DNA of 64,000 nt from positions 310,001 to 374,000 of the forward strand of contig NZ_CP072643.1 in NCBI RefSeq assembly GCF_018304765.1, read 5' to 3'. This DNA comes from Chloracidobacterium sp. N. GTDB taxonomy: Bacteria > Acidobacteriota > Blastocatellia > Chloracidobacteriales > Chloracidobacteriaceae. Within the stretch, counting starts at the first letter, position 1; every line of letters starts with the position of its first letter. Of this stretch, positions 1 to 64,000 are shown piece by piece. The notes under the pieces are model-generated. The model was not told the origin of the DNA and made no database searches. It saw only the letters and a list, made by a program, of their open reading frames with translations. The position numbers were made by a program, and so were the translations under genes.

Positions 1-1
1 T

Positions 2-445
2 GTGTCAAAGGCCGGGATGATGCTTTCCGACATCATCTTTCTGCAGGTTGCCCAACCGACGGCAACCGAGCCGGGCGACTCCCAGCCGGTGGCGGGACAG
101 GCCCTGCCCCCCAATCTGGCACCCATCAATCAGGCGGTGCGCCGCTATCCGGCCGGGGCGCAACTCGTGTTCGTCGTCACGGCCCACAACGTGCCCAAGG
201 GAAAACCAACGGCCGGAAAGTCCAATCTGGCCTTTCAGACCCAGATTTTCCGTGACAAGGAAGCCGTTTATGTCAGTCCTCTGCAACGTACACAGTCTCC
301 GCCCAACGCGGACGGCACCCTGACCTATGCCGGACAGGTCTCCCTTGAAGGGCTGGCCGCTGGTCAATACCGGCTGAAACTGGTAGCGTACGAGGAAACA
401 ACCAAAAAAACAGCAGTCCAGTCGCAAGACTTCACTATTCACTGA
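2..445 (+). CDS. C-terminal part of a secreted Ig-like/VWA-associated protein (5' end outside the window)
   Basis: The reading frame is open from the first bases of the window, so only the last 147 residues are visible. The segment is rich in short beta strands and ends in a pattern like YRLKLVAYEE...QDFTIH, which resembles the last strands of an Ig-like domain. Similar ends are common in the long VWA-related secreted proteins of Acidobacteriota, and that is the basis for the name. No catalytic motif is visible. It stops 123 bases before the next start, and no terminator is seen between them. The function cannot be fixed without the missing N-terminus. Confidence 0.5.
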   Translation: MSKAGMMLSDIIFLQVAQPTATEPGDSQPVAGQALPPNLAPINQAVRRYPAGAQLVFVVTAHNVPKGKPTAGKSNLAFQTQIFRDKEAVYVSPLQRTQSPPNADGTLTYAGQVSLEGLAAGQYRLKLVAYEETTKKTAVQSQDFTIH

Positions 446-568
446 GTCGTGGGGGCCGACCGGCTGTGGAGGCCGGCTGTGTCAGGGCAGGGCCTGCGGC
501 ACATCCACCGGCTGCGCCGCAGGCGTGCGGTTTTCATCGTTTCCCATTCACGAAAGGAGCCTGTATCC

Positions 569-1495
569 ATGGGCAAAGTATTCCGGCCATCACTTGCCGT
601 GCTGTTCACCTGGGCCGTGATCCCGGGGCTGCCGTGGGTGATCACGGCGCAGACGGCAAAGAAAGAGAAACCTCCGGCAGCCGCGTCATCGGCTCCGGCG
701 GATCCCCTCGTCAACCTGGAACAGCCAAGGACCTCGATACCACCCGAAATGCTTTCGGCTCCGCCTTCCGGGGTTCGCGTCATCCTCAGTCAATTCGCGC
801 TGGCCCTGGACACACTCCCGCCAACCGAACAGCTTCCGATGTTTTTGGCCGCCCCCAGTCCCTTTCGCTACTGGACGTTTTCCCTCCTCGATCCGAATGT
901 CCGGCGTCGGTTGCTTGAACTCATGGAAGCCGAGGCCATTCGCCGGTGGCCGGCTCAGGAAAAGGTCATCAGGAGCTTTCTCACCAAGACTCAGGCCGCC
1001 TACGACCGCCAGCGGATGCCGGAAGACACCCCTGAACAGTTCAAACTGAAAAACGAAGTCGGGTTGCGCTACCTTGCCGAACTTTCGCCAGAAGAGAGAG
1101 CCATTGGCCGTCAGATGCACACCTATTTCTTTGGGCCCAGCATTCTTCTCCGCTATCAGGGAAGAGTGTGGATTCGGCCGGAGGCGGTGCCGCAAATCGA
1201 AGCCTTTCTGAAACGTGTTCCCGCACTGCGCGAATACAAAACGGACGAACTCTTTGTCGTATTTTCCGGGAAAACTTCCTCGCCCGTGTTCTTTCAGGAC
1301 TACGAAACCGATGGTCTTTTCGTGGGTGTGCGTGGGCCAACCTGCAACTGCGCCCTGGATGTGGATTGTGTTCCGGGAACTATCTGCCAGACGACCAAGC
1401 CGCCCTATCCGACTGACTTTGGCACTACCTGTCACATGTTTGGCGTACGGCTTCCCTGTTCCGGCTTTTGCACACCGGGGAAGCCGCGCCGCTGA
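569..1495 (+). CDS. Secreted hypothetical protein with a Cys-rich C-terminus
   Basis: This is a 308-residue protein of no family that I recognise. The ATG at 569 is chosen because AAAGGAGC lies about 9 bases upstream and because the N-terminus then reads as a signal peptide (hydrophobic residues about 8-24, then AQT). The frame is open for 120 bases further upstream, but without a comparable ribosome site. The middle is helical and charged. The last 50 residues carry six cysteines (CNCALDVDC, then ICQ, CHMF, CSGFC), which suggests a small disulphide-knotted domain after export. The function is unknown. Confidence 0.75.
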   Translation: MGKVFRPSLAVLFTWAVIPGLPWVITAQTAKKEKPPAAASSAPADPLVNLEQPRTSIPPEMLSAPPSGVRVILSQFALALDTLPPTEQLPMFLAAPSPFRYWTFSLLDPNVRRRLLELMEAEAIRRWPAQEKVIRSFLTKTQAAYDRQRMPEDTPEQFKLKNEVGLRYLAELSPEERAIGRQMHTYFFGPSILLRYQGRVWIRPEAVPQIEAFLKRVPALREYKTDELFVVFSGKTSSPVFFQDYETDGLFVGVRGPTCNCALDVDCVPGTICQTTKPPYPTDFGTTCHMFGVRLPCSGFCTPGKPRR

Positions 1496-1524
1496 TATAC
1501 CCGGAAGGATGCGCCCGGAAGGAC

Positions 1525-1840
1525 GGCTGGATTACGATGACGCCTTGGATCAGCCACGCTTATTCAGCAGCGGCGAAGGGCTGACGATATTCATCGGGTC
1601 TGAGAAAACGACAGGAAGCAAACCTGATGAGCCAGGGTTTGCAACCCCAAGGAAATCTCCACGGCAAAGCTGCCACCCGACACGCGCTTGTACCTGACGC
1701 CGCTCCGCCTGCCCTTCGCGGCGCGCGGAGCTTCAGTCCGTTGGTTGTACGCTCAGATCGCTACCGATGGCAGCGAGATCGGTGCGTATCGCTCGTCCTG
1801 CGTAACCGGTAAGGTCTGTGCCAGACCTGATTTCATCTAA
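1525..1840 (+). pseudogene. Probable decayed secreted-protein gene
   Basis: The 340 bases between the previous gene and the IscB element hold no intact gene. From about 1531 to 1650 one frame reads like protein (DYDDALDQPRLFSSGEG, then IFIGSEKT). From 1631 to the TAA at 1838-1840 another frame reads like the end of a protein (KLPPDTRLYLTPLRLPF, then RGASVRWLYAQIATDG and GKVCARPDFI). Joining the two needs one frameshift. The stop coincides with the edge of the IscB element. The call rests on how protein-like the text is, not on a known family. Confidence 0.3.
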
Positions 1841-3252
1841 ATTGCGCGGGAGACTCCGCCCTTCAGGGCGGAGAGGGATAGCGCGGCTCCTGTTCCCGCT
1901 TCTTCTTTCACGAAAGCTGTCCGGCTCCACGCATACCCATAACCGTCGGCACGTTGCATCAAGGCACAGAACCGGTGATGGATCCCTTGCACCAGACCGT
2001 TTTTGGTCTGGAGATTGAAACTGCCGCCGGCGCGAATGGCAACCCGACCAACATACGTGCCCACCTTCCTGCCAGTCGTCACCACCGCCCGCACCATGTC
2101 GCCCGTCTGAAATCCGAAGTGGCGTTTGCTGCGGGTCAGGTATCCGCGCGGGAAGCCATGCCGGTTGAGCCGTGTGCGCTGGTAGCTGCCGCGTCCGGCG
2201 CACTGGATGCCAAGGGTCAGCACGTTCCAGCCGTGCACGGCTGCGACCTGCCCCACGCAGACGGCATCGAGGGCGTGCGTTTTCGGAATACCGAGCCGCG
2301 AGCGATTGAATTTCGTCCGGCCGCCAGTACCCACCTCAACCGGAAGACCCGTTTCCTTCAGCGCCGCGTAAAGCGCCCAGCGGGTGCTGTTGACCGCTGA
2401 CGCATCACGCAGCGGGGATAGGGCCTGCGCTTCAATGCGCGCCAATCGCTGCGGGTCACGGGCCAGGAACTCCGCCACATCGCGGTTGCCCTTCTTCTGG
2501 TTGCAGGTTCGGCAAGCGATCACAAGATTGCTCACCCGATGACTGCCGCCTTTTGAGCGCGGATGGATATGGTCAATCTCCAACGGCACATCCTGCGTGT
2601 CACAGTAGGCGCACTTACGCTTCCACTTCTCCAGCAGGTATTCGCGTACCTCGTATGTACGGGCGGCTTCGGAAGCCGCCCCTACCGATACCGTCCGCAC
2701 CCGAATTTCGGGATGTTGCATCGCCTGCATATCAAAGCGCGCCAGTTCCTGCGAGATTGCGGTCACAGGTGTCCAGCGGCAAAGCCGATTGACCCAGGAA
2801 AGCGTTGTTTCCACCCGATGGCGCAGCGATGGGGCAAGCCATCCTTCAGGCTTCCGACGATTGGCGAACCGACAGGCGCGATGGCGCAGGTTGGCGCTTC
2901 GGCGTCTTCGCCGAAACGCCCGGCGGGCCGTCATCGCATCCCGGATCGCGTGGCCCCGGTGGGACAACTCCGCAAGAAACACCACATGCGCGGCTTGGCG
3001 CACTTCGCCCGTTTCGGCGTCAACCTCTTCGCTTTCCCGAACCAGCGCCAGGCCCGTGGTCCTGCTTCCCGGGTCGATCTTGATCCGCACAGGTTGCACG
3101 ACGGACGTTTCCACCGTCCGATCAACCAGACGGATCGTGAATGGCACGAGCCGATGTACCCGCGCGCGTCCGCGCTCAAGCAACAGCCGGGCCCGTTTTT
3201 CGGAACACGGCATCAGCGGCCGCTTCCGCTTGTCCAGGACAAACACTGCCAA
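1837..3252 (-). CDS. iscB: IscB RNA-guided nuclease (OMEGA family, Cas9 ancestor)
   Basis: This is a 471-residue protein with the full IscB order. A PLMP motif lies at residues 12-15 and RuvC-I (IKIDPGSRTTG) has its catalytic Asp at about 60. An Arg-rich bridge helix sits at about 108-133 and RuvC-II (ISQELARFDMQ) at about 166-176. The HNH domain has CAYC, EIDHIHP (His about 228) and CRTCN, and RuvC-III is HALDAVCVG. All catalytic residues are present. The frame is open to 3333, but TTG at 3252 is preferred. AGGAGGAG lies just upstream of it, the PLMP domain begins there, and the extra 27 codons fall in the omega-RNA. IscB cuts double-stranded DNA guided by that RNA. It probably also has a role in keeping the element in place after excision. 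Confidence 0.93.
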   Translation of the reverse strand: MAVFVLDKRKRPLMPCSEKRARLLLERGRARVHRLVPFTIRLVDRTVETSVVQPVRIKIDPGSRTTGLALVRESEEVDAETGEVRQAAHVVFLAELSHRGHAIRDAMTARRAFRRRRRSANLRHRACRFANRRKPEGWLAPSLRHRVETTLSWVNRLCRWTPVTAISQELARFDMQAMQHPEIRVRTVSVGAASEAARTYEVREYLLEKWKRKCAYCDTQDVPLEIDHIHPRSKGGSHRVSNLVIACRTCNQKKGNRDVAEFLARDPQRLARIEAQALSPLRDASAVNSTRWALYAALKETGLPVEVGTGGRTKFNRSRLGIPKTHALDAVCVGQVAAVHGWNVLTLGIQCAGRGSYQRTRLNRHGFPRGYLTRSKRHFGFQTGDMVRAVVTTGRKVGTYVGRVAIRAGGSFNLQTKNGLVQGIHHRFCALMQRADGYGYAWSRTAFVKEEAGTGAALSLSALKGGVSRAI

Positions 3253-3422
3253 GTCTGACTCCTCCTGTAACGGTCCCTTACGGGACTTGTGACGTGAGCC
3301 TTGCGGCCCATCTCCCCTCGGAAATGTCTGCAACCGGCTCCTTCCTTGCGGAAGCGATGAGAACCTTCGGCGCTTTACCGAAAAAACGCCGTAAAGCCCT
3401 GCACTTTAGGGCAGGGATATAA
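1840..3422 (-). mobile_element. IscB-type IS200/IS605-like element without transposase
   Basis: The element holds only iscB and its upstream structured RNA. The end beyond the iscB stop has a perfect hairpin, CTCCGCCC-TTCA-GGGCGGAG (1854-1873), lying inside the last codons of the gene. The other end has a hairpin CCCTGC/GCAGGG (3397-3416). Subterminal hairpins of this kind are the transposase recognition sites of IS200/IS605 elements. No TnpA tyrosine transposase is encoded here, so movement would depend on one supplied from elsewhere. Exact ends are uncertain by about 10 bases. The left end abuts the left end of the TnpB element that runs the other way. Confidence 0.7.
3253..3422 (-). ncRNA. 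omega-RNA of IscB (guide scaffold)
   Basis: The 170 bases upstream of iscB form a chain of short stems: GTCCC-TTAC-GGGAC (3273-3286), CTTCC-TTGC-GGAAG (3341-3354) and the terminal CCCTGC/GCAGGG hairpin (3397-3416). Two crossing stems give a pseudoknot: CGGCG 3368-3372 with CGCCG 3387-3391, and CTTTAC 3373-3378 with GTAAAG 3391-3396. IscB omega-RNAs are encoded at this position and carry the guide at the 5' end, just outside the element. The guide would therefore be read from about 3423-3440, which belongs to the left end of the neighbouring TnpB element. The structure is seen; the exact 5' end and guide are inferred. Confidence 0.7.
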
Positions 3423-4747
3423 GGCGCACGCTGTTTTATCAAGCCAAACCTGTGATAAAATAGCAGTATGAGAGTAATGGAAGCCAAGCTACTAAAAGGG
3501 ACAGCAGAGCAGTATCAGGCTCTGGATGAAGCCATCCGTACCGCACAGTTTGTCAGAAACAAATGTGTGCGGTACTGGATGGACAACAAGGGCGTAAACA
3601 AAGCTGTTCTCTATGCCCACTGCAAAGACCTGGCCAAAGAGTTTGCCTTTGTCAGGAAGTTAAACTCAGCGGCAAGGCAGGCAAGTGCAGAACGGGCTTG
3701 GGCTTCCATCTCCCGTTTCTATACCAACTGCAGAAACAAGGCGGTCAAGAAAGGGTATCCCAAATTTAAGAAGCATTGCCGTTCTGTGGAATACAAGGTA
3801 TCGGGCTGGAAGCTGTCAGAAGATGGGATGACTATCTCGTTCACCGATGGCTTCGGTGCTGGTACTTTTGCTCTGTATTGCAACGGCGAGGCAAGACACC
3901 ATATCCTGAACTCCAAAATCAATCGGGTGCGGGTGATACGCAGGGCAGATGGGTACTATGCCCAGTTCTGCCTGGATGTGGAGCGCAAAGAGCAGGGAGC
4001 ATACACAGGCAATGTGATTGGCATTGACTTGGGCTTGAAGGCTTTCTACACCGACCAGAACGGCAACCCTGTACAGTGTCCTAAGTTTTTGAGGCGTAGC
4101 GAAAGAAGGTTAAAGCAACACCAGCGCAGATTAAGTCGGAAGTTCAAAAAGGGGGCAAAATCCCAATCCAAGAACTACCACAAGCAAAGAAAGCGACTGG
4201 GCAAAGTGCATCTGAAAGTCCAACGCCAGCGTAAAGACTGGGCAATTAAGCAGGCACGGTGCGTGGTGGCATCTCACGATGTCGTGGCGTATGAAGACTT
4301 GCAGGTGAAGAACCTGGTCAAAAATCATCATCTTGCCAAATCCATTCATGATGCTGGCTGGTCTCAATTCACTGCGTGGCTGGACTACTACGGCAAGGTG
4401 TGGGACAAGGCAGTAGTCAGCGTACCGCCGCAGTACACCACACAGGACTGTAGTAACTGTGGGCATTATGGTAGTAAAAACCCTATCCACTAGAACCCAT
4501 AGTTGTCCTAAATGTGGATTTGAATTAGACAGAGACCAGAATGCGGCTTTGAACATCCTCAAGAAGGGACTAAGCATCTTGGGAATGGAGTGGCAAAACA
4601 GTACCTTTGGGCAAAAGGGAACTGCCTCGAAAGAGGGAACGCTTGGGGAGAGATGCACCGCTGCTTTAGAGGGGCAACCTGATGAAGTAAGTGCGCTCGC
4701 AGAACCAAGAACAAGAATCCCCTGCCTTTAGGCAGGGGAGTATGTCA
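3423..4747 (+). mobile_element. IS200/IS605-like TnpB element 1 (no transposase)
   Basis: The left end carries an imperfect inverted repeat, GCTGTTTTATC (3430-3440) against GATAAAATAGC (3454-3464), a few bases before the tnpB start. The right end carries a perfect hairpin, CCCCTGCC-TTTA-GGCAGGGG (4719-4738), followed by AGTATGTCAAC, a typical IS605 right end. The last tnpB codons run into this hairpin, as usual, because the 3' part of the gene doubles as omega-RNA. The element is clearly lower in GC than its surroundings, which suggests recent arrival. The guide would be copied from the DNA just beyond 4747, which is a fragment of another tnpB. Confidence 0.65.
3468..4731 (+). pseudogene. tnpB: TnpB RNA-guided nuclease, frameshifted in the zinc finger
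   Basis: The first 341 codons read as TnpB: an N-terminal helical domain, RuvC-I GIDLGLKAF (Asp 187), RuvC-II YEDLQVKNL (Glu 276) and the first zinc knuckle CSNCG. The frame then ends at a stop at 4491-4493. The rest continues one base out of frame: VVKTLSTRTHSCPKCGFEL and DRDQNAALNIL, which is the second zinc knuckle and RuvC-III, ending at 4731. A one-base insertion near 4465-4475 explains this. As it stands the product lacks the second zinc knuckle and the third catalytic Asp, so it should not cleave. ATG 3468 sits close behind an AT-rich TAAAAT box at 3456-3461. Confidence 0.85.
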
Positions 4748-4902
4748 ACAGCCAGACGTGCTCCAATTGTGGAAGTATCGGCGAGCGCGTCAGGCATCGT
4801 TTCGTGTGCAAAAAGTGTGGTCTCCGGGCGCACGCCGACGGCAACGCCAGTCGAAACCTTGCCCGGATTGGCAGTGGAGCCCCGCTGCCAAGGGCGGCTT
4901 TG
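4744..4902 (+). pseudogene. tnpB: 3' scrap of a second, different tnpB
   Basis: About 53 codons remain in one frame. They begin SQTCSNCG, continue VCKKCGLRAHADGNASRNLARIG and end where the next element begins. This covers both zinc knuckles and the RuvC-III Asp (HADGNAS) of a TnpB unlike the one on its left. The rest of the gene is missing on both sides. The scrap lies exactly between the right ends of two IS605-type elements facing each other. Both appear to have inserted into, or next to, this older gene, followed by loss of its 5' part. Confidence 0.75.
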
Positions 4903-6200
4903 AACCTCCCCCGGCTGAAGCCGGAGGATTCTGGTTCTTGCTACGCGGCCGCTTGCGCGGCCGTTTCGCGTACCCAGTTCAGGGCTGGTTCATGCAGCCC
5001 GCCCGCTGGAGCATGAAGAACCAGCGGGCAGCACAGCCCATACCAATCCCGGACATTCATCGCAGCATTGGCATCGGCGTGCGCCTTGTATCCGCACCGT
5101 GTGCAGACGTAGGCATGTTTTTGACGTTTGTTGATCGCCCCGCACCGATGGCAGGTCTGGCTGGTGTAGTGCGGAGGTACCGCATCCACCGCCACGCCAG
5201 CAGCCAGGGCCTTGTAGCGCACAAACGTCTCCAACTGATAGAACGGCCAATAGTCCCGGTTCTGCCCCGCATCCGACCTGGTGTCTTTTCGCTGCCGGGC
5301 AGAAGCCCGAATGCCCGAGAGGTCCTCAAAGCGGATTCCTGCCTGGCAGCGCTTGGCCAGGGCAACCAGTTGCTTGCTCATCACGTGGTTGATATGCGTG
5401 ACGATGCGCCGCTCCTTGTTCTCCAGCTTCCTGACCGCGCGGTGCTTGCCCGTGGCCTGCAGCATCTGTCTGCGCCTGGCAAACACCCGGCGCACATGCC
5501 GGATTTGCCGGGCTTTCCAGAACACAACCGGGCCATCGGGCGTTGCCGCCACTACGGGCACGTTCTGTCCGCGATCCACGCCGATCCAGCGGTCTCGTGG
5601 CTCCGCATCGGGAACTTCCATCGATACGGAAATAAGCACATACCAGACCCCACGGCGGGAGCAAAACAGCTTGATGTTGCCGGGCTTGGCCGAACCATTC
5701 AGTATCGCCTCCAGTAGTTCCCGATGAGAGGAGAGATGCACTTCAATCGGGATGCGCTTCCTGATTCCTCGCAACAGTCCGAAGGACACGCTGAACGTGT
5801 CCCCGACGCGGTGGAGCGTCCAGTTCTGGTTGTTGGTTTCAAGCGGCAGACGCCGAAAGTGCTTGGCCTTTGTCCTGGCGTTGGCGTTACGAATGGTTTG
5901 GTTGATCCAGCCGCTGCCGATTTCAACCTGAGTAAAGGACTTGGTGGTGAGCTTTCTGCGCTCGGCCTTCGGCATGGCAAGGATTTGATTGGCAACCTCG
6001 GTGTTGAGGCGCTCCAGCCGCGCAAACTCCTGCGCCTTGGCCTTGTTGAGGCGCAGAAACGGCAGCTTGAGGGTCTTGGTGAGTGTTGCCATGTTGAGAT
6101 TATCATGTATCTTGCAAGCCTATGCAAGATCATGGAGAGGGGTGGCGCACAAAGCGCGCCCGCCATTCATCCCGCGACTAAAGTCGCAGGCTTTCTGGCG
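4903..6200 (-). mobile_element. IS200/IS605-like TnpB element 3 (no transposase)
   Basis: Read on the minus strand, the right end is AAGAACCAGAATCC followed by a hairpin with arms GGCT/AGCC and CCTCC/GGAGG (4905-4927), then GTTCAAAG. This is the same layout as the right end of TnpB element 1. A second strong stem, CGGCCGC-TTGC-GCGGCCG, lies in the gene end at about 4945-4962. The left end beyond the gene start has the hairpin GCGACTAAAGTCGC (6174-6187), a standard IS605 left-end form. No transposase gene is present. The guide would be copied from below 4903, which is the tnpB-2 scrap. The left boundary is approximate. Confidence 0.65.
4941..6092 (-). CDS. tnpB: TnpB RNA-guided nuclease, intact
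   Basis: This is a 383-residue protein, a normal length for TnpB. RuvC-I is WIGVDRGQ with Asp 173 and RuvC-II is FEDLSGIR with Glu 256. The zinc finger uses Cys 314, 317, 330 and 333, and RuvC-III is HADANAAMN with Asp 340. All catalytic residues are in place, so the protein can be functional. TnpB cuts DNA next to a short adjacent motif, using an RNA transcribed from the 3' end of its own gene and the flanking DNA. No TnpA accompanies it. It is not closely similar to the TnpB on its left or to that of the IS607 element near 20 kb. Confidence 0.92.
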   Translation of the reverse strand: MATLTKTLKLPFLRLNKAKAQEFARLERLNTEVANQILAMPKAERRKLTTKSFTQVEIGSGWINQTIRNANARTKAKHFRRLPLETNNQNWTLHRVGDTFSVSFGLLRGIRKRIPIEVHLSSHRELLEAILNGSAKPGNIKLFCSRRGVWYVLISVSMEVPDAEPRDRWIGVDRGQNVPVVAATPDGPVVFWKARQIRHVRRVFARRRQMLQATGKHRAVRKLENKERRIVTHINHVMSKQLVALAKRCQAGIRFEDLSGIRASARQRKDTRSDAGQNRDYWPFYQLETFVRYKALAAGVAVDAVPPHYTSQTCHRCGAINKRQKHAYVCTRCGYKAHADANAAMNVRDWYGLCCPLVLHAPAGGLHEPALNWVRETAAQAAA

Positions 6201-6263
6201 GAGGGTCTGTAAACACGCCTCATGTTGGGGATGTCAACCATGTTGGCTGCGTCCCACAATAAA

Positions 6264-6285
6264 GCCTTCGACTTCAGTCGAGGGC
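6264..6285 (+). repeat. Solo IS605-type end hairpin
   Basis: GCCTTCGACT-TC-AGTCGAGGGC is a 10-bp stem with one mismatch, followed by TGTTTACATC. It looks like an IS200/IS605 right end in plus orientation but has no gene attached. It is either the outer end of the TnpB-3 element or a leftover of another copy. The rest of the 310 bases between 6093 and 6402 holds a second short stem (CTTGCA/TGCAAG at about 6112-6129, just before the tnpB start), the 6174-6187 hairpin, and nothing else that I can name. Confidence 0.45.
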
Positions 6286-6402
6286 TGTTTACATCAGGCG
6301 GCACTGCACGTTTTCCAGACGCCGAACCACAGCACAGACAGTAACCGCCACGTCCTTCCTTCCTGCACGGCGTTTTTTCAGCCGTTCACCCGGCGGCAGA
6401 GG

Positions 6403-9400
6403 CTATCGCCGCCGCCGCAGGGCAAACGGGGTGATGACGGCAAACAGCGCCAGCCATCCCAGCGGCCACCACGAAACCGACTTCGAGGGTGGCGTCTGGG
6501 CTTCGGCGTACCAGCCCTTGGTGGGGACTTTCGGCACCTCGTTCGATACCTTATAGACCGTCCCATCCGGCTTGAGGTAAAGCCGTCGCATTTCTTCGAG
6601 ATTGAAGGGCCGCGCCCCACGCCGCCCGAAGACCACAAGCTGGTGGCCGCTTTCATCCACGCCCCGGTCACGGTCCAGCCCCTTCGACACCGCCAGCGAT
6701 TCACCCTTGGTGGGATGCGTCGCAATCAACCGTGGCTCCGGCCGCGGGCTGAAACCGCTGTTCGTCGCCATGGTCTCCGGTGAGGTGAGCTGCACGATGC
6801 GCAGACCGTTCTTACCATCAGCAACGTAGGCAAAGGCGCTGGCATTCGTCATCCCCACCTTCACATCGTGGGCATCGTTGATGACGCCGCCAGCCGTAAA
6901 GATTTGGTCAATTTTCGGCTGTTCGGGCCGTTCCACATCCACAATGACCAACCCCTGCTTGCCACCGGCAATGTAGGCGTAGGTGCGCGCCACATAAATC
7001 TGGTGGGCGTCCTCCAGCGGTATCGTCGCGCCTGGCACGAGACGGGCTTTTTCCGGCAGCGTGATGTCCACGACATGCATGCCGGTCGCATCCGTGACAA
7101 AGGCATAGCGGAACTGAACGGCAATGCCCTTGGGCTTTTTGAAGCCCTCGACAATCGAGACCACCTTCGGCGCAGCGGCATTGGCCACATTGACGATGAC
7201 CAGTCCCCGGTCACACAGAATGTAGGCATGGTCGCCAGCCACGGTGAGATTTTCCGCTCCGTTGAGCAGACCGTTTGGGTTGAAGGTGTAGTCCTTCTTG
7301 AGAAAGTTGTTCGCCGGATCGCCGTCGAGCAGGGTGGCGGCGTTGATCATGACCAGCCCTTCCTCCCGGTCGCTGACGTAGAGATAGGCATAGACCAAGC
7401 TGATGGGCTGTTCCTCGTTTTCGGGAAACCGCTGACGGGTCGGGTCAACCCCCAGCGTCGTGGGCGAAGCAATGGCCGTCGCGTATTTCGTCTTGACATA
7501 GAACTTCTGCCCCAGCGGTGAAACCGGCGCGGTCGTGATGCGTTCGGAGAAGTCCTTGTTGTCAATGTTGGCGATGTCATAGATGTGGACGCCATGCTCG
7601 CCTTCGGCCACATAGAGATACTCGCCCCGCATTTGCAGGCTCAGGGCATGGCCGTGGTGGTGGTAGTGCTCGTGGAGCTTGTCGCCACCCGCCTTGTGCT
7701 TTTTGTACTCCTTCGGATAGGCAAGTTCGTGCAGTGTGCTGCCGATGACGGCCTGCGGCTCGCTGCGCTCCGTCGCCACGACGGCCGAAATGCCATGGTG
7801 GCCTTCGGCGACATAGACGTAGCGCCCCAGGAAGTTGACGTAGTTCGTCCCCAGCAGCAGCAACTGCGCCATGATGGCGTTGTTGTCGTTGTCTTTGGAA
7901 ATGTGGCAATCGGTGCAGCCTTTGGTCTCCCGCGCGCGCACCGTGTGGGGAACGTGCGTGTTCATGGCCTGTCCCGAATAGCCCTCGGAAGAAATCGTCT
8001 GCTGCTGCGAGTACAGCCACAGCCGGTTGGCATTCTGCGAACCGACGATGACCGCCGAGGATGAACGGACGGGTGCAATGCGGTTGCCGGTGGCGGTGCC
8101 GTCAATGCCCAGCATGAACACATCATCCCGCAGCACCTGGAAGTTGTAGGAAGTCCAGTTGCGTGTCTCCGGGCCGCCTTCGTTGTGATTCATCGGACGC
8201 TTCCGGTTGGCTGTCATCGGCAGGTGACAGCCAAAACAGCTCGTCATCCAGGCCGAATGACAGGCATAGCAGGTCATCTTCTGGTCGCTGTGGGCAAGCT
8301 GGCTGTCCTTGCTTTCCTCCGGCTTGGCCGCCGGGTCCCACACGTCGCCCTTCATCAGCAGCTTGGCGTAGTGGGATTTTTCACTGTAATGCTCGTTGCC
8401 GGGCGTGACCGAGTCCCTGGTCTGCACCACCACCCAGAATTTCTCCGGGTCCACCATCGAATACTGGATGACCTTGCCCTTGTAGGGGCCGGCTGTTGGG
8501 ATTTCGAGCACCGATGCCTGCCGGAAACCACGCGCGCGGCGTTTTGAGGGGTCGCGCTCATAGACCGTCCGGGTTTTGTAGCCATCCAGCGAGTTGCTGC
8601 CGCCCGGCGCTTCCGCATCCGTCTTGTTACGCGCCGTGAACTTGCCTGTCACCAGTGCGTCATCGGCGCTCTTTTTGCGTGCGCCCCCAGCAAAGCCAGT
8701 CGTCAACGACTTTGGATTGGCATAGGCGTAAATCGAGCCGTGACAATCCTGACAACTGATCTCGATGGAAGCCCGGGGTTCGCCGTAAATGAGCCGGTCG
8801 CCGTGGCCATCCTGTGAGAAGTGGCAGTCCACACAGTGGAGGCCCTTTTCCAGGTGAATGTCCTTCAGGTGCACCGGCACGCCGCTGCGCACAGTGGTTT
8901 TGTTAACCTCAACGCCTTCAGACGTATAGTTCACCGCCTCGCGCAACGCTTCCGGCGTCACGTTCGGCACGGGTTGGTCGTTTTCATCCAGGTAGCGGCC
9001 CTTGCGGTCCTGTTTGAAAACGGCCCGGTAAATCCAGCCGTGGCCGTGGAAATCGGCAAACTGGGTGCGCTGGGCCTTGGGGTTGACCTCAGTCCAGACT
9101 TCACCCAGAAAGGCCCGGTCGCCCCACTTGCCGCGCTGGGCCGAGCCTTCCGGGTTGTGGCGGGCAATGTTTTCCAGTTCTTCGTCGCTGCGCTTGAGCG
9201 GCGTTTCCGGGTACATCGGGCGGCCATCGGTTTCGTTATCCCACCACATGAAGCCCTGGTAAGTCGTGAGCATGTTCGTTCCCGGATGCATGTGGCAGAC
9301 CATGCACTGGCTGGTCGGGATGGCGTTGGTCAGGACGTGGCGCACCGGATGGCCCGGCTCATCTTTGGGAATCGTGGGGTCGGCGGTTTTCGTCGTGCCG

Positions 9401-10623
9401 CGATTCGTGTGGGCATAGTCAAATCTGGTCGAGGAATGCACCGGCGAGCGGTCGTTGGCGTAAGGCGTGTGACACGCCGTGCAGCCGCTGGAACGGTAGT
9501 CGCCGGGATGGTCGTTGGTGCCCATCAGGGAGGTCAGCGGATCGAGCAGGCGCGTTTTTTGCAGTCCCAGGAACACCGGGTCGGTACGCAGCACCGTCCC
9601 AAACCCGCGCGGGCTGAGCTTGACTTCGGGCAAACCGGCCAGATCGGCTTCCGGGAAGGGGTTGCCCACTTCCGATTGCTTCCTGCCCCCGCGCTCGAAG
9701 ACGCGCAGGATGTTGCCCGGCTGCGTGACTTCCCACCGGGGCAGCGGCGTGATGAACGGGATGATGCCGCGATACTTCCGTTCGGAAGGCGTTGGCGGCT
9801 TGAGGGACATCAGCGCCTGGGGCGCGCCGTCCTGGTTGTAGCTTTCCCCCCACCGGGTGTCTTTGTAGGGGTACGCGCCATTGTTGTAGAGCGCCGCTCC
9901 CCACAGCATCGCCCCGTGGGTCATCATGCTGGTCTTGACCTTGTCCACGATGAACGCCTGCCCGTCCAGCCGCGCATCCTTGTTGTGACACTCACCGCAG
10001 GTGATGTCGGCCACCCGCAGGTCGCCCGGATTGACGAACCGCACGAAGTCCAGATTTTCCTTGAGCAGGGCCGTGTAGGACAGCTCCGGGTTGGCGGAGT
10101 TGGCCGAGCCGTCCTTGCGCTTCCACAGCTTCGGGTTGGTGGGCTGCGGATGGGCTTCGTTCTGGGCTTTGATGTACGCCGGCTGGCCCTTCTCACTCCC
10201 GGCAGGCTTCATGACCTCGCCGTTTCCGCCGTGGCAGTACACACAGGTGATGTTGCGTCCGATGTTGAGGGCGCTGCCGTCGGGCGCGATGTGGGCCGTT
10301 TTGTAACCGCCTTCGTAACCGGTGTGGCAGCTTATACAGCCGCTGTCGTTGCCGTTCTGAAGCCGCCAGTCATCCTCGGTCTTGTCTTTCGCTGCCCGGT
10401 AAATGCGCGCGCGTGCCGTAGCCGGGTCAACCGGCGCGGAAGGTTTGGATGCGCCTGCCCCCGCGGCCGGCCCATCCTGCGGCGTGGTCTCCACAACCAG
10501 CGTGGTCGCATCGCTGCCGGCCACCGGACGAAACGCCGGCAGGAGACTGAAACCAATGAAGGCCGTACTGACGGCGGCACAAAGGGTCACAACTTTGATT
10601 CTGAAGGCAATCGCCATGGTCAA
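6403..10623 (-). CDS. Decaheme c-type cytochrome with LVIVD-type beta-propeller repeats
   Basis: This is a 1406-residue exported protein: signal peptide (residues about 1-30), then about 850 residues holding ten CXXCH haem sites (CISCH, CVYCH, CGECH, CTACH, CMVCH, CVDCH, CQDCH, CYACH, CFGCH, CTDCH). About 400 residues of LVIVD-like repeats follow (for example [37 protein letters not shown]), which should fold as a propeller. The C-terminus is a hydrophobic segment flanked by WWP and RRRR, like a membrane anchor or sorting tail. It lies 57 bases downstream of an outer-membrane barrel gene on the same strand. This suggests electron transfer across the periplasm or outer membrane. The substrate is unknown. 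Confidence 0.88.
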
Positions 10624-10680
10624 ATACCCTTCCGTCCGGGAGACAGGCTTGGGGAGGGCCTGTCACACAGACGCATCGCA

Positions 10681-12567
10681 TCAGAACGTAAAGATGGCTT
10701 TGGCGTAGAGCGAAAACAGGAAACGTGACTGTGCACCACAGTTCAGTCCCGAACAGTTTGACGTGAAAATGTCCTTGAAGCCATCGAGCGGATTCATGAC
10801 CGAAAAGCCACCCTTGATGATCATGTTTTCACTCAGCAGCGGGCGGTACACGACGCCCGCCCCGTAATCAATCCCGACGTTGTTGCGGATGCGGCGCTGG
10901 AACGTCAGCAACTGCAACGATTCCGTGTGGTGGAAACGGAGGTAGTTCAGATTCGCCAGCAGCTTGAGCTTGGGCGTCAGATTGGCTTCGTACCCCAGGT
11001 TGGCCACGATGATGCCCGGATTGACGAAATTCGCCTGCCCCTGCAGCTTGCTGCTCCGCAGACTCGGAATGAGGCTGCCCTGGGTCACGAGCGCCACGCC
11101 CGCCCGCGTCAAACGGATTTCCTGGCTGTTCCAGAAACTGTTTTCGCCGCCGGCAAAAAACTGATTGTCGAGAATCGAGTCGAAGCCGCGCGCCACCCGG
11201 TCGGTCGGGTTCGAGTCGCCGGAGGAAAAGAAGCCCGACACCTGGAACCGCTGCCAGTCGCGGTCATACGACAGCTCCAGCGCCGCCAACTGGGCATTGA
11301 TGCGCGTTGGACGCCCGGCAATCGGTTGCAGCGAATCGCGCCCCAGCACCTGGTAAAACGCATGGTTGATGTTGATGCGGCGGAAGTGACCGTTGCCGGT
11401 CCAGCCGATGTAGCCTGCCTTGACGCTGTGCGGCGTGACGGGGCCCACCTGCACCGGCCGCACCAGAAAGCGGTTCTGGTCGAATTTGATGCTCGGCTGG
11501 TCATCGTTGTAGTGGACACTCAACTGCATCGTGTAGCCGGGCTTGATGAAATCCTGCCGGTAGAGATTGGCCACCCACACCCGCTGATTCCGCTGGTCAA
11601 AGGTGTTGATGCCGCTGTTGGTGTCTTTTTCCAGCATGTAGAAAAACGCCGCGTTGAACTGCCACTTGTTGTCGCGGAAGTTCCCGAACAGGCGCGCGCC
11701 CAGGTTGAAGTCATCAAAAATCAACCCGCGGAAGTCGCTGTTGAACTGTTGGACGCCCACCCGCAGCGAGGTGGAATCAAAAAACGGACTGTGCCCGCCA
11801 CGGCTGCCGCGCCCCCGCAGAAACGGAAACAGCCGGGTTGTGTCGCCCAGCCGCACTTCGGCAAAGGCTTCCTGGAAGCCGATGTGCGTGTCAAACCGCG
11901 TCGTCCCCTTGCGGACATCCCGGTTGACGATGCCGTTTTCCCGTACGGCCAGGTAGTTCAGATTGAACACCGGCGTGAACTTGATGCGCCAGTCAGGTGG
12001 CTTGAAGGCTGTATCGCCGTGGAACAGCTCAACCGAGGTGACAAAGTTCTGCTGGTTGAGGAACTGTCCGCCGCGTCCGAAAAACTCGGCTGCGCCGGGC
12101 CGGCGGGCGTTGATGTCCTGCGGCAGGGGCGTCCGCCGTCCATCCACGAAGGTGATGCTCTCGAAGGTCAGGACGAGAAACGTATGCTGCCCCAGGATGG
12201 GATAGTCGCCTTTGAGGACGTTGAGCCGGTACGGATTGAGAATACTGCCCTTTTCGTAGCGGTTCCATTCCGGGAAACCAATCCGCCACCGGTCCTCGAT
12301 GGGCACGCCCACGTCGCTGTCGCGGCGCTCACTGCGGGGCTTGACGCTGCTGGGTCCTTCCGCGCCGGGCACGGTCAGCTCGCGCAGTTCAGGAATGGCA
12401 TCGGTCGTACGTGGTGCACGCGCCCCATCCTGCCGGGACTGGGCTTCCTGGACGACAGGAGCCAGCGCCGCCTCGGAAACCGTCGTCAGATTTTGGGCCG
12501 GAACGGAACAGCCCAGCCACATCCCCCACCCAACGATGAGCGCGACCAAACGGCGAGTCTGGTTCAT
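10681..12567 (-). CDS. Outer-membrane beta-barrel protein partnered with the decaheme cytochrome
   Basis: This is a 628-residue protein. The ATG at 12567 is preferred over the longer frame because AGGAG lies about 9 bases upstream and a signal peptide follows (MNQTRRLVALIVGWGMW, ending near SVPAQ). The body has many alternating amphipathic strands (for example QFNAAFFYMLEKD, KLKLLANLNYLRF) and it ends in a C-terminal Phe (KAIFTF), the usual signal for barrel assembly. It has no plug domain or TonB box. As the first gene of a two-gene unit with the decaheme protein, it may be a porin-like conduit, as in porin-cytochrome systems. That role is inferred from position only. Confidence 0.75.
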   Translation of the reverse strand: MNQTRRLVALIVGWGMWLGCSVPAQNLTTVSEAALAPVVQEAQSRQDGARAPRTTDAIPELRELTVPGAEGPSSVKPRSERRDSDVGVPIEDRWRIGFPEWNRYEKGSILNPYRLNVLKGDYPILGQHTFLVLTFESITFVDGRRTPLPQDINARRPGAAEFFGRGGQFLNQQNFVTSVELFHGDTAFKPPDWRIKFTPVFNLNYLAVRENGIVNRDVRKGTTRFDTHIGFQEAFAEVRLGDTTRLFPFLRGRGSRGGHSPFFDSTSLRVGVQQFNSDFRGLIFDDFNLGARLFGNFRDNKWQFNAAFFYMLEKDTNSGINTFDQRNQRVWVANLYRQDFIKPGYTMQLSVHYNDDQPSIKFDQNRFLVRPVQVGPVTPHSVKAGYIGWTGNGHFRRININHAFYQVLGRDSLQPIAGRPTRINAQLAALELSYDRDWQRFQVSGFFSSGDSNPTDRVARGFDSILDNQFFAGGENSFWNSQEIRLTRAGVALVTQGSLIPSLRSSKLQGQANFVNPGIIVANLGYEANLTPKLKLLANLNYLRFHHTESLQLLTFQRRIRNNVGIDYGAGVVYRPLLSENMIIKGGFSVMNPLDGFKDIFTSNCSGLNCGAQSRFLFSLYAKAIFTF

Positions 12568-12870
12568 GCCAAAACTCCTGTCAGCCTGGTGAAGTGCAGC
12601 GACCCCTTGGGCGCCGGGCGTCGCAACTGGGACATCAAGTGGCACAGGCGATGTCTCATTTGAGTTTGTAAGCAATCACACCTTTCATAGGGTGTCAAAC
12701 AGTAGTTTGGAACAACCGACACACGTCCAGAATCGTGCTTTTCAAACTGATAAAAGGTCTGTGACGACCGGAGAAAAACCGACTAGGATGGCACTGTGCT
12801 GCCGCCAACAATCCTGGCTGGCACGCCTGCTGCGCGCGGCACAGACATCCCTTTCAGACAAGGACGCACC
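12568..12870 (+). other. Divergent intergenic region
   Basis: These 303 bases separate the barrel-cytochrome unit (minus) from the DinB-like gene (plus) and should hold both promoters. I see AT-rich patches around 12660-12760 but no convincing pair of -35 and -10 boxes, no clear operator and no gene. Confidence 0.5.
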
Positions 12871-13416
12871 ATGGACACCACACCGGAACTGTCACGCGAG
12901 GGACTTCGGGAGCGGTTGACGCACAGCCTTGAAGCCGCCATTCGTGAACTCACGGCCCTTTCCGACGCCCAACGCACCTGCCCGCTCAAACCCAGCCGCG
13001 CCAATCCCGACATCGTCTGGACACCATGTGACCATTTCGCCCACCTCATCGGCACGGAGCGGTACTTTCAACGGGAAATTGAAAAAGCCCTGACTGAGAA
13101 CCCGGAAGCCCGTCCCCAGCCCTACGCCAACGCGCCAAACCGCCCCAATGAAGACGTCATGGCGGCCGTGCACGCTTTCAACGACCAGTGGATTCTGAAG
13201 CACCGCGACAAATCCTTTGCTGAACTCGTGGTCATGGCGCGTGAAACGCGCGCCCATACGCTGGACATGCTTGACCGCACGAGCGACGACCAGCTTGCCT
13301 GCTCCATGCCGGTGCCGTGGGGGCTGGCCACGATTGGCGAAGTCTTTGACCTTCAGACGCGCCACATGGACATGCACCTGGGCTTCATCCGGGAGGGACT
13401 GGCCGCAAAAGCATGA
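12871..13416 (+). CDS. DinB-like four-helix-bundle protein
   Basis: This is a 181-residue, mostly helical protein. The ATG at 12871 has AAGGA about 7 bases upstream; the frame is open earlier but reads unlike protein. It has a His in DHFAHLIGTE near residue 60 and HMDMH near residue 170, the spacing expected of the metal-binding His set of the DinB/YfiT superfamily. Members act as metal-dependent thiol transferases or stress proteins, and the substrate here is unknown. Its stop overlaps the start of the MFS gene by four bases, so the two are translationally coupled. Confidence 0.7.
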   Translation: MDTTPELSREGLRERLTHSLEAAIRELTALSDAQRTCPLKPSRANPDIVWTPCDHFAHLIGTERYFQREIEKALTENPEARPQPYANAPNRPNEDVMAAVHAFNDQWILKHRDKSFAELVVMARETRAHTLDMLDRTSDDQLACSMPVPWGLATIGEVFDLQTRHMDMHLGFIREGLAAKA

Positions 13417-14642
13417 CGCCCCTGCCAACCAAGGCTCTCGCGGCCGTCCTGCTCGGCAACGCGCTGATGCGGATTGCCGGGGCCACCGGCGGCGTGCTCA
13501 TCGGCCTGTATCTGGCGGCGCTTGTCGCCCAGGGACGGACGTTCGATGCCGGCCTGGTCGGCGCGCTGACGGCCGTGGCCTTTGGCGTTGAACTCGTCGG
13601 GGCCCTGCCCATGGGACTGCTCGCCGACGCCCGGACGCCCCGGACGATGATGGTGTTCGGGGCGCTGCTGGGGGCAGCCGCCGTCCAGATGTTCGGACTG
13701 AGCAGCTTCGTGGCTGTGTTCTTCCTGGCGCGCGCCGGCGAAGGTCTGGCTGTCGCCGCCACCACGCCCTCCGTGCTCGCCTTTCTCACCGAAGCCACGG
13801 CGACGGATGCCGTCCGGCGCGGCAAGGTCATGAGCTTTTTCGAGATGTCCCTGCTGGGCGGGCTGGCCTTTGGCGGCCTTCTGGCCAGCCTGCTGTGGCA
13901 ATCCATCGGCGTCTGGGGCTTTTCGGCCGCGGCGGGCCTGTATGTTGCCGCCGCCGGACTGTTCCTCTCCGGCGCGCAGGGACGCGGGACAGCGACCAAC
14001 CCATGGGAAGGCCTGCGCGGGGCACTGGCTGCCCCTATGCTGCGCCGTCTGGCTCCGGCCTGGATTTGCATCAACGCCATGGCCGGCGTCTGGCTCGGCT
14101 CAACCCTGCCGTTTCTGCTGACCCTCCCGGAACGCCGGGGCCAGTTCCTGACCGGCGTTTTTGCTGACTGGCCGGAGGGTGTCGGCTGGGCGCTCTTCGG
14201 CTACGCCGTCATTTTCGGTACTGGCGTCACCGGATGGAGTTTCGTTCTGCACCGGTTTCGCCGCATTACGGTGCTGCGTCTGGCGCTTGGCGGGCTGTTT
14301 GTGGCCTGCCTTGGTTTTTACGCGCTCAATCACGCCGGCGGGCAGCCGCCCGGCATCCGCTGGCTCATCGGAGGCGGCACGGCGCTGGCCATCATGGTCG
14401 AAAGCGGCTTTACGCCGACGGCGCTGGCGCTTCTGGCCGAGGCCGTCGGGGAACAGGCCGGACGGGGCGCAACGATGGGGGTCTATTCGGTGCTGCTCGG
14501 CGTCGGGGCCGTCACCGGGGCCCTTCTGGGTGGACTGGGAGCGCAGTGGGCCGCCATGGACGGCCTCATTGCCGCCACAGTCCTGCTCGCTCTGGGGGCC
14601 ACGGCCGGCGTCGAGTGGCTCGCACGGCATACGCCCGGCTAG
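13413..14642 (+). CDS. MFS transporter
   Basis: This is a 409-residue integral membrane protein with about twelve hydrophobic segments. It carries an MFS-like loop between helices 2 and 3 (GLLADARTPRTM). The length and the two-halves layout fit the major facilitator superfamily. It starts within the stop of the DinB-like gene (ATGA overlap). The substrate cannot be told from sequence. The pairing with a DinB-like thiol-transferase protein hints at detoxification or export of a small electrophile, but that is a guess. Confidence 0.85.
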   Translation: MTPLPTKALAAVLLGNALMRIAGATGGVLIGLYLAALVAQGRTFDAGLVGALTAVAFGVELVGALPMGLLADARTPRTMMVFGALLGAAAVQMFGLSSFVAVFFLARAGEGLAVAATTPSVLAFLTEATATDAVRRGKVMSFFEMSLLGGLAFGGLLASLLWQSIGVWGFSAAAGLYVAAAGLFLSGAQGRGTATNPWEGLRGALAAPMLRRLAPAWICINAMAGVWLGSTLPFLLTLPERRGQFLTGVFADWPEGVGWALFGYAVIFGTGVTGWSFVLHRFRRITVLRLALGGLFVACLGFYALNHAGGQPPGIRWLIGGGTALAIMVESGFTPTALALLAEAVGEQAGRGATMGVYSVLLGVGAVTGALLGGLGAQWAAMDGLIAATVLLALGATAGVEWLARHTPG

Positions 14643-14695
14643 CGCGGCGGTCCGTCAGGCAACGCGGGCCGGACACCGGGACGGCCCAGCGGGGA

Positions 14696-15490
14696 CTAGG
14701 TGGCCTTGGAAGCAAGCTGGTCGAGTTGCGCCCGTACGCTCCGCAGCCGCTGCGCCGTCCGGTTCCAGACGTAGGCAATCACCTTGTCCGTCGGATAGCG
14801 CCCATTCTGGTTGTACTCCGTGGCGCGCAGGTCAGGATACATGCGGAGGATGGGGATGAGTTCCGGCGCCGATTCCGTCAGCGAGATACGCCGGTCAGCC
14901 CCCTGCATCGTGGCCCACAACGGCCGGACGAGTTCGTAACTGCGCAACACGCTGCGGAGGTCATCGAAAAAGTCCGTCTGTTCCTCATAGTCGTTGTACT
15001 TGGCCAGGAACGACTCCACCGCCACCCGCGCATCCACAACCAGTCCGTCATACTGGCTGAACGTCGGGTTGCCGTTGACCAGCGTGTTGATGCGGCTCAG
15101 GGCGTCCACCGCCTGGCGGGCATCGCTGACAAAACGCTGGTCAATGCGCTTGACGGGTTCGCCAAAGGTCAGCACGGCCACGTTTTCAAGGGCAATCGTG
15201 GCCTGTTCGCCGCCGGCGTTGAGGTAGGTGATGCCCTGCAGGTCGAGCTTGACCAGCTTGCCGACAATTTCGAGGCCGTCCATGCGCTTGATGCGGATGT
15301 CCTTGCCCACCATCGGGCTGACCGGCGGTGGCGGCGGCGTCCGGCGGGAGGGCTTCCGCCGCTGGGCAGCGACTTCCACCGAAGCCACCAGCGATAACGA
15401 CAGAACAAAAGCAAGCCCCCACCACAGCCACCGCCCGGCCGGGTGGCTGGGCACCTGTCCGGCCGGTCTTCGTAGCCAAGCGTACGTCAT
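14696..15490 (-). CDS. Secreted hypothetical protein
   Basis: This is a 264-residue protein starting at the ATG at 15490. The signal peptide spans about residues 1-41 (WLWWGLAFVLSLSLVASVEVAAQ). A basic and proline stretch follows (RRTPPPPP), then a small beta-rich domain (KDIRIKRMDGLEIVGKLVKL) that resembles an Sm/LSm-like fold, and a helical C-terminal half. The frame is open 73 codons further upstream, but that part overlaps the next gene. It follows that gene by 13 bases on the same strand, so they form a two-gene unit. No family is recognised. Confidence 0.65.
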   Translation of the reverse strand: MTYAWLRRPAGQVPSHPAGRWLWWGLAFVLSLSLVASVEVAAQRRKPSRRTPPPPPVSPMVGKDIRIKRMDGLEIVGKLVKLDLQGITYLNAGGEQATIALENVAVLTFGEPVKRIDQRFVSDARQAVDALSRINTLVNGNPTFSQYDGLVVDARVAVESFLAKYNDYEEQTDFFDDLRSVLRSYELVRPLWATMQGADRRISLTESAPELIPILRMYPDLRATEYNQNGRYPTDKVIAYVWNRTAQRLRSVRAQLDQLASKAT

Positions 15491-15503
15491 AGCAAAGAAC
15501 CAC

Positions 15504-16142
15504 TTACAAAACGGTGAAATCGGCATCATCGAACGGAACATTGAAAGCCAAATAGAGGATGTCGTCCTCGTGGATGAGTTGCCCGGCCTGCCAGCACTGT
15601 TCCCGCCGTGCCGTGAGAATACCATCCGTGGCGACATAATCACTGTAAGTAATCCGCTCGCCCGTCTCGCGGTCTTCGAGGAAGCGGCACTGGAAATGGG
15701 CGGCGTCAAAGCCGTAACTCACCTCCTCGGAAGGCAGGTCGAGTCGCCAGATGGGGTCGCCATCGGTGTCGCGGTCGGCCACTGGCGGCGCGTAATCATA
15801 TTCCTCGGCATGGGCCAGGAAATTGCGCGGATACAGCCGGATGCGCCGCTTGATGGCTTCAAGCTCCAGCGCCGGCAAGGGCGCCAGCCGCCCCTGTTCC
15901 ATCACCTGACCGGCAAAACCGTTGATCACAATCACCCTGGGTTCACAGCCGGGACGGCGTTCGATGAGGCGGATGCGGCCACCAAAGGCGCGGAGGATTT
16001 CCAGTTCGATGGTTTCCGGCGGCTGCATCAGCGTCCGGCGAACCTGCATCAGCAGGGCGCGCACGCCGTAGAGCGCGGTTCGTCCACCGATGGCTAATAT
16101 GCAGCGTTCGATGAAGGCATCCGGGGCAGTTGTCCAATCCAT
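15504..16142 (-). CDS. Hypothetical protein with a LolA-like fold signature
   Basis: This is a 212-residue protein if it starts at the ATG at 16142. The sequence has alternating charged strands (RVIVINGFAGQVMEQGRL, and DPIWRLDLPSEEVSYGF) like outer-membrane lipoprotein carrier or sorting proteins. There is no clear signal peptide and no good ribosome site, so the start is unsure; GTG or ATG codons farther upstream to 16202 are possible. It is the first gene of a unit with the secreted protein downstream. The assignment is weak. Confidence 0.5.
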   Translation of the reverse strand: MDWTTAPDAFIERCILAIGGRTALYGVRALLMQVRRTLMQPPETIELEILRAFGGRIRLIERRPGCEPRVIVINGFAGQVMEQGRLAPLPALELEAIKRRIRLYPRNFLAHAEEYDYAPPVADRDTDGDPIWRLDLPSEEVSYGFDAAHFQCRFLEDRETGERITYSDYVATDGILTARREQCWQAGQLIHEDDILYLAFNVPFDDADFTVL

Positions 16143-16387
16143 ACACACAGAGGCGGCCGGTCCGGGCCGCCGGGGCCGACAGCTTACTCCCGCCACGGGC
16201 ATTCAGGCTTTGCCGGCAGCATCCACAACATCACACGGGCAGACGGTCGTGGGTGTATTCAATCGCGCTGGCGTGCCGGTGTCCACTACTTTTCAACCGC
16301 TTTTCAAGCAGCATTTCAAAGCCGCCCGGGGTTTCACAGCGGGGCGGATGCGCCAGCCCACTGGAAGTCACAACAGGATGCGATGGC

Positions 16388-16416
16388 TTGACTTGCACGC
16401 ACAAGTCCATTACCAA
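16388..16416 (+). promoter_or_regulatory. Candidate promoter of tRNA-Pro
   Basis: TTGACT (16388-16393) is followed 17 bases later by TACCAA (16411-16416). The expected transcript start is near 16423, five bases before the mature tRNA. The -35 is good and the -10 is poor. The rest of the 285 bases from 16143 to 16427 shows nothing else that I can name. Confidence 0.35.
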
Positions 16417-16427
16417 CATGAACACGT

Positions 16428-16504
16428 CGGGGCGTGGCTCAGCCTGGTAGAGCATTCGCTTTGGGAGCGAAGGGTCGCAAGTTCAAATCTTGCCGCCCCG
16501 ACCA
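16428..16504 (+). tRNA. tRNA-Pro (anticodon TGG)
   Basis: This is a 77-base cloverleaf. The acceptor stem CGGGGCG pairs with CGCCCCG (16494-16500). The D arm contains GGCTC...GGTAGAGC. The anticodon stem TTCGC/GCGAA holds the loop TTTGGGA, giving anticodon TGG. The T arm has GTTCAAATC. The discriminator A at 16501 is followed by an encoded CCA (16502-16504). It lies 35 bases before the DedA-like gene. Confidence 0.96.
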
Positions 16505-16539
16505 CCTTCGCTGCCGTGGCTCCCTTCCCAGTATTCCCG

Positions 16540-17223
16540 ATGACCCTGGCTGGTTTCTCTGCGCCGTTCTGGAAAGCCCTGCTGGGCAAGCTCCAACTGT
16601 TCGGCCTGTGGCTGTCCGGCTTTGGTGTGTTCGGCGTTCTGCTGCTGGCCTACGTGGACTCGGTCATCCCTCTGACGCCCATCCCTGATGCGACGCTGGC
16701 GCTGCTCTGCGCCCAGGGTACGGTGTGGTGGTGGTGGGCGGCGGCGCTGGCCGCGCTGGGTTCATCGCTCGGCTGCATGACGGTGTACTGGATTGTCCGC
16801 CGTCTGCGGCAGCGTTTTCTGGGAAGAAGCCTGCTGGCGCGGCGGCTTTCCCCGGAGCGGCAGGCGCGGATTGAGCAACTCATCCGGCAGTACGACATCG
16901 TGGCGCTCGCGGCCGCAGCCGTCATGCCGCCGCCATTTCCCTTCAAACCCTTCGTCATCTGCGCCGGACTGCTGGAGTTTCACCAGGGACGCCTGTTTGT
17001 CGGGCTGTTTATCGGGCGGGCGATCCGCTACGGCACGCTGGCCTACCTGAGCATGCGTTACGGCAGTGAAGCCATGAGCCTGCTTCAGCAGCATACCGGC
17101 TGGTTTTTTCTCGGTGTCGGGGTCATCGTCGCCATTATCAGCATCTATTTCCTCGTGCGGTGGTATGTCTTCCGCCGTCCGGCGCTGGCAGCCACCAGCC
17201 TGTCGCCGGACATTCAGCCCTGA
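16540..17223 (+). CDS. VTT/DedA-family membrane protein
   Basis: This is a 227-residue integral membrane protein. The ATG at 16540 is chosen because all frame upstream of it lies in the tRNA-Pro gene. It shows the family layout: a re-entrant hydrophobic segment (SGFGVFGVLLLAYVDSVIP), then helices with a charged RRLRQRFLGR loop, the PPPFPFKPF loop and a terminal helix. VTT/DedA proteins move or flip lipids such as undecaprenyl phosphate, or support membrane potential. Which of these applies here is unknown. Confidence 0.78.
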   Translation: MTLAGFSAPFWKALLGKLQLFGLWLSGFGVFGVLLLAYVDSVIPLTPIPDATLALLCAQGTVWWWWAAALAALGSSLGCMTVYWIVRRLRQRFLGRSLLARRLSPERQARIEQLIRQYDIVALAAAAVMPPPFPFKPFVICAGLLEFHQGRLFVGLFIGRAIRYGTLAYLSMRYGSEAMSLLQQHTGWFFLGVGVIVAIISIYFLVRWYVFRRPALAATSLSPDIQP

Positions 17224-17246
17224 GCCACCCGGACGGCCGTTTGACC

Positions 17247-17663
17247 ATGAACTTCCTGCGGTATGGATGTTCATCGTTTCTCGCCCTGGGCGGGCTGGTG
17301 GTCGCCTTTCTGGCGCTCTATGACGCTTTCCAACCCAACCGCCACTGGGGACTCATCGCCGGCATGTTCATCGGCGGGGTGGTGGCTTTTCTGGGAGGCA
17401 CGGCCGTTATCGAGATGGCCAACGCCAGCCGTCGCCGCCGAGGTGAAGCGGAAGCCGCCGCCTGGCTGCCCCGGCTGGCGGCGGAACACGGGGTCATCAC
17501 CGTTCAGATGATCGAAGACCGCACCCCCCTGAGCGCCACACAAACGCGCCGGTGGCTTGAACGCGAAGTTGCAGCCGGACGGCTCGAACGTCTCGGCCCC
17601 GAACGCTACGCCCTCGTGGCCGTCACATCACCTTCCGACTCACCGCCGTCAGACCGGGCATAA
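17247..17663 (+). CDS. Small membrane protein with a winged-helix-like tail
   Basis: This is a 138-residue protein. Two transmembrane segments (about 5-25 and 35-55) are followed by a cytoplasmic basic stretch (ASRRRRGEAE) and a compact helical domain (ITVQMIEDRTPLSATQTRRWLEREVAAGRL). That last part reads like a winged helix-turn-helix. It starts 23 bases after the DedA-like gene and is probably co-transcribed with it. The same two-helix-plus-HTH plan occurs in small envelope proteins of unknown role. Confidence 0.6.
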   Translation: MNFLRYGCSSFLALGGLVVAFLALYDAFQPNRHWGLIAGMFIGGVVAFLGGTAVIEMANASRRRRGEAEAAAWLPRLAAEHGVITVQMIEDRTPLSATQTRRWLEREVAAGRLERLGPERYALVAVTSPSDSPPSDRA

Positions 17664-17712
17664 TTTCCACCGGCGGTTGCCAGTTGATACACTAGGCGTG
17701 AGGGGATTCATC

Positions 17713-18312
17713 ATGTCCAGCCTGCCGCACATCCGCCTGACGCCGGACGAATACCTGGCCGCCGAACGCCGGGCGACGTACAAAAGCGAGTACGTCGCCG
17801 GCGAGGTTTTTGCCATGTCGGGCGCAACCCTCCGGCACTCGCTCATCGCCACCAACATTGCGGCAGAGCTGCGGCAACGCCTCAAGGGGCGCGACTGTAC
17901 AGTTCACGCTTCGGATTTACGGGTCGGGACTCCGGCCGGCAACTACTTCTACCCGGATGTGGTCGTGGTGTGTGGCGAACCTGTTTACGCGGATGACCAC
18001 CGGGATACGATTCTCAACCCCATCCTCATCGTTGAAGTGCTTTCGGATTCGACGCCGGACTACGACCGGGGCGGCAAGTTTGCCCAGTACCGCCGGCTCG
18101 CATCGTTGCAGGAATACCTCGTGGTGGCCCAGACCGCGCCCCACGTCGAACACCACACCCGCCAGGCCGACGGGTGCTGGCTGCTTCACGAGACAAGCGA
18201 CCTGACCGCTGTGCTGATGCTGACTTCGATTGGCTGCCAGTTGCCGCTGGCGGAGATATACGACAAAGTTAGCTTCGCTGTCGCCAATCCAGTCGAAGGG
18301 GCAACCCCATGA
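17713..18312 (+). CDS. Uma2-family PD-(D/E)XK nuclease-like protein
   Basis: This is a 199-residue protein with the Uma2 pattern: LTPDEYLAAERRA...YVAGEVFAMSGAT near the N-terminus, then YPDVVVVCGEP (Asp) and PILIVEVLSDST (Glu and the following strand) forming the nuclease core. Restriction-like folds of this family are abundant in Acidobacteria and cyanobacteria, and their role is unsettled. The ATG at 17713 is the first reasonable start. The stop overlaps the start of the isocitrate dehydrogenase gene by four bases, so this nuclease-like gene is translated together with a metabolic enzyme. Confidence 0.85.
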   Translation: MSSLPHIRLTPDEYLAAERRATYKSEYVAGEVFAMSGATLRHSLIATNIAAELRQRLKGRDCTVHASDLRVGTPAGNYFYPDVVVVCGEPVYADDHRDTILNPILIVEVLSDSTPDYDRGGKFAQYRRLASLQEYLVVAQTAPHVEHHTRQADGCWLLHETSDLTAVLMLTSIGCQLPLAEIYDKVSFAVANPVEGATP

Positions 18313-19325
18313 AACACCTCGTTACGCTTATTCCGGGGGATGGCATCGGCCCGGAGGTCACGGCTGCAACGCTGCGCGTGTTGAGCGCGGCCGGCGTGGA
18401 CATCACCTGGGAGCGCTTCCCGGCCGGCGCGCAGGCGCTGGCCGAACACGGAACGACCCTCCCCGACGCCCTGCTTTCTTCCATTCGCCGCACACGGGTG
18501 GCGCTCAAGGGGCCGGTGACGACACCGGTCGGCGGCGGTTTTACCAGCGTCAACGTCGGGCTGCGAAAGGCGCTCGACCTCTATGCCAACGTCCGGCCGG
18601 TCAAAAGCATCCCCGGCGTCAGAACGCGCTATGAGAACGTTGATCTGGTCGTCGTACGCGAAAACACCGAAGACCTTTACTCCGGGCTGGAACACGTCGT
18701 TGTGCCCGGCGTCGTGGAAAGCCTCAAGGTCATCACCGAGCGCGCCTCGACCCGTATTGCCCGGTTTGCCTGCGATTACGCCCGCAAGCACGGCCGCCGG
18801 AAAGTCACGGTCGTCCACAAGGCCAACATCATGAAACTTTCGGACGGGCTGTTTCTGGACTGCTTCCGCAAGGTCGTCCAGCACTACCCGGAAGTGCAGC
18901 CCGAAGAAAAAATCGTGGACAACATGTGCATGCAGCTCGTCATGCAGCCCGAACGCTATGACATTCTGCTGATGGAAAACCTCTACGGCGACATTCTCTC
19001 CGACCTGGCCACGGGACTGGTCGGCGGATTGGGTGTTGTGCCAGGGGCAAACATCGGCGACGGCATGGCGGTCTTTGAGGCCGTCCACGGCAGCGCCCCG
19101 GACATTGCTGGTCGCGGACTGGCCAACCCGACGGCCATGATCCTGAGCGCCACCATGATGCTGCGCTACATCGAGGAAAACCAGGCGGCTGACCGCATCG
19201 AGGCGGCGCTGTTTGCCGTTTTGGGTGAGGACGGCATCAAAACACCCGATCTGGGCGGTACGGCCACCACCACCGAGTTTACCGAAGCCATTGCCACCCG
19301 CCTGACGGACAACCCGGCCGACTGA
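18309..19325 (+). CDS. Isocitrate/isopropylmalate dehydrogenase family, probably NAD-type isocitrate dehydrogenase
   Basis: This is a 338-residue protein, the short form of the beta-decarboxylating dehydrogenase family. It shows IPGDGIGPEV at the N-terminus, the substrate loop FTSVNVGLRKALDLYANVRP, ENTEDLYSGLEH, and the metal site (YGDILSDLATGLVGGLG). The cofactor loop is EAVHGSAPDIAGRGLANP. The FTSVNVGLRK loop and the ENTEDLYSG motif match mitochondrial-type NAD isocitrate dehydrogenase better than isopropylmalate dehydrogenase. It would oxidise isocitrate to 2-oxoglutarate in the TCA cycle. The start overlaps the Uma2 stop. Confidence 0.88.
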   Translation: MKHLVTLIPGDGIGPEVTAATLRVLSAAGVDITWERFPAGAQALAEHGTTLPDALLSSIRRTRVALKGPVTTPVGGGFTSVNVGLRKALDLYANVRPVKSIPGVRTRYENVDLVVVRENTEDLYSGLEHVVVPGVVESLKVITERASTRIARFACDYARKHGRRKVTVVHKANIMKLSDGLFLDCFRKVVQHYPEVQPEEKIVDNMCMQLVMQPERYDILLMENLYGDILSDLATGLVGGLGVVPGANIGDGMAVFEAVHGSAPDIAGRGLANPTAMILSATMMLRYIEENQAADRIEAALFAVLGEDGIKTPDLGGTATTTEFTEAIATRLTDNPAD

Positions 19326-19462
19326 AGCCGCTATCTCACTGTGGCTACATCACCTTGCCAATCACATCGCCGGCCAGACAGGTACGCTTGACCTCCGCCC
19401 CACTTCACCTTTTGCTGCTGTCGGCTTCCGACGGCAGACCCTGAAAGGAGCCGGACTCTAGC

Positions 19463-19491
19463 TTGCCGTATAGTACGCGATAGTGTATAAT
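19463..19491 (+). promoter_or_regulatory. Strong sigma-70-type promoter of the IS607 transposase, probably leaderless
   Basis: TTGCCG (19463-19468), a 17-base spacer, then a perfect TATAAT (19486-19491). Transcription should begin about seven bases later, near 19498-19499. That falls on the second ATG of the transposase gene, so the mRNA would have no leader. No ribosome-binding site is visible. Confidence 0.7.
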
Positions 19492-19492
19492 A

Positions 19493-20143
19493 ATGCTCAT
19501 GGAAAGCACTATAAGCACAGGCAAGGCGGCAAAACTCCTTGGTGTCTCGGTCAAGACGTTGCAGCGTTGGGAACGCGAAGGAAGGCTGATTCCGGTGGCC
19601 CGAACGGACAGCAACCGCCGCCTCTACACTGAGACGCAGATCCGTGAGTTCATCGGTTTGCGGCAGGCCAACCATGCGCCAACCAAGCTTGTCGCCTACT
19701 GTCGGGTATCGAGTGCGGCGCAGAAGCCGGACCTGGCGAATCAGCGCAAAGTGCTGGAAGAGTTCGTGGTGGCGAAGGGATTGGCGGGGGTCGAGTTTAT
19801 CGAGGAAGTGGGCGGCGGGCTGAACTTCAGGCGCAAGCGGTTTCTGGCCCTTATGGACGAGATCGGGCGACGGGAAGTCAGGATGCTAATCCTCGCTCAC
19901 CGGGACCGCCTCACCCGTTTCGGCTTTGAGTGGTTCGAACATTACGCCCAAACCCATGGCTGCGAAGTGCTGGTACTCAACCAGGAACGGCTGTCTCCCG
20001 AACAGGAAATGGTGCAAGACTTAATGACCATCGTGCGCTGTTTTTCGTCCCGGCTGTACGGTTTGAGGAACTATCGAAAGAAGTTGGATGAAGCGCTGAA
20101 ACAGGATGCGAATGACGTCAAAAAGGCCCAACAATGCAACTGA
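19493..20143 (+). CDS. tnpA: IS607-type serine recombinase (TnpA)
   Basis: This is a 216-residue protein. Residues about 8-55 form a MerR-like helix-turn-helix (AAKLLGVSVKTLQRWEREG) that binds the element ends. Residues about 65-200 form a small serine recombinase catalytic domain with YCRVSSAAQKPDLANQR (catalytic Ser 73 or 74) and the conserved HRDRLTRFG arginines. The protein moves the element by serine-mediated strand exchange at dinucleotide cores. Either ATG 19493 or ATG 19499 can be the start; promoter placement favours 19499. The 3' end overlaps tnpB by ten bases. Confidence 0.93.
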   Translation: MLMESTISTGKAAKLLGVSVKTLQRWEREGRLIPVARTDSNRRLYTETQIREFIGLRQANHAPTKLVAYCRVSSAAQKPDLANQRKVLEEFVVAKGLAGVEFIEEVGGGLNFRRKRFLALMDEIGRREVRMLILAHRDRLTRFGFEWFEHYAQTHGCEVLVLNQERLSPEQEMVQDLMTIVRCFSSRLYGLRNYRKKLDEALKQDANDVKKAQQCN

Positions 20144-21474
20144 CCCACAAGATTGCTCTTTGTCCGACTCCTGAGCAAGTGGACTACTTCAAGCGCGCCT
20201 GCGGCACGGCGCGGCGTGTTTGGAACTGGGCGCTCAATGAGTGGAACAGGCAATACGCAGCAGGCGGCAGGCCAAACGCCATGGCGCTCAAAAAACAGTT
20301 CAACGCCATCAAGTACACCGACCCGCAGTGGCTCGATGAGAACGGTCGGCCTTGGTTGCAGGACATTCACCGGGATGCCCACGCCCAGCCGTTTGCCCAT
20401 CTCGCCAAAGCCTGGGAAAGATTCTTCACCGACCTCAAGGCTGGCAAAGAGGCACACGCACCGCGCTTCAAGAAAAAGGGCCGTTGCCGCGACAGCTTTT
20501 ATGTTGCCAACGACAAGTTCACCCTGGAAGGCAAGACGATCCGTCTGCCCAGGATCGGTGAAGTCGCCATGACCGAGGAACTGCGCTTCGCGGGCAAGAT
20601 TTTGGGCGCAACGGTTTCTCGCACCGCGGATCGTTGGTTTGTGGCAATACAGGTCGAGGTGCCTGATGCGCAATTCTATCGGCGTCGCACGTCGCACGAG
20701 GTCAACGGCAGCGACCTGGGCATCAAGGCTGCCGCAACGATCTCCAGCGGTGAAGTCATCGAGGCGCCCAAGCCGCTCAAAGCAGCGCTGCGCCGTCTGG
20801 AAATCCGTAGCCGACGTCTCAGCCGCAAGCTGGAAGCCGCCAGGAAGGCAGCAGGATTTGAACGCCATGCCCGCCTGCCTGAAGGAACGCGCCTGCCGGT
20901 ATCGAACAACCGGCAGAAGTCCGCTGCGATATTGGCAAGGCTCCATGCCCGCATTGCCAATATCCGGGCGGATTTCACCCACAAGCTCACGACTCGACTC
21001 TGCCGCGAAAACCAAGCGTTAGTGATCGAGGATTTAAACGTCAAAGGGATGCTGCAGAACGAGAAACTCGCCCGCGCCATCTCTGACGTGGGTTTTGGGA
21101 TGTTGCGCTCGCAGTTGGAATACAAGGCCCGGCGCTACGGTACTCGTCTTACCATCGCTGATCGCTGGTATCCAAGTAGCCGACTGTGCTCCATCTGTGG
21201 CTGGAAGAACGAGGCGCTGACATTGAGAGATCGAAAATGGGTGTGTGCTCAATGTGGTGCGCACCATGACCGTGACCTCAATGCAGCGCTGAACCTGAAA
21301 CGGCTGGCAACCGAAACTGCCCTACCCGTGGCGAGTCCGTCCAGCAATGGCGGCGCTGCGGCGGGGACCGTCCCCGCCGTAGTCGGGAAAGTCACGCCTG
21401 TCAGATACGACGGTGGTCAACAGGACACGTCGGGGCAGGAAGAGAACCGTGCGCACTTTTGCGCACATTCTTGA
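20134..21474 (+). CDS. tnpB: TnpB RNA-guided nuclease of the IS607 element
   Basis: This is a 446-residue protein. The N-terminal helical domain carries ARRVWNWALNEWNRQ. RuvC-I is NGSDLGIKAA with Asp 194, where Ser replaces the usual hydrophobic residue before it. RuvC-II is VIEDLNVKG with Glu 299, the zinc finger uses Cys 352, 355, 371 and 374, and RuvC-III is DRDLNAALN with Asp 381. It is intact by all visible criteria. The last 60 residues are low in conserved motifs and overlap the part expected to become omega-RNA. A scrap of a close relative lies at about 53.6 kb. Confidence 0.93.
   Translation: MQLTHKIALCPTPEQVDYFKRACGTARRVWNWALNEWNRQYAAGGRPNAMALKKQFNAIKYTDPQWLDENGRPWLQDIHRDAHAQPFAHLAKAWERFFTDLKAGKEAHAPRFKKKGRCRDSFYVANDKFTLEGKTIRLPRIGEVAMTEELRFAGKILGATVSRTADRWFVAIQVEVPDAQFYRRRTSHEVNGSDLGIKAAATISSGEVIEAPKPLKAALRRLEIRSRRLSRKLEAARKAAGFERHARLPEGTRLPVSNNRQKSAAILARLHARIANIRADFTHKLTTRLCRENQALVIEDLNVKGMLQNEKLARAISDVGFGMLRSQLEYKARRYGTRLTIADRWYPSSRLCSICGWKNEALTLRDRKWVCAQCGAHHDRDLNAALNLKRLATETALPVASPSSNGGAAAGTVPAVVGKVTPVRYDGGQQDTSGQEENRAHFCAHS
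21449..21466 (+). repeat. Right-end palindrome of the IS607 element
   Basis: GTGCGC-ACTTTT-GCGCAC is a perfect 6-bp stem inside the last tnpB codons, 20 bases before the protease start. It probably belongs to the 3' end of the TnpB omega-RNA and may also act as a weak terminator. Confidence 0.5.
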
Positions 21475-21486
21475 TAGCAGCTTGTC

Positions 21487-23964
21487 ATGCCGCGACAACA
21501 TTTCCGCTGGGTCATCCTTGGCATCTGTATGCTGGCCGGCGCGCTGTTTTTGGGCTTGTCGCCCCGGCCGGCGGCCACCCAGTCCGCCGCCGTCACGCCG
21601 CCGCTGGCGATCCAGCTTCCTGCCGCCAACCGGGGGGAAAACCATCTTCGCCCAGCCGCCCCACCCAGCCTGCGCCTGCTTGGCGAACGCCTCTCTCCGG
21701 CAACCTGTGCGGCGCTGGCCCACCAACTGCCATCCTTCACCGCCGAGGGGCTGGCCGTCGCCCCGAACCAGATCGGCGCCAACCGCCCTGTGGGACAGGA
21801 CTGGCTGACGCAGCCACGCCGGTTGGGTGACGTGCGGGCCAAAACCGGCGGCGACATGCTGACCAGCTATGCCGCTGCCCTGACTTCGCCCCGTGCCGCA
21901 GCCCTGCGTCTGCACTTCGAGGGCGTTGACCTGCCACCGGGCGCTGAACTCTACGTGTATGGCGCTGCTGACAATACCGTTTCAGGACCCTACACCGGCA
22001 GGGGACCGTTCGGCAGTGGCGAGTTCTGGACGGATGTCCTGGCCGGAGAGACCGCTGTGGTCGAATGGCTTGCACCGGCCGGGCGGACAGCGCCTTTCCG
22101 GGTGACGGAAGTGGCGCACATCTGGGACAGTCCCCTGCCCCCGACGGTCAAGACAACCGGCAAGGTGGAGGGCAGCGGGCCCGAAGCCGGGGCCTGCAAT
22201 CTCGACGCCATGTGCGGACCTGAACCGGAAAAAGACAGCGTGGCGCGCATTGTCTTTCAGACCAGTGGCGGCACATCCGTCTGTACCGGGACGGTCCTTG
22301 CCACACGCAGCGGCGACTTTGCACCCTTCTTTCTGACGGCCAACCACTGTGTCAGCACGGCAGCCCAGGCCCAGAGCGTGCAGGCGTTCTGGTTTTACCG
22401 CACCACGGCCTGTAACAGCGGCGTTGTCAGCAGCAACTTTTTCCGTTCCCCGACCGGAGCGACGCTGCTTCAAACCAATGCGCCGAGCGACCACACGCTG
22501 CTTGAAATTCTCGGCGTCATTCCGCGCAACCTGTTCCACGCCGGATGGGACATCAATCCACGCCCGGATGGTACAAACGTGTTTGCCCTGCACCACCCGG
22601 ATGGGGGGACGCCCATTTCCCAGCCCCAACTCTCTTTCCTGCGGCGGTCGCTGGGCACACTCGCCGGGCAAAACACCAACTGTGGCGGCAGTACCGGATT
22701 GCAGGGCGGCTACCGGGTTAACTGGAATCAGGGCGTTACGGAACCCGGTTCGAGCGGCTCCGGCATCTGGTACTCAACCAGCCAGGGCAGCTTTCTCATC
22801 GGCGTGCTGAGCTGCGGGCCGGCCGCCTGCGGTGTGCCACCCAGCCAACTGTTTGACAACTACGGCAAGTTTTCCGCCTTTGCCCCCAGCATCAACAGCT
22901 TCCTTGACGGCGGCTCGGATGATGCCTTTGAGCCAAACAACTCCCGGGCCGAGGCGCGCTTCGTCACCCTGCCCGTCAACGCCAATAACCTCGTCGTCAA
23001 GGAAGTTTCCGAAGACTGGTATGCCATTCAGGCCACAACCGGCGCACGCATCCTCGCAACGATCAACTTCACGCACAACTTCGGCGATATTGACATGCAG
23101 CTTTACCGCAACCAGGAACCACAGCCGGTGGCCATCTCCAACTCGACCAGCAACAGCGAAACCATTGATTTCACCAACACAGGTCCGGCCAACCTGTTTT
23201 TCCTGCGGGTCTTCCTGTTCAACGACACGCGCAACACCTACCAGATGTCACTCAACGTCACCGGTGGCGCGCTACCACCGCCGCCTTCCACGGTCGGCTG
23301 CTTCCGGCCCTCGGATGGCTTTGTCTATCAGCGTTTCAGCAACACGCCGGGCTTTGCCGACAACAGCTTCTTCTATGGTCAGGCAGGCGACCGCCCGATT
23401 GCCGGTGACTGGAACGGGGATGGCATTGACACGGTCGGCATTTTCCGCAACGGCACCTTTTTCCTCAAAAACAGCAATTCGCCGGGCTTTGCCGACCTGT
23501 CGTTCGCGTACGGCAGCGCGGGGGACATTCCCCTGGCCGGCGACTGGGATGGCGATGGGGTGGATACCATCGGCGTCTATCGCAACGGAACATTCTTCCT
23601 GCGCAATTCCAACAGCGCCGGGAGTCCCGACATCGTGGTGAACTACGGCAACCCGAACTACCTGCCGATTGTCGGCGACTGGGACGGCAACCGCACGACA
23701 ACTGTTGGCTGTTTCCGCCCCTCGAACGGCTTCTGCTACATCCGCAACAGCAACACCTCCGGCTTTGCCGACAGCGACTTTTTCTATGGTCAGGCCGGGG
23801 ACATCCCCGTAGCTGGCGACTGGACAGGCAAAGGTTTTGATAGCATTGGGGTTTACCGCCAAGGTGTTTTTTTCCTGCGCAACTCTAACAGCGCTGGCTT
23901 TGCCGATATTCAGGTCAACTACGGCAGTCCGGGCGACATTCCCATCGTGGGGCGGTGGCGATGA
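21487..23964 (+). CDS. Secreted trypsin-fold serine protease with PPC domain and C-terminal propeller-like repeats
   Basis: This is an 825-residue protein with a signal peptide (WVILGICMLAGALFLGL). Residues about 240-480 are a lysyl-endopeptidase-like trypsin fold: FFLTANHC (His 287), PSDHTLLEI (Asp 335) and PGSSGSG (Ser 423), with several cysteines. Residues about 475-595 form a bacterial pre-peptidase C-terminal (PPC) domain (DDAFEPNNSRAEA...VSEDWYAI). The last 225 residues carry about five copies of a repeat of the type AGDWNGDGIDTVGIFRNGTFFLKNS, as in FG-GAP-like propellers. It is exported and probably digests protein outside the cell. Only 12 bases separate it from the IS607 tnpB, and no good ribosome site is seen, so expression may be altered by the insertion. 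Confidence 0.87.
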   Translation: MPRQHFRWVILGICMLAGALFLGLSPRPAATQSAAVTPPLAIQLPAANRGENHLRPAAPPSLRLLGERLSPATCAALAHQLPSFTAEGLAVAPNQIGANRPVGQDWLTQPRRLGDVRAKTGGDMLTSYAAALTSPRAAALRLHFEGVDLPPGAELYVYGAADNTVSGPYTGRGPFGSGEFWTDVLAGETAVVEWLAPAGRTAPFRVTEVAHIWDSPLPPTVKTTGKVEGSGPEAGACNLDAMCGPEPEKDSVARIVFQTSGGTSVCTGTVLATRSGDFAPFFLTANHCVSTAAQAQSVQAFWFYRTTACNSGVVSSNFFRSPTGATLLQTNAPSDHTLLEILGVIPRNLFHAGWDINPRPDGTNVFALHHPDGGTPISQPQLSFLRRSLGTLAGQNTNCGGSTGLQGGYRVNWNQGVTEPGSSGSGIWYSTSQGSFLIGVLSCGPAACGVPPSQLFDNYGKFSAFAPSINSFLDGGSDDAFEPNNSRAEARFVTLPVNANNLVVKEVSEDWYAIQATTGARILATINFTHNFGDIDMQLYRNQEPQPVAISNSTSNSETIDFTNTGPANLFFLRVFLFNDTRNTYQMSLNVTGGALPPPPSTVGCFRPSDGFVYQRFSNTPGFADNSFFYGQAGDRPIAGDWNGDGIDTVGIFRNGTFFLKNSNSPGFADLSFAYGSAGDIPLAGDWDGDGVDTIGVYRNGTFFLRNSNSAGSPDIVVNYGNPNYLPIVGDWDGNRTTTVGCFRPSNGFCYIRNSNTSGFADSDFFYGQAGDIPVAGDWTGKGFDSIGVYRQGVFFLRNSNSAGFADIQVNYGSPGDIPIVGRWR

Positions 23965-24908
23965 GCGAGCTGCGGCTGGAAGCGGAAGTGACCGTTCCAC
24001 CAACGGCACACTGGCAACGCCTGGACGAGTTTGTACGGGCCCAACTCGGCGAATGGCCCCTGACGGCCATTCGCCGGGCGGTAGCCGAAGGGCAAATCCG
24101 GGTCAACGCCCGCCCGCGCACCGCCGGCTGGCGACTGCGCGCCGGCGACCGCGTCCGCTGGCAACTCGTTGCGCCGCCGCACGTCCGCCTGCCGGCAGCC
24201 GACTTCACCCTGCCGGTGGTGTACGAAGACGACGTGCTGCTCGTCGTCGCCAAGCCGCCGGGGATGCTCTCCCATCCGACGCCCAAAGAACGCACCGGGA
24301 CGCTGCTCAACCGCCTGCTCACCTATCCGGCATTTTCCACTGGAACCAACCGCCCGATGCTGCTTCACCGGCTGGACCGCGACACGTCAGGTCTGGTGCT
24401 GGTGGCCAAAAATGACCGTGGCACGCGGGCCCTGGCACCGCTGTTTCAGGCCGGCGACATCGCCAAAACCTACCTGGCGCTGGTGGTGGGTCATCCCGAT
24501 GCCGAGACTGGAACGATTGACGCTCCGATTGGACGGTCGCCGTCCCTGTGGCCGCGCTGGCGCGTCCTGCCGGATGGCAAACCGGCGCAGACCAGTTTCA
24601 CTGTGCTGTGGTGTGGGCCGCAGTGGGCACTGGTGCAGTTTCAGCCCCTGACGGGCCGGACGCACCAGATACGCATCCACGCCGCCCACCTGGGCTATCC
24701 CATCCTGGGCGATACGGTCTATGGCCGGCGGGCCAACCAAACCTTGACGGCTGAAACCGGCCGCAGTGCGTCCCGGCAGATGCTGCATGCCGCCGAAGTG
24801 AAACTCTGGCATCCGCTCGAAAAACGCCCGATGCACTTCTGCGCGCCGCCGCCTGATGATTTTACGCCCTGGCTGGAAGCGATGCCCGTACCGGGCAGGA
24901 TCAGTTAG
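23961..24908 (+). CDS. RluA-family 23S rRNA or tRNA pseudouridine synthase
   Basis: The protein has about 315 residues. An S4 RNA-binding domain lies at about 15-75 (LDEFVRAQLGEWPLTAIRRAVAEG). A RluA catalytic domain follows with HRLDRDTSGLVLVAKN, whose Asp in HRLDRDTSG is the nucleophile, and later GRTHQIRIHAAHLGYPILGD. The ATG at 23961 overlaps the protease stop by four bases; a GTG six bases upstream is the alternative. Coupling to a secreted protease has no obvious meaning. The exact uridine targets cannot be read from sequence. Confidence 0.93.
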   Translation: MSELRLEAEVTVPPTAHWQRLDEFVRAQLGEWPLTAIRRAVAEGQIRVNARPRTAGWRLRAGDRVRWQLVAPPHVRLPAADFTLPVVYEDDVLLVVAKPPGMLSHPTPKERTGTLLNRLLTYPAFSTGTNRPMLLHRLDRDTSGLVLVAKNDRGTRALAPLFQAGDIAKTYLALVVGHPDAETGTIDAPIGRSPSLWPRWRVLPDGKPAQTSFTVLWCGPQWALVQFQPLTGRTHQIRIHAAHLGYPILGDTVYGRRANQTLTAETGRSASRQMLHAAEVKLWHPLEKRPMHFCAPPPDDFTPWLEAMPVPGRIS

Positions 24909-24925
24909 ACACTCAACCGGCTTCT

Positions 24926-24951
24926 TTCAGGCCTGAAGTTTCAGGCCTGAA
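24926..24951. repeat. Tandem 12-bp palindromes between convergent genes
   Basis: TTCAGGCCTGAA occurs twice (24926-24937 and 24940-24951), 14 bases apart, between the convergent rluA-like and sctJ genes. The second copy contains the sctJ stop codon. Each copy is a perfect palindrome. Together they can form one longer hairpin, and they may act as a two-way transcription end, although no T-run follows. Confidence 0.55.
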
Positions 24952-25810
24952 GCTGCTTGCGCTCGCTGCCCTCGGCTGCGGCCGGGGCTTCCGCCGCGGC
25001 CGGCGTCGCCTGCCGCCGTTTGACATAGAACAGCAGGCCGCCCAGCCCCAGGGCAATCAACACCACGGACACCGTGACAAACGCAATGAGTTTGTTGACC
25101 TTGGCGCGCTTCTCGATGTCGGACAGTTGGGTTTGAAGCTGGCGCGGCGGCTCGTGGAAAATCGTGACGACGACATTGCTGGCGTCCAGATTGGGAACGC
25201 CGCCCGTCACCAGACGCCGGACATCCTCTTCCTTGAAACGGGTTTCGGCCGCGGTTGTCACCAGCAGCACCGAGGCCTTGGCGGGAGTGGGCTGCAAGCT
25301 GGCGATGTCTTTTTCCGGCAGCACGATGTTGACGCTCACCCGCGCCACATCCGGCAACTGGCGCAACTGGCGCTCGATTTCCGTCTTGATCTGCTTGATT
25401 TTTTTGGCTTCCTCGGCCGTCGGCGACAACCCGCCGAACGTCCCCCCGCCGGTGTCCTCGCCAAGCCCTGTCCCGGTCGGACGCGGCAGGCCCAGTTCCT
25501 GCAGGATGCGGATGGCCAGCGCCGCCTTCCCGGAGGCAAAGGCGTCCTCGACAACCAGAATGCGCCACCCCTTCTGGTCTTCGCCGCCGGCCGCTTCCTT
25601 TTTGGCTTCAATGCCCCGGTCCTGGAGTACCGCGATGATTTCGTTGGCTTCCGTCTCCGTCGGCACGGTGACAATCGCTTCCTGCTTCTGACAGGCCGTG
25701 GTCAGCAGCAATACACACCACAAACCGATCAGCGCCGGCCAGCGCCGGCAGGTCTGACGCCAGCCGTGACGCCACACCGGCGCCAGCGAACGAAGGAAAC
25801 CAAGAGACAT
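24941..25810 (-). CDS. sctJ: Type III secretion inner-membrane ring lipoprotein SctJ (orphan)
   Basis: This is a 289-residue protein. The ATG at 25810 has GGGAG upstream. A signal with lipobox LLLTTAC places the lipidated Cys at about residue 40. The first ring-building domain follows (TETEANEIIAVLQDRGIEAKKE), then a helical linker, then the second domain (IERQLRQLPDVARVSVNIVLPE; ASVLLVT; VTGGVPNLDASNVVVTIF). A C-terminal transmembrane helix (VSVVLIALGLGGLLFYVKRR) closes the protein. This is the full YscJ/PrgK/HrcJ plan. No other secretion gene lies within the window, which is odd for a protein that works only in a large ring. Confidence 0.85.
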   Translation of the reverse strand: MSLGFLRSLAPVWRHGWRQTCRRWPALIGLWCVLLLTTACQKQEAIVTVPTETEANEIIAVLQDRGIEAKKEAAGGEDQKGWRILVVEDAFASGKAALAIRILQELGLPRPTGTGLGEDTGGGTFGGLSPTAEEAKKIKQIKTEIERQLRQLPDVARVSVNIVLPEKDIASLQPTPAKASVLLVTTAAETRFKEEDVRRLVTGGVPNLDASNVVVTIFHEPPRQLQTQLSDIEKRAKVNKLIAFVTVSVVLIALGLGGLLFYVKRRQATPAAAEAPAAAEGSERKQLQA

Positions 25811-25908
25811 ACGAACTCCCGATGGGTCGTGCGAATGGAGTCTGGGCGTTGCCGGTCAATGCTGCCGCTAAGCTTGGCGACACGGAGCGGAAAGTCAACC
25901 CGGATGGC

Positions 25909-26568
25909 TCACGGATAGATCGTCACCGGAGTTTTGAGCGGGCAGGCCAGCCACAGTTCTTCGATGTCGTCGTTGCTCAACGCCACGCAGCCCCACGTCC
26001 AGTCACTGCCCGTCCCGCCCCCGTGAATGCCGACTTCCCCGCCCAGTGGCGTGTTCCACGGCGGACGCACCTGCTGCCGCTGCGCCTGCCGGATGGCGCG
26101 GTACTGGCGACGGCTGATGAGGCCATCCCGCAGCCCCCGTTCGGCGTCTTCCTCATTCGGATAGCTCAATCCCAGAAACAGGTGAAACCGGCTGCGATCA
26201 TTGCGGGTGCAGACATAAAACCTACCGACCGGCGTGCGATGGTCGCCTTCGCGGAGTTTGTCCTGTTCCGGTTCAGCACCAAGGGCAACCGTGTAAGTCC
26301 TGACACAGGTTTGCCCGGACCATAGTTCAAGCCGCCGCAATGACTTGTACACCCGCAGGGAGACCGCCCTGAGCGGAAAAGGCACGCCGGATTGTACGGC
26401 AGCGGCCCACAGCCGCTCGCCGGCTTCCGGTGCAGGTGTGGTCTGGGGCGGCAAAGCGGCGCTCTCGGCCAGCATGGCCAGCAGAAAAGGCAACAGCGCA
26501 GGCAACCGGCGCGTCGCAGCCAACAACCGATGGACTGTCCCCCCACTTGCAATTGCGATGCTCTCCAT
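25909..26568 (-). CDS. L,D-transpeptidase (YkuD domain), exported
   Basis: This is a 219-residue protein with an N-terminal hydrophobic export segment (about 13-38). The YkuD domain runs from about 70 to 219. It holds KSLRRLELWSG...RTYTVALGAEP, GDHRTPVGRFYV, and the catalytic part GIHGGGTGSDWTWGCVALSN with His 182 and Cys 194. Such enzymes make 3-3 cross-links in peptidoglycan or attach proteins to it. The Trp-Gly-Cys-Val form of the active site is common in the ErfK/YafK-like branch. The 340 bases including the region up to sctJ show no other gene. Confidence 0.9.
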   Translation of the reverse strand: MESIAIASGGTVHRLLAATRRLPALLPFLLAMLAESAALPPQTTPAPEAGERLWAAAVQSGVPFPLRAVSLRVYKSLRRLELWSGQTCVRTYTVALGAEPEQDKLREGDHRTPVGRFYVCTRNDRSRFHLFLGLSYPNEEDAERGLRDGLISRRQYRAIRQAQRQQVRPPWNTPLGGEVGIHGGGTGSDWTWGCVALSNDDIEELWLACPLKTPVTIYP

Positions 26569-26608
26569 ATCAAGTTCCGATATTCCCTATACCTTTTTGG
26601 AAACCACG

Positions 26609-27100
26609 ATGACCATTCGCGTTTTGTTTGTCTGCACAGCCAATATCTGTCGCTCCCCGATGGCCGAAGGGATTTTTCGCCACCTCGTGGCTGAAGCCAG
26701 GCTCACCGGCCAGATTGAAACAGACTCCGCCGCCATTTCGCCGATGCGGGTTGGCGAACCGCCCGACCCACGCGCCCAGCGGACGGTACTCAAGCGCGGC
26801 ATTGACATCAGCGATCTGCGGTCGCGGGAAGTCTGGCGGGATGATTTTCACCAGTTTGACTACCTAGTGGCCATGGATCGCACCAACCATGCCTACCTGC
26901 GCTCCCTGTGTCCGCGCGGCTGTGAACACAAAATCTTCCTGATGATGGAGTTTGCACCGGCCATCGGGATTGCTGAAGTCCCCGATCCCTATGCCGGTGG
27001 TGAAGAGGGGTTCGAGCTGGTGTACCGCGCTTTGGAAATGGCGGCGCGCAACCTGCTGACCTACATCCGGCAACAGCACCTGCCCGCTCCAACCGAATGA
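26609..27100 (+). CDS. Low-molecular-weight protein-tyrosine phosphatase
   Basis: This is a 163-residue protein starting at the ATG at 26609. The catalytic loop VCTANICRSP lies at residues 8-16 (Cys 9, Arg 15), and VPDPYAGGEEGF carries the general-acid Asp near residue 128. All essential residues are present, and the length matches the family. The longer upstream frame runs into the divergent L,D-transpeptidase gene and is not used. It probably dephosphorylates tyrosine-phosphorylated proteins, often in capsule or envelope control. Confidence 0.93.
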   Translation: MTIRVLFVCTANICRSPMAEGIFRHLVAEARLTGQIETDSAAISPMRVGEPPDPRAQRTVLKRGIDISDLRSREVWRDDFHQFDYLVAMDRTNHAYLRSLCPRGCEHKIFLMMEFAPAIGIAEVPDPYAGGEEGFELVYRALEMAARNLLTYIRQQHLPAPTE

Positions 27101-27104
27101 AGCT

Positions 27105-27170
27105 TCCGCAATAAACCTCTGCGGCGCTCCAGAGCTGCCAGAATGTCTTTCAAAATCGAGTGACAGTCCT
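27105..27170 (-). pseudogene. Scrap of a HepT (HEPN toxin) gene start
   Basis: On the minus strand this reads SILKDILAALE, close to LYLKDILAAIE at the start of the intact hepT gene at 27718. At DNA level, AGCTGCCA-AATGTCTTTCAAA is shared between 27134-27155 and 27678-27699 with one mismatch. Only about 20 codons remain. It lies downstream of a DUF2256 scrap in the same order as the intact genes. Confidence 0.6.
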
Positions 27171-27211
27171 TCAATCTTCGCTCCGCAGCTCCAGCCGGGG
27201 CATAACCAGGC

Positions 27212-27300
27212 TTACGTTTCACCCCTCTGCCCTTTTCTCGCGCCCGCGCCGGAAGATAATCCTTCCGGGCGTTTGCGTCCGGCGCCGGCTTGCGAGCCGT
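27212..27300 (-). pseudogene. 3' scrap of a DUF2256 gene
   Basis: On the minus strand this reads [20 protein letters not shown] and then KGQRGET, ending at a stop at 27212-27214. It matches the tail of the intact DUF2256 gene at 28114-28311. The two share a run of about 35 identical bases (27252-27286 and the corresponding bases near 28160-28194). Only the tail is left. Confidence 0.75.
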
Positions 27301-27379
27301 GGATAGCTCCCGGACACACCGGGGGTTGAAGTGAATACCCTACCCAGCCACCCATCTTTCGCTCTACACCTCCACTGAT

Positions 27380-27718
27380 CTAAGCCATATCCTGCAGGAT
27401 TTTCTGAATCTCGCTTCTAATCTGTGGCAACCGCTCTGTAATTGTCCTCCAGATCAACTGATAGTCCACGCTAAAATAAGAATGAATTAACTTATCTCTC
27501 ATCCCTGCCATTTCCCGCCACATAATTTGAGGATTTTGCTGGCGTATTCTGTCAGGCACGTGTTTTACTGCCTCACCAATAATCTCAAGTTTTCTCACAA
27601 CTGCACTTGATGTTTTGTCATCAGACCAGAATTCTTCAACATCCATTCCATCTATGAAACTTTCAATACTCTCTATAGCTGCCAAAATGTCTTTCAAATA
27701 GAGCGTATAGTCTCTCAT
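27380..27718 (-). CDS. hepT: HepT-type HEPN RNase toxin (type VII toxin-antitoxin)
   Basis: This is a 112-residue, all-helical HEPN (DUF86) protein. The active motif MRDKLIHSYF fits R-X4-H-X-Y: Arg 74, His 79 and Tyr 81. Tyr 81 is the residue that the partner MntA modifies with AMP to silence the toxin. The ATG at 27718 overlaps the mntA stop by four bases. The gene and its partner are much richer in AT than the neighbours, a sign of transfer. HepT proteins cut RNA when unmodified. Confidence 0.9.
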   Translation of the reverse strand: MRDYTLYLKDILAAIESIESFIDGMDVEEFWSDDKTSSAVVRKLEIIGEAVKHVPDRIRQQNPQIMWREMAGMRDKLIHSYFSVDYQLIWRTITERLPQIRSEIQKILQDMA

Positions 27719-28005
27719 AGGACGATACGTTCCTGAAGGACTGATTCCTGCAATTCCTTCCGTAAGGCTCGTTTTGGAATTACATCCACACGATGCTGAA
27801 GTATTTCTTCCAAATAAAACCCCAAGCCTATCCAATCAAGCAGGTCGGCTTTGTCATCGAACTCTACCAGAACATCAACATCACTGCTTATGTTTTGCTC
27901 ATTGCGGGCGAAAGAGCCGAAAAGACTGATCTCTCTCACCTTGTAGCGGCTGACAATGATGGGCTTCACAGCCCGCAGCCTGAGAATGATGTCTTCAGTA
28001 TTCAT
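27715..28005 (-). CDS. mntA: MntA-type nucleotidyltransferase antitoxin
   Basis: This is a 96-residue minimal nucleotidyltransferase with the signature G-S-X10-D-X-D (FGSFARNEQNISSDVDVLVEF; Gly 30, Ser 31, Asp 42, Asp 44). It transfers AMP to the Tyr of HepT. It comes first in the pair and overlaps hepT by four bases. The 108 bases upstream (28006-28113) contain a short protein-like stretch on the minus strand ([13 protein letters not shown]) directly after the DUF2256 stop, probably another gene scrap, and should also hold the promoter. Confidence 0.9.
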   Translation of the reverse strand: MNTEDIILRLRAVKPIIVSRYKVREISLFGSFARNEQNISSDVDVLVEFDDKADLLDWIGLGFYLEEILQHRVDVIPKRALRKELQESVLQERIVL

Positions 28006-28113
28006 TGTCGGCTTTTTCCTTTTGATAATCGTGACAGGAAGCAGTTGAGAGAGTATGGACCGAGACCCTTTCAGATGACGAAGAGCATATTTTTCAGGAA
28101 ACGTCTCAGTTCA

Positions 28114-28311
28114 TCAATACCCTCTCTTACTCCTCTGATCTTTTCTCTTAGCCGCGCTGGAAGATAATCCTTCCGGGCGTTTGCGTCCGGCGCAGGCCTG
28201 CGAGCAATAGATGACCTGCTCCCAGGTGTTACGCCATTTTTTGCGCCAACGAAAAGGCCGACGGCACACGGGACACATCTTTTCCGGCAGGAAGGGCTTT
28301 TTGTGAGTCAT
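28114..28311 (-). CDS. DUF2256 zinc-ribbon-like small protein
   Basis: This is a 65-residue protein with the full DUF2256 pattern: [16 protein letters not shown], then W-X6-YCSQACA, giving a CPXC...CXXXC zinc site. The function of the family is unknown; it is often found beside cryptochrome/photolyase or TPR genes. Its start overlaps the stop of the TPR lipoprotein gene by four bases, so the two are coupled. The 3' end is duplicated at 27212-27300. Confidence 0.88.
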
Positions 28312-29612
28312 GGCTGGGATTCCTCTGCCTCATCCGGCGAAGTTGGCGGAACCGTGGCCGTCGTCGCCACATAGGGCTTTTTCAGGTGCGCCTGCGCCCG
28401 GGCGTGGACATCAAACACATTCGGCCGCCTGAGAACGGCCCGGTACGCCTGCATGGCCTCGGCCCGCTGCCCCAGCGCGTCATGCGCTTCACCCAGTCGC
28501 AACTGCGCCAGCGTCGCCAGGTCGGCATTGGCGTTGGGAAGTGTCAGCACCCTGCGAAAATGCGGCACGGCTTCGGCCACCCGGCCGACCGAAAACAACA
28601 CATCGGCAAACTGGTAGTGGATGGCATCACGGTAAGGGCCGGCCGCATCCTCTTTCGTCAGTTCCTCGAAGCGCGCAATGCCTTCCTCCATACGCCCCAG
28701 GCGTACCAACGTGTCGGCCAGCTCCAGACGGGCAACATAGTTGGCCGGATACTGACGGGTGAACGTTTCGAGGTAAGACATCGCATCCGCATATCGTTTC
28801 TCGCGCTTGTAGAGTGCAATCAACAGCAGCCGCGCCGCGTCCTGTGCGGTCCGTCCCTCGTCGGCGGCTTTGGCCACCAATGCCAGCCCGCGCTTTTTGG
28901 AACCACGCACACCACCCAGCGCCGCAATGACCTTGACCGGCAGCGGCAGCGAGCCGACCACGTAGTTGTACAAGCCAATCGAGAGGTTGGCATCGGCGTA
29001 GTCGGGATCGAGCTTGAGCACCTCGCGGTGCAGGGCAACGGCCTTGTTGCTCTGGCTCAGGGCCGCCAGAAAGGCCCGCGTAATCGTGGCCTCATAAGCG
29101 GCCAGCAGACCGTGCGCCATGCCTTTGTAGTAGAGCGCCACAGTGTCACGCGGATTCTCCCGGAGACGGGCATCCGCCACCTGGAGGGTACGGTCAACGG
29201 CCTCGCGTAAGCGGCGGTCAAAGTCCTTGTCGAAGACTTCCTTCGTATCAGCAAAAAAGGTCTCGCCGGTGTAGGTTGTCGCCTGCAGGCGGCGCGTACG
29301 GTAGAGCTTTTCAGCCCACATACAGTTGGCCAGGTAGAGGTAGCCGGCCGGATGCGTCGGGTCAATCCGGGTGAGCTGTTCAAAAGCCGCCCACGCCCCA
29401 CGGTAGTCGAGGTTGTAGAGCGCATCGAAGCCCTTGGTGCGGACCTGCTCAAAGGCTTCTGTGGCCGCGGGCGTGTCTAACACTGGACGGGGGCCGACCC
29501 CCACTGGACGGGGGCCGACCCCGCCAGGCGGGGCCGCCAGGACGCCGCATCCACCCAGCCAGACCAGGCAGACAGACAGCCCGGCCAACCACCAACTCAG
29601 ACGCCAGAACAT
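28308..29612 (-). CDS. TPR-repeat lipoprotein
   Basis: This is a 434-residue protein. The ATG at 29612 is preferred because a lipoprotein signal follows ([16 protein letters not shown], lipobox LGGC). A proline-rich linker contains two copies of a short GPRPVGV unit. The body is tetratricopeptide-like: for example [18 protein letters not shown], and [47 protein letters not shown] in the second half. It probably forms a scaffold anchored in the envelope. It is the first gene of a unit with DUF2256. Confidence 0.83.
29481..29522. repeat. Perfect 21-bp tandem repeat in the lipoprotein linker
   Basis: CACTGGACGGGGGCCGACCC plus one C occurs twice without change. It keeps the reading frame and adds seven residues to the linker after the lipobox. 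It probably varies in copy number between strains. Confidence 0.85.
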
Positions 29613-29705
29613 AACGCAAGCCTCCACATCAGAAACGCCAACCGGACGTGAAAGACCAACCCGCAGCGGCATGCTACAATCCTCAGTCAAAGTTTTCTGT
29701 CCGAT

Positions 29706-31133
29706 ATGCCATCCGATTCACTCATGACAATTCTGGTTGTCGAGGACGACGCCGTGCAGCGGCGGCTGCTCCGGTTTTTTCTGGAACAGCAGGGATACCG
29801 GGTCATCGGCGTGTCAAATGTTAGTGAGGCGCTGACGTGCATACAGCATGGGCTGCCGGATGCCCTGCTGCTCGATGCCATGCTGCCCGATGGCTCCGGC
29901 CTGGACGTGTGTCGGCAGATTCGCCAACTCCCGGAGGGACAAACCCTGCCCATTCTGTTGTTGACGGCCTATGACATCGAGCCGGTCATCGTCGAGGCGT
30001 TTGAAGCCGGAGCGACCGATTTCATTGCCAAGCCGGTCAATCTCAAGCTGCTCGAGCGCCGGTTGTACCACCTGCTACGCGCGGCGCGTCACGAAGCGGC
30101 GCTCCGGGAACGTGAACAGCAGTACCGCACGCTTGTCAACACCCTGCCTGATGTCGTCATTCGCGGCCGGCGGGATGGAACCGTCACGTACTTCAAGCCC
30201 AGCGAAACCTGTCCGGCGGAGATGTTCAACCTCGAAATCACGCCTGACACCCGTTTGGCGGCCATTCTCCCGGTGGAAGGTGTCACCAGGATTGAGCATG
30301 CACTGAACAACCTGACCGCTGAAACCCAGCTCACGGTGGAGTACCGGGCCCAGTGCCAAGGTGTCTGGCGTGAGTTCGAGGCGCGGCTCATTGCCGATGG
30401 CCCGGATACGTTTGTGGCCCTCATCCGGGATGTCACGGACCGCAAAACAACCGAGCGCCTGCGCGAAGACTTTACGGCCATGGTCGCGCACGACATCCGT
30501 TCACCCCTGACAGCCATGCAGATGGCGCTGGAACTGCTCGAAGCCCAGGATGCCTATGCAAACCAGAACCTGCAGGAAATCGTCTCCGTAGCCCGCCAGG
30601 GACTGAACAAGGTTCTGCAGCTTGCCAGTGACCTACTGGAACTGTTCCGCGCCAATCAGACCGGCATGACCCTGCTCAAAGGCGTCGTCTTCCCCACCGT
30701 CCTGCTGAAACGCTGTGTGGGTGAAATCAGCTTGCAGGCGCAGGGCAAAAACATCGAACTGACACTGGACGCCCCGGAAGACCTGCCGCCCTTCGTCGGG
30801 GATGGCCCGAAGCTGGAGCGGGTCGTCTCCAACCTGCTCTCCAATGCCCTGAAGTTCACGCCGGAAGGCGGACGCATCACAGTCAGCGGCGCCGCCGACG
30901 GTGAATGGGTGGTCATCAGCGTGGCCGATACCGGCCCCGGCATTGCGCCGGAGTTACAGGCAACAATGTTTGAGCCTTACCGCCAGGGCGGGAAACACCG
31001 CAGCCTGGGGGTGGGTCTCGGTCTGGCCATCGTCAAGCGCATTGTCACCGCCCACCGGGGACGGATTTCCGTTGAAAGCACCGAGGGGCAGGGCACGACC
31101 TTCACCGTGCGCCTGCCCCTTCACCTCAACTGA
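29706..31133 (+). CDS. Hybrid sensor: receiver, PAS-like domain, histidine kinase
   Basis: This is a 475-residue soluble protein. The receiver domain (about 7-125) has the phospho-acceptor Asp 57 in LLLDAMLPDG and Lys 109 in IAKPVN. A PAS-like domain (about 135-245) follows. The kinase core has VAHDIRSPLTAM (His 262), the N box NLLSNALKFTP (Asn 380), and the ATP-lid motifs DTGPGIA and GVGLGLAIVK. The receiver-first order suggests that the kinase is switched by another kinase, not by a membrane signal. It stands alone, next to a convergent TonB receptor gene. Confidence 0.93.
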   Translation: MPSDSLMTILVVEDDAVQRRLLRFFLEQQGYRVIGVSNVSEALTCIQHGLPDALLLDAMLPDGSGLDVCRQIRQLPEGQTLPILLLTAYDIEPVIVEAFEAGATDFIAKPVNLKLLERRLYHLLRAARHEAALREREQQYRTLVNTLPDVVIRGRRDGTVTYFKPSETCPAEMFNLEITPDTRLAAILPVEGVTRIEHALNNLTAETQLTVEYRAQCQGVWREFEARLIADGPDTFVALIRDVTDRKTTERLREDFTAMVAHDIRSPLTAMQMALELLEAQDAYANQNLQEIVSVARQGLNKVLQLASDLLELFRANQTGMTLLKGVVFPTVLLKRCVGEISLQAQGKNIELTLDAPEDLPPFVGDGPKLERVVSNLLSNALKFTPEGGRITVSGAADGEWVVISVADTGPGIAPELQATMFEPYRQGGKHRSLGVGLGLAIVKRIVTAHRGRISVESTEGQGTTFTVRLPLHLN

Positions 31134-31141
31134 GCCACCCC

Positions 31142-34100
31142 TCAGAACTGAAACTTCAGCGCAAACTGGAACTGCCGGGGCGGGACGGCCGTCGCCACGG
31201 CCCGCCCAAAGGCCGGCGCTTCCAGAATCCTGATCGGCGTTGCAAAGTGGGTGCGGTTGAACAGGTTAAAGGCCTCAACCCGCAGCAGCAGGGCATACCG
31301 TTCGGCAAACACAAACCGCTTGGTCAGCGCCACATCCACCAGTGCCACGCCGGGCGCGCGGAACGTGTTGCGCCCGACGAGGCCCTCGCCTGGACCCGTA
31401 AAGTTGAAGGAAGTCAGGGTCAGCGGGTTGACGCCCGGCGCCAGCGCAATCTGCTGTGCGCCGCGCCGCCGGAGCACCAACCCCTGCGTCGTCGCCAGAC
31501 GGTCAGTGCGGTTGCCGTCGCGGTTCGTGTCCAGCCCTGTGATCACCGTGAAGGGCTGCCCGGTCTGCAGGGTCACGATCCCTGACACCTGAAACCCACC
31601 CAGCCACGGGTTGGAGGCCAGCCAGGGCAGGTCATACTGCACGCCCGTCGTGAACCGGTGCCGGATGTCAAACGACGCGCTGCCCCGTTCAAGCCGTGTG
31701 ATGCTGGGAACGTCAAGTTCGATCTGCGACCGGTTGGCGTTGCCGGCGGTGTCGAACAGTTCCGAAGTGCTGTCAATGGCATGCGCCCACGTATAGGCGG
31801 ATTGGAATGTCAGCCCACGTGTGAACCGCTGCCGGACGCTGATTTGCAGGGCATGGTAGGTGGCGTCGGCATCGGTCGAAAAACCCGAAATGGCCCCGGC
31901 CGCCGTATCATTCCGCCGCTGCAGGACCTGCACCTGGTCAAAGGGGCTGGTCGGCGTGGCCTGGAAGAAGTACAGCGGCGTCAGCGCCCCCCCATTGGGC
32001 GTGCCGGGGCGGATGATGTTGCCGCCAAACGTGCCGACGTAGGCCACGGCCGCCGTCAGCCGGTCGGCCAGCACCTGTTCCACCGACAGTGACACCTGAT
32101 GCACCCGCGCCACGCTCATATTCCGCCGTGGCAGCGTATAGGCCAGACTGAAGTTCTGGCGGTCGAACAAATCCCCCAGAAACAACGGCGGCGACCCAAC
32201 GATAATCGGCGCCGCAACAGAGGCCGCCGTTGGGCTTGGACTTTCACTGCCGGGCGTGACGTCGGGAAGCGGAGGGACACGTCCGCCACACCGGCCGCTC
32301 CCCGGCGGACACAGGAAAATCGCCGGATTGGAACGCAGGATGTCGGGAAACACGATGCCGGACCGGAAGTTGGACTGCACACTGTTGGGGAACAGATTAC
32401 GGGACTGCCCGGTGATGGTGAGCGGGATGATGTCGTAGAACATCCCGTAGCCTGCCCGCACGGCCGTGCGTCCGCTGCCAAACACATCCCACGCCAGACT
32501 GGCCCGACCGGCAAAGTTTCGGCGCGAGGGGTCATAAATGCCATCCCGCTGGTTGACAAACCCCTGGTAGTTGTTGAACGCGGCAAAAAAGGCCGCCGCC
32601 CGGGGCTGGTCGGCCGGCGCAACGGGAAAATCCTCGGGACGCACGGCCAGGCCACGGCGCAGCCGCTCATCGCCGGTATCGGGAACCGTGTTGAGTTCAT
32701 ACCGCACCCCGCCCCGGACGATGACCCGTGAGCCAAGGCGGACCGTCTCGTTGATGAAGAAGTTGTATTCGGTTGTCCGCAGCCCCAGGGTCGAGTTGGG
32801 ATCGGTCACAAAGGTCTGCCCAATATCGGAGGGCAGCCCCAGTCCCACGAAATCCACCCCGCTGGCATAGCGGAAGTTTCCGCCCGGCGGAATGACGATA
32901 CCCGGCGCAAAGCTGAGGTTCAGCCGGTAGTTGATGTCGGCAAAACTGTTGGAGCGAATGAAGCGGATGTCGGCACCGGCCTTGAGCGTTCCGCGTCCGT
33001 GATTCCAGATGAAGGTATCGGCAAGCTGAATCGTGTTTACCACCCGCCCCTGCGGAAAGATGCTGGGGTCCACACCGATACTGCTGTAGGGCAGCACGTT
33101 CACCCGACCCAGCGGGCCGCTGCGTCCATCGGGCAATCCATCGCCCGTCAAATCCACTCCAATCGAGCGGGTCTGGAAGATGAACGGACTGCCGGGGATT
33201 TCATCGAAGCCAAGCCGCTGCCGGCCGTACGACAACCGCATCTGGTTTGAAAACCGGTCGGAGATGCGGGTCGTGAAATCAAAGGCGACATTGTGGGTGC
33301 GCGTCCGGGAATCCACCCCGGAGTTGATGGCGTCCCCGACGTTCGGCAGCCGCCCCTGGTCGTCGCTGAGGTTGTAGCGCGCCGTAAACAGCGTCGGACG
33401 GTCAAACGGGCTGAACTGGTAGTCACTCCGAAATGAAAACAGCGTCGCCGCGCCGTTACCCGCCAGGAACTGCGTCAGGGTATTGACGCCATGCGGGCCG
33501 CCCGGATTGTTGGGCAGGGGGTACAGATCGAGCAGATCGCGCCCCAGCAGGCTGGGAACGCGGCCGATGGCCAGCGCCGCCGCCCGCTCAGCGGCCGTCG
33601 GGACGGCAAAGTGTGTCGCCTGGGTACGATTGACGCCAATCCGCTCGAACGCCGTGAAAAAGTGCCAGCGGTTTTGCCGGAAGGGGCCGCCCAGCGTGGC
33701 CCCTGACTGGTGACGGGTGAAGGGCGGCTTGCCAATCCGTACCGAGCCGGCGCGAAAATCAAAGGCATCGCGCGCATTGAGCCGGGCGTCGTTGAAGAAC
33801 GAGTACAGGTTGCCGTGAAACTCGTTCTCACCGGTGCGCGAGACGACGTTGATCTGTCCGCCGCCGTTGCGCCCGCTTTCGGCATCGGCCAGCAGGGTGG
33901 TGATCTGAAATTCCCGGAGACTCTCGATGGGCTGGGGTGCCGTCGCCACGTAACCGCGCCGCCGCCCGCCCACGTCCTGGTCATTGTTGTCGGCGCCGTC
34001 AATGGTGAAGTTGTTGCCGCGCGCCCGAACGCCGTTGACCACGAACTCGCCCCCGCCCACGTTCGGCCCAATGCCGGGCCCGCTGACGCCAAAGAAGGAG

Positions 34101-34678
34101 GGTGGCGGTGCCACGCCCGGCGCCAGCAGCGCAAAGGTGTCGAAGTTGCGGATACCGCGCAGCGGCAGCGCCAGGATGAATTCGGCCGTGGCGCTGCCAC
34201 GCAGGGCGGCATCGGCAATGTTGGCCTGGGTTGTTCCCGGCGTCGGCGCGGGCGGCTGTCCGGGCGTCGTGGGCGTCGGCGCCGGAGCCGTTGGCGGGTC
34301 AAGCACAATCGGGGGTGGCTGGATGATTTTCTCCCGGTTGACCTCGACGATGAAGTTCTCGATGGCGTTTTCCCGGAAGCCGTCGGCCTGGGCGCGAATG
34401 TCATACAGCCCCGGCAAAATCAGGTCGAAACGATAGACACCGCGGGCGTCCGTCCGCGCTGTACGGGTCAGGCCGTTGACCTTGTTGAGAATACGGACGA
34501 TGGCTCCGGGGACGGGCGTTGCGTCGCGCTGAATAACCGTGCCGAGAATGGTGCCGGTCGTCGTCTGCGCCTGGGCCTGCCACCCAACCCAGGGCGACAG
34601 TGCGTGCAGGAGAAGCCACAGCCCCAGGAGCAGCCAGACGAGTCGCCGCCACAGCGAGCAGGTGATAGTACAGTTCAT
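31142..34678 (-). CDS. Oar-like TonB-dependent outer-membrane receptor
   Basis: This is an 1178-residue protein from the ATG at 34678. The signal peptide is WLLLGLWLLLHAL...AQAQ. A carboxypeptidase-regulatory-like beta domain lies at about 45-125 (GTILGTVIQRDATPVPGAIVRI), then a Pro/Thr/Ala-rich linker (PTAPAPTPTTPGQPP) and a plug region (GVRARGNNFTIDGADNNDQ). A long barrel follows and ends in FALKFQF with a C-terminal Phe. This matches the Oar-type receptors that are numerous in Acidobacteriota. The ligand is unknown; oligosaccharides or peptides are typical. The 282 bases upstream, shared with the divergent YbjN-like gene, show no clear promoter boxes. Confidence 0.92.
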   Translation of the reverse strand: MNCTITCSLWRRLVWLLLGLWLLLHALSPWVGWQAQAQTTTGTILGTVIQRDATPVPGAIVRILNKVNGLTRTARTDARGVYRFDLILPGLYDIRAQADGFRENAIENFIVEVNREKIIQPPPIVLDPPTAPAPTPTTPGQPPAPTPGTTQANIADAALRGSATAEFILALPLRGIRNFDTFALLAPGVAPPPSFFGVSGPGIGPNVGGGEFVVNGVRARGNNFTIDGADNNDQDVGGRRRGYVATAPQPIESLREFQITTLLADAESGRNGGGQINVVSRTGENEFHGNLYSFFNDARLNARDAFDFRAGSVRIGKPPFTRHQSGATLGGPFRQNRWHFFTAFERIGVNRTQATHFAVPTAAERAAALAIGRVPSLLGRDLLDLYPLPNNPGGPHGVNTLTQFLAGNGAATLFSFRSDYQFSPFDRPTLFTARYNLSDDQGRLPNVGDAINSGVDSRTRTHNVAFDFTTRISDRFSNQMRLSYGRQRLGFDEIPGSPFIFQTRSIGVDLTGDGLPDGRSGPLGRVNVLPYSSIGVDPSIFPQGRVVNTIQLADTFIWNHGRGTLKAGADIRFIRSNSFADINYRLNLSFAPGIVIPPGGNFRYASGVDFVGLGLPSDIGQTFVTDPNSTLGLRTTEYNFFINETVRLGSRVIVRGGVRYELNTVPDTGDERLRRGLAVRPEDFPVAPADQPRAAAFFAAFNNYQGFVNQRDGIYDPSRRNFAGRASLAWDVFGSGRTAVRAGYGMFYDIIPLTITGQSRNLFPNSVQSNFRSGIVFPDILRSNPAIFLCPPGSGRCGGRVPPLPDVTPGSESPSPTAASVAAPIIVGSPPLFLGDLFDRQNFSLAYTLPRRNMSVARVHQVSLSVEQVLADRLTAAVAYVGTFGGNIIRPGTPNGGALTPLYFFQATPTSPFDQVQVLQRRNDTAAGAISGFSTDADATYHALQISVRQRFTRGLTFQSAYTWAHAIDSTSELFDTAGNANRSQIELDVPSITRLERGSASFDIRHRFTTGVQYDLPWLASNPWLGGFQVSGIVTLQTGQPFTVITGLDTNRDGNRTDRLATTQGLVLRRRGAQQIALAPGVNPLTLTSFNFTGPGEGLVGRNTFRAPGVALVDVALTKRFVFAERYALLLRVEAFNLFNRTHFATPIRILEAPAFGRAVATAVPPRQFQFALKFQF

Positions 34679-34960
34679 GGCAATGGCCTCGGTTTGAAAG
34701 ACAGGTTTTATCTTCAAAAGGTTTGGATGGCACTCAAGAGTACTTTGAAGGGTGCCGGAAACGAAATGGAATCGTGGGTGTGTCAACACATGCACCCTAT
34801 AGCGAATGCATGGGATCAGGTCTTGTCAACTGTTTTCTTGAGTCCCGGAATTTGCGTATGATGCCCGCCACCCAGCCCCTCCCGTCACGACTGGGCGGGT
34901 TGGCTATTGCCCTGCCAACCGTCCGGTGCTTTGTTCTATTCCATTTGAAGGACCCTCACG

Positions 34961-35500
34961 ATGACATTCGACAAAACGCTCCCGGCTTCCCATACGAACG
35001 TCCCACGGAGACGAAAGGCGTTGCCGCTTGGGCTGGCCCTGGTGCTGCTCACTGGCGCTCCACTGTTGTCACCGACGGCTTTGGCCGCTGTTGGCGAACC
35101 GGTTTCATCCGCATCACCCCAACAGGTTGAAGTTTTTGATGTGATGACGACAACACGCCTCGAGCGCATCCTCCGCTCGTTCACCGACGTGAAGTGGCGT
35201 GAACTGGACAACAACACCTACCTCATCGAGCTTACAGACGGTCTGAAGATGCGGCTTGTCAAACGCGACAAAAGCCTCCTGCTGGCCGCTGTCTGGGGCG
35301 GACAGCCCATGACGCTCAATCGCATCAATGAATGGAACCGCGTCAAGCGGTTTGCCAAAGCCTACCTCGACAACGACAACGATCCGGTACTCGAAAGCGA
35401 CTACGAACTGACGGGCGGCGTGACGGAACAGAACGTCAAGGAGTGGATGAAAACGTTCGTGTACTTCGCCAAGGAGTTTCGGAAGTACATGCAGGAGTAG
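34961..35500 (+). CDS. Secreted YbjN-domain protein
   Basis: This is a 179-residue protein with AAGGA upstream of the ATG at 34961. A signal peptide covers about residues 1-43 (LPLGLALVLLTGAPLL...ALAA). The mature part fits YbjN: KRDKSLLLAAVWGGQ...INEWNRVKRFAKAYLDNDNDPVLESDYELTGG is the family's conserved second half. YbjN proteins have a fold like type III secretion chaperones and usually sit in the cytoplasm, so an exported version is unusual. Confidence 0.8.
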   Translation: MTFDKTLPASHTNVPRRRKALPLGLALVLLTGAPLLSPTALAAVGEPVSSASPQQVEVFDVMTTTRLERILRSFTDVKWRELDNNTYLIELTDGLKMRLVKRDKSLLLAAVWGGQPMTLNRINEWNRVKRFAKAYLDNDNDPVLESDYELTGGVTEQNVKEWMKTFVYFAKEFRKYMQE

Positions 35501-35722
35501 GGGGCAGGAGCAGGGGCTGGCATCAAACGCCGATCCCGGCGGGACGGTATCAGCGGCCGGGAAGGATTTCTCACGACTTCCCGGCTGCCCCGGTAGCCAT
35601 CGCGGCCGGTGTTGCTGCCTGGTGGTCTGGTGAATACACTGCCGTTTCCTTCCGTTTCGCTGTTGCGCCACAGTTTTGCTCTTGCCTTGATCAGCACAGT
35701 TTCACGCTCTGCCGAAAAAACC

Positions 35723-36736
35723 ATGCGTCACACACCACTGCATCGCCGCTGGCTGGCAGCCAGCCTGTTCCTCAGTGCCATCCTTTTTGGGTTGTTGGGG
35801 TTGCCGGTGGAGGCCAGGGGCAAAGCCACCGCGCCGGCGGCCGCCCAGGTTTCCACGTCGGGTATCACGCCCCATTTCCGCAACTGGCTCGTCGCCAACG
35901 GTTACGGAAGTTTTGATTTTGCCCGGGCCGACCTGGCCGGGGGCAGTTATGGCGGACGGCAGAATGACGCCGATACGGTCGTCAACCAGCCGGTCATCTT
36001 CATTCACGGCAACTCCGACAAAGCCGTGGGCACGGGCGTTCCGGGTCAAACCGGCTGGAACGCCTCGATTCAGTACTTTCTCTCGCAGGGCTACAAGACA
36101 AGTGAGCTGTATGCCACCACCTGGGGTCCGGCCAATGCCCTCTTTTCGGCGCAGCAGTACCACTCGCGCGAACACCTCACCCGGCTGCGTGCTTTCATCC
36201 AGGCGGTCAGGCAGTACACCGGAGCGGCCAAGGTGGACATCATCGCGCACTCGATGGGCGTGACGCTGGCCCGCAAGGCCATCAAGGGCGGCCCGGCTTC
36301 TGATGCGCTGGCCGGTGGGAGCTATAACCTCGGCCCAAGCCTGACTTCCATCGTGGACACCTTCGTGGGGATTGCCGGCGGCAACCAGGGACTGGCCACC
36401 TGCTATCTCTCCGGCCCAACCACGCCGACCTGCGGCAACACGAATGGGTTTTATCCCGGCTACCTGCTGGGTGGGTTTGGGCCGTATGGCGTATCGGCGT
36501 TTCTCACCGAACTGAACTCCAGTACTGGCTACGAGGGAGCCTATCGCTACTCGATCTGGTCAAGTGTGGATGAGGTCATCGGCTATGGCTGTCTGGTGTA
36601 TGGCCGCAACACCTGCCGCATTCCGGGACAGACCGGCGAGCGCGGTTTTTCTGTGGCGCCATACGGTCACTTCGGCTGCAAAGACCTGACAGCTTACTGG
36701 CAACTGCGGATGGTCAAGTTTCACACGACAAGTTGA
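35723..36736 (+). CDS. Secreted lipase/esterase (alpha/beta hydrolase, class-2-like)
   Basis: This is a 337-residue protein with a signal peptide ([18 protein letters not shown]). The hydrolase core shows [14 protein letters not shown] (oxyanion region) and [16 protein letters not shown], the nucleophile elbow A-H-S-M-G. The likely His lies in GHFGCKDL near the C-terminus. Several cysteines suggest disulphide bonds. It fits the lipase class 2 group (EstA/LipA-like). It is followed by a strong terminator. Confidence 0.85.
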
Positions 36737-36763
36737 AACCACAACCAGTGACACCGGACACCC

Positions 36764-36800
36764 GGCAAGCCGGCTCACGGTCGGCTTGCCTTTTGTTTTT
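36764..36800 (+). terminator. Rho-independent terminator of the lipase gene
   Basis: GGCAAGCCG pairs with CGGCTTGCC across a short loop, followed by TTTTGTTTTT. It lies 28 bases after the lipase stop. Confidence 0.88.
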
Positions 36801-36858
36801 GTCTTCGGCCACATTGGCACTTCCCTACTCCAGCGTGTTTCAAGGGAGCAGTCCGGTC

Positions 36859-37203
36859 ATGGCAGCACGCAAGCTCGAAGGCACGGCCCAGGCCCTGCAA
36901 ATCTTCATTGGTGATGACGACCTGTGGGAAACCGAACCGCTCCATCGGGTGCTTGTTCACCGTCTGCGCCTGGCCGGCGTGGCTGGAGTGACGGTGACAC
37001 GTGGCATTGCCGGTTTCGGGCTGAGTGGGCAAATCCGGGCGGCCGACCGGCTCGGCGGTGCAACGGACCTTCCGCTGGTGGTGACGGTGATTGATATGCC
37101 GGAGCGGATTGCCAGCCTGCTGCCCATCATAGACGAGTTGGTCACGGACGGTCTGGTTATCCGGTTCGATGTTGAAATCCTTCGCCACCAGGACGCCAAC
37201 TAA
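36859..37203 (+). CDS. DUF190 family protein
   Basis: This is a 114-residue protein. The ATG at 36859 has AAGGGAG upstream. The sequence fits DUF190: ALQIFIGDDDLWETEPLHRVLVHRLRLAGVAGVTVTRGIAGFG at the N-terminus and DLPLVVTVIDMPERIASLLP further on. The fold is PII-like and the role is unknown; members often accompany fluoride exporters (CrcB), which are absent here. The end overlaps the end of the convergent kinase gene by four bases. Confidence 0.88.
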   Translation: MAARKLEGTAQALQIFIGDDDLWETEPLHRVLVHRLRLAGVAGVTVTRGIAGFGLSGQIRAADRLGGATDLPLVVTVIDMPERIASLLPIIDELVTDGLVIRFDVEILRHQDAN

Positions 37204-38591
37204 CCGGAGGCGCCCGGGAGCGCCGGCGTCACGCCGGCGGAGATCGCCGGAAGCACCAGCGTGACCTGAAAGCCATCCGGGAGATTCTCAGCCCGGATTT
37301 GCCCGCCGTGCAGCGCCGCCGCGCGCGCGGCAATGGCCAGCCCCAGACCAACACCTCCGCTGGCCCGGTCACGGGCGGTTTCAACCCGGTAGAAAGGCTT
37401 GAAAATGTCCTCCAGCGCCTCCGGTGGGACGCCTTTGCCGTAATCCCGAACCGTGATGTGAAGCCGGTCGGAAACAGCCCTGACCTCGACTTCGACACAC
37501 GATGACGGTGGCGTGTGGCGTACGGCGTTGCGCATGATGTTTTCCAGGGCACGGCGCAGCAGTTCGGCATCGCCGAGAATGGGCCGGTGGGCATCATCAG
37601 TCAGGATGCGGCACTGCACGGTCCGGTCAGCGGCCTGGGCTTCAAAATCCACGTCCGTGGCCACCTGCTGGGTCAGCGTCGCCACATCCAGCCACTGGGT
37701 CGCATCCAGGGACGCCGTGCTTTCCAGCCGCGACAGCGCCAGCAGTTGCCCGACGAGTTCATCCAGCCGCTCGGACTCCCGCTCGATGCGTGCCAGGTGC
37801 AACTGGGCTTCGGGGCCAGCCTTGCGTTGGGCGAGTTCAAGTGCCAGCCGCAGGCGTGCCAGTGGCGAGCGCAGTTCGTGTGAAATATCCCCCAAAAGCC
37901 GGCGCTGGGACGTTACCAGAGCTTCGATGCGTTCGGCCATCGCGTCGAAGTCGCGCGCCAGACCGCCGATTTCATCGGTCAGACGCCCCAGCCGCGCTCC
38001 GGTACGGGCCGTCAGATCGCCGGCCGCCAGCCGTTGGGCCGCCTGGCGCAGGCGGCCGATGGGACGGGTCAGATACCAGGCCAGCCCATAGCAGACGATG
38101 CCACTGCCCAGCACAAAAACAGACAGGCGGATGATACGCGCCCGCGTCCAGACAGGCGGCATCGGCAGCAGATTCCGGTCAAACACGGTCGCCAGCAGGT
38201 AGCGCCGGCCGCTGGCGCCTTCCACCGTCCGCAGCAGGAAGGTTCGGCTTTCCACGATGGCGAATTCCTCACGGCGGCGGCCATCGGGGCTCATCGGCCA
38301 GGCGGGCGGCATCGTACCTACAAGCAGTTGTCCCTGCTCATCGAGCAGTGCGGCTTGCAACTTGGACGTTTCCATCACCCGCCGGAAGTAATCGGCAACG
38401 GCTTCCGGCCCCTGTTGTTCATAGAGCAGCGCAGCCGTTTCGGCATAGAGGGTCGTCGCGGCGGTCAGGGTCCGGCGGCCGGGCCAGACAACGTCGGAAG
38501 CCGTCAGGGAGCCGACCGCCGTGACCAGAACCGTCAACCCGGCCATCGCCAGCCAGAACCACAGGAAAATCTTGATGAACAGGGTGCGCAT
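37200..38591 (-). CDS. Sensor histidine kinase (CpxA-like)
   Basis: This is a 463-residue protein: transmembrane helix about 8-30, a periplasmic sensor of about 120 residues, a second helix about 155-175, and a HAMP domain (TRPIGRLRQAAQRLAAGDL). The kinase follows with LLGDISHELRSPLARLR (His 238), the N box and the GGVGLGLAI motif. It starts 9 bases after the response regulator gene. The phospho-acceptor sequence and HAMP type resemble CpxA/BaeS envelope-stress kinases. Confidence 0.93.
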   Translation of the reverse strand: MRTLFIKIFLWFWLAMAGLTVLVTAVGSLTASDVVWPGRRTLTAATTLYAETAALLYEQQGPEAVADYFRRVMETSKLQAALLDEQGQLLVGTMPPAWPMSPDGRRREEFAIVESRTFLLRTVEGASGRRYLLATVFDRNLLPMPPVWTRARIIRLSVFVLGSGIVCYGLAWYLTRPIGRLRQAAQRLAAGDLTARTGARLGRLTDEIGGLARDFDAMAERIEALVTSQRRLLGDISHELRSPLARLRLALELAQRKAGPEAQLHLARIERESERLDELVGQLLALSRLESTASLDATQWLDVATLTQQVATDVDFEAQAADRTVQCRILTDDAHRPILGDAELLRRALENIMRNAVRHTPPSSCVEVEVRAVSDRLHITVRDYGKGVPPEALEDIFKPFYRVETARDRASGGVGLGLAIAARAAALHGGQIRAENLPDGFQVTLVLPAISAGVTPALPGASG

Positions 38592-38600
38592 GATGAAGCG

Positions 38601-39308
38601 CTACGCAGAGGACGCCGGTGTTTCCGCCGGTGGACATACGGCGTAAAGATACCCGACGCCGCGCACCGACTTGATGCGCTCGCTGCCATCCACGTGCGGG
38701 CCGAGTTTCTTGCGCAGGTTGCTGATGTGCATGTCCACGCTGCGGTCGAGCGGATGAAACGACCTTCCCAGCGCCCGCAGCGAAAGATCATCGCGCGAGA
38801 CAATCTGGCCGGCGTGTTGCAGCAAAACGGCCAGCAGGTCGAACTCAACGGATGTCACGGCCACGGTCTGCCCCTGCTTTCGGAGGCTGCGCGAACCGAA
38901 GTCCAGCTCGACATCCCCGACAACCAGTTTTTCAGCCAGCAACTCCGGTTTGGTCCGCCGCAGAATGGCCCGGATGCGCGCCAGCAGTTCACGGGGATTG
39001 AAAGGTTTGGAGAGATAGTCGTCCGCACCGATTTCGAGGCCCACGATGCGGTCCACATCGTCGCCGCGCGCCGTCAGCATCAGGGTTGGCACGTGCGACA
39101 CGGCCCGAATCCGCTTGAGCGTCTCGAAACCATCCAGCCGGGGAAGCATCACGTCAAGAATGATGAGCGCATACGGTTCGCTCGTCGCCCGCCTCACTCC
39201 CGACTCGCCATCGTGAACGACTTCGACGGCAAACCCTTCAGCCGTCAGGTACTCCACCACGAGTTCACAGAGTTCGGTGTCATCGTCAATGACAAGCAGG
39301 CGTTCCAT
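38601..39308 (-). CDS. OmpR/PhoB-type response regulator
   Basis: This is a 235-residue protein. The receiver has Asp 52 in LDVMLPRLDG and Lys 101 in LSKPFN. The winged-helix DNA-binding domain (about 130-225) has the usual VTSVEFDLLAVLLQHAGQIVSRDDLS pattern and ends RGVGYLYAV. It is paired with the kinase gene 9 bases downstream and lies 18 bases after the ferrochelatase gene. Confidence 0.95.
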   Translation of the reverse strand: MERLLVIDDDTELCELVVEYLTAEGFAVEVVHDGESGVRRATSEPYALIILDVMLPRLDGFETLKRIRAVSHVPTLMLTARGDDVDRIVGLEIGADDYLSKPFNPRELLARIRAILRRTKPELLAEKLVVGDVELDFGSRSLRKQGQTVAVTSVEFDLLAVLLQHAGQIVSRDDLSLRALGRSFHPLDRSVDMHISNLRKKLGPHVDGSERIKSVRGVGYLYAVCPPAETPASSA

Positions 39309-39326
39309 GACGAGTTCCGCCTTGGT

Positions 39327-40385
39327 TTATCCCCCGGCAGCCTGTTCCGCTGCCTGCAACGGATAGCCAGCCGCCAGGCGGGCGCGTACCAACCCGGCCA
39401 GACCACGGATGAAAGCCCGGTGGCAGTTGAGTGCCGGAACACGGCGGAAATGGGGAATGCCGACCTCCTGGGCCAGCGCCTGGTACTGGATGTCGAGTTC
39501 GTACAGCGTTTCGATGTGCTCGGAAACAAAGCTGATGGGAACGGTCAATATCTGTTCGTGGCCTTCGCCGGCCAGCCGCCGCAGGGTGTCTTCCGTGGAG
39601 GGTTCCAGCCACCGTACCGGGCCGACCTTGCTCTGAAAGGAGAGCCGATGTGGCGGCCGCGTCCCAAGCCGCCGCTCAAGCACCGTCATGACGGCAGCAA
39701 TGGTCTGTTCGTGGTGCCGCAGGTAGGGGTCGCCCCGCTCAACATACTTGGTCGGAATGCTGTGCGCGCTGAACAACAACTGAATCGCTTCCGGGCGCGG
39801 GTCGGGAAACCGGCGCATTTCTTCCGCGATGAGATCGGTCAGCGCCGCAATGTAGCCCGGCTCGGTCTCATAACGTGTCACGTAGCTGCGCCGCATCTCC
39901 CGGACGCCACCGTGCTGGTCAAAGCAGCGAATGAGCTTTTTGGCAGCCGCTCCCGTGGTGGTCACGGAAAAATGGGGAAACAGGGGCAGCACAACGAGGT
40001 GCGTGATGCGGTCCTGGAGCACCTGCTGAAACGTGCTTTCAATCAACGGATGCCAGCACACCATCCCGACATACACGCGCGCCTGAACCCCCTGGCGGGC
40101 CAGTTCATCCTGCAACGCCGCAGCCTGCTCAGTGGTGATACGCCGCTGTGGCGAGCCACCGCCAATTTTCTCATACAACCGTCGGGATTTGCCCCGGCGC
40201 AGCCGGGCAATCAACCAGCCAAACGGCCGCTGGAGCGCAGGAATGGGCAGACGGATGATGGAAGGGTCAGAAAAGAGATTCCGCAGAAAGGGCTCAACAT
40301 CGGCCAGCTTTTCCGGCCCGCCCAGGTTGAGCAGCAAAACACCCAGGCGCACAGGTTGGGGACGCTTGAAAGGTCGAATGTTCAT
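39327..40385 (-). CDS. hemH: Ferrochelatase
   Basis: This is a 352-residue protein, the usual length. It has LGVLLLNLGGPEKLADVEPFLRNLF at the N-terminus and LPLFPHFSVTTTGAA (metal-path His). The typical LLFSAHSIPTKYVERGDPY segment follows. GPVRWLEPSTEDTL carries the catalytic Glu region. It inserts iron into protoporphyrin IX to make haem, which fits a genome with a ten-haem cytochrome. It is the first gene of a tight three-gene unit with a two-component system, an uncommon partner. Confidence 0.95.
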   Translation of the reverse strand: MNIRPFKRPQPVRLGVLLLNLGGPEKLADVEPFLRNLFSDPSIIRLPIPALQRPFGWLIARLRRGKSRRLYEKIGGGSPQRRITTEQAAALQDELARQGVQARVYVGMVCWHPLIESTFQQVLQDRITHLVVLPLFPHFSVTTTGAAAKKLIRCFDQHGGVREMRRSYVTRYETEPGYIAALTDLIAEEMRRFPDPRPEAIQLLFSAHSIPTKYVERGDPYLRHHEQTIAAVMTVLERRLGTRPPHRLSFQSKVGPVRWLEPSTEDTLRRLAGEGHEQILTVPISFVSEHIETLYELDIQYQALAQEVGIPHFRRVPALNCHRAFIRGLAGLVRARLAAGYPLQAAEQAAGG

Positions 40386-40492
40386 TGGTGATGAATTCCC
40401 GGAGAAATCAACGCAGGCAGCCGCGGGGGTAGGGCACGAGGGACTATACGCAACTCGCCGGAGCGCGCCAAGCCACTCGTGCGTGAGAAAGT

Positions 40493-41113
40493 TTACAAGC
40501 GCGGGCTGGCATAGGTCATCACCAGATAGGCCAGTGTTTCTTCAGCGCCCGGATTGGCATAAACGTGCGGTACATCGGCCCGAAAATAGACGGCATCGCC
40601 GGGCAGGAGATGGATCGTCTCGCGGTCGCCAATTGTCAGCGCCAGGCAGCCCTGCTGCACAACCAGGTTTTCGTACGTGCCTTCGGCATGCGGCTCGGCC
40701 ATTTCGACGCATCCCGCGCGCAGCCGCAGTTCATAGAACTCGGCCCGCCGCTCGCGGTCAAAGGGAAAGAGGGCACGGCTCTCAAAGCGTCCATCCTGGG
40801 AACGCAGCACCTTGGCGGCCGAGCGCGGCAACACCACCACCGCCTGCTCCGGCTCATCGCCCAGCAGATCGGCAAAGCGCACGCCCAACCCACGCGCAAT
40901 CTTCCACAGGACGGCAATCGTCGGCGCGCTCTCGCCTGCCTCGATCTGCCCCAGCATGGCCCGGCTCACCCCGGACTGCGCCGCCAGCCGTTCCAGGCTC
41001 AACCCACGTTGCCGGCGAAGCAGTTCGAGATTGCTCCCCACCCGCCGTTTCAGCTCCAGCGCCTCGGAGGCCGCAACCCTTTCAGTGTCCGTTACTTTTG
41101 ACCTTGGTTTCAC
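40493..41113 (-). CDS. XRE-family regulator with cupin domain
   Basis: This is a 206-residue protein. The helix-turn-helix spans about 25-85 (LELLRRQRGLSLERLAAQSGVSRAMLGQIEAG). The cupin domain spans about 115-200 (HAEGTYENLVVQQGCLALTIGD...LLPGDAVYFRADVPHVYAN). This two-domain type senses a small molecule through the cupin. It is transcribed away from the Rrf2-suf operon, with 150 bases between them, so the two may share regulation. Confidence 0.92.
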   Translation of the reverse strand: MKPRSKVTDTERVAASEALELKRRVGSNLELLRRQRGLSLERLAAQSGVSRAMLGQIEAGESAPTIAVLWKIARGLGVRFADLLGDEPEQAVVVLPRSAAKVLRSQDGRFESRALFPFDRERRAEFYELRLRAGCVEMAEPHAEGTYENLVVQQGCLALTIGDRETIHLLPGDAVYFRADVPHVYANPGAEETLAYLVMTYASPRL

Positions 41114-41263
41114 GACTCATCGCCCACCTGTGAACGAGCTGTCCGCCACCCGGTCGAAGCCAGGCAGACATTGTTGACGAAAAAGTAAAGTATTCGGTAA
41201 GGTGGATGGCACTGGAATCCGACCGAGGGAAAGCCCCGGATCATGAAGTAGAGTTTCACACCG

Positions 41264-41743
41264 ATGCGAATTACGGCGCAAGAAGAATATGGACTTCGCT
41301 GCCTCATCCAGCTTGCCCGCCAACCCGACGGACAGGGGCTGACCCTCAAACAGATTGGCGAGCGGGAAGGGATTTCCACGGCCAATGCCGGCAAGATTCT
41401 CTGGCTGCTCAGCAACGCCGGCATCGTGAAGTCAGCGCGTGGGATTAAGGGAGGCTACATGCTGGCCCGCCCGGCCGACCAGATCACGGTCAGCGAAGTC
41501 ATCAGTGTTTTTGAGCATGCCGATCTGGAAGAACACTGCAAGAGTTTTTCAGGCATTCAGGAAGTCTGCGTCCACAACACGGACTGCGGCATCCGTCCGG
41601 TGCTCCAGATACTCAATGAGACCGTCAAGCAGGTTCTCAGCCGGATTACCCTCGCCCAGCTCGTCCACCACGAATGTGAAGTGAGTGAGCGGCTGTTTCA
41701 AATCCAGCGTCCGGCACGTTCTTCGGCGGCAATGTCCGTCTGA
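41264..41743 (+). CDS. Rrf2-family regulator of the suf operon (IscR/SufR-like)
   Basis: This is a 159-residue protein. The winged helix is at the N-terminus ([19 protein letters not shown]). The C-terminal half has Cys 92, 102 and 108 in the spacing C-X9-C-X5-C, which can bind an iron-sulphur cluster. It is the first gene of the suf block, and the gap to sufB is 76 bases. By analogy with IscR and SufR it would sense cluster supply and control sufBCDSU. No clear binding palindrome was recognised in the 150 bases upstream. Confidence 0.92.
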
Positions 41744-41819
41744 CAGTCAGCGATTGGGCGCTGGTGCGGGATGTCCCCCGGCACACACACTTGGTCAACC
41801 ACGAGGAAGGAACATCGTC

Positions 41820-43256
41820 ATGAGCGCGCTTGCTGCCACCCTGGCCACACAGGAATACAAATACGGGTTTACGACCGACATCGAATCCGATGTCGCCCCG
41901 CGTGGCCTCAGTGAAGACACCATCCGGCTGATTTCAGCCAAGAAGGAAGAGCCGTCCTTTATGCTGGAGTTCCGGCTTAAAGCCTACCGGCAGTGGCTGA
42001 AGATGACGGAGCCGGCCTGGCAGAACGTGACGTATCCGCCCATTGATTACCAGGACATCATCTACTACTCAGCGCCGAAGCCAAAGAAGCAGCTCAACAG
42101 CCTCGACGAAGTGGACCCGGAGCTGCTCGCCACCTTTGAAAAGCTTGGCATTCCACTGCACGAGCAGAAGATGCTGGCCAATGTGGCGGTGGATGCCATC
42201 TTCGACAGCGTTTCAGTGGCCACGACCTACAAGGAAAAGCTCCGTGAGCATGGCGTCATCTTCTGTTCCTTTTCGGAAGCCGTGAAGGAACACCCGGAAC
42301 TCGTCCAGCGGTATCTCGGCACGGTCGTGCCCATCACGGACAACTACTTCGCAGCGCTCAACTCGGCGGTGTTCAGCGACGGGTCCTTCGTCTTCGTGCC
42401 CAAGGGCGTCCAGTGCCCGATGGAGCTGTCGAGCTACTTCCGCATCAACAACTCGGAATCGGGACAGTTCGAGCGGACGCTCATCATCTGCGAGGAAGGC
42501 GCGTCGGTTTCCTACCTAGAAGGCTGCACGGCGCCGAAGTTTGACAAAAACCAGTTGCATGCGGCCGTGGTCGAACTCGTCGCGCTGGATGACGCCGACA
42601 TCAAGTATTCCACCGTCCAGAACTGGTATGCCGGGGACGAAGAAGGACGCGGCGGCATTTACAACTTCGTCACGAAGCGCGGCAAGTGTCTGGGGCGCAA
42701 CTCGAAAATTTCCTGGACGCAGGTCGAAACCGGCTCGGCCATCACCTGGAAGTATCCGAGCTGTGTGCTCATCGGCGACAACTCGGTGGGCGAGTTTTAC
42801 TCCGTGGCACTGACCAACCACCGCCAGCAGGCCGATACCGGAACGAAAATGATCCACATCGGCAAAAACACGCGGTCACGCATTGTGTCGAAGGGCATCT
42901 CTGCCGGGCGGTCGAACAACAGCTACCGGGGGCTGGTCAAAATCCTGCCCGGCGCGGAAAACGCCCGCAACTACACCCAGTGCGACTCGATGCTCATCGG
43001 TCACGACTGTGGCGCGAACACTTTTCCCTACATCGAAGTGCAGAACCACACCGCCCGGGTCGAGCACGAAGCCACGACTTCCAAAATCAGCGAAGAGCAA
43101 ATCTTCTACTTCATGCAGCGCGGCATCCCGCAGGAAGACGCCATTTCGATGATCATCAGCGGCTTCTGCAAGGAAGTCATCCGGGAGCTGCCCATGGAGT
43201 TTGCCGTCGAAGCCCAGCGGCTGCTCGGCCTCAAGCTCGAAAACTCCGTTGGTTAG
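41820..43256 (+). CDS. sufB: Fe-S cluster scaffold protein SufB
   Basis: This is a 478-residue protein. The ATG at 41820 is chosen because GAGGAAGG lies about 10 bases upstream. It is SufB throughout: an N-terminal segment [45 protein letters not shown], and the parallel beta-helix core with [34 protein letters not shown]. The end has [17 protein letters not shown]. Together with SufC and SufD it forms the scaffold on which clusters are built in the cytoplasm. Confidence 0.97.
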
Positions 43257-43325
43257 ACACAACGCGCGCCATTTTTGACAGCCAGGGCGCAAGACACAGG
43301 GCAAGGTACAGAAAGGGATACGGCA

Positions 43326-44123
43326 GTGAAAGAAGCCCCAATCATACTTGACATCAACAACCTTCAGGCGGTCATCGAAGACCGCCCCATTCTGCGTGGG
43401 GTCAACCTCACGGTGCGGGCCGGCGAAATTCACGCCATCATGGGCCCCAACGGGTCAGGCAAAAGCACGCTGTCCAAGGTGCTGGCCGGGCATCCCGATT
43501 ACACAGTCACGGCCGGCGAAGTCCTGTACTTCGGGAAAAACCTGCTTGAACTCGAACCCGATGAGCGCGCACGCGAGGGCGTTTTTCTGGCGTTTCAATA
43601 CCCGATGGAAATCCCCGGCGTCAGCAACGCCACCTTTCTGCGCGCGGCCTACAACCAGCTCCGCAAGCACCATGGCGAAGAAGAACTCGACCCGCTGGAG
43701 TTCGACGATCTGCTTCAGGAAAAGATCAAAATCGTGGAGATGGACCGCACCTTCATTGAACGGTCTGTCAACGAGGGCTTTTCGGGCGGCGAGAAAAAGC
43801 GCAATGAAATCCTGCAGATGGCCATTCTGGAGCCAAAGCTGGCCGTGCTCGATGAAACCGATTCCGGGCTGGATATTGACGCGCTGCGCATCGTGGCCAA
43901 CGGCGTCAACCGGCTCCATACCGACGACAACGCCATCATCCTTGTGACGCACTACCAGCGGCTGCTGGATTACATCCAGCCGGATTTCGTCCACGTCCTG
44001 CTCGACGGGCGCATCGTCAAATCCGGCGGCAAGGAACTGGCGCTGGAACTGGAGCAGCGCGGCTACGACTGGATTCGGGAAGAAGTCGAAGCCAAAGCCG
44101 CCGGGGCAGGAGCGGGGGTATGA
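43326..44123 (+). CDS. sufC: SufC ATPase
   Basis: The protein has 265 residues from the GTG at 43326, which has AAAGGG just upstream. A TTG at 43275 would add 17 residues without a ribosome site. It has Walker [10 protein letters not shown], the signature loop [11 protein letters not shown] and Walker [15 protein letters not shown], followed by the switch His in LVTHYQRLL. As in other SufC proteins, the ATPase drives the SufBCD scaffold and is not a transporter. Its stop overlaps the sufD start. Confidence 0.96.
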
Positions 44124-45454
44124 CGATGAAAGCCGAAACGGCCAAAACACCCAATCCCTTTGCCGAAGCCTTTGCTGCGCTGGCACCAGTACGCGCCGCC
44201 TCGTCCTACGGACGGGTGCAGGAAGACGCCTTTGCCACGTTCGAGCGCCTCGGTCTGCCGACGGTCAGGGACGAAGCCTGGCGCTACACGAACCTTGCCC
44301 CACTGACCAAACGCCCCTTTCGCCCTGCCACGGCGGACGGACTGATGGCCGCCAACCTGCAATCCGGGATCGCCTTCTTCGATGAGTCGGCAACGACACG
44401 GATGGTCTTCGTCAACGGCGCTTTCCAGGCGGCGCTCTCCAACCTCAGCGGACTGCCGGCAGGTGTCGAAATCCGGCGTCTCGATGGCCCGGCTTCCCTG
44501 CCGGAAGCCGAAGCTTCCCCCTTCCGGGCGCTCAACACGGCGTTTCTACGCGAGGGTGTCACCATTCGGGTCGCGCGCGGCAAAGCCTTGGCCGCGCCAA
44601 TTGGCCTGTTCTTTGTCACCGCGCCGACGGACGACGACCGCATGACGCATCCGCGCGTCATCATCGAACTCGACGAAGCCGCCATTGCGACCGTCGTCGA
44701 GATTCACACTGTGCTGTGCGATGAGGAAGGACGGTTCGGCGCGCATCCCTACCTGACCAACACCGTGACGGATGTACGGCTGGGTCAGGGCGCCAACCTG
44801 ACCCACATCAAGGTACAGACCGAAGGCACTGCCGCCTACCATATCGCCGACCTCCGGGTGGACATTGGCCGGGGCGCGGTTTTCACCGGACATGCCCACA
44901 CCTTGGGCGGACAGCTCTCGCGGCAGGACATCCACGCCCGGTTCCTGGACGAAGGCGGTGAATGCCGGCTCTATGGTCTCCAGGCTCTGCGCGGACAACA
45001 GCTTGCCGATACCCACGTGACGGTGGACCACGCCGTTCCCAACAGCACCAGTGAAATCCTCTACAAGGGCATTTTTGATGAACAGGCCCACGGGGTCTTT
45101 GACGGGCGGGTCATCGTCGGCCACGGCGCTCAGCAGACAAACGCCGTCACCACCAACAAAAACCTTCTGCTGTCCGAAAAGGCACGGGTGGACACCAAAC
45201 CCCAACTCGAAATCTTTGCCGACGATGTCAAGTGCGGCCATGGCGCGACGGTCGGCCAGCTTGACGAAGACGAAATTTTTTACCTTCGCAGCCGGGGCCT
45301 GACGCTGGCCGACGCCCGCCGTCTGCTGACGTTTGGCTTTGCCCGCGAGGTCAGCGAAAAACTTCCCGTCCCCTCCCTCAAGGTTCGGCTCGACGGCGCG
45401 CTGGCCAAGCGCGTCGAATCATCCCAGTCGGCTTCTGGAGATTGTGTGTTATGA
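44120..45454 (+). CDS. sufD: Fe-S cluster assembly protein SufD
   Basis: This is a 444-residue protein. The N-terminal part has [13 protein letters not shown]. The beta-helix core is related to SufB and the end carries [23 protein letters not shown], a strong SufD mark. It pairs with SufB in the SufBC2D complex and has a role in iron entry. It overlaps sufC and sufS by four bases each, so the three genes are translated as a coupled unit. Confidence 0.96.
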
Positions 45455-46704
45455 CGGCTCAAGCAGTTCTGGCAACGCCACCCGCGCTCGATGTCGCCGC
45501 TTTGCGGGCAGACTTTCCAACGCTCCGGCGCACCATCAACGGCCACCCACTTGTGTATCTCGACAATGCCGCCACCAGCCAGAAACCGCAGGTGGTCATT
45601 GACCGCATGAACCGGTTCTACACGGAAGAATACTCGACCGTGCGGCGCAGCATTCACCTGTTGTCAGCCAAGGCGACTCAGGCTTACGAGCAGACGCGCC
45701 ACCTGGTGGCGCAACTCATCAACGCTCCCGAAGCACGCCAGATCATCTTCACGAAAGGTACGACCGAAGGCATCAACCTTGTGGCGCACGGCTACGGGCG
45801 GAAGTTCGTCGGCGCCGGGGACGAAATCATCATTTCGGCCACCGAGCACCACGCCAATATCGTCCCGTGGCAGATGCTGTGTGAGGAAAAAGGCGCACAC
45901 CTGCGGGTTATCCCCGTGGATGATCGGGGCGAACTGATTCTGGAAGCCTACGAAAAACTGCTGACTGACCGCACCAGGCTCGTGGCCGTCGGCCACATCT
46001 CCAACGCGCTGGGCACGATTCATCCCGTGGAGGAAATCATCCGGCTGGCTCATGCCCAAGGTGTTCCCGTCCTCGTGGACGGCGCGCAGGCCGCGCCCCA
46101 CATGCCGGTGGATGTCCAGGCGCTCGACTGTGATTTCTATGTCTTTTCCGGCCACAAAACCTACGGCCCAACCGGTGTCGGCATTCTGTATGGCAAGGCG
46201 GCGTGGCTCGAACGGATGAATCCGTTTCTCGGCGGCGGCGATATGATCGAAACCGTCACCTTTGAAAAGACGACCTACGCGCCGATTCCCCACAAGTTCG
46301 AGGCCGGCACACCGGCCATTGCCGAGGTCATCGGACTGGGGACGGCTATCGAGTACATGCGCCGGATCGGGCTGGAAGCCATTGCAGCCTACGAGCACCA
46401 ACTGCTCGAACAGGCCACGGAGCGGCTGACGGCCATCCCCGGCGTCCGCATCATCGGAACGGCGTCCCGCAAAGCGGCCATCATTTCCTTCGTCATTGAC
46501 GGCATCCATCCCCACGACATCGGCACGTTGCTTGACCAGGAAGGCGTTGCCATCCGTGCCGGACATCACTGTGCGCAGCCCCTCATGGCGCGGTATGGCG
46601 TCCCGGCAACGGCGCGGGCTTCCTTTGCGTTCTATAACCTGCCGTCGGAAATCGAAGCCCTTGGCGCGGCCATCGAGAAGACCATTGCCGTCTTTGCCCT
46701 TTAG
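45451..46704 (+). CDS. sufS: Cysteine desulfurase SufS
   Basis: This is a 417-residue protein. The ATG at 45451 overlaps the sufD stop. It has YLDNAATSQKP, TEHHANIVPW, VDGAQAAPHMPVD, and the pyridoxal-phosphate Lys 236 in FSGHKTYGPTG. The catalytic Cys 374 lies in RAGHHCAQPLM, the class II loop. It takes sulphur from cysteine and passes it to the SufU partner encoded next. Confidence 0.97.
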   Translation: MTAQAVLATPPALDVAALRADFPTLRRTINGHPLVYLDNAATSQKPQVVIDRMNRFYTEEYSTVRRSIHLLSAKATQAYEQTRHLVAQLINAPEARQIIFTKGTTEGINLVAHGYGRKFVGAGDEIIISATEHHANIVPWQMLCEEKGAHLRVIPVDDRGELILEAYEKLLTDRTRLVAVGHISNALGTIHPVEEIIRLAHAQGVPVLVDGAQAAPHMPVDVQALDCDFYVFSGHKTYGPTGVGILYGKAAWLERMNPFLGGGDMIETVTFEKTTYAPIPHKFEAGTPAIAEVIGLGTAIEYMRRIGLEAIAAYEHQLLEQATERLTAIPGVRIIGTASRKAAIISFVIDGIHPHDIGTLLDQEGVAIRAGHHCAQPLMARYGVPATARASFAFYNLPSEIEALGAAIEKTIAVFAL

Positions 46705-46716
46705 GGCGTCACCACC

Positions 46717-47166
46717 ATGAGCAACAAAAGTCTTTACGGCGAACAAATCATCTATCTGAGCAAGCACCCGAAGAACTTTCGGGCCATCGAGAACGCACAG
46801 TACAAGTGTGAAGGGGCCAATCCGCTGTGCGGCGACCGGGTGACGGTCTATGTCAACGTCGGGCCCGATGACACGCTGGAGGATGTGGCTTTCCAGGGAG
46901 CCGGTTGTGCCATCTGCATGGCCTCCGCCTCGATGATGACCACCAGCGTCAAAGGCAGGAAGCGGGCCGAGGCCGAACAGCTCTTCGAGGAGTTTCACCG
47001 CCTCGTCAAGGGTGAGCTTGACCCGGCACGTGAAGCCCACCATCTCGGCAAGCTCACCATGTTTGAAAACGTCAGCCACTATCCGGTGCGTGTCAAATGC
47101 GCCAGTCTGCCCTGGCATGCGCTGCACAATGCGCTGGAAAGCCAGCCGGCAGCCTCAACCGAATGA
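46717..47166 (+). CDS. sufU: SufU-type sulphur acceptor
   Basis: This is a 149-residue IscU-like protein. The ligands are Cys 38 and Asp 40 in LCGDRV, Cys 64 in GAGCAICMAS and Cys 128 in KCASLPWH. The insertion between the second and third ligands that marks SufU is present. In SufU a bound zinc presents the Cys that accepts sulphur from SufS. No SufE or SufA is in the operon, so SufU does this job alone. The end overlaps the end of the convergent serine hydrolase gene by 12 bases. Confidence 0.94.
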   Translation: MSNKSLYGEQIIYLSKHPKNFRAIENAQYKCEGANPLCGDRVTVYVNVGPDDTLEDVAFQGAGCAICMASASMMTTSVKGRKRAEAEQLFEEFHRLVKGELDPAREAHHLGKLTMFENVSHYPVRVKCASLPWHALHNALESQPAASTE

Positions 47167-48282
47167 GCGGCACAGGGCGCGCAGCGAGCCGAACGGATAC
47201 AGGGCGACGGCGCAGCCATCGGCCCCGGTGACGACGGCAATCGTCGGGGGCCTGTCCCGGAGCGGCACGGCCACGGCAAGGTGCTCTTCACCTGCCTGCA
47301 CGAGCGGGAAACGCTGCCCTGCGCGCTCAAGGTGGAGTCCGTTCTCCCGGCTGACGATACGCACGTGCCGGGGGCCGTTCACATAGTCGCCGACATACCG
47401 CGCCGCCGCTGCGGCTGGCAGCCGCCGCAGTGGCATTTCGGCTGCCGGCAGCAGCCCGAACCAAGCGCTTTCAAGTTGGTTGCGTGTCCGGCGGAGGCGG
47501 TACGGCCAGCCTTTGGTCAACATGGCATAGCCCCAGCCGGCTTCCGGTGCCAGACACACCACGCAGGCGGCATCGCCGGTGAACCCCTCGTGTTCCACCA
47601 GCCAGGTATCTCCACAAACGCGCCGAAAACAGCCCAGCCCGGCCGACAGACCGGGCTGCCCCGGCACATTGACCGTTGCCGTCACCAGCGATTTGAGCAG
47701 CGACGGCGCACACAGCAGCCCCTTCAGCAGCCGGGCGACATCCTCGCCGGTCGCCGTCAGCCCACCCGCTGCCCCCAACACATCATCGCGCAGGCTGGCC
47801 CGATCCATGGCGTGGGGCGCAAAGACGTGGCGTGCCGCCAGTGCTGATACTGGCTGTCCCGTGCGCGACACCAGCCAGGCGCCAATGACGGCGAAGCCCA
47901 GGTTGCTGTAGGAAAAGGCAGTCTCCGGCGGCAACAGACGGCTGGACAGTGCCTGTGCCAGGTCAAGTGAAGACGAAGGCAGTACATCCGGCAGCCCGGC
48001 CGTGTGGCGCAACAGACACCGCAGTGTGACCGGGCAACCAGGCAGCAGTGGCTCGTCAAGCCGCACCAGCTCATGTTCCTCAAGGGACTGTACAACCAGC
48101 GCCACGACGAGCTTGGCGACGGAGCCGAGTGCAAACCGGTCACGCCAGCCGTCCACACCCCCGACCGACCACTGCCGCACCATCCCTTCCACATCCACCA
48201 CGCACAGCCAGGCGCCGGCATGTGGTGGCAGCACCTCTGGAAACACAGAGGGCGGAAGGTCGGTCGGGACTGGCAAGGGCAT
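47155..48282 (-). CDS. Beta-lactamase-fold serine hydrolase (class C/PBP-like)
   Basis: This is a 375-residue protein without a clear signal peptide. It has the S-X-X-K nucleophile in LGSVAKLVV (Ser 54, Lys 57), LLRHTAGLPD, the Tyr in FSYSNLGF, and an H-X-G triad in VEHEGFTGD. This is the pattern of the EstB/LACTB-type esterases and D-aminopeptidases. A C-terminal beta domain follows. It has an unusually compact N-terminus and is probably cytoplasmic. The substrate is unknown. Confidence 0.85.
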   Translation of the reverse strand: MPLPVPTDLPPSVFPEVLPPHAGAWLCVVDVEGMVRQWSVGGVDGWRDRFALGSVAKLVVALVVQSLEEHELVRLDEPLLPGCPVTLRCLLRHTAGLPDVLPSSSLDLAQALSSRLLPPETAFSYSNLGFAVIGAWLVSRTGQPVSALAARHVFAPHAMDRASLRDDVLGAAGGLTATGEDVARLLKGLLCAPSLLKSLVTATVNVPGQPGLSAGLGCFRRVCGDTWLVEHEGFTGDAACVVCLAPEAGWGYAMLTKGWPYRLRRTRNQLESAWFGLLPAAEMPLRRLPAAAAARYVGDYVNGPRHVRIVSRENGLHLERAGQRFPLVQAGEEHLAVAVPLRDRPPTIAVVTGADGCAVALYPFGSLRALCRSFG

Positions 48283-48291
48283 CGGCTACGG

Positions 48292-49605
48292 CTACGGACG
48301 TTTCCGGCGCGCCAGGCGCGTCCGAACCGTCCCGTCCGGGCGCTGTGGCGTCGCCTGGAGGGCCAGAAGTGCCGTCTGCACCCCGGACCGCGCGCCGGGC
48401 GGAACCCGCAGGCGATAGTTGGCCGGGACGGTGTAGGTCAGCAGTTCCGGGTTGTAACTGCGGATGACTTCCGGCGCGAGACCGGCCTGGGTGGCAACGG
48501 TTCGCAGGTCCACCGTGGAGGTGACGGGCAACACATCGTAGCGGAGTGGCGCTTCACGCGGCACATTATGAAAGCCGTAGAGTTCCGGGTGCTTGGCGAT
48601 GAGAATCATCGAGAGGATGATCGGCACGTAGTTTTGCGTCTCACGGGGGAGCAGTCCCTGCCGTTGCAGCGACCAGAAATCCTGGTAACGGCTGCGCGCC
48701 AGCGCCCGCTCGACATTGCCCTCGCCACAGTTGTAGGCGGCCATGGCCAGCAGCCAGTCGCCATTGAAGCGCCGGTTGAGCCATTTCAGATAGCGGGCAG
48801 CGGCGCGGGTGGGCTGCTCAATGCCGCCCCGCTCGTCAATCCAGGCATTCTGCACCAGTCCGAAACGCGCCCCGGTGGAAGGAATGAACTGCCAGATGCC
48901 GTAGGCGGCAGCCGGTGACAGCGCGCCCGGACTCCACCCGGACTCGGCCTGAGCCAGCCACACCAAATCCTGCGGCACGCCTTCCTCGGCAAAGATGCGG
49001 CGGGCCAGATCGAGGTAGCGACCGCTCCGGCGCAAACCATTGATAATCGTGGCCCGTCCGGCGCCACGGGTGAAGTAGGCCAGAAACCGCCGCACTTCAG
49101 GCGTTGCCGCCACGGCCGTGAAATCCAGTTCGCCACGCACTTCCACTTCGGCCAGATCGGCGTCGGAAACCACGACATCCCGCAGCAGATCGAGCGGCGA
49201 AGGCGTAAAGCGTTGCTCGCCCCAACCCACTTCGGTCTGCTGCATCTGGAGATCGTAGTAGCGGATGCGCTCAATCAACTGGCGATAGTAGGCGTTGAGC
49301 GCCGGATGCGCCCGCGCGCCCGCCGGAGATTCCAGCAGCACATCCACCGCCAGGTTGAAGTATTCGCGCGCCGACTCCGAACGGTTGGCGTCAAACGCCC
49401 GCGCGCCCAAGACAAAGTAGTTCTCCGCCCGTTCGGTCAAGGTTCGTACCCATTCCGGCGGCGGCTCATCGCCGGGAAGGTTCATTCCGGGAAAGACGAG
49501 GTCGCGGGGTGGCGCGGCTGGCAGCGCCGTTTCCTGGGCGGCGGCCAGTCCGGTGAACAAGGCCACTCCCAACCACCAGGTTATCCCGAACGACCGGAAC
49601 TTCAT
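48292..49605 (-). CDS. Lytic transglycosylase (MltD-like) with a C-terminal LysM-like region
   Basis: This is a 437-residue protein. The ATG at 49605 has AAGGGGAAG upstream, and a signal peptide follows (ITWWLGVALFTGLAAA). The SLT domain spans about 205-340: AQAESGWSPGALSPAAAYGIWQFIPSTG with the catalytic Glu in QAESG, then AAYNCGEGNVERAL and ETQNYVPIILS. A short LysM-like segment (VATQAGLAPEVIRSYNPEL) is near the end. It would cleave peptidoglycan glycan strands. It is the gene before the serine hydrolase, 9 bases apart. Confidence 0.92.
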   Translation of the reverse strand: MKFRSFGITWWLGVALFTGLAAAQETALPAAPPRDLVFPGMNLPGDEPPPEWVRTLTERAENYFVLGARAFDANRSESAREYFNLAVDVLLESPAGARAHPALNAYYRQLIERIRYYDLQMQQTEVGWGEQRFTPSPLDLLRDVVVSDADLAEVEVRGELDFTAVAATPEVRRFLAYFTRGAGRATIINGLRRSGRYLDLARRIFAEEGVPQDLVWLAQAESGWSPGALSPAAAYGIWQFIPSTGARFGLVQNAWIDERGGIEQPTRAAARYLKWLNRRFNGDWLLAMAAYNCGEGNVERALARSRYQDFWSLQRQGLLPRETQNYVPIILSMILIAKHPELYGFHNVPREAPLRYDVLPVTSTVDLRTVATQAGLAPEVIRSYNPELLTYTVPANYRLRVPPGARSGVQTALLALQATPQRPDGTVRTRLARRKRP

Positions 49606-49715
49606 TGACTTCCCCTTCAAAACGTGAGCAAGGCTTCCGTCGGCGACCACCTTGGGGCCGACCCAACGCCTCCCCGGCACCCGCCTCTGCCCGGTGCTGT
49701 GGCACAACGGCTAGG

Positions 49716-50327
49716 CTATACGTTTTGCCGTGCGGACTGCAAGCCGGACGCTGTCTCCGCCTCCGGCTTGACGACTTCGAGCGTGGCGTGGATGTCGCGC
49801 GCCCGAATGATGAAACTGAGGTATTCTTCCCAGGTTTTGCGAAAGATTCGCCAGCGCGGATGCCGGTTGACGGCATTGACAAGCCAGGCCACGCCCAGCC
49901 AGCGCCACAGGCGCAGGAAGGTAATCTCGATGCGGAGCAGGCGAAAGCCGCCGCCAACGTAGTGCGCCGCCGGATGCCCGACGGCGAAATAGTCAAAGCT
50001 GTAGGCGCTCAGGTGCCAGCGGTGCGTCGGGTCATTCCACGAACCGAGCGACGAGTAATGCGGCGTCTCGATGTAGAGCCGCGCTCCGGGTGCCGCAATG
50101 CGGTGCAGTTCAGCCAGAAAGGCCGGAACCGAGGCCACGTGCTCGATGACGTGCCGGGCGTGGATTTCATCAAACGCCCCGTCAGGAAACGGATAGGGAA
50201 TGACGTTCAAATCGTGGACGACATCCACGCCGGGCAAAGCCACCTGGTCTAATCCAATTGCCCCCGGCAGCTTCCGTCGTCCGCAACCCACATCGAGCCG
50301 GCGGCATTCCCCCCGCGCAGCGTTCAT
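49716..50327 (-). CDS. SAM-dependent methyltransferase (class I)
   Basis: This is a 203-residue protein with motif I LDVGCGRRKLPGAIGLD near the N-terminus, VVHDLNVIPYPFPDGAFDEI (acidic loop and motif II) and HVIEHV. The type 11 methyltransferase pattern is complete. The target is not evident; relatives often lie in glycan clusters. It begins 2 bases after the stop of the upstream helicase-like gene, so the two are coupled. Confidence 0.88.
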   Translation of the reverse strand: MNAARGECRRLDVGCGRRKLPGAIGLDQVALPGVDVVHDLNVIPYPFPDGAFDEIHARHVIEHVASVPAFLAELHRIAAPGARLYIETPHYSSLGSWNDPTHRWHLSAYSFDYFAVGHPAAHYVGGGFRLLRIEITFLRLWRWLGVAWLVNAVNRHPRWRIFRKTWEEYLSFIIRARDIHATLEVVKPEAETASGLQSARQNV

Positions 50328-50329
50328 GG

Positions 50330-51958
50330 TCAGTCTTCGACCGGCGGACGGCGAATGGCATAGATGGCCGCCCGCGCCTGCTCCGCCAGCTTGGGATGCG
50401 AGGCTGAAAGGCCGGCCAACTGCCCCAGCAAGTCCGAGGTACGCAGCAACAGCCGCGCCACATCCCCTTCAACGGCTTCGGTCATGGCCAGCAGGGTCTC
50501 CCAGGCGCACTGTCCATCGGCCCACGTCCACAGCAGCCGGCCGGCATCGTAGTCAATCGTCATCGTGCAGTAGTTGTCATAGCGCGCCTGCACGTCGGCA
50601 ATGGCGTAGGCAATACCGCGCACCTGCCGCAGCGGACGCAGATATTCGGCACGGGTTTCTTCATAGAGCGGAAACTCACGGTCTTCGGCGGCAATGGCCC
50701 CACACAGGGCGGCCAGGTGACGCGGGCTTTCGACATCGAGAATGCCGGCCCGGATCAGCTCACCGACGAAAACGGCGTTGTCCACCCGCAACTGCGCGGC
50801 CCACTGCCCATCGGGCGTCGGCTGCCAATGCCGGTCGAGATAGCCATAGTGCTGCAACACGGCGACGCATTTTTTGAAGCGTTCCCACAGACCGTTTTCG
50901 ACCTCAGAGCAGCGGGCCGCAAGGTGCTCATAGCGCCGCTGGGCTTCGAGGATTTCTGCCGCGCGGGGCCCACAGTTGCCGACCTGGGAGCACATGGAAC
51001 AGGGAAAATCGTTGGCGGCCGCCTCAAGCCGGTCCACCGTGGCCACAGCCGCTTCATAATCGGCGCGGGTGTTAGGATCGTCGAGATCGAGCTGCCGTTT
51101 GGCATTTTGCCAGCGGCGCAGTTGCTTGCGCGCTGCCGCCAGTTCGCGGGCAATCGGACGGTACGCGGCAAAGGTCAGGGCGCGGTCGCCGGCCGGGCAC
51201 TGTTCGGCATCGGCATCCAGCAGGGCTTTGACTTCCTGAAGTCGTGGCCGCAGGCGGTCAGCGAGCTTCCGGTTCTGAAAGTGCCGGAAACTGCGCTCGA
51301 TGAGGCTGCGGGCCGCCTGGGGCGACATTTTCTGAAGCAGGTTGAGCGCCATGGTGTAGTTGGCGTCAAAGGCGCTCTCGACCGGCTCCGGCGGACTGAG
51401 CAGTTTTTCGGCAATGACGTGCATATCCTGGAAGGGGCCGGGCACGAAAATGGCAAACCCGACCCGGTCACGTCCCCGCCGGCCGGCGCGGCCGGTCATC
51501 TGGGCCAGCTCGAAGGCCTTGATGTCCCGGTGGCCGTCATCGGAGCGCAGGCTGGAAGCCGTAATCACCACGGAGCGCGCTGGCATGTCAATTCCGGCGG
51601 CCAGTGTCGAGGTCGCAAAAACGGCGCGCAGCGCGCCAGCCGCCATCGCCCGTTCGACGACGTGTTTCCAGGCCGGCAACTGGCCGGCGTGGTGGGCGGC
51701 AATGCCCTTTCGCAACAGCAAAAAGAACTGCCGGTGCTGCTCGACGTAGGTGGCTTCGTCGGGGTACTCCGCGACGATATTGGCAATGCGCCGCTGCTGC
51801 TCGCTGGACAAATCCGGCAGGCGCGTCCGGCGGAAGCTGTCCACGGCTTCGTCACACCCACGGCGACTTGGAAGGAAGATGATGGCTGGCGTGAGGTCGT
51901 ACTGAAGCAGTGTGTTCAGCACATCCGGGAAGGAAGCCGGTTCAAATGGCAGGCGCAC
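50330..51958 (-). CDS. Ski2/Mtr4-like helicase lacking the first RecA domain
   Basis: This is a 542-residue protein. The first part is the second RecA domain of a Ski2-like helicase: TPAIIFLPSRRGCDEAV, AHHAGQLPAWKHVVE, FATSTLAAGIDMPARSVVI (motif V) and QMTGRAGRRGRD (motif VI). The rest is the long helical region with a small Cys cluster (CSMCSQVGNC) and a DSHCT-like end (EGDVARLLLRTSDLLGQL). Walker A and the DEXH box are absent. The frame runs only 11 more codons upstream of the GTG at 51958 to a stop, and no other frame there encodes the missing half. It cannot be an ordinary helicase as it stands. Confidence 0.82.
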   Translation of the reverse strand: MRLPFEPASFPDVLNTLLQYDLTPAIIFLPSRRGCDEAVDSFRRTRLPDLSSEQQRRIANIVAEYPDEATYVEQHRQFFLLLRKGIAAHHAGQLPAWKHVVERAMAAGALRAVFATSTLAAGIDMPARSVVITASSLRSDDGHRDIKAFELAQMTGRAGRRGRDRVGFAIFVPGPFQDMHVIAEKLLSPPEPVESAFDANYTMALNLLQKMSPQAARSLIERSFRHFQNRKLADRLRPRLQEVKALLDADAEQCPAGDRALTFAAYRPIARELAAARKQLRRWQNAKRQLDLDDPNTRADYEAAVATVDRLEAAANDFPCSMCSQVGNCGPRAAEILEAQRRYEHLAARCSEVENGLWERFKKCVAVLQHYGYLDRHWQPTPDGQWAAQLRVDNAVFVGELIRAGILDVESPRHLAALCGAIAAEDREFPLYEETRAEYLRPLRQVRGIAYAIADVQARYDNYCTMTIDYDAGRLLWTWADGQCAWETLLAMTEAVEGDVARLLLRTSDLLGQLAGLSASHPKLAEQARAAIYAIRRPPVED

Positions 51959-52110
51959 GTCGCAACTCCACGAACAGGATTGAAGCCATCTCTACCACTG
52001 GCGCGCCCTGGCGCAGGTACGTGCTTGGCGTGTGGCCGCATACAGTGTACCGTAGGCTTTCCGGTCAACAGTGTACTGCAGGACGTTCCCTAATCCGGGA
52101 GGAAATGGTG

Positions 52111-52401
52111 ATGGAAATTCTAACCCTGCAAAACCCTGACATTCAACACAACTGCACAGTCAAAAAAGTGGACGACAAGGGCAAGGAAAGCGTCTGCAGC
52201 GGCCACCTGCGGGAATGGCTGACGGCGCCCGACGACCTGCGCAAGCAGTTGAAGCCTGGCGAGACCTACTACCGGTGCCGCCGCTGCGGGGCTGTCTATC
52301 GCGGTCCGATACGTCGCCATCTGCGGGGCGTCCAAGTGTCCAACCGGTCCATCGTGCCGCAACCGCCGCTCCCGACGCAGTTTCCTGTCGTGGAGGTGTA
52401 A
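52111..52401 (+). CDS. Small hypothetical protein with a Cys pair
   Basis: This is a 96-residue protein. The ATG at 52111 sits seven bases after GGGAGGA; the ATG at 52105 would be too close to it. Single cysteines occur in HNCTV and VCSGHL and a CXXC in RCRRCGAVY, so a zinc ribbon made of distant cysteines is possible. The C-terminus is proline-rich (VPQPPLPTQFP). No family is recognised. Confidence 0.6.
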   Translation: MEILTLQNPDIQHNCTVKKVDDKGKESVCSGHLREWLTAPDDLRKQLKPGETYYRCRRCGAVYRGPIRRHLRGVQVSNRSIVPQPPLPTQFPVVEV

Positions 52402-52481
52402 CAGACACGGCGAGTGGTGAGTAGCGAATGGCGAGTGGCTGGGAGTGGTAATGGGCAGCAGCCAGGGAGTGTTGGCGCCGT

Positions 52482-52828
52482 ATGGCATCGCTGCAACGTT
52501 ACCGGGAGTTGATCGCCTGGCAGAAATGAATGGCCTTGGCCGAGGCGATCTATCGCTGTTTCCTGCGCTTGCCCAAAGAAGAGACGTATTGGGATGTATT
52601 CGCAACTGACGTGAGCGCCGGTGTGGAGAAACAGGCGAGTCACGGGACGGGGAAGTTTCTGCACTTTCCGGGCGTGGCGCGAGGTTCCCTGGCCGAACCT
52701 GGAGACACTGCTGATTTTGTGCGGGAACTCGAATCTCCTGCTGTCAGAGAACGTCAACAGTCCCTTGAGCGCCTGCGGCGAAATCGGGAAGCAGCCGATC
52801 AGGCTTGTGCAAGCACGGCGTCACTGAC
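52482..52828 (+). pseudogene. Decayed four-helix-bundle (23S rRNA intervening-sequence type) protein gene
   Basis: The start reads MASLQRYRELIAWQK and then a stop (52527-52529). After the stop the text continues MALAEAIYRCF-PKEETY, HGTGKFLHFPGVARGSLAE and later ENVNSPLSACGEIGK in shifting frames. This is the well-known four-helix-bundle family found as free-standing genes. Several frameshifts and a deletion in the middle make it non-functional. The rest of the 457 bases from 52402 to 52858 is low-complexity GTGGCTGG-like text. Confidence 0.65.
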
Positions 52829-52858
52829 TGCTATCCACATTTCGACGGAGCGAAAATT

Positions 52859-53164
52859 ATGGAAACAAACATACGACAGACTCACGCAGATTTGATAAAG
52901 GCCATCACAGAGATTGCTGCGGCCATGCCCCTGGCGCGCACGGTACAACTTTATCAATTTGCGCTCTTCCTCAAAACACATCCGTTGCCCGGCGAAGAAA
53001 CCTTTGAAGAAGTGGCAGCGGATGAAGCGATATGGGATACGCAATTTGCGGCAACCAACGATGATAAGCTGGCGGCGCTGGCAGCGGCAGTCGAAGCCGG
53101 GATGAATGAAGGTAAAGTATTGCCGATGTTCGATGCACACGGTGAGTTCATCGAGCATCAATGA
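52859..53164 (+). CDS. Probable antitoxin of a RelE/ParE-like pair
   Basis: This is a 101-residue acidic, helical protein starting at the ATG at 52859. Its stop overlaps the start of the toxin-like gene by four bases, in the usual antitoxin-first order. The text (LIKAITEIAAAMPLARTVQLYQFALFL, then EEVAADEAIWDTQFAATNDDKLAALA) fits small antitoxin-like proteins that accompany RelE-like toxins. I do not see a clear DNA-binding motif. Confidence 0.6.
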   Translation: METNIRQTHADLIKAITEIAAAMPLARTVQLYQFALFLKTHPLPGEETFEEVAADEAIWDTQFAATNDDKLAALAAAVEAGMNEGKVLPMFDAHGEFIEHQ

Positions 53165-53424
53165 ATTCCCAAACCACTCCGTCATTCTGGAAACATTACT
53201 GGGCTTTGCCACCAGAAATCCGTCAGCGAGCACGGCAGGTTTACAAATTGTGGCGAGATAATCCAGCCCATCCAGGCCTTTTCTTCAAGCGAGTGAAAGA
53301 AAGCCAGCCAGTTTACTCAGTACGCATTGGTTTGGGATACAGAGCGCTTGGATTGCTGAGAGGCGATACGGTAACGTGGTTTTGGATTGGTACGCATGAC
53401 GAATATGAACGGCTTCTCAAGTAA
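53161..53424 (+). CDS. RelE/ParE-superfamily toxin-like protein
   Basis: This is an 87-residue basic protein of the ParE/RelE fold: WALPPEIRQRARQVYKLWRDNP, then FKRVKESQPVYSVRIGLGYRALG, and TVTWFWIGTHDEYERLL. The order of helices and strands and the R-X-G-XX-YR-like core fit the superfamily. It would act on mRNA at the ribosome or on gyrase. It forms a pair with the gene overlapping its start. Confidence 0.75.
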   Translation: MNSQTTPSFWKHYWALPPEIRQRARQVYKLWRDNPAHPGLFFKRVKESQPVYSVRIGLGYRALGLLRGDTVTWFWIGTHDEYERLLK

Positions 53425-53540
53425 AAATCAGCAAATACCCGCTATGCCACCCAACATGCGCCTTCCAAGCCGACGCCGCTTCGGGGCGCGACTGCATGCT
53501 GTATGGCTGGTGGCTGGTAACCAGTGGCTCGTGGCTGGGT

Positions 53541-53684
53541 ATGGGCTTTGGGATGTTCCGCGTGCAGATGGAATACAAGGCCAAACGGTACGGTACACGG
53601 CTCATCATTACTGATCCCTGGCATCCGAGCAGTCGCCTGTGTTCGGCTGCGGTTGGAAAAACGAAGTGCTGACGCGACGAAACG
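53541..53684 (+). pseudogene. tnpB: Scrap of an IS607-type tnpB
   Basis: About 45 codons read GFGMFRVQMEYKAKRYGTRL and then PWHPSSRLCS, closely matching residues about 320-353 of the TnpB at 20134-21474. A one-base shift follows, after which CGWKNEVLT is seen. Everything else of that gene is missing. The preceding 100 bases are low-complexity GGCTGGT/GTGGCTGG repeats. Confidence 0.8.
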
Positions 53685-53897
53685 ATGAAACTGAAGATTG
53701 ATGAGCAAGCTGACGCTCTGTACCTGACCTTGGGTGAGGCGCCGGCAAGTCGTACGGAGGAGGCCTCGCCCGGCATCATCGTGGACTATGACGATCAGGA
53801 CCGTGTCGTGGGAATCGAGATGCTGTACCTGTCGAAGCGGGCGCCGGAAACCGATCTCCGGCGGTTGTTGTTCGAGTCCGTGCCGGAAGTCGCCTGA
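53685..53897 (+). CDS. DUF2283 family small protein
   Basis: This is a 70-residue protein with the DUF2283 pattern: MKLKIDEQADALYLTLGEAP near the start, then PGIIVDYDDQDRVVGIEMLYLSKR. The family is widespread and short, of unknown role, and often found beside toxin-like DUF4258 genes, which is not the case here. It is intact and begins inside the end of the tnpB scrap. Confidence 0.88.
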   Translation: MKLKIDEQADALYLTLGEAPASRTEEASPGIIVDYDDQDRVVGIEMLYLSKRAPETDLRRLLFESVPEVA

Positions 53898-53899
53898 GA

Positions 53900-54070
53900 G
53901 GATGGGCGAAGCTCGCGAAGCACCTGAAAGCCGAGACCGACGAGGAGTTGATCGAGTCCTACCGGGGCACCGTGTCGTTACCGTTTGAGATGGTGGAACA
54001 CCAACGCATCGCCGTCAGGATCGTGGACGACTGCGGTATTGAGAGCCTGAAGATAATCGGGTCGGAATAG
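53900..54070 (+). pseudogene. C-terminal scrap of a probable DNA methyltransferase
   Basis: One frame reads KAETDEELIESYRGTVSLPF, then HQRIAVRIVDDCGIESLKII, ending at the TAG at 54068-54070. The end IAV-IVDDRGIESLKVI is the tail that I associate with adenine-specific methyltransferases of the type III Mod kind. No start or catalytic region is present. It lies 3 bases before an ATPase gene, as if an operon had lost its front part. Confidence 0.5.
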
Positions 54071-54073
54071 GTC

Positions 54074-54778
54074 GTGCTTACCAGGCTTACCATCCGCAAC
54101 TTCAAGCTCTTTGAAAACGTCGAGATCGAACTGGGCGAGCGCGTAGTGTTCATCGGCCCGAACAACGCCGGCAAGACCTCGGCCTTGCAGGCACTTGCCT
54201 TGTGGGACGTCGGCACGAAGCGCTGGTTGGAAAAGCGCGGCGGCGGCGTGGTGCCCGAAAAACGGCCGGGCGTGACGATCAACCGCCGCGACCTCGTCAC
54301 CGTGCCGGTGCCCGTGGCCAATCTGCTCTGGCGCGATCTGCGCGTCCGCGAGAGCAGCCGCGCGGAAGGCAAGCCCCGCACACAGAACGTGCGCATCGAG
54401 ATCACCGTCGAGGGCGTGGACCAAGGACAAACGACGCTTCTGGCCTATGCCGAAGCGGAGGGGCGCCAACAGGAAGGAGAACTCTTCGGCATGCAGTGGC
54501 GGGATGCCATGGAAGAGGCGATCCAGCAGGTGGAAGAGTCCCTGCAGACGTTGGGTAAAGACCCTTGGGGCGGAGATGTCAAGGCGAGCGATGATTTCCT
54601 CGATCCGCTCTTCAGGCACTTTTACGCAAAGCTGAATTTGCCCAATCTGATGCGCAAGACGGATTACCACGTGCTGGCAGCCTTTGTGCCGGCAGAGGCG
54701 ATCGATGCCGAAATCGGCCAGGCGCTCAACGCCATCGTGGACGTGGCGAAGGCCGCGAAACCGCGCGGGGCCGCGTAA
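54074..54778 (+). CDS. Remnant AAA/SMC-like ATPase, probably with an internal deletion
   Basis: This is a 234-residue protein. The N-terminus is a good ABC/SMC-type head: LTRLTIRNFKLFENVEIELG, with Walker A in GPNNAGKTSALQAL. The signature loop, Walker B and switch His are all missing. From about residue 125 the text changes to a helical tail (HFYAKLNLPNLMRKTDYHVLAAFVP) that could be the C-terminus of the same protein. An in-frame deletion of the middle is the simplest reading. It cannot be a working ATPase as it stands. Confidence 0.6.
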   Translation: MLTRLTIRNFKLFENVEIELGERVVFIGPNNAGKTSALQALALWDVGTKRWLEKRGGGVVPEKRPGVTINRRDLVTVPVPVANLLWRDLRVRESSRAEGKPRTQNVRIEITVEGVDQGQTTLLAYAEAEGRQQEGELFGMQWRDAMEEAIQQVEESLQTLGKDPWGGDVKASDDFLDPLFRHFYAKLNLPNLMRKTDYHVLAAFVPAEAIDAEIGQALNAIVDVAKAAKPRGAA

Positions 54779-54993
54779 TGGGCAAGACCGTCATTGATCG
54801 CCTCATCAGTCAACCCGCCCTACGGGAACTCCCTGCATCACTGGTGCTACACGGCGAGACCTGCACTTTTGACCCGGTTGAAGGTCCGCCGCCCGGCCGG
54901 TTATGTGGCGGCCTCGGGCAATTCCCAGACCTTTGCCCCCGGCATCTTCGTGAAGACGGTACTGGTCAACGTTGGCGTCTGACCGGCTGTTGA
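54778..54993 (+). pseudogene. 5' scrap of the gene following the ATPase
   Basis: The ATG overlaps the ATPase stop by one base, as for the next gene of an operon. The first 30 residues (GKTVIDRLISQPALRELPA) look like protein. From about 54870 another frame reads better (RLKVRRPAGYVAASGNSQTFAP). The piece is probably the joined front and end of a deleted gene. No family can be named. Confidence 0.4.
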
Positions 54994-55017
54994 CGGTGGC
55001 AAGGTTTCGTATGATGC

Positions 55018-55057
55018 AAAAAACCGCTGCGCAAGGGAATAACGCCTAACGCAGCGG
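55018..55057 (-). terminator. Rho-independent terminator of rpmB
   Basis: On the minus strand CCGCTGCG pairs with CGCAGCGG (8 bp) across an 18-base loop and is followed by TTTTTT. It lies about 60 bases after the L28 stop. Confidence 0.85.
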
Positions 55058-55119
55058 TCTCGATGTTTCAAGCAGAAAAGGCGGCTGGAAAGCCCTTCGC
55101 AAGCTGAGCTTTTCCTGCT

Positions 55120-55356
55120 TCAGATTTTCCTGCCCTCTTCCCGCATTTTCTTCAGGACGTACTCAATCCCATACCGGTTGATGGTTTTGATGGCGCGCGC
55201 CGAAAGACGCAGCCGTACCCACCGGTTTTCACTCGGCACCCAGAACCGCTGCCGTTGCAGGTTGGGCAGAAAACGCCGCTTCGTGCGGTTGTTCGCGTGC
55301 GATACGTTGTGGCCCGACATCGGGCGCTTTCCGGTCACTTGACAAACCTTGGCCAT
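55120..55356 (-). CDS. rpmB: 50S ribosomal protein L28
   Basis: This is a 78-residue protein with the L28 sequence: [20 protein letters not shown], then [18 protein letters not shown], and [21 protein letters not shown]. Its length is normal. The first Cys is kept, but the usual zinc-site partners are not, so this is the zinc-poor form. It is part of the large subunit. It stands alone, with its own terminator. Confidence 0.97.
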
Positions 55357-55491
55357 GACATCTCACCTCGCTTCCCGCGCAGCTTCAAAAGCCGGTGTTT
55401 ATAGCCCAAGTCGTTTTCGTCCGCAACCCGAAAACCAAAAGCACCCGGACTGGCCGCCGTCTCACCACATCCAATCACCAGCCACTGGCCA

Positions 55492-56805
55492 CTAGTCACG
55501 AACAGCACCGGCACGGGTCTCAATCTGCCGGATGGCACGGTTGGCAGCATTGACAATCCGGCGGTCACGGTCGCTGAGGAATGGACGCAACGCCGGAAGA
55601 TCATCGCGTGTCCCTACCTGTCCCAGCGCGCGCAGCATCCGCTCTGTGCCACGTGGTCCGGCTATGCGCAGGTAGGGATGCAGATCGGCCGTCCGCGTCA
55701 GTGAAAGCAGGTAGCTTTCGGCCTGCTCCCCATACCGGCGTGAGTCAAGCTGCCTTATCACATCCTGCAGAAACTCCCGGCGTCCCAGCCGGTAGAGCGC
55801 AAACGCCTGCGCCAGCCGTACCCGTTCGTCCTTCTCGGCGAGACGGCGGTTGGAAAGCTCATCCACGTAGGCCGTAGCCTCACAGCGTCCCAGCCCTTCG
55901 GCGGCAAAGCGGCGGCGCTCCGCACTTGGATGGTCGAGGTTTTCCCTGAAAACAGACTCGCTCATCGGATCGCCAATGCGCGCCAGGGCCGCGAGAATCC
56001 GCGTCTGCTGGTCGGCATCCCGTCCGGGCCGGGCAGCACGGTAGCGCGCCATCAGCGGCGTCACCGCCTCACGGGTCCGCAGCCGCCCCAGCGTCTCGAC
56101 AGCCTGCCGGCGCACGTTGGCATCCGGGTCATCCAGATAGGGCAAAACGTGCAGGCCATATTCAGGACGTCCAAACTTTGCCAGTACGCGGAAAATGTCC
56201 TCACGCAGGTCGGCATCGCCCAGCGCCTCGACCATGGCGCTCACCATGCTCTCGCCCCGCAAAACGCCCAGCGCCCGCACGGCCACCCGCCGGTTGTCCA
56301 CCCGGGCGTCATCGCGCATGGCGTCAGCCAAGGCCTGCAGGACAGCCGGAGCAACCTCCGTACCCGGCAGAACCATGGTCAGATCGTCAGTTTCCAGAAA
56401 GGGATTGAACCGGTCCAATCCGCGCCGGCGCGCGAAGACAAACTCGATGTCTTCCTCGATGTAAAACAGCAGCAGGGCGCGCAGTACGGCCCGCCGTACG
56501 TCGGCGTCCGGCCCGCGCAGGGCCTCGATGAGCGGTGGAAGCGTCTGTGGGTCCTTGATTTTCCCCAGCGCCACGGCGGCTTCGGCCCGCACCTGTGGGT
56601 CAAGATCGTTCCTGAGGACCTCCAGCAACGCCGGCACGGCCGCCTGCAACCGGCGGTCGCCCAGTGCCACGGCGGCGCGCTGGCGTGTGCGCCGGTCGGG
56701 ACTCGTCAAATCGGCCAGGTAGCGGTCCTGCCCCAGCACCGGCAGCCAGAGGCCCACCACACATCCTGTCAACCACAGCACAAGCAGTGAATGAAAAAAG
56801 CGCAT
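55492..56805 (-). CDS. Secreted HEAT-repeat protein
   Basis: This is a 437-residue protein. The ATG at 56805 gives a signal peptide (SLLVLWLTGCVVGLWLPVLG), possibly a lipoprotein since LTGC is present. About ten HEAT-like helical repeats follow (for example RQRAAVALGDRRLQAAVPALLEVL and VRAEAAVALGKIKDPQTLPPLIEAL). The frame is open for 546 bases more upstream but only as an antisense shadow of the thioesterase gene. It is a scaffold for protein contacts in the envelope; partners are unknown. Confidence 0.85.
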   Translation of the reverse strand: MRFFHSLLVLWLTGCVVGLWLPVLGQDRYLADLTSPDRRTRQRAAVALGDRRLQAAVPALLEVLRNDLDPQVRAEAAVALGKIKDPQTLPPLIEALRGPDADVRRAVLRALLLFYIEEDIEFVFARRRGLDRFNPFLETDDLTMVLPGTEVAPAVLQALADAMRDDARVDNRRVAVRALGVLRGESMVSAMVEALGDADLREDIFRVLAKFGRPEYGLHVLPYLDDPDANVRRQAVETLGRLRTREAVTPLMARYRAARPGRDADQQTRILAALARIGDPMSESVFRENLDHPSAERRRFAAEGLGRCEATAYVDELSNRRLAEKDERVRLAQAFALYRLGRREFLQDVIRQLDSRRYGEQAESYLLSLTRTADLHPYLRIAGPRGTERMLRALGQVGTRDDLPALRPFLSDRDRRIVNAANRAIRQIETRAGAVRD

Positions 56806-56898
56806 AGGGGAGCCGATGCTAACCAACCGTTGACCGGGTTTCAATGAATGGCCTAGCTTGCGGCGCGTCTCCCCACTTTTCCCGGTGGCTTGCAACCC

Positions 56899-57312
56899 AT
56901 GCCCGAACGAACCCTTCCGCCGACCCCGGCCATTCGGACAACCATGCTGCCCCGCGACACCAACGCGCTGGGTACGATTTTCGGTGGCGTCATTCTGAGT
57001 TACATTGACCTCGCCGGCGCCATCGAAGCCCGCCGCATTGCTGTGCATCGGTACGTCACCGTCGCCATGCGCGAAGTGGTCTTTGTCGCGCCGGTGTACG
57101 TGGGCGACACCGTGAGCTTCTACGCCCAGGTTGAAAAGATTGGGCGCACATCCATCACCATACGTGTCACGGTGGATGCCGAGCGGATGCGTGAACCGAA
57201 CACCGTCGTGCGCGTGACTGAAGCTGATGTGGTATATGTGGCGATGAGCGACGACGGACGCCCCACCCCCATTTTTCCTGAATCCACCCCTCCGGCACAC
57301 ACCACCGTATGA
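56899..57312 (+). CDS. Acyl-CoA thioesterase (hotdog fold, YciA-like)
   Basis: This is a 137-residue protein from the ATG at 56899. It has [31 protein letters not shown] (N/D plus GG motif of YciA/BFIT thioesterases) and [30 protein letters not shown]. It hydrolyses acyl-CoA esters. The stop overlaps the cobO start by four bases, a coupling with no obvious pathway reason. Confidence 0.9.
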
Positions 57313-57890
57313 CCCCATCGGACACACCCACCCCAGAAGCGCGCGCGGCAAAGCGCAAGCGCGTTCCCCTCGTCATCGTCAACACCGGTCACGGCAAAGG
57401 AAAAACCACAGCCGCACTGGGAACCCTGATGCGCGCCGTCGCCCACGGCTTCAAGGTCATCATGCTGCAATTCATCAAGACGACCGAAGACCCACGGTTT
57501 GGCGTCTATGGCGAGATTCAGAGCGCCCAAAAGCTGGGTTTTGAAATTCTGCCGCTTGGCGACGGCTTCACCTGGGACACCAATGACCCCGAACGCGACC
57601 GGCAGACGGCCCGCCGCGCCTGGGAAATCTGCAAGGCCAAACTCCAGTCGCCGGAATACGACATCGTAGCACTGGACGAAATCACCTACGCCTTCACCTT
57701 CGGCTGGCTCACCACTGCCGAAGTCATCGAAGCCATCCAGAACCGTCCGCCGCACATGCACGTCATTCTGACCGGACGGGATGCGCCGCCCGAAATCATC
57801 GAGATGGCCGACCTGGTGACGGAAATGCGCGAAGTCAAGCATCCCTTCACCACCCGGCGGGTCGTGGCGCAGATTGGCATCGAGTTCTGA
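57309..57890 (+). CDS. cobO: Cob(I)alamin / cob(I)yrinate adenosyltransferase (CobO/BtuR)
   Basis: This is a 193-residue protein. The P-loop [15 protein letters not shown] (Gly 27 to Thr 34) belongs to the CobA/CobO/BtuR family, followed by [27 protein letters not shown] and [22 protein letters not shown]. It transfers adenosyl from ATP to the cobalt of corrinoids. No other cobalamin gene lies nearby and no cobalamin riboswitch is visible upstream, so it may serve salvage of the vitamin. Confidence 0.95.
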
Positions 57891-58050
57891 ACCATTCCCT
57901 CGAAACGTTTTCCCTGCCTGAGCCGGAGAATGGCCGGGCAGCCGTCTACTCACAGGAAGCTGACACCAAGGACGTTGGGTTGGGAACCTTTGGGCGTGTG
58001 ATACGTCCACAGCGCCGCATATCACCCAACTTCGTGGAGGTCAGCCCAAT

Positions 58051-59586
58051 ATGACGCGCCTGTTTTCACTTGTCCTGGCCGGACTCACCATCGGCACGGC
58101 AGCCGTGGCCGGATACCTGGAACGCACCTCACCAACTCCTGTGCCCATCACCACCCCCCAGCCCCCTGAAGCCGAAGCCCTTCCACCGGAACCCCAGCCC
58201 CAGCCCGCTCCGCGACCGGCTTCCGATCCGGGACGGAAACTTTCCCCGAAGGAAGCGGCGGAGTACCAGCGCGCCATTGCCGCCACAGCCGGCATGGTGC
58301 AGGACGCCCAAGCCATTGCCCTGGCCCAAAAATACGGCCTCGACATCGTCAACCTCACCTGGGAAGACACCGGACGCTACAAAAACTCCGCCGTCGGCCC
58401 CAACATCAGCGACATGACCATCCAGGTCGGCTTTGAAGACCCCACTACAAGACAGTTCCAAGTCACCTGCATGCCGGTCATCCGCTACCCCAACTTCCGG
58501 GACCTCACCTGCGACCTCGACCCCAGCGACTTCACCCTGCTCGTGGGCAATCACCACGGGCAACCCCTGCGGCGCATCTCGCTGTATGACTTTCTTGCCC
58601 ATCCGCGTTCGTATCTGACCAACCCGGCTTCGTGGCGTGGCGAAAAGCACAGCCTGCTGGTTCCGCGCGACAGCAAGGTGCTCGTCAGCGCCCAGGCGTG
58701 TTTTCTGCCAATTCCCAAAAGCGGCAAGGCGACGTTCAACCCTGTGCTGTTCAACTACCAGTCCCGGAAAGGCGACCCGGCGGTGCTGACGATTCTGGCC
58801 ACACGGGAAGGGACGAGCGTCACGGTGATTGATAATGAACGGGATGCGTTTCGCAACGGCAGCATCTGGGGGCAGCGGTTGTTTTTCAATGCCAATGGGC
58901 AGCGGGCAAGTCTGACGGGCGAACGGGAGAGTGACTTTGTGGCGAAGGGGGGCGATCGGACATCGCCGACGCCGGGCGCGCCGGGTCAGACTTCAGGACT
59001 CAACCTGGTGCTGCTTATCCAGGTGCCCCTCAAACAGCGGCCACTTCCCCGAAGCAAGCCTCCAATGGTTCCGGGCATTGCCTACGAGTCAAAGGCAGCA
59101 GGCATGCCCGCCCCGCGCGCCAGCGACATCGAAAATGCCATCATCGGACACGGCGATCTGGAAGGGCCCTTTACCGAGATTGATAACCTCGCCATCGAAC
59201 GCGATGAGCGCTTCCCGGTGCGCGTCACGGTTCAGTTTTACAAAGCGACCTCGAACGGCGTCGCCACGGAAGCCGACATTGCGGCTATCAAGGCCAACAT
59301 CGAGCGCATCTACGCCCAGAGCACCGATGTGGGCAGCCTCGTCACCGGTGGCGAAACCGGGCGGGTGACGGAATATGAGGGCGTCAAGGTACAGCCGACG
59401 GACTGGTGGGAAGACTTCTGGGAACGCTACGAAGCGAGCACCGGCATTTCACGCTACGAAGCCATCCGGCGGCTGCGCGAGCTGTTGGGAACGAACTTCC
59501 GGCAGCAACCGGTCTGTGAACTCTACCTGCGCGATCTGCTGCGCTCAGCAGGCAGGAAGCACCCACACCGCAAGCCAGCCAGCTAA
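58051..59586 (+). CDS. Secreted protein of an unrecognised family (paralog A)
   Basis: This is a 511-residue protein with GGAGG upstream of the ATG. The signal peptide (LFSLVLAGLTIGTAAVAG) is followed by a proline-rich linker and a conserved body: LSPKEAAEYQRAIAATAGMV, NLTWEDTGRYKNSAVGPNIS, the Cys-containing TCMPVIRYPNFRDLTCDLDP, KATFNPVLFNYQS and QPTDWWEDFWERYEASTGI. A large region is near-identical to the protein at 60729-62237. No family is recognised and no active site is seen. The conserved cysteines and lack of membrane helices suggest a periplasmic or surface protein. Confidence 0.8.
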   Translation: MTRLFSLVLAGLTIGTAAVAGYLERTSPTPVPITTPQPPEAEALPPEPQPQPAPRPASDPGRKLSPKEAAEYQRAIAATAGMVQDAQAIALAQKYGLDIVNLTWEDTGRYKNSAVGPNISDMTIQVGFEDPTTRQFQVTCMPVIRYPNFRDLTCDLDPSDFTLLVGNHHGQPLRRISLYDFLAHPRSYLTNPASWRGEKHSLLVPRDSKVLVSAQACFLPIPKSGKATFNPVLFNYQSRKGDPAVLTILATREGTSVTVIDNERDAFRNGSIWGQRLFFNANGQRASLTGERESDFVAKGGDRTSPTPGAPGQTSGLNLVLLIQVPLKQRPLPRSKPPMVPGIAYESKAAGMPAPRASDIENAIIGHGDLEGPFTEIDNLAIERDERFPVRVTVQFYKATSNGVATEADIAAIKANIERIYAQSTDVGSLVTGGETGRVTEYEGVKVQPTDWWEDFWERYEASTGISRYEAIRRLRELLGTNFRQQPVCELYLRDLLRSAGRKHPHRKPAS

Positions 59587-59602
59587 GGCCAAACCGGCCA
59601 TT

Positions 59603-59633
59603 GCCCGACGTGGCCACCACGTCGGGCGTTTTT
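59603..59633 (+). terminator. Terminator of paralog A
   Basis: GCCCGACGTGG-CCA-CCACGTCGGGC is a perfect 11-bp stem with a three-base loop, followed by GTTTTTG. The same stem recurs after paralog B at 62281. Confidence 0.92.
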
Positions 59634-59639
59634 GTGCTC

Positions 59640-60530
59640 TCAAGTGTTTGCGGTTTTTCCAAGCTGACGCCAGACAATGACGCCAACCACGATGGCCCCG
59701 CCAATGAGCGCCATGGCGGACGGCCGTTCACCGGTGGCCAAGGCGACCCAGATAGGATTCAGGATTGGCTCCAGCATCGCCAGCAGGGTGCTTTCCAGCG
59801 CCGAGACGCGATTGACCCCGATGGCGAACAGGACGTAAGCCACGCCAATCTGAAGTATTCCCAAACCGGCGAGCAGCCAGAGGGTGGTGACTGGCAACGG
59901 AAGCGAAGCCACAATAGCCGGAGCGCAGCACAGGGCCGTCAGGGCATTGCCCAGGGCAATCAAGACGAGACTTGAGGGCGGCGTGCCGCCGGTCGGCGGC
60001 TGGGTGCGGGCATCAGCCCGCAGGCAGATGGCAATCCCGGCAAAGCCGATCCCGGAGACAATGGCCAGCAGGTTGCCGAACATCCCGGACGGACTGAGCC
60101 GGTCCAGAAAAAACCACGCCATGCCAAAGAAACAGCCGCCGATGGACCAGCGGTCGCGGCGATGGATGGGTTCACCGAGCAGCGGCCGCGCCAGTACGGC
60201 AACAAAAATGGGCGCGGTGTATTGCAGCAAAATGGCATTGGCCGCCGTGGTGAGCTTGTTGGCCCAGGTAAAGGCAATCATGGTCAACGCATAGCTGGCC
60301 GCACCCCACCACACGTAGCGCCGCGCGAGCGTCGTCTGGAGCAGATTGCCTTGGTGGGATGCCTGCTGCCAGAGCAGCGCCGCGGCCAGCACGAAGAGGG
60401 CAAAGAAACTCCGCACACCGGCGATGGCAAACGCATCGGCGTGGGCTGACTTGATGCCGACGCCGCCGAGACTCCAGAGTGCCGCAGCCGCGATGACGCA
60501 CATGATGCCGAGCCACTGTCGTTGCTGCAT
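59640..60530 (-). CDS. EamA/DMT-family transporter
   Basis: This is a 296-residue integral membrane protein with about ten helices in two EamA halves (WLGIMCVIAAAALWSLGGVGIK; later GILQIGVAYVLFAIGVNRVSALESTLLAMLEPILNPIWVAL). The pattern fits drug/metabolite transporters of the EamA type. The ATG at 60530 has no good ribosome site; GTG codons up to 60581 are possible starts. It is inserted between two paralogs transcribed the other way. The substrate is unknown. Confidence 0.88.
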   Translation of the reverse strand: MQQRQWLGIMCVIAAAALWSLGGVGIKSAHADAFAIAGVRSFFALFVLAAALLWQQASHQGNLLQTTLARRYVWWGAASYALTMIAFTWANKLTTAANAILLQYTAPIFVAVLARPLLGEPIHRRDRWSIGGCFFGMAWFFLDRLSPSGMFGNLLAIVSGIGFAGIAICLRADARTQPPTGGTPPSSLVLIALGNALTALCCAPAIVASLPLPVTTLWLLAGLGILQIGVAYVLFAIGVNRVSALESTLLAMLEPILNPIWVALATGERPSAMALIGGAIVVGVIVWRQLGKTANT

Positions 60531-60728
60531 AAAAGGCAAAGTAAGGCTGAACTCCACTTCTTCAGGGATTGACACGGTCACGTATCATGTTCGCGTGTCA
60601 CGGTTATGCGCGTTGTGCTGCGTTTTATGACGCATTGTAAGAGACGCCAGCAGTAAGCCTCTTTCGGTTAGGCCATAGCTCCGTGGGCGTCCATCTCTGG
60701 CGGTTGGCCTGACCTGACGCGCGCGTTT

Positions 60729-62237
60729 TTGCCCAAACCAACCGGTGACGGAATTCATCCGCCGCCATGTGCCCCACACGCAACCCACCTGGAGGACAAT
60801 GTCAGGCCCAAAAGCAAGCCATCCAAAAATCCAGCAACATCGGCCCCGGCACCGAAACTTTCCCCGAAGGAAGCGGCGGAGTACCAGCGCACCATCGCCG
60901 CTACAGCCGATATGGTGCGCAATACCCACACCCGTGCCCTTGTCCAGAAATACGGCCTCGACATCGTCAACCTCACCTGGGAAGACACCGGACGCTACAA
61001 AAACTCCGCCGTCGGCCCCAACATCAGCGACATGACCATCCAGGTCGGCCTCGAAGACCCGGCTACAGGGAGCCTTGAAGTCACCTGCATGCCGGTCATC
61101 CGCTACCCCAACTTCCGCGACCTCACCTGCGACCTCGACCCGCGCGACTTCACCCTGCTCGTGGGCAACCACCAGGGGCAATCCCTGCGGCGCGTCTCGC
61201 TGTATGACTTTCTTGCCGATCCGCTTCCTTACCTGACCAATCCGGACTCTTGGCGTGACTCGTGGCTTGACTTTTCGGAGTGCAGCAAAAAGCGCAGCCT
61301 GCTGGCTCCGCGCGACACCCGGGTGCTCGTCAGCGCCCAGGCGTGTTTTCTGCCGATTCCCAAAAGCGGCAAGGCGACGTTCAATCCCGTGTTGTTCAAC
61401 TACCAATCCAAGAAAGGCGACCCGGCGGTGCTGACGATTCTGGCGACGCGGGAGGGGACGAGCGTCACGGTGATTGATAATGAACGGGATGCGTTTCGCA
61501 GCGGCAGTGTGTGGGGGCAGCGGTTGTTTTTCAATGCCAACGGGCAGCGGGCAAGTCTGACGGGCGAACGGGAGAGTGACTTTGTGGCGAAGGGGGGCGA
61601 CCAGACTTCGCCGACGCCGGGCGCGCCCGGTCAGACTTCGGGACTCAACCTGGTGCTGCTCATCCAGGTGCCCCTCAAACAACAGCCTCCTCCGGCACCC
61701 AGGGCTAAGATCGGTTTTGAGGAGATGATTCCCCCTTGCCAGGCAGCCTATCCCCTCCCCAGTTTTGGGAGCGATATTGAAGATGCCGTGATCGGACACG
61801 GCAAGCTGGAAGGGCGCTTCACCGAGATTGACAACCTCGCCATCGAACGCGATGAACGCTTCCCGGTGCGCGTCACGGTTCAGTTTTACAAAGCGACCTC
61901 GAACGGCGTTGCCACGGAAGCCGACATTGCGGCTATCAAGGCCAACATCGAGCGCATCTACGTCCAGAGCGAAGATGCCGGCAGCCTTGTGACCGGCGGC
62001 AAGACCGGACGGGTCACGGAGTACGAGGGCGCCAAGGTGCAGCCAACAGACTGGTGGGAAGACTTCTGGGAACGCTACGAAGCGAGCACCGGCATCGGAC
62101 GCTACGAAGCCATCCAGCGGCTGCGCCAGCTTCTGGGTTCGCATTTCCGGCAGGAACCGGTCTGCGAGCTGTACCTGCGCGATCTGTTGCGATCATCGGG
62201 ACTCAGGAAACCAGATTCCAAGCCCGCCACCCTCTGA
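60729..62237 (+). CDS. Paralog B of the secreted family, lacking a signal peptide
   Basis: The protein has up to 502 residues. The body follows paralog A almost residue for residue from LSPKEAAEYQR to QPTDWWEDFWERYEAS, with long stretches identical at DNA level. The segment between PLKQ and IGHG differs. The N-terminus is odd: the only in-frame start is a TTG at 60729, there is no signal peptide, and the ATG with a good GGAGG site (60799) is in another frame. A frameshift has therefore probably cut the body from its start. The 268 bases upstream of 60799 hold nothing else recognisable. Confidence 0.65.
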   Translation: MPKPTGDGIHPPPCAPHATHLEDNVRPKSKPSKNPATSAPAPKLSPKEAAEYQRTIAATADMVRNTHTRALVQKYGLDIVNLTWEDTGRYKNSAVGPNISDMTIQVGLEDPATGSLEVTCMPVIRYPNFRDLTCDLDPRDFTLLVGNHQGQSLRRVSLYDFLADPLPYLTNPDSWRDSWLDFSECSKKRSLLAPRDTRVLVSAQACFLPIPKSGKATFNPVLFNYQSKKGDPAVLTILATREGTSVTVIDNERDAFRSGSVWGQRLFFNANGQRASLTGERESDFVAKGGDQTSPTPGAPGQTSGLNLVLLIQVPLKQQPPPAPRAKIGFEEMIPPCQAAYPLPSFGSDIEDAVIGHGKLEGRFTEIDNLAIERDERFPVRVTVQFYKATSNGVATEADIAAIKANIERIYVQSEDAGSLVTGGKTGRVTEYEGAKVQPTDWWEDFWERYEASTGIGRYEAIQRLRQLLGSHFRQEPVCELYLRDLLRSSGLRKPDSKPATL

Positions 62238-62280
62238 CCAGAGCCACAGTTGATGGGCCGGAGGTGAGAGGCCGGATGTC

Positions 62281-62313
62281 GCCCGACGTGGCACAGCCAC
62301 GTCGGGCTTTTTT
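62281..62313 (+). terminator. Terminator of paralog B
   Basis: GCCCGACGTGGC-ACA-GCCACGTCGGGC is a perfect 12-bp stem followed by TTTTTT. It is nearly the same sequence as the terminator at 59603, showing that gene and terminator were duplicated together. Confidence 0.95.
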
Positions 62314-62390
62314 CCTGCGCGCAGCTTTTCCAAGTGCAACACGGAGCTGGGAGCTTTGCGTCCGGCCGGACACGCTTTCAGGCGCAGGTC

Positions 62391-62957
62391 TTACGGTTCA
62401 ATGAGGCCGAAATTGCCATCCGGGCGACGGTAGAGCACACCAACGCGATCGGTGACCATGTTGCGGAAAACAACGAACTGGTCCTTCGGCGACAGACTGG
62501 CCGCTGCGTCATCCGGCGTCATGGGTTTGATGGCATAGCGGCGCGTCGGAATGATGCGTGGTTTTTTCGTGGCCTCTGGCGCAGCTTCGTCTGCCGTGAC
62601 CTCGGCTTCCGAACGGGCCGCTTCAGCGGCTGCCGTGACTTCCTTGACGCTGGCACGGGTCTTCCGTTTGGTCTCGACCTTTTCCTTGAGCTTGTTGACC
62701 TGGCGGGCCAGCTTTTCCGTCGCCTGGGTGATGGATTGGTACATGTCGTCGGTCGTGGCCTTGCCAGTCAGGACCTGCTCGCCCATGGTCAGCACGAGTT
62801 CCGCCAGGTTACGGTGTTTCTCGATGGCCATCGTGAGATGCAGGCGGATATGGTCCCGGTCATCGAGCAGTTTGGCAACTTTCTTGGTTTGCTCGCGGGC
62901 AAACTTCTTGATGGCAGGCGTCAGGGTGAAGTGCCGTACAGTAAAGTCAAGTTTCAT
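62391..62957 (-). CDS. hpf: Long-form ribosome hibernation factor (HPF/RaiA)
   Basis: This is a 188-residue protein. The N-terminal domain (about 1-100) has MKLDFTVRHFTLTPAIKKFA and the HLTMAIEKHRNLAELVL strand pattern of RaiA/HPF. An Ala/Glu-rich linker follows. The C-terminal domain is KPMTPDDAAASLSPKDQFVVF...VGVLYRRPDGNFGLIEP, which mediates ribosome dimer formation. The ATG at 62957 lacks a close ribosome site; AGGAG lies 14 bases away. It parks ribosomes as 100S dimers in resting cells. The 235 bases upstream hold no gene. Confidence 0.93.
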   Translation of the reverse strand: MKLDFTVRHFTLTPAIKKFAREQTKKVAKLLDDRDHIRLHLTMAIEKHRNLAELVLTMGEQVLTGKATTDDMYQSITQATEKLARQVNKLKEKVETKRKTRASVKEVTAAAEAARSEAEVTADEAAPEATKKPRIIPTRRYAIKPMTPDDAAASLSPKDQFVVFRNMVTDRVGVLYRRPDGNFGLIEP

Positions 62958-63192
62958 TGTTGACGAAAAAGCTCCTGAGTTGACATCCGCACCGCTTGAA
63001 GACCGGAAATTCCTGGCTGTGCAGGCGTTGTGTTCCGCGTCCCCTCCAGTGGGCTGTCTTGAACCTGGTAACGCCTCCATTATAGGACGGCAAAGCCGGC
63101 CACGCTATTTTTTCCTTGGCTGGCAGACGCTGCCACCTTCGGACTCAGGGCAAGAATAGACGGCGTGTTGTGGGCTGACTCAGCAGCAGGCA

Positions 63193-64000
63193 TCAGCGGG
63201 AGGGCGGTTTGCGCTCGGCGCGCCGTTCTGCAGGCGAAGCCGGCGCGGCCAGACCTTCCAGCAGCAGGTCAACGATGTCGGCAATGAGCAGGTGGCCTTC
63301 GGCTTCGCTGCAATAGTCCACGACCGGGATGTCCTCAACCGTAATGGCCATGGCAATGCGTCCGTGTTTCGTATAGACGATGCCGATGTCGCTGCGCAGA
63401 TGGTCCAGCGCGCCCGGCTTGTTGGCAACTTCAACACCACGCAGGCGCCGGCCGATGCCCTCCCGATACTGCTGGCGTTTCATAATGGCCAGCATTTCCC
63501 GTGACGCCTCCGGGCTGACCATCGTCCCGCGCTCCAGACCTTCCAGCAGCCGGACCATCTCGCGCGGGGTCGCGACGCCGATGCCGTACTTTTTGTTTTC
63601 TTCGAGGTTGCTCTCGCGGAAGGTGCTTTCACCGCCACCGGCGATCTTGCGCAGGGAACGGATGTGCTCGAAACCCATCTTTGCCAGGCGGTCATTGACC
63701 GCATCCGTGGTGATCCGGTCAAGCAGGATGTTGGTGGCGATGTTGTCACTGACGACAATCATCAGCCGCACGGCATCACGGACGGTGATCTGGGTGCCCG
63801 GCGTCAGCTCAAACAGCACGCCGCCGTCTTCATACTCATGCCGCCGGACGACGGTCAGCTTGTCATCCCAACGCAGCCTGCCTTCGGCCACCTGGGCGAA
63901 GACTTCCACCATGATGGGCACCTTGATGGTGCTTGCCGTCCGCACCCTGGCATCCGGGTTGTAACCGAAGGTTTCACCGGTATCGAGATTTTTGGCGAAG
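63193..64000 (-). CDS. Class-A-beta-lactamase-like serine hydrolase (5' end outside the window)
   Basis: About 269 residues are visible and the frame is open to the window edge. The motifs are ordered as in class A beta-lactamases: S-X-X-K in RTASTIKVP, S-D-N in IVVSDNIATN, and a K-P-G (instead of K-T-G) in VANKPGALD. An E-X3-N-like loop is not evident; the region between reads ESNLEENKKYG. The K-P-G change and this loop suggest a related carboxypeptidase-like enzyme instead of an antibiotic-resistance enzyme. The signal peptide would lie outside. Confidence 0.85.
   Translation of the reverse strand, partial: FAKNLDTGETFGYNPDARVRTASTIKVPIMVEVFAQVAEGRLRWDDKLTVVRRHEYEDGGVLFELTPGTQITVRDAVRLMIVVSDNIATNILLDRITTDAVNDRLAKMGFEHIRSLRKIAGGGESTFRESNLEENKKYGIGVATPREMVRLLEGLERGTMVSPEASREMLAIMKRQQYREGIGRRLRGVEVANKPGALDHLRSDIGIVYTKHGRIAMAITVEDIPVVDYCSEAEGHLLIADIVDLLLEGLAAPASPAERRAERKPPSR

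Follow-up and report, generated by a model that had tools for sequence, protein, structure and literature searches.

A multihaem cytochrome gene lying beside an outer-membrane barrel gene raises the question of whether the two products form the outer end of an electron path across the cell envelope. We address this question for a stretch of 64,000 nucleotides of Chloracidobacterium sp. N (contig NZ_CP072643.1, positions 310,001 to 374,000), called the window below. The outer-membrane electron conduits known so far belong for the most part to Proteobacteria and Geobacter-like bacteria and rest on barrels of the MtrB type or of the Omb/Ext type. A literature search, with many subscription papers outside its scope, returned no description of a unit made of a barrel and a decahaem–propeller cytochrome.

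A decahaem cytochrome with a C-terminal propeller

The cytochrome, encoded on the minus strand (6403..10617), was recognized from its CXXCH motifs, its PF08309 match and its relatives as a decahaem protein ending in an LVIVD seven-bladed propeller. Its open reading frame (6403-10623, stop included) gives 1406 residues when counted from a TTG, the ATG at 10617 being the likelier start. The CXXCH motif occurs ten times, at residues 96, 127, 209, 381, 440, 597, 624, 785, 796 and 903, whereas shuffled versions of the sequence contain 0.015 on average and 1 at most. Across 38 relatives the Cys, Cys and His of all ten sites are kept, each site being either CXXCH or CX3CH. The ten-haem domain (residues 96-907; 7903..10338, minus strand) was delimited from these positions, the conserved His and profile similarity. 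Twelve additional His, conserved at 100% or 97% among the same relatives, are candidate distal haem ligands. The catalytic haem motif CXXCK was found neither in the window cytochrome nor in the 38 relatives and, taken together with the twelve extra His, this fits what is expected of an electron conductor.

The LVIVD family (PF08309) matches the window cytochrome over three stretches with 76.2 bits for a cut-off of 20.2 (E 1.2e-21). The ten CXXCH sites and the long LVIVD part, first described from the sequence alone, are thus borne out. The AlphaFold2 model m02d2bb1db5b1 of a relative (L093, with 56% identity to the window cytochrome) has seven blades, which correspond to residues about 933-1319 (6667..7827, minus strand), and its propeller aligns to 1l0q with a Z of 26.4. 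The fold search with this model returned propellers only, a result that speaks for the propeller and not for the fold of the haem domain; phmmer of the window cytochrome against the PDB gave no match. The propeller may act as a docking surface for a partner or a substrate. A NosZ-like or cd1-like metal centre in its His-rich segment (976-1013) was rejected, since only H989 is conserved there (97%).

Hydropathy and a lipobox scan delimit an N-terminal signal peptide region (10516..10617, minus strand). The scan found no lipobox on the Chloracidobacterium cytochrome, and the motif is mostly absent in the relatives too; this missing lipoprotein signal counts against an outer-membrane conduit. At the other end, a hydrophobic segment followed by RRRR (6406..6468, minus strand) is present in 14 of the 38 relatives and is predicted to be a lineage-restricted anchor. 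Such a transmembrane tail could hold the protein in the inner membrane, which would also count against a conduit. The sequence-only reading had compared this tail to a sorting signal, an idea that did not survive: a PEP-CTERM/exosortase tail was rejected because the CTERM models gave no match to the window cytochrome, exosortase (PF09721) was not found in the window's genome and most relatives lack the tail.

An 18-strand barrel and the possibility of a substrate channel

The upstream gene (10681..12567, minus strand) runs from an ATG, within an open reading frame that reaches a TTG at 12675, and its product ends with ...KAIFTF. Its AlphaFold2 model (m0d9428d340b0, pLDDT 77.6) has 18 strands and matches AlgE with a Z of 26 and OccK with a Z of 24, which confirms the C-terminal-Phe outer-membrane barrel proposed earlier. 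A prediction of the barrel as a specific sugar or peptide porin had been named there as an outcome that would refute the proposal; the fold is nearest to 18-strand AlgE/OprD substrate channels, which goes part of the way towards that outcome, although a like fold does not show a like function. In a Pfam scan of 37 barrels of the family, Alginate_exp (PF13372) was matched by 4 (best E 4.8e-9), next to one spurious PAS match, and the window barrel itself had no PF13372 match over the gathering score. The MtrB and PioB families were matched by none of the 37. MtrB is absent among the fold matches listed for the barrel model, an absence that is no proof against likeness. The barrel had no match to the ExtI family, and none in the PDB with either phmmer of the window protein or the barrel profile. 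Conservation blocks and strand/loop analysis single out a loop of 70 residues, L7 (485-554; 11014..11223, minus strand), which is predicted from the strand order of the model to be extracellular. Its conservation is unusually high and suggests a protein partner or a plug. The predicted lumen charge is mixed (about 13 positive and 15 negative), so that an anion-funnel barrel is unsupported.

These features bear on an explanation in which the barrel would be a selective channel that lets in a soluble oxidant, such as an oxyanion. The decahaem–propeller protein would then be a periplasmic terminal reductase, and no electrons would use haems to cross the outer membrane. The AlgE/OprD-like fold, the Alginate_exp matches and the scarcity of lipoboxes agree with it, as do the local profile similarity of haems 1-2 and 6-7 to octahaem nitrite reductase and NrfA (E 1.8e-6) and the match of all 38 cytochromes to the model of ExtM, whose gene cluster includes the porin-like ExtI (PMC5877670). 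It is weakened by the lack of the CXXCK motif of NrfA and octahaem nitrite reductase, by the lumen charge and by loop L7. We regard a channel serving a reductase as a possible but doubtful account.

Constancy of the pair

The cytochrome and barrel genes are separated by 63 nt, from stop to ATG, and in Chloracidobacterium their divergent flanks hold DinB and MFS genes. Among 247 Acidobacteriota genomes the cytochrome was found in 25, the barrel in 24 of these and the barrel alone in none; in the remaining genome the cytochrome sits on a 4.3-kb contig. The hypergeometric p of this co-occurrence is 1.9e-32 over 16 families. The barrel was also present in all 13 genomes tested through their loci; nine of these, labelled planctomycete, are Planctomycetota MAGs that carry both genes. 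Gene order and strand are identical in 41 of 41 loci, with gaps mostly below 600 nt. The co-occurrence that the sequence-only reading had named as a check is thus found, and the barrel and the decahaem–propeller cytochrome are a real unit. An unrelated porin lying by chance beside a cytochrome, for which nothing but the divergent DinB/MFS flanks could be invoked, is refuted by these counts and has a negligible probability. The tree distances of the two proteins are correlated (Pearson 0.87, Spearman 0.49), a relation confounded by species relatedness and not taken as evidence.

Linked inner-membrane and periplasmic partners

The inner-membrane and periplasmic partners, central to the case, had been missed when the locus was first read. 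In the genome G042, six genes of the same strand, never more than 10 nt apart, form a compact operon. First come the genes of a FAD/cNMP/4Fe-4S protein and of a 5-TM protein, then those of an FHA–ten-haem membrane cytochrome and of an HbpS-like protein, and last those of the barrel and of the decahaem–propeller cytochrome. Exactly four His columns of the 5-TM protein are invariant in nine relatives and form two pairs spaced 14 apart; this is how the His of a di-haem b wire are arranged, and the protein is predicted to be a di-haem cytochrome b. The FHA cytochrome haem modules were found in 21 of the 25 cytochrome-bearing genomes and in only 2 others, with a profile built partly from neighbours of the decahaem cytochrome, and another search added two more of the 25. 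NuoE/F-like proteins are encoded beside the cytochrome in four loci (L039, L040, L091 and L096). In the window's genome a family search located homologues of all the modules, scattered over several regions (C2:125-129 kb, C2:737.6-739.0 kb and C1:526-532 kb), and for this reason their link to the pair in Chloracidobacterium rests on homology.

The HbpS-like gene occurs in 12 genomes, every one of them cytochrome-bearing. This near-constant neighbour could point to a redox-stress or haem-handling complex in which HbpS-like proteins and the cytochrome would protect the envelope, but the chain of b-type and c-type haems and the FAD/4Fe-4S module would be left unexplained, and we consider such a role very unlikely.

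Proposed electron path

The two genes co-occur and adjoin almost without exception, and the further genes to which they are linked in other genomes serve electron transfer, so that an electron-transfer unit is likely. As regards its constant pairing and its linked genes, the unit first suggested for this locus is supported; no kinship of the barrel with MtrB was found by the tests made. We lean towards an outer-membrane complex of the barrel and the decahaem–propeller cytochrome, which would be the outermost part of an electron-transfer chain spanning the envelope. Electrons would pass (i) from a cytoplasmic module of FAD, similar to pyridine-nucleotide oxidoreductases, and 4Fe-4S to the transmembrane di-haem cytochrome b; (ii) to the FHA cytochrome, anchored in the membrane, whose 7-10 c haems would be turned towards the periplasm; (iii) to c7-type nine-haem cytochromes; and (iv) to the decahaem–propeller cytochrome held at the barrel, which would exchange them with an extracellular substrate. 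The physical association of barrel and cytochrome, the order of the modules and the crossing of the outer membrane are what this arrangement would imply. The barrel itself counts against this path: it resembles substrate channels and, with 18 strands, is narrower than the 26-strand MtrB, so that a decahaem rod probably cannot thread it.

An outward flow is the more likely direction. The complex could instead take electrons from an external donor into the periplasm, for the reaction centre or for reverse electron flow: Chloracidobacterium is a phototroph, and conduits of the MtoAB/PioAB type run inward without a surface cytochrome. However, the operon ties the pair to NADH/FAD modules, usually electron sources, and phototrophy is not known for most carriers in the same families, which makes the inward flow improbable.

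In its widest form, which we offer as a speculation, the unit would complete a wire, independent of quinones, that leads from NAD(P)H or ferredoxin in the cytoplasm to the surface of the cell and is made of the flavin/4Fe-4S module, the di-haem cytochrome b, the FHA–multihaem cytochrome, the c7 cytochromes and the decahaem–propeller cytochrome docked at the 18-strand barrel. The cNMP and FHA domains would control the flow. Such a wire would be common to some Acidobacteriota and Planctomycetota, and the phototrophic acidobacterium would keep it for electron discharge at night or electron uptake in the light.

Comparison with known systems

The unit differs from the known conduits in its barrel fold and in its propeller-fused cytochrome, and it belongs to a gene set that had no name so far; the linked inner-membrane set seems to have flavin/Fe-S, not quinol, as its starting point. 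The carriers are soil Acidobacteriota, Planctomycetota and a chlorophyll-based phototroph. If the proposed path is true, extracellular or oxyanion redox chemistry becomes predictable in lineages rarely counted as electroactive.

As in MtrAB, MtoAB and PioAB, a decahaem cytochrome gene adjoins an outer-membrane barrel gene. In contrast to those systems, the barrel is 18-stranded and AlgE/OprD-like, with no MtrB/PioB family match. MtrA has roughly 300 residues, whereas the haem domain described here has about 810 and is fused to a propeller. With the AlgE/OprD channels the window barrel has its fold in common at an identity of about 12%; it is encoded with cytochromes and not with polysaccharide genes, and the common fold does not imply a common function. 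From octahaem nitrite reductase and NrfA the window protein differs by its ten haems, its propeller and the lack of CXXCK.

The non-proteobacterial clusters of humic-lake Verrucomicrobia combine a novel porin of at least 20 predicted strands with multihaem cytochromes (PMC5615132); they are set apart by their description, which gives an eight-haem periplasmic cytochrome and no fused propeller. In Geobacter, the extHIJKLMNOPQS cluster encodes the porin-like ExtI and the 12-haem cytochrome ExtM, and ExtI is needed for full selenite and tellurite reduction and has been proposed as a selenite channel (PMC5877670). The ExtM model (NF040943) is matched in part by the cytochromes of our family, with 60.4 bits for the window protein and 92.0 for the first alignment member; its equivalog cut-off of 800 bits is not reached by the members inspected (60-92 bits). 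The window cytochrome is distantly related to ExtM, from which it differs by ten haems in place of twelve and by a propeller, none being reported in ExtM. Like the gene set described here, the ext cluster brings together a multihaem cytochrome, a porin-like protein and an inner-membrane cytochrome b/Fe-S module.

Co-occurrence of the barrel and the cytochrome

The barrel and cytochrome genes constitute a unit. A full or near-full-length cytochrome was found in 25 of 247 Acidobacteriota genomes, across 16 families, the lesser matches being confined to LVIVD or, in a single genome, to a short haem stretch. The barrel is encoded in 24 of these carriers and in no other of the 247 genomes; in the 25th carrier, the cytochrome sits on a 4.3-kb contig. 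The hypergeometric probability of this co-occurrence among the 247 genomes (p 1.9e-32) overstates independence because the genomes are related, but 16 families nonetheless agree. Nine Planctomycetota MAGs were added as carriers by a named-genome scan, and the barrel was present in 13/13 genomes tested through named-genome loci (planctomycete and other). Strand and order are common to the 41 loci having both genes on the fetched DNA; at locus L044 the fetched stretch lacks the barrel, yet it is present in that genome.

In the window, the barrel gene (10681-12567, minus strand) lies upstream of the cytochrome gene (6403-10617, minus strand, with an open reading frame to a TTG at 10623), 63 nt separating the barrel stop from the cytochrome ATG. 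The sequence-only reading had reported this arrangement together with ten CXXCH sites and an LVIVD part in one protein, and all three hold: same-composition shuffles averaged 0.015 motifs and never exceeded 1, and LVIVD is matched in Pfam at E 1.2e-21, along with weak matches to c-type cytochrome families at about residues 587-637. The window barrel matched no family in Pfam or NCBIfam. The closest named relative is Chloracidobacterium sp. CP2_5A, whose cytochrome shares 91% identity, and the genome set holds the window's genome (3.7 Mb, two contigs) and two congeners built in the same way.

Just downstream of the cytochrome, three consecutive RNA-guided nuclease-type genes occupy 1837-6092: an IscB-like gene (RRXRR and HNH; 1837-3333, minus) and two TnpB-like genes with OrfB/Cas12f1-TNB domains (3468-4493, plus; 4941-6092, minus). 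The window also contains an IS607-like element (19493-21474), whose TnpB gene is overlapped by a MerR-type resolvase, and a large TonB-receptor-like outer-membrane protein with CarboxypepD_reg and an OMP_b-brl_4 barrel (31142-34795), adjoined by a response-regulator/histidine-kinase hybrid (29706-31133).

Partners of the pair

On the neighbourhood maps, the gene that most regularly accompanies the pair encodes an HbpS-like protein (PF03928) with a signal peptide and is found in 27 loci (L080:4589-6508 and 26 others). Nine- and four-haem c7-type cytochromes, a ten-haem FHA protein, FAD/cNMP/4Fe-4S proteins, NuoE/F-like proteins and c554-type tetrahaem proteins also recur. In genome G042, a single operon of six genes, which overlap or lie no more than 10 nt apart, encodes in order FAD/cNMP/4Fe-4S (791 aa), 5-TM (275 aa), FHA–10-haem (774 aa) and HbpS-like (570 aa) proteins, the barrel (661 aa) and the cytochrome (1204 aa). 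The 5-TM protein had no family match, and the only His columns kept in all nine relatives are four, in pairs 14 residues apart. Such pairing is the usual pattern of transmembrane di-haem cytochrome b, and the 5-TM protein is probably one, its haem binding being predicted from these residues.

In the window's genome, homologues of the pair-linked genes lie at other loci: an HbpS-like protein with a nine-CXXCH cytochrome (contig C2, 125.2-128.6 kb), a second nine-CXXCH cytochrome (C2, 737.6-739.0 kb) and a 1,079-aa FHA/c7/4Fe-4S/FAD protein beside a cNMP/4Fe-4S protein (contig C1, 526-532 kb). The 1,079-aa protein has seven c-haem sites, the eighth CXXCH being a ferredoxin motif, and its neighbour carries the same 5-TM di-haem region. 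At this Chloracidobacterium locus (L111:6128-12321), the FHA part, the seven c haems, 4Fe-4S and a YpdA-like FAD domain are fused in the 1,079-aa protein, and the adjacent protein unites cNMP domains and 4Fe-4S with the di-haem-b-like 5-TM region; in other genomes, these modules are separate proteins. A further cytochrome of the window's genome, with eight CXXCH in 604 aa (L112:4737-6548; C1, 1964.7-1966.5 kb), is unrelated to the pair.

A profile of the FHA haem module, somewhat biased since it was built partly from cytochrome neighbours, matches 23 of the 247 genomes, 21 of which carry the cytochrome (p about 2e-24). A single-sequence FHA search added G025 and G211, bringing the carriers with this module to 23/25. 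A search with the HbpS-like protein from the window's genome matched 12 of the Acidobacteriota genomes, all of them carriers.

Folds, proposed electron transfer and anchoring

The haem Cys-Cys-His of every site is invariant in 38 cytochrome relatives, the third site being CX3CH in about half of them, and no CXXCK occurs in these sequences. Twelve further His, conserved at 100% or 97%, would suffice to give each of ten haems bis-His ligation. The model (pTM 0.80) of relative L093, which shares 56% identity with the window protein, places a seven-bladed propeller as the C-terminal part, directly after haem 10. Its haem domain, modelled without haems, is of uneven quality, and propellers took up the matches listed by the fold search; by profile, short stretches of this domain are shared with NrfA and octahaem nitrite reductase.

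The model of the barrel, at pLDDT 77.6, is 18-stranded and comes nearest to AlgE (Z 26) and to channels of the OprD family (Z about 24); an Alginate_exp sequence match occurs in 4/37 barrel relatives. Outer barrel loops normally drift in sequence. Here the strands and a 70-residue loop, predicted by strand order to lie outside the cell, are about as conserved as the cytochrome.

The electron-transfer unit proposed from the sequence stands in part. The pair very probably belongs to an electron-transfer system that includes the partners named here; that it forms a conduit or surface complex, with a barrel that would carry haem or would hold the cytochrome at the surface, is only somewhat favoured, the modelled barrel being narrow for a decahaem rod and resembling substrate channels. 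These features would suit a barrel admitting a small oxidant to a periplasmic reductase, an arrangement that we consider less likely. For the electron-transfer system, the parts are present and linked, and the following order, direction and complexes are proposed. FAD and 4Fe-4S clusters would take electrons from a cytoplasmic reductant and pass them to the di-haem b protein; this would move them through the membrane, where the FHA cytochrome would receive them on its c haems; c7-type cytochromes would then deliver them to the decahaem–propeller protein held at the barrel.

A C-terminal TM tail is found in 14/38 relatives, mainly Blastocatellia, and Phycisphaerae cytochromes have an N-terminal lipobox-like Cys. 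Since the type of anchoring differs by lineage, selection for membrane attachment is suggested rather than a fixed sorting signal. The tail had been likened to such a signal, a reading not retained given its distribution and the failure to find an exosortase in the window's genome.

Comparison with known systems

Our literature search, with many subscription papers outside its coverage, found no published description of the unit, which is best called a variant among the porin–cytochrome electron-transfer systems. A partial match to ExtM of Geobacter was obtained for 38/38 cytochrome members; ExtM is a 12-haem protein, whereas the cytochrome described here has ten CXXCH and matches part of it. 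The Geobacter ExtM cluster also encodes a porin-like protein, ExtI (PMC5877670).
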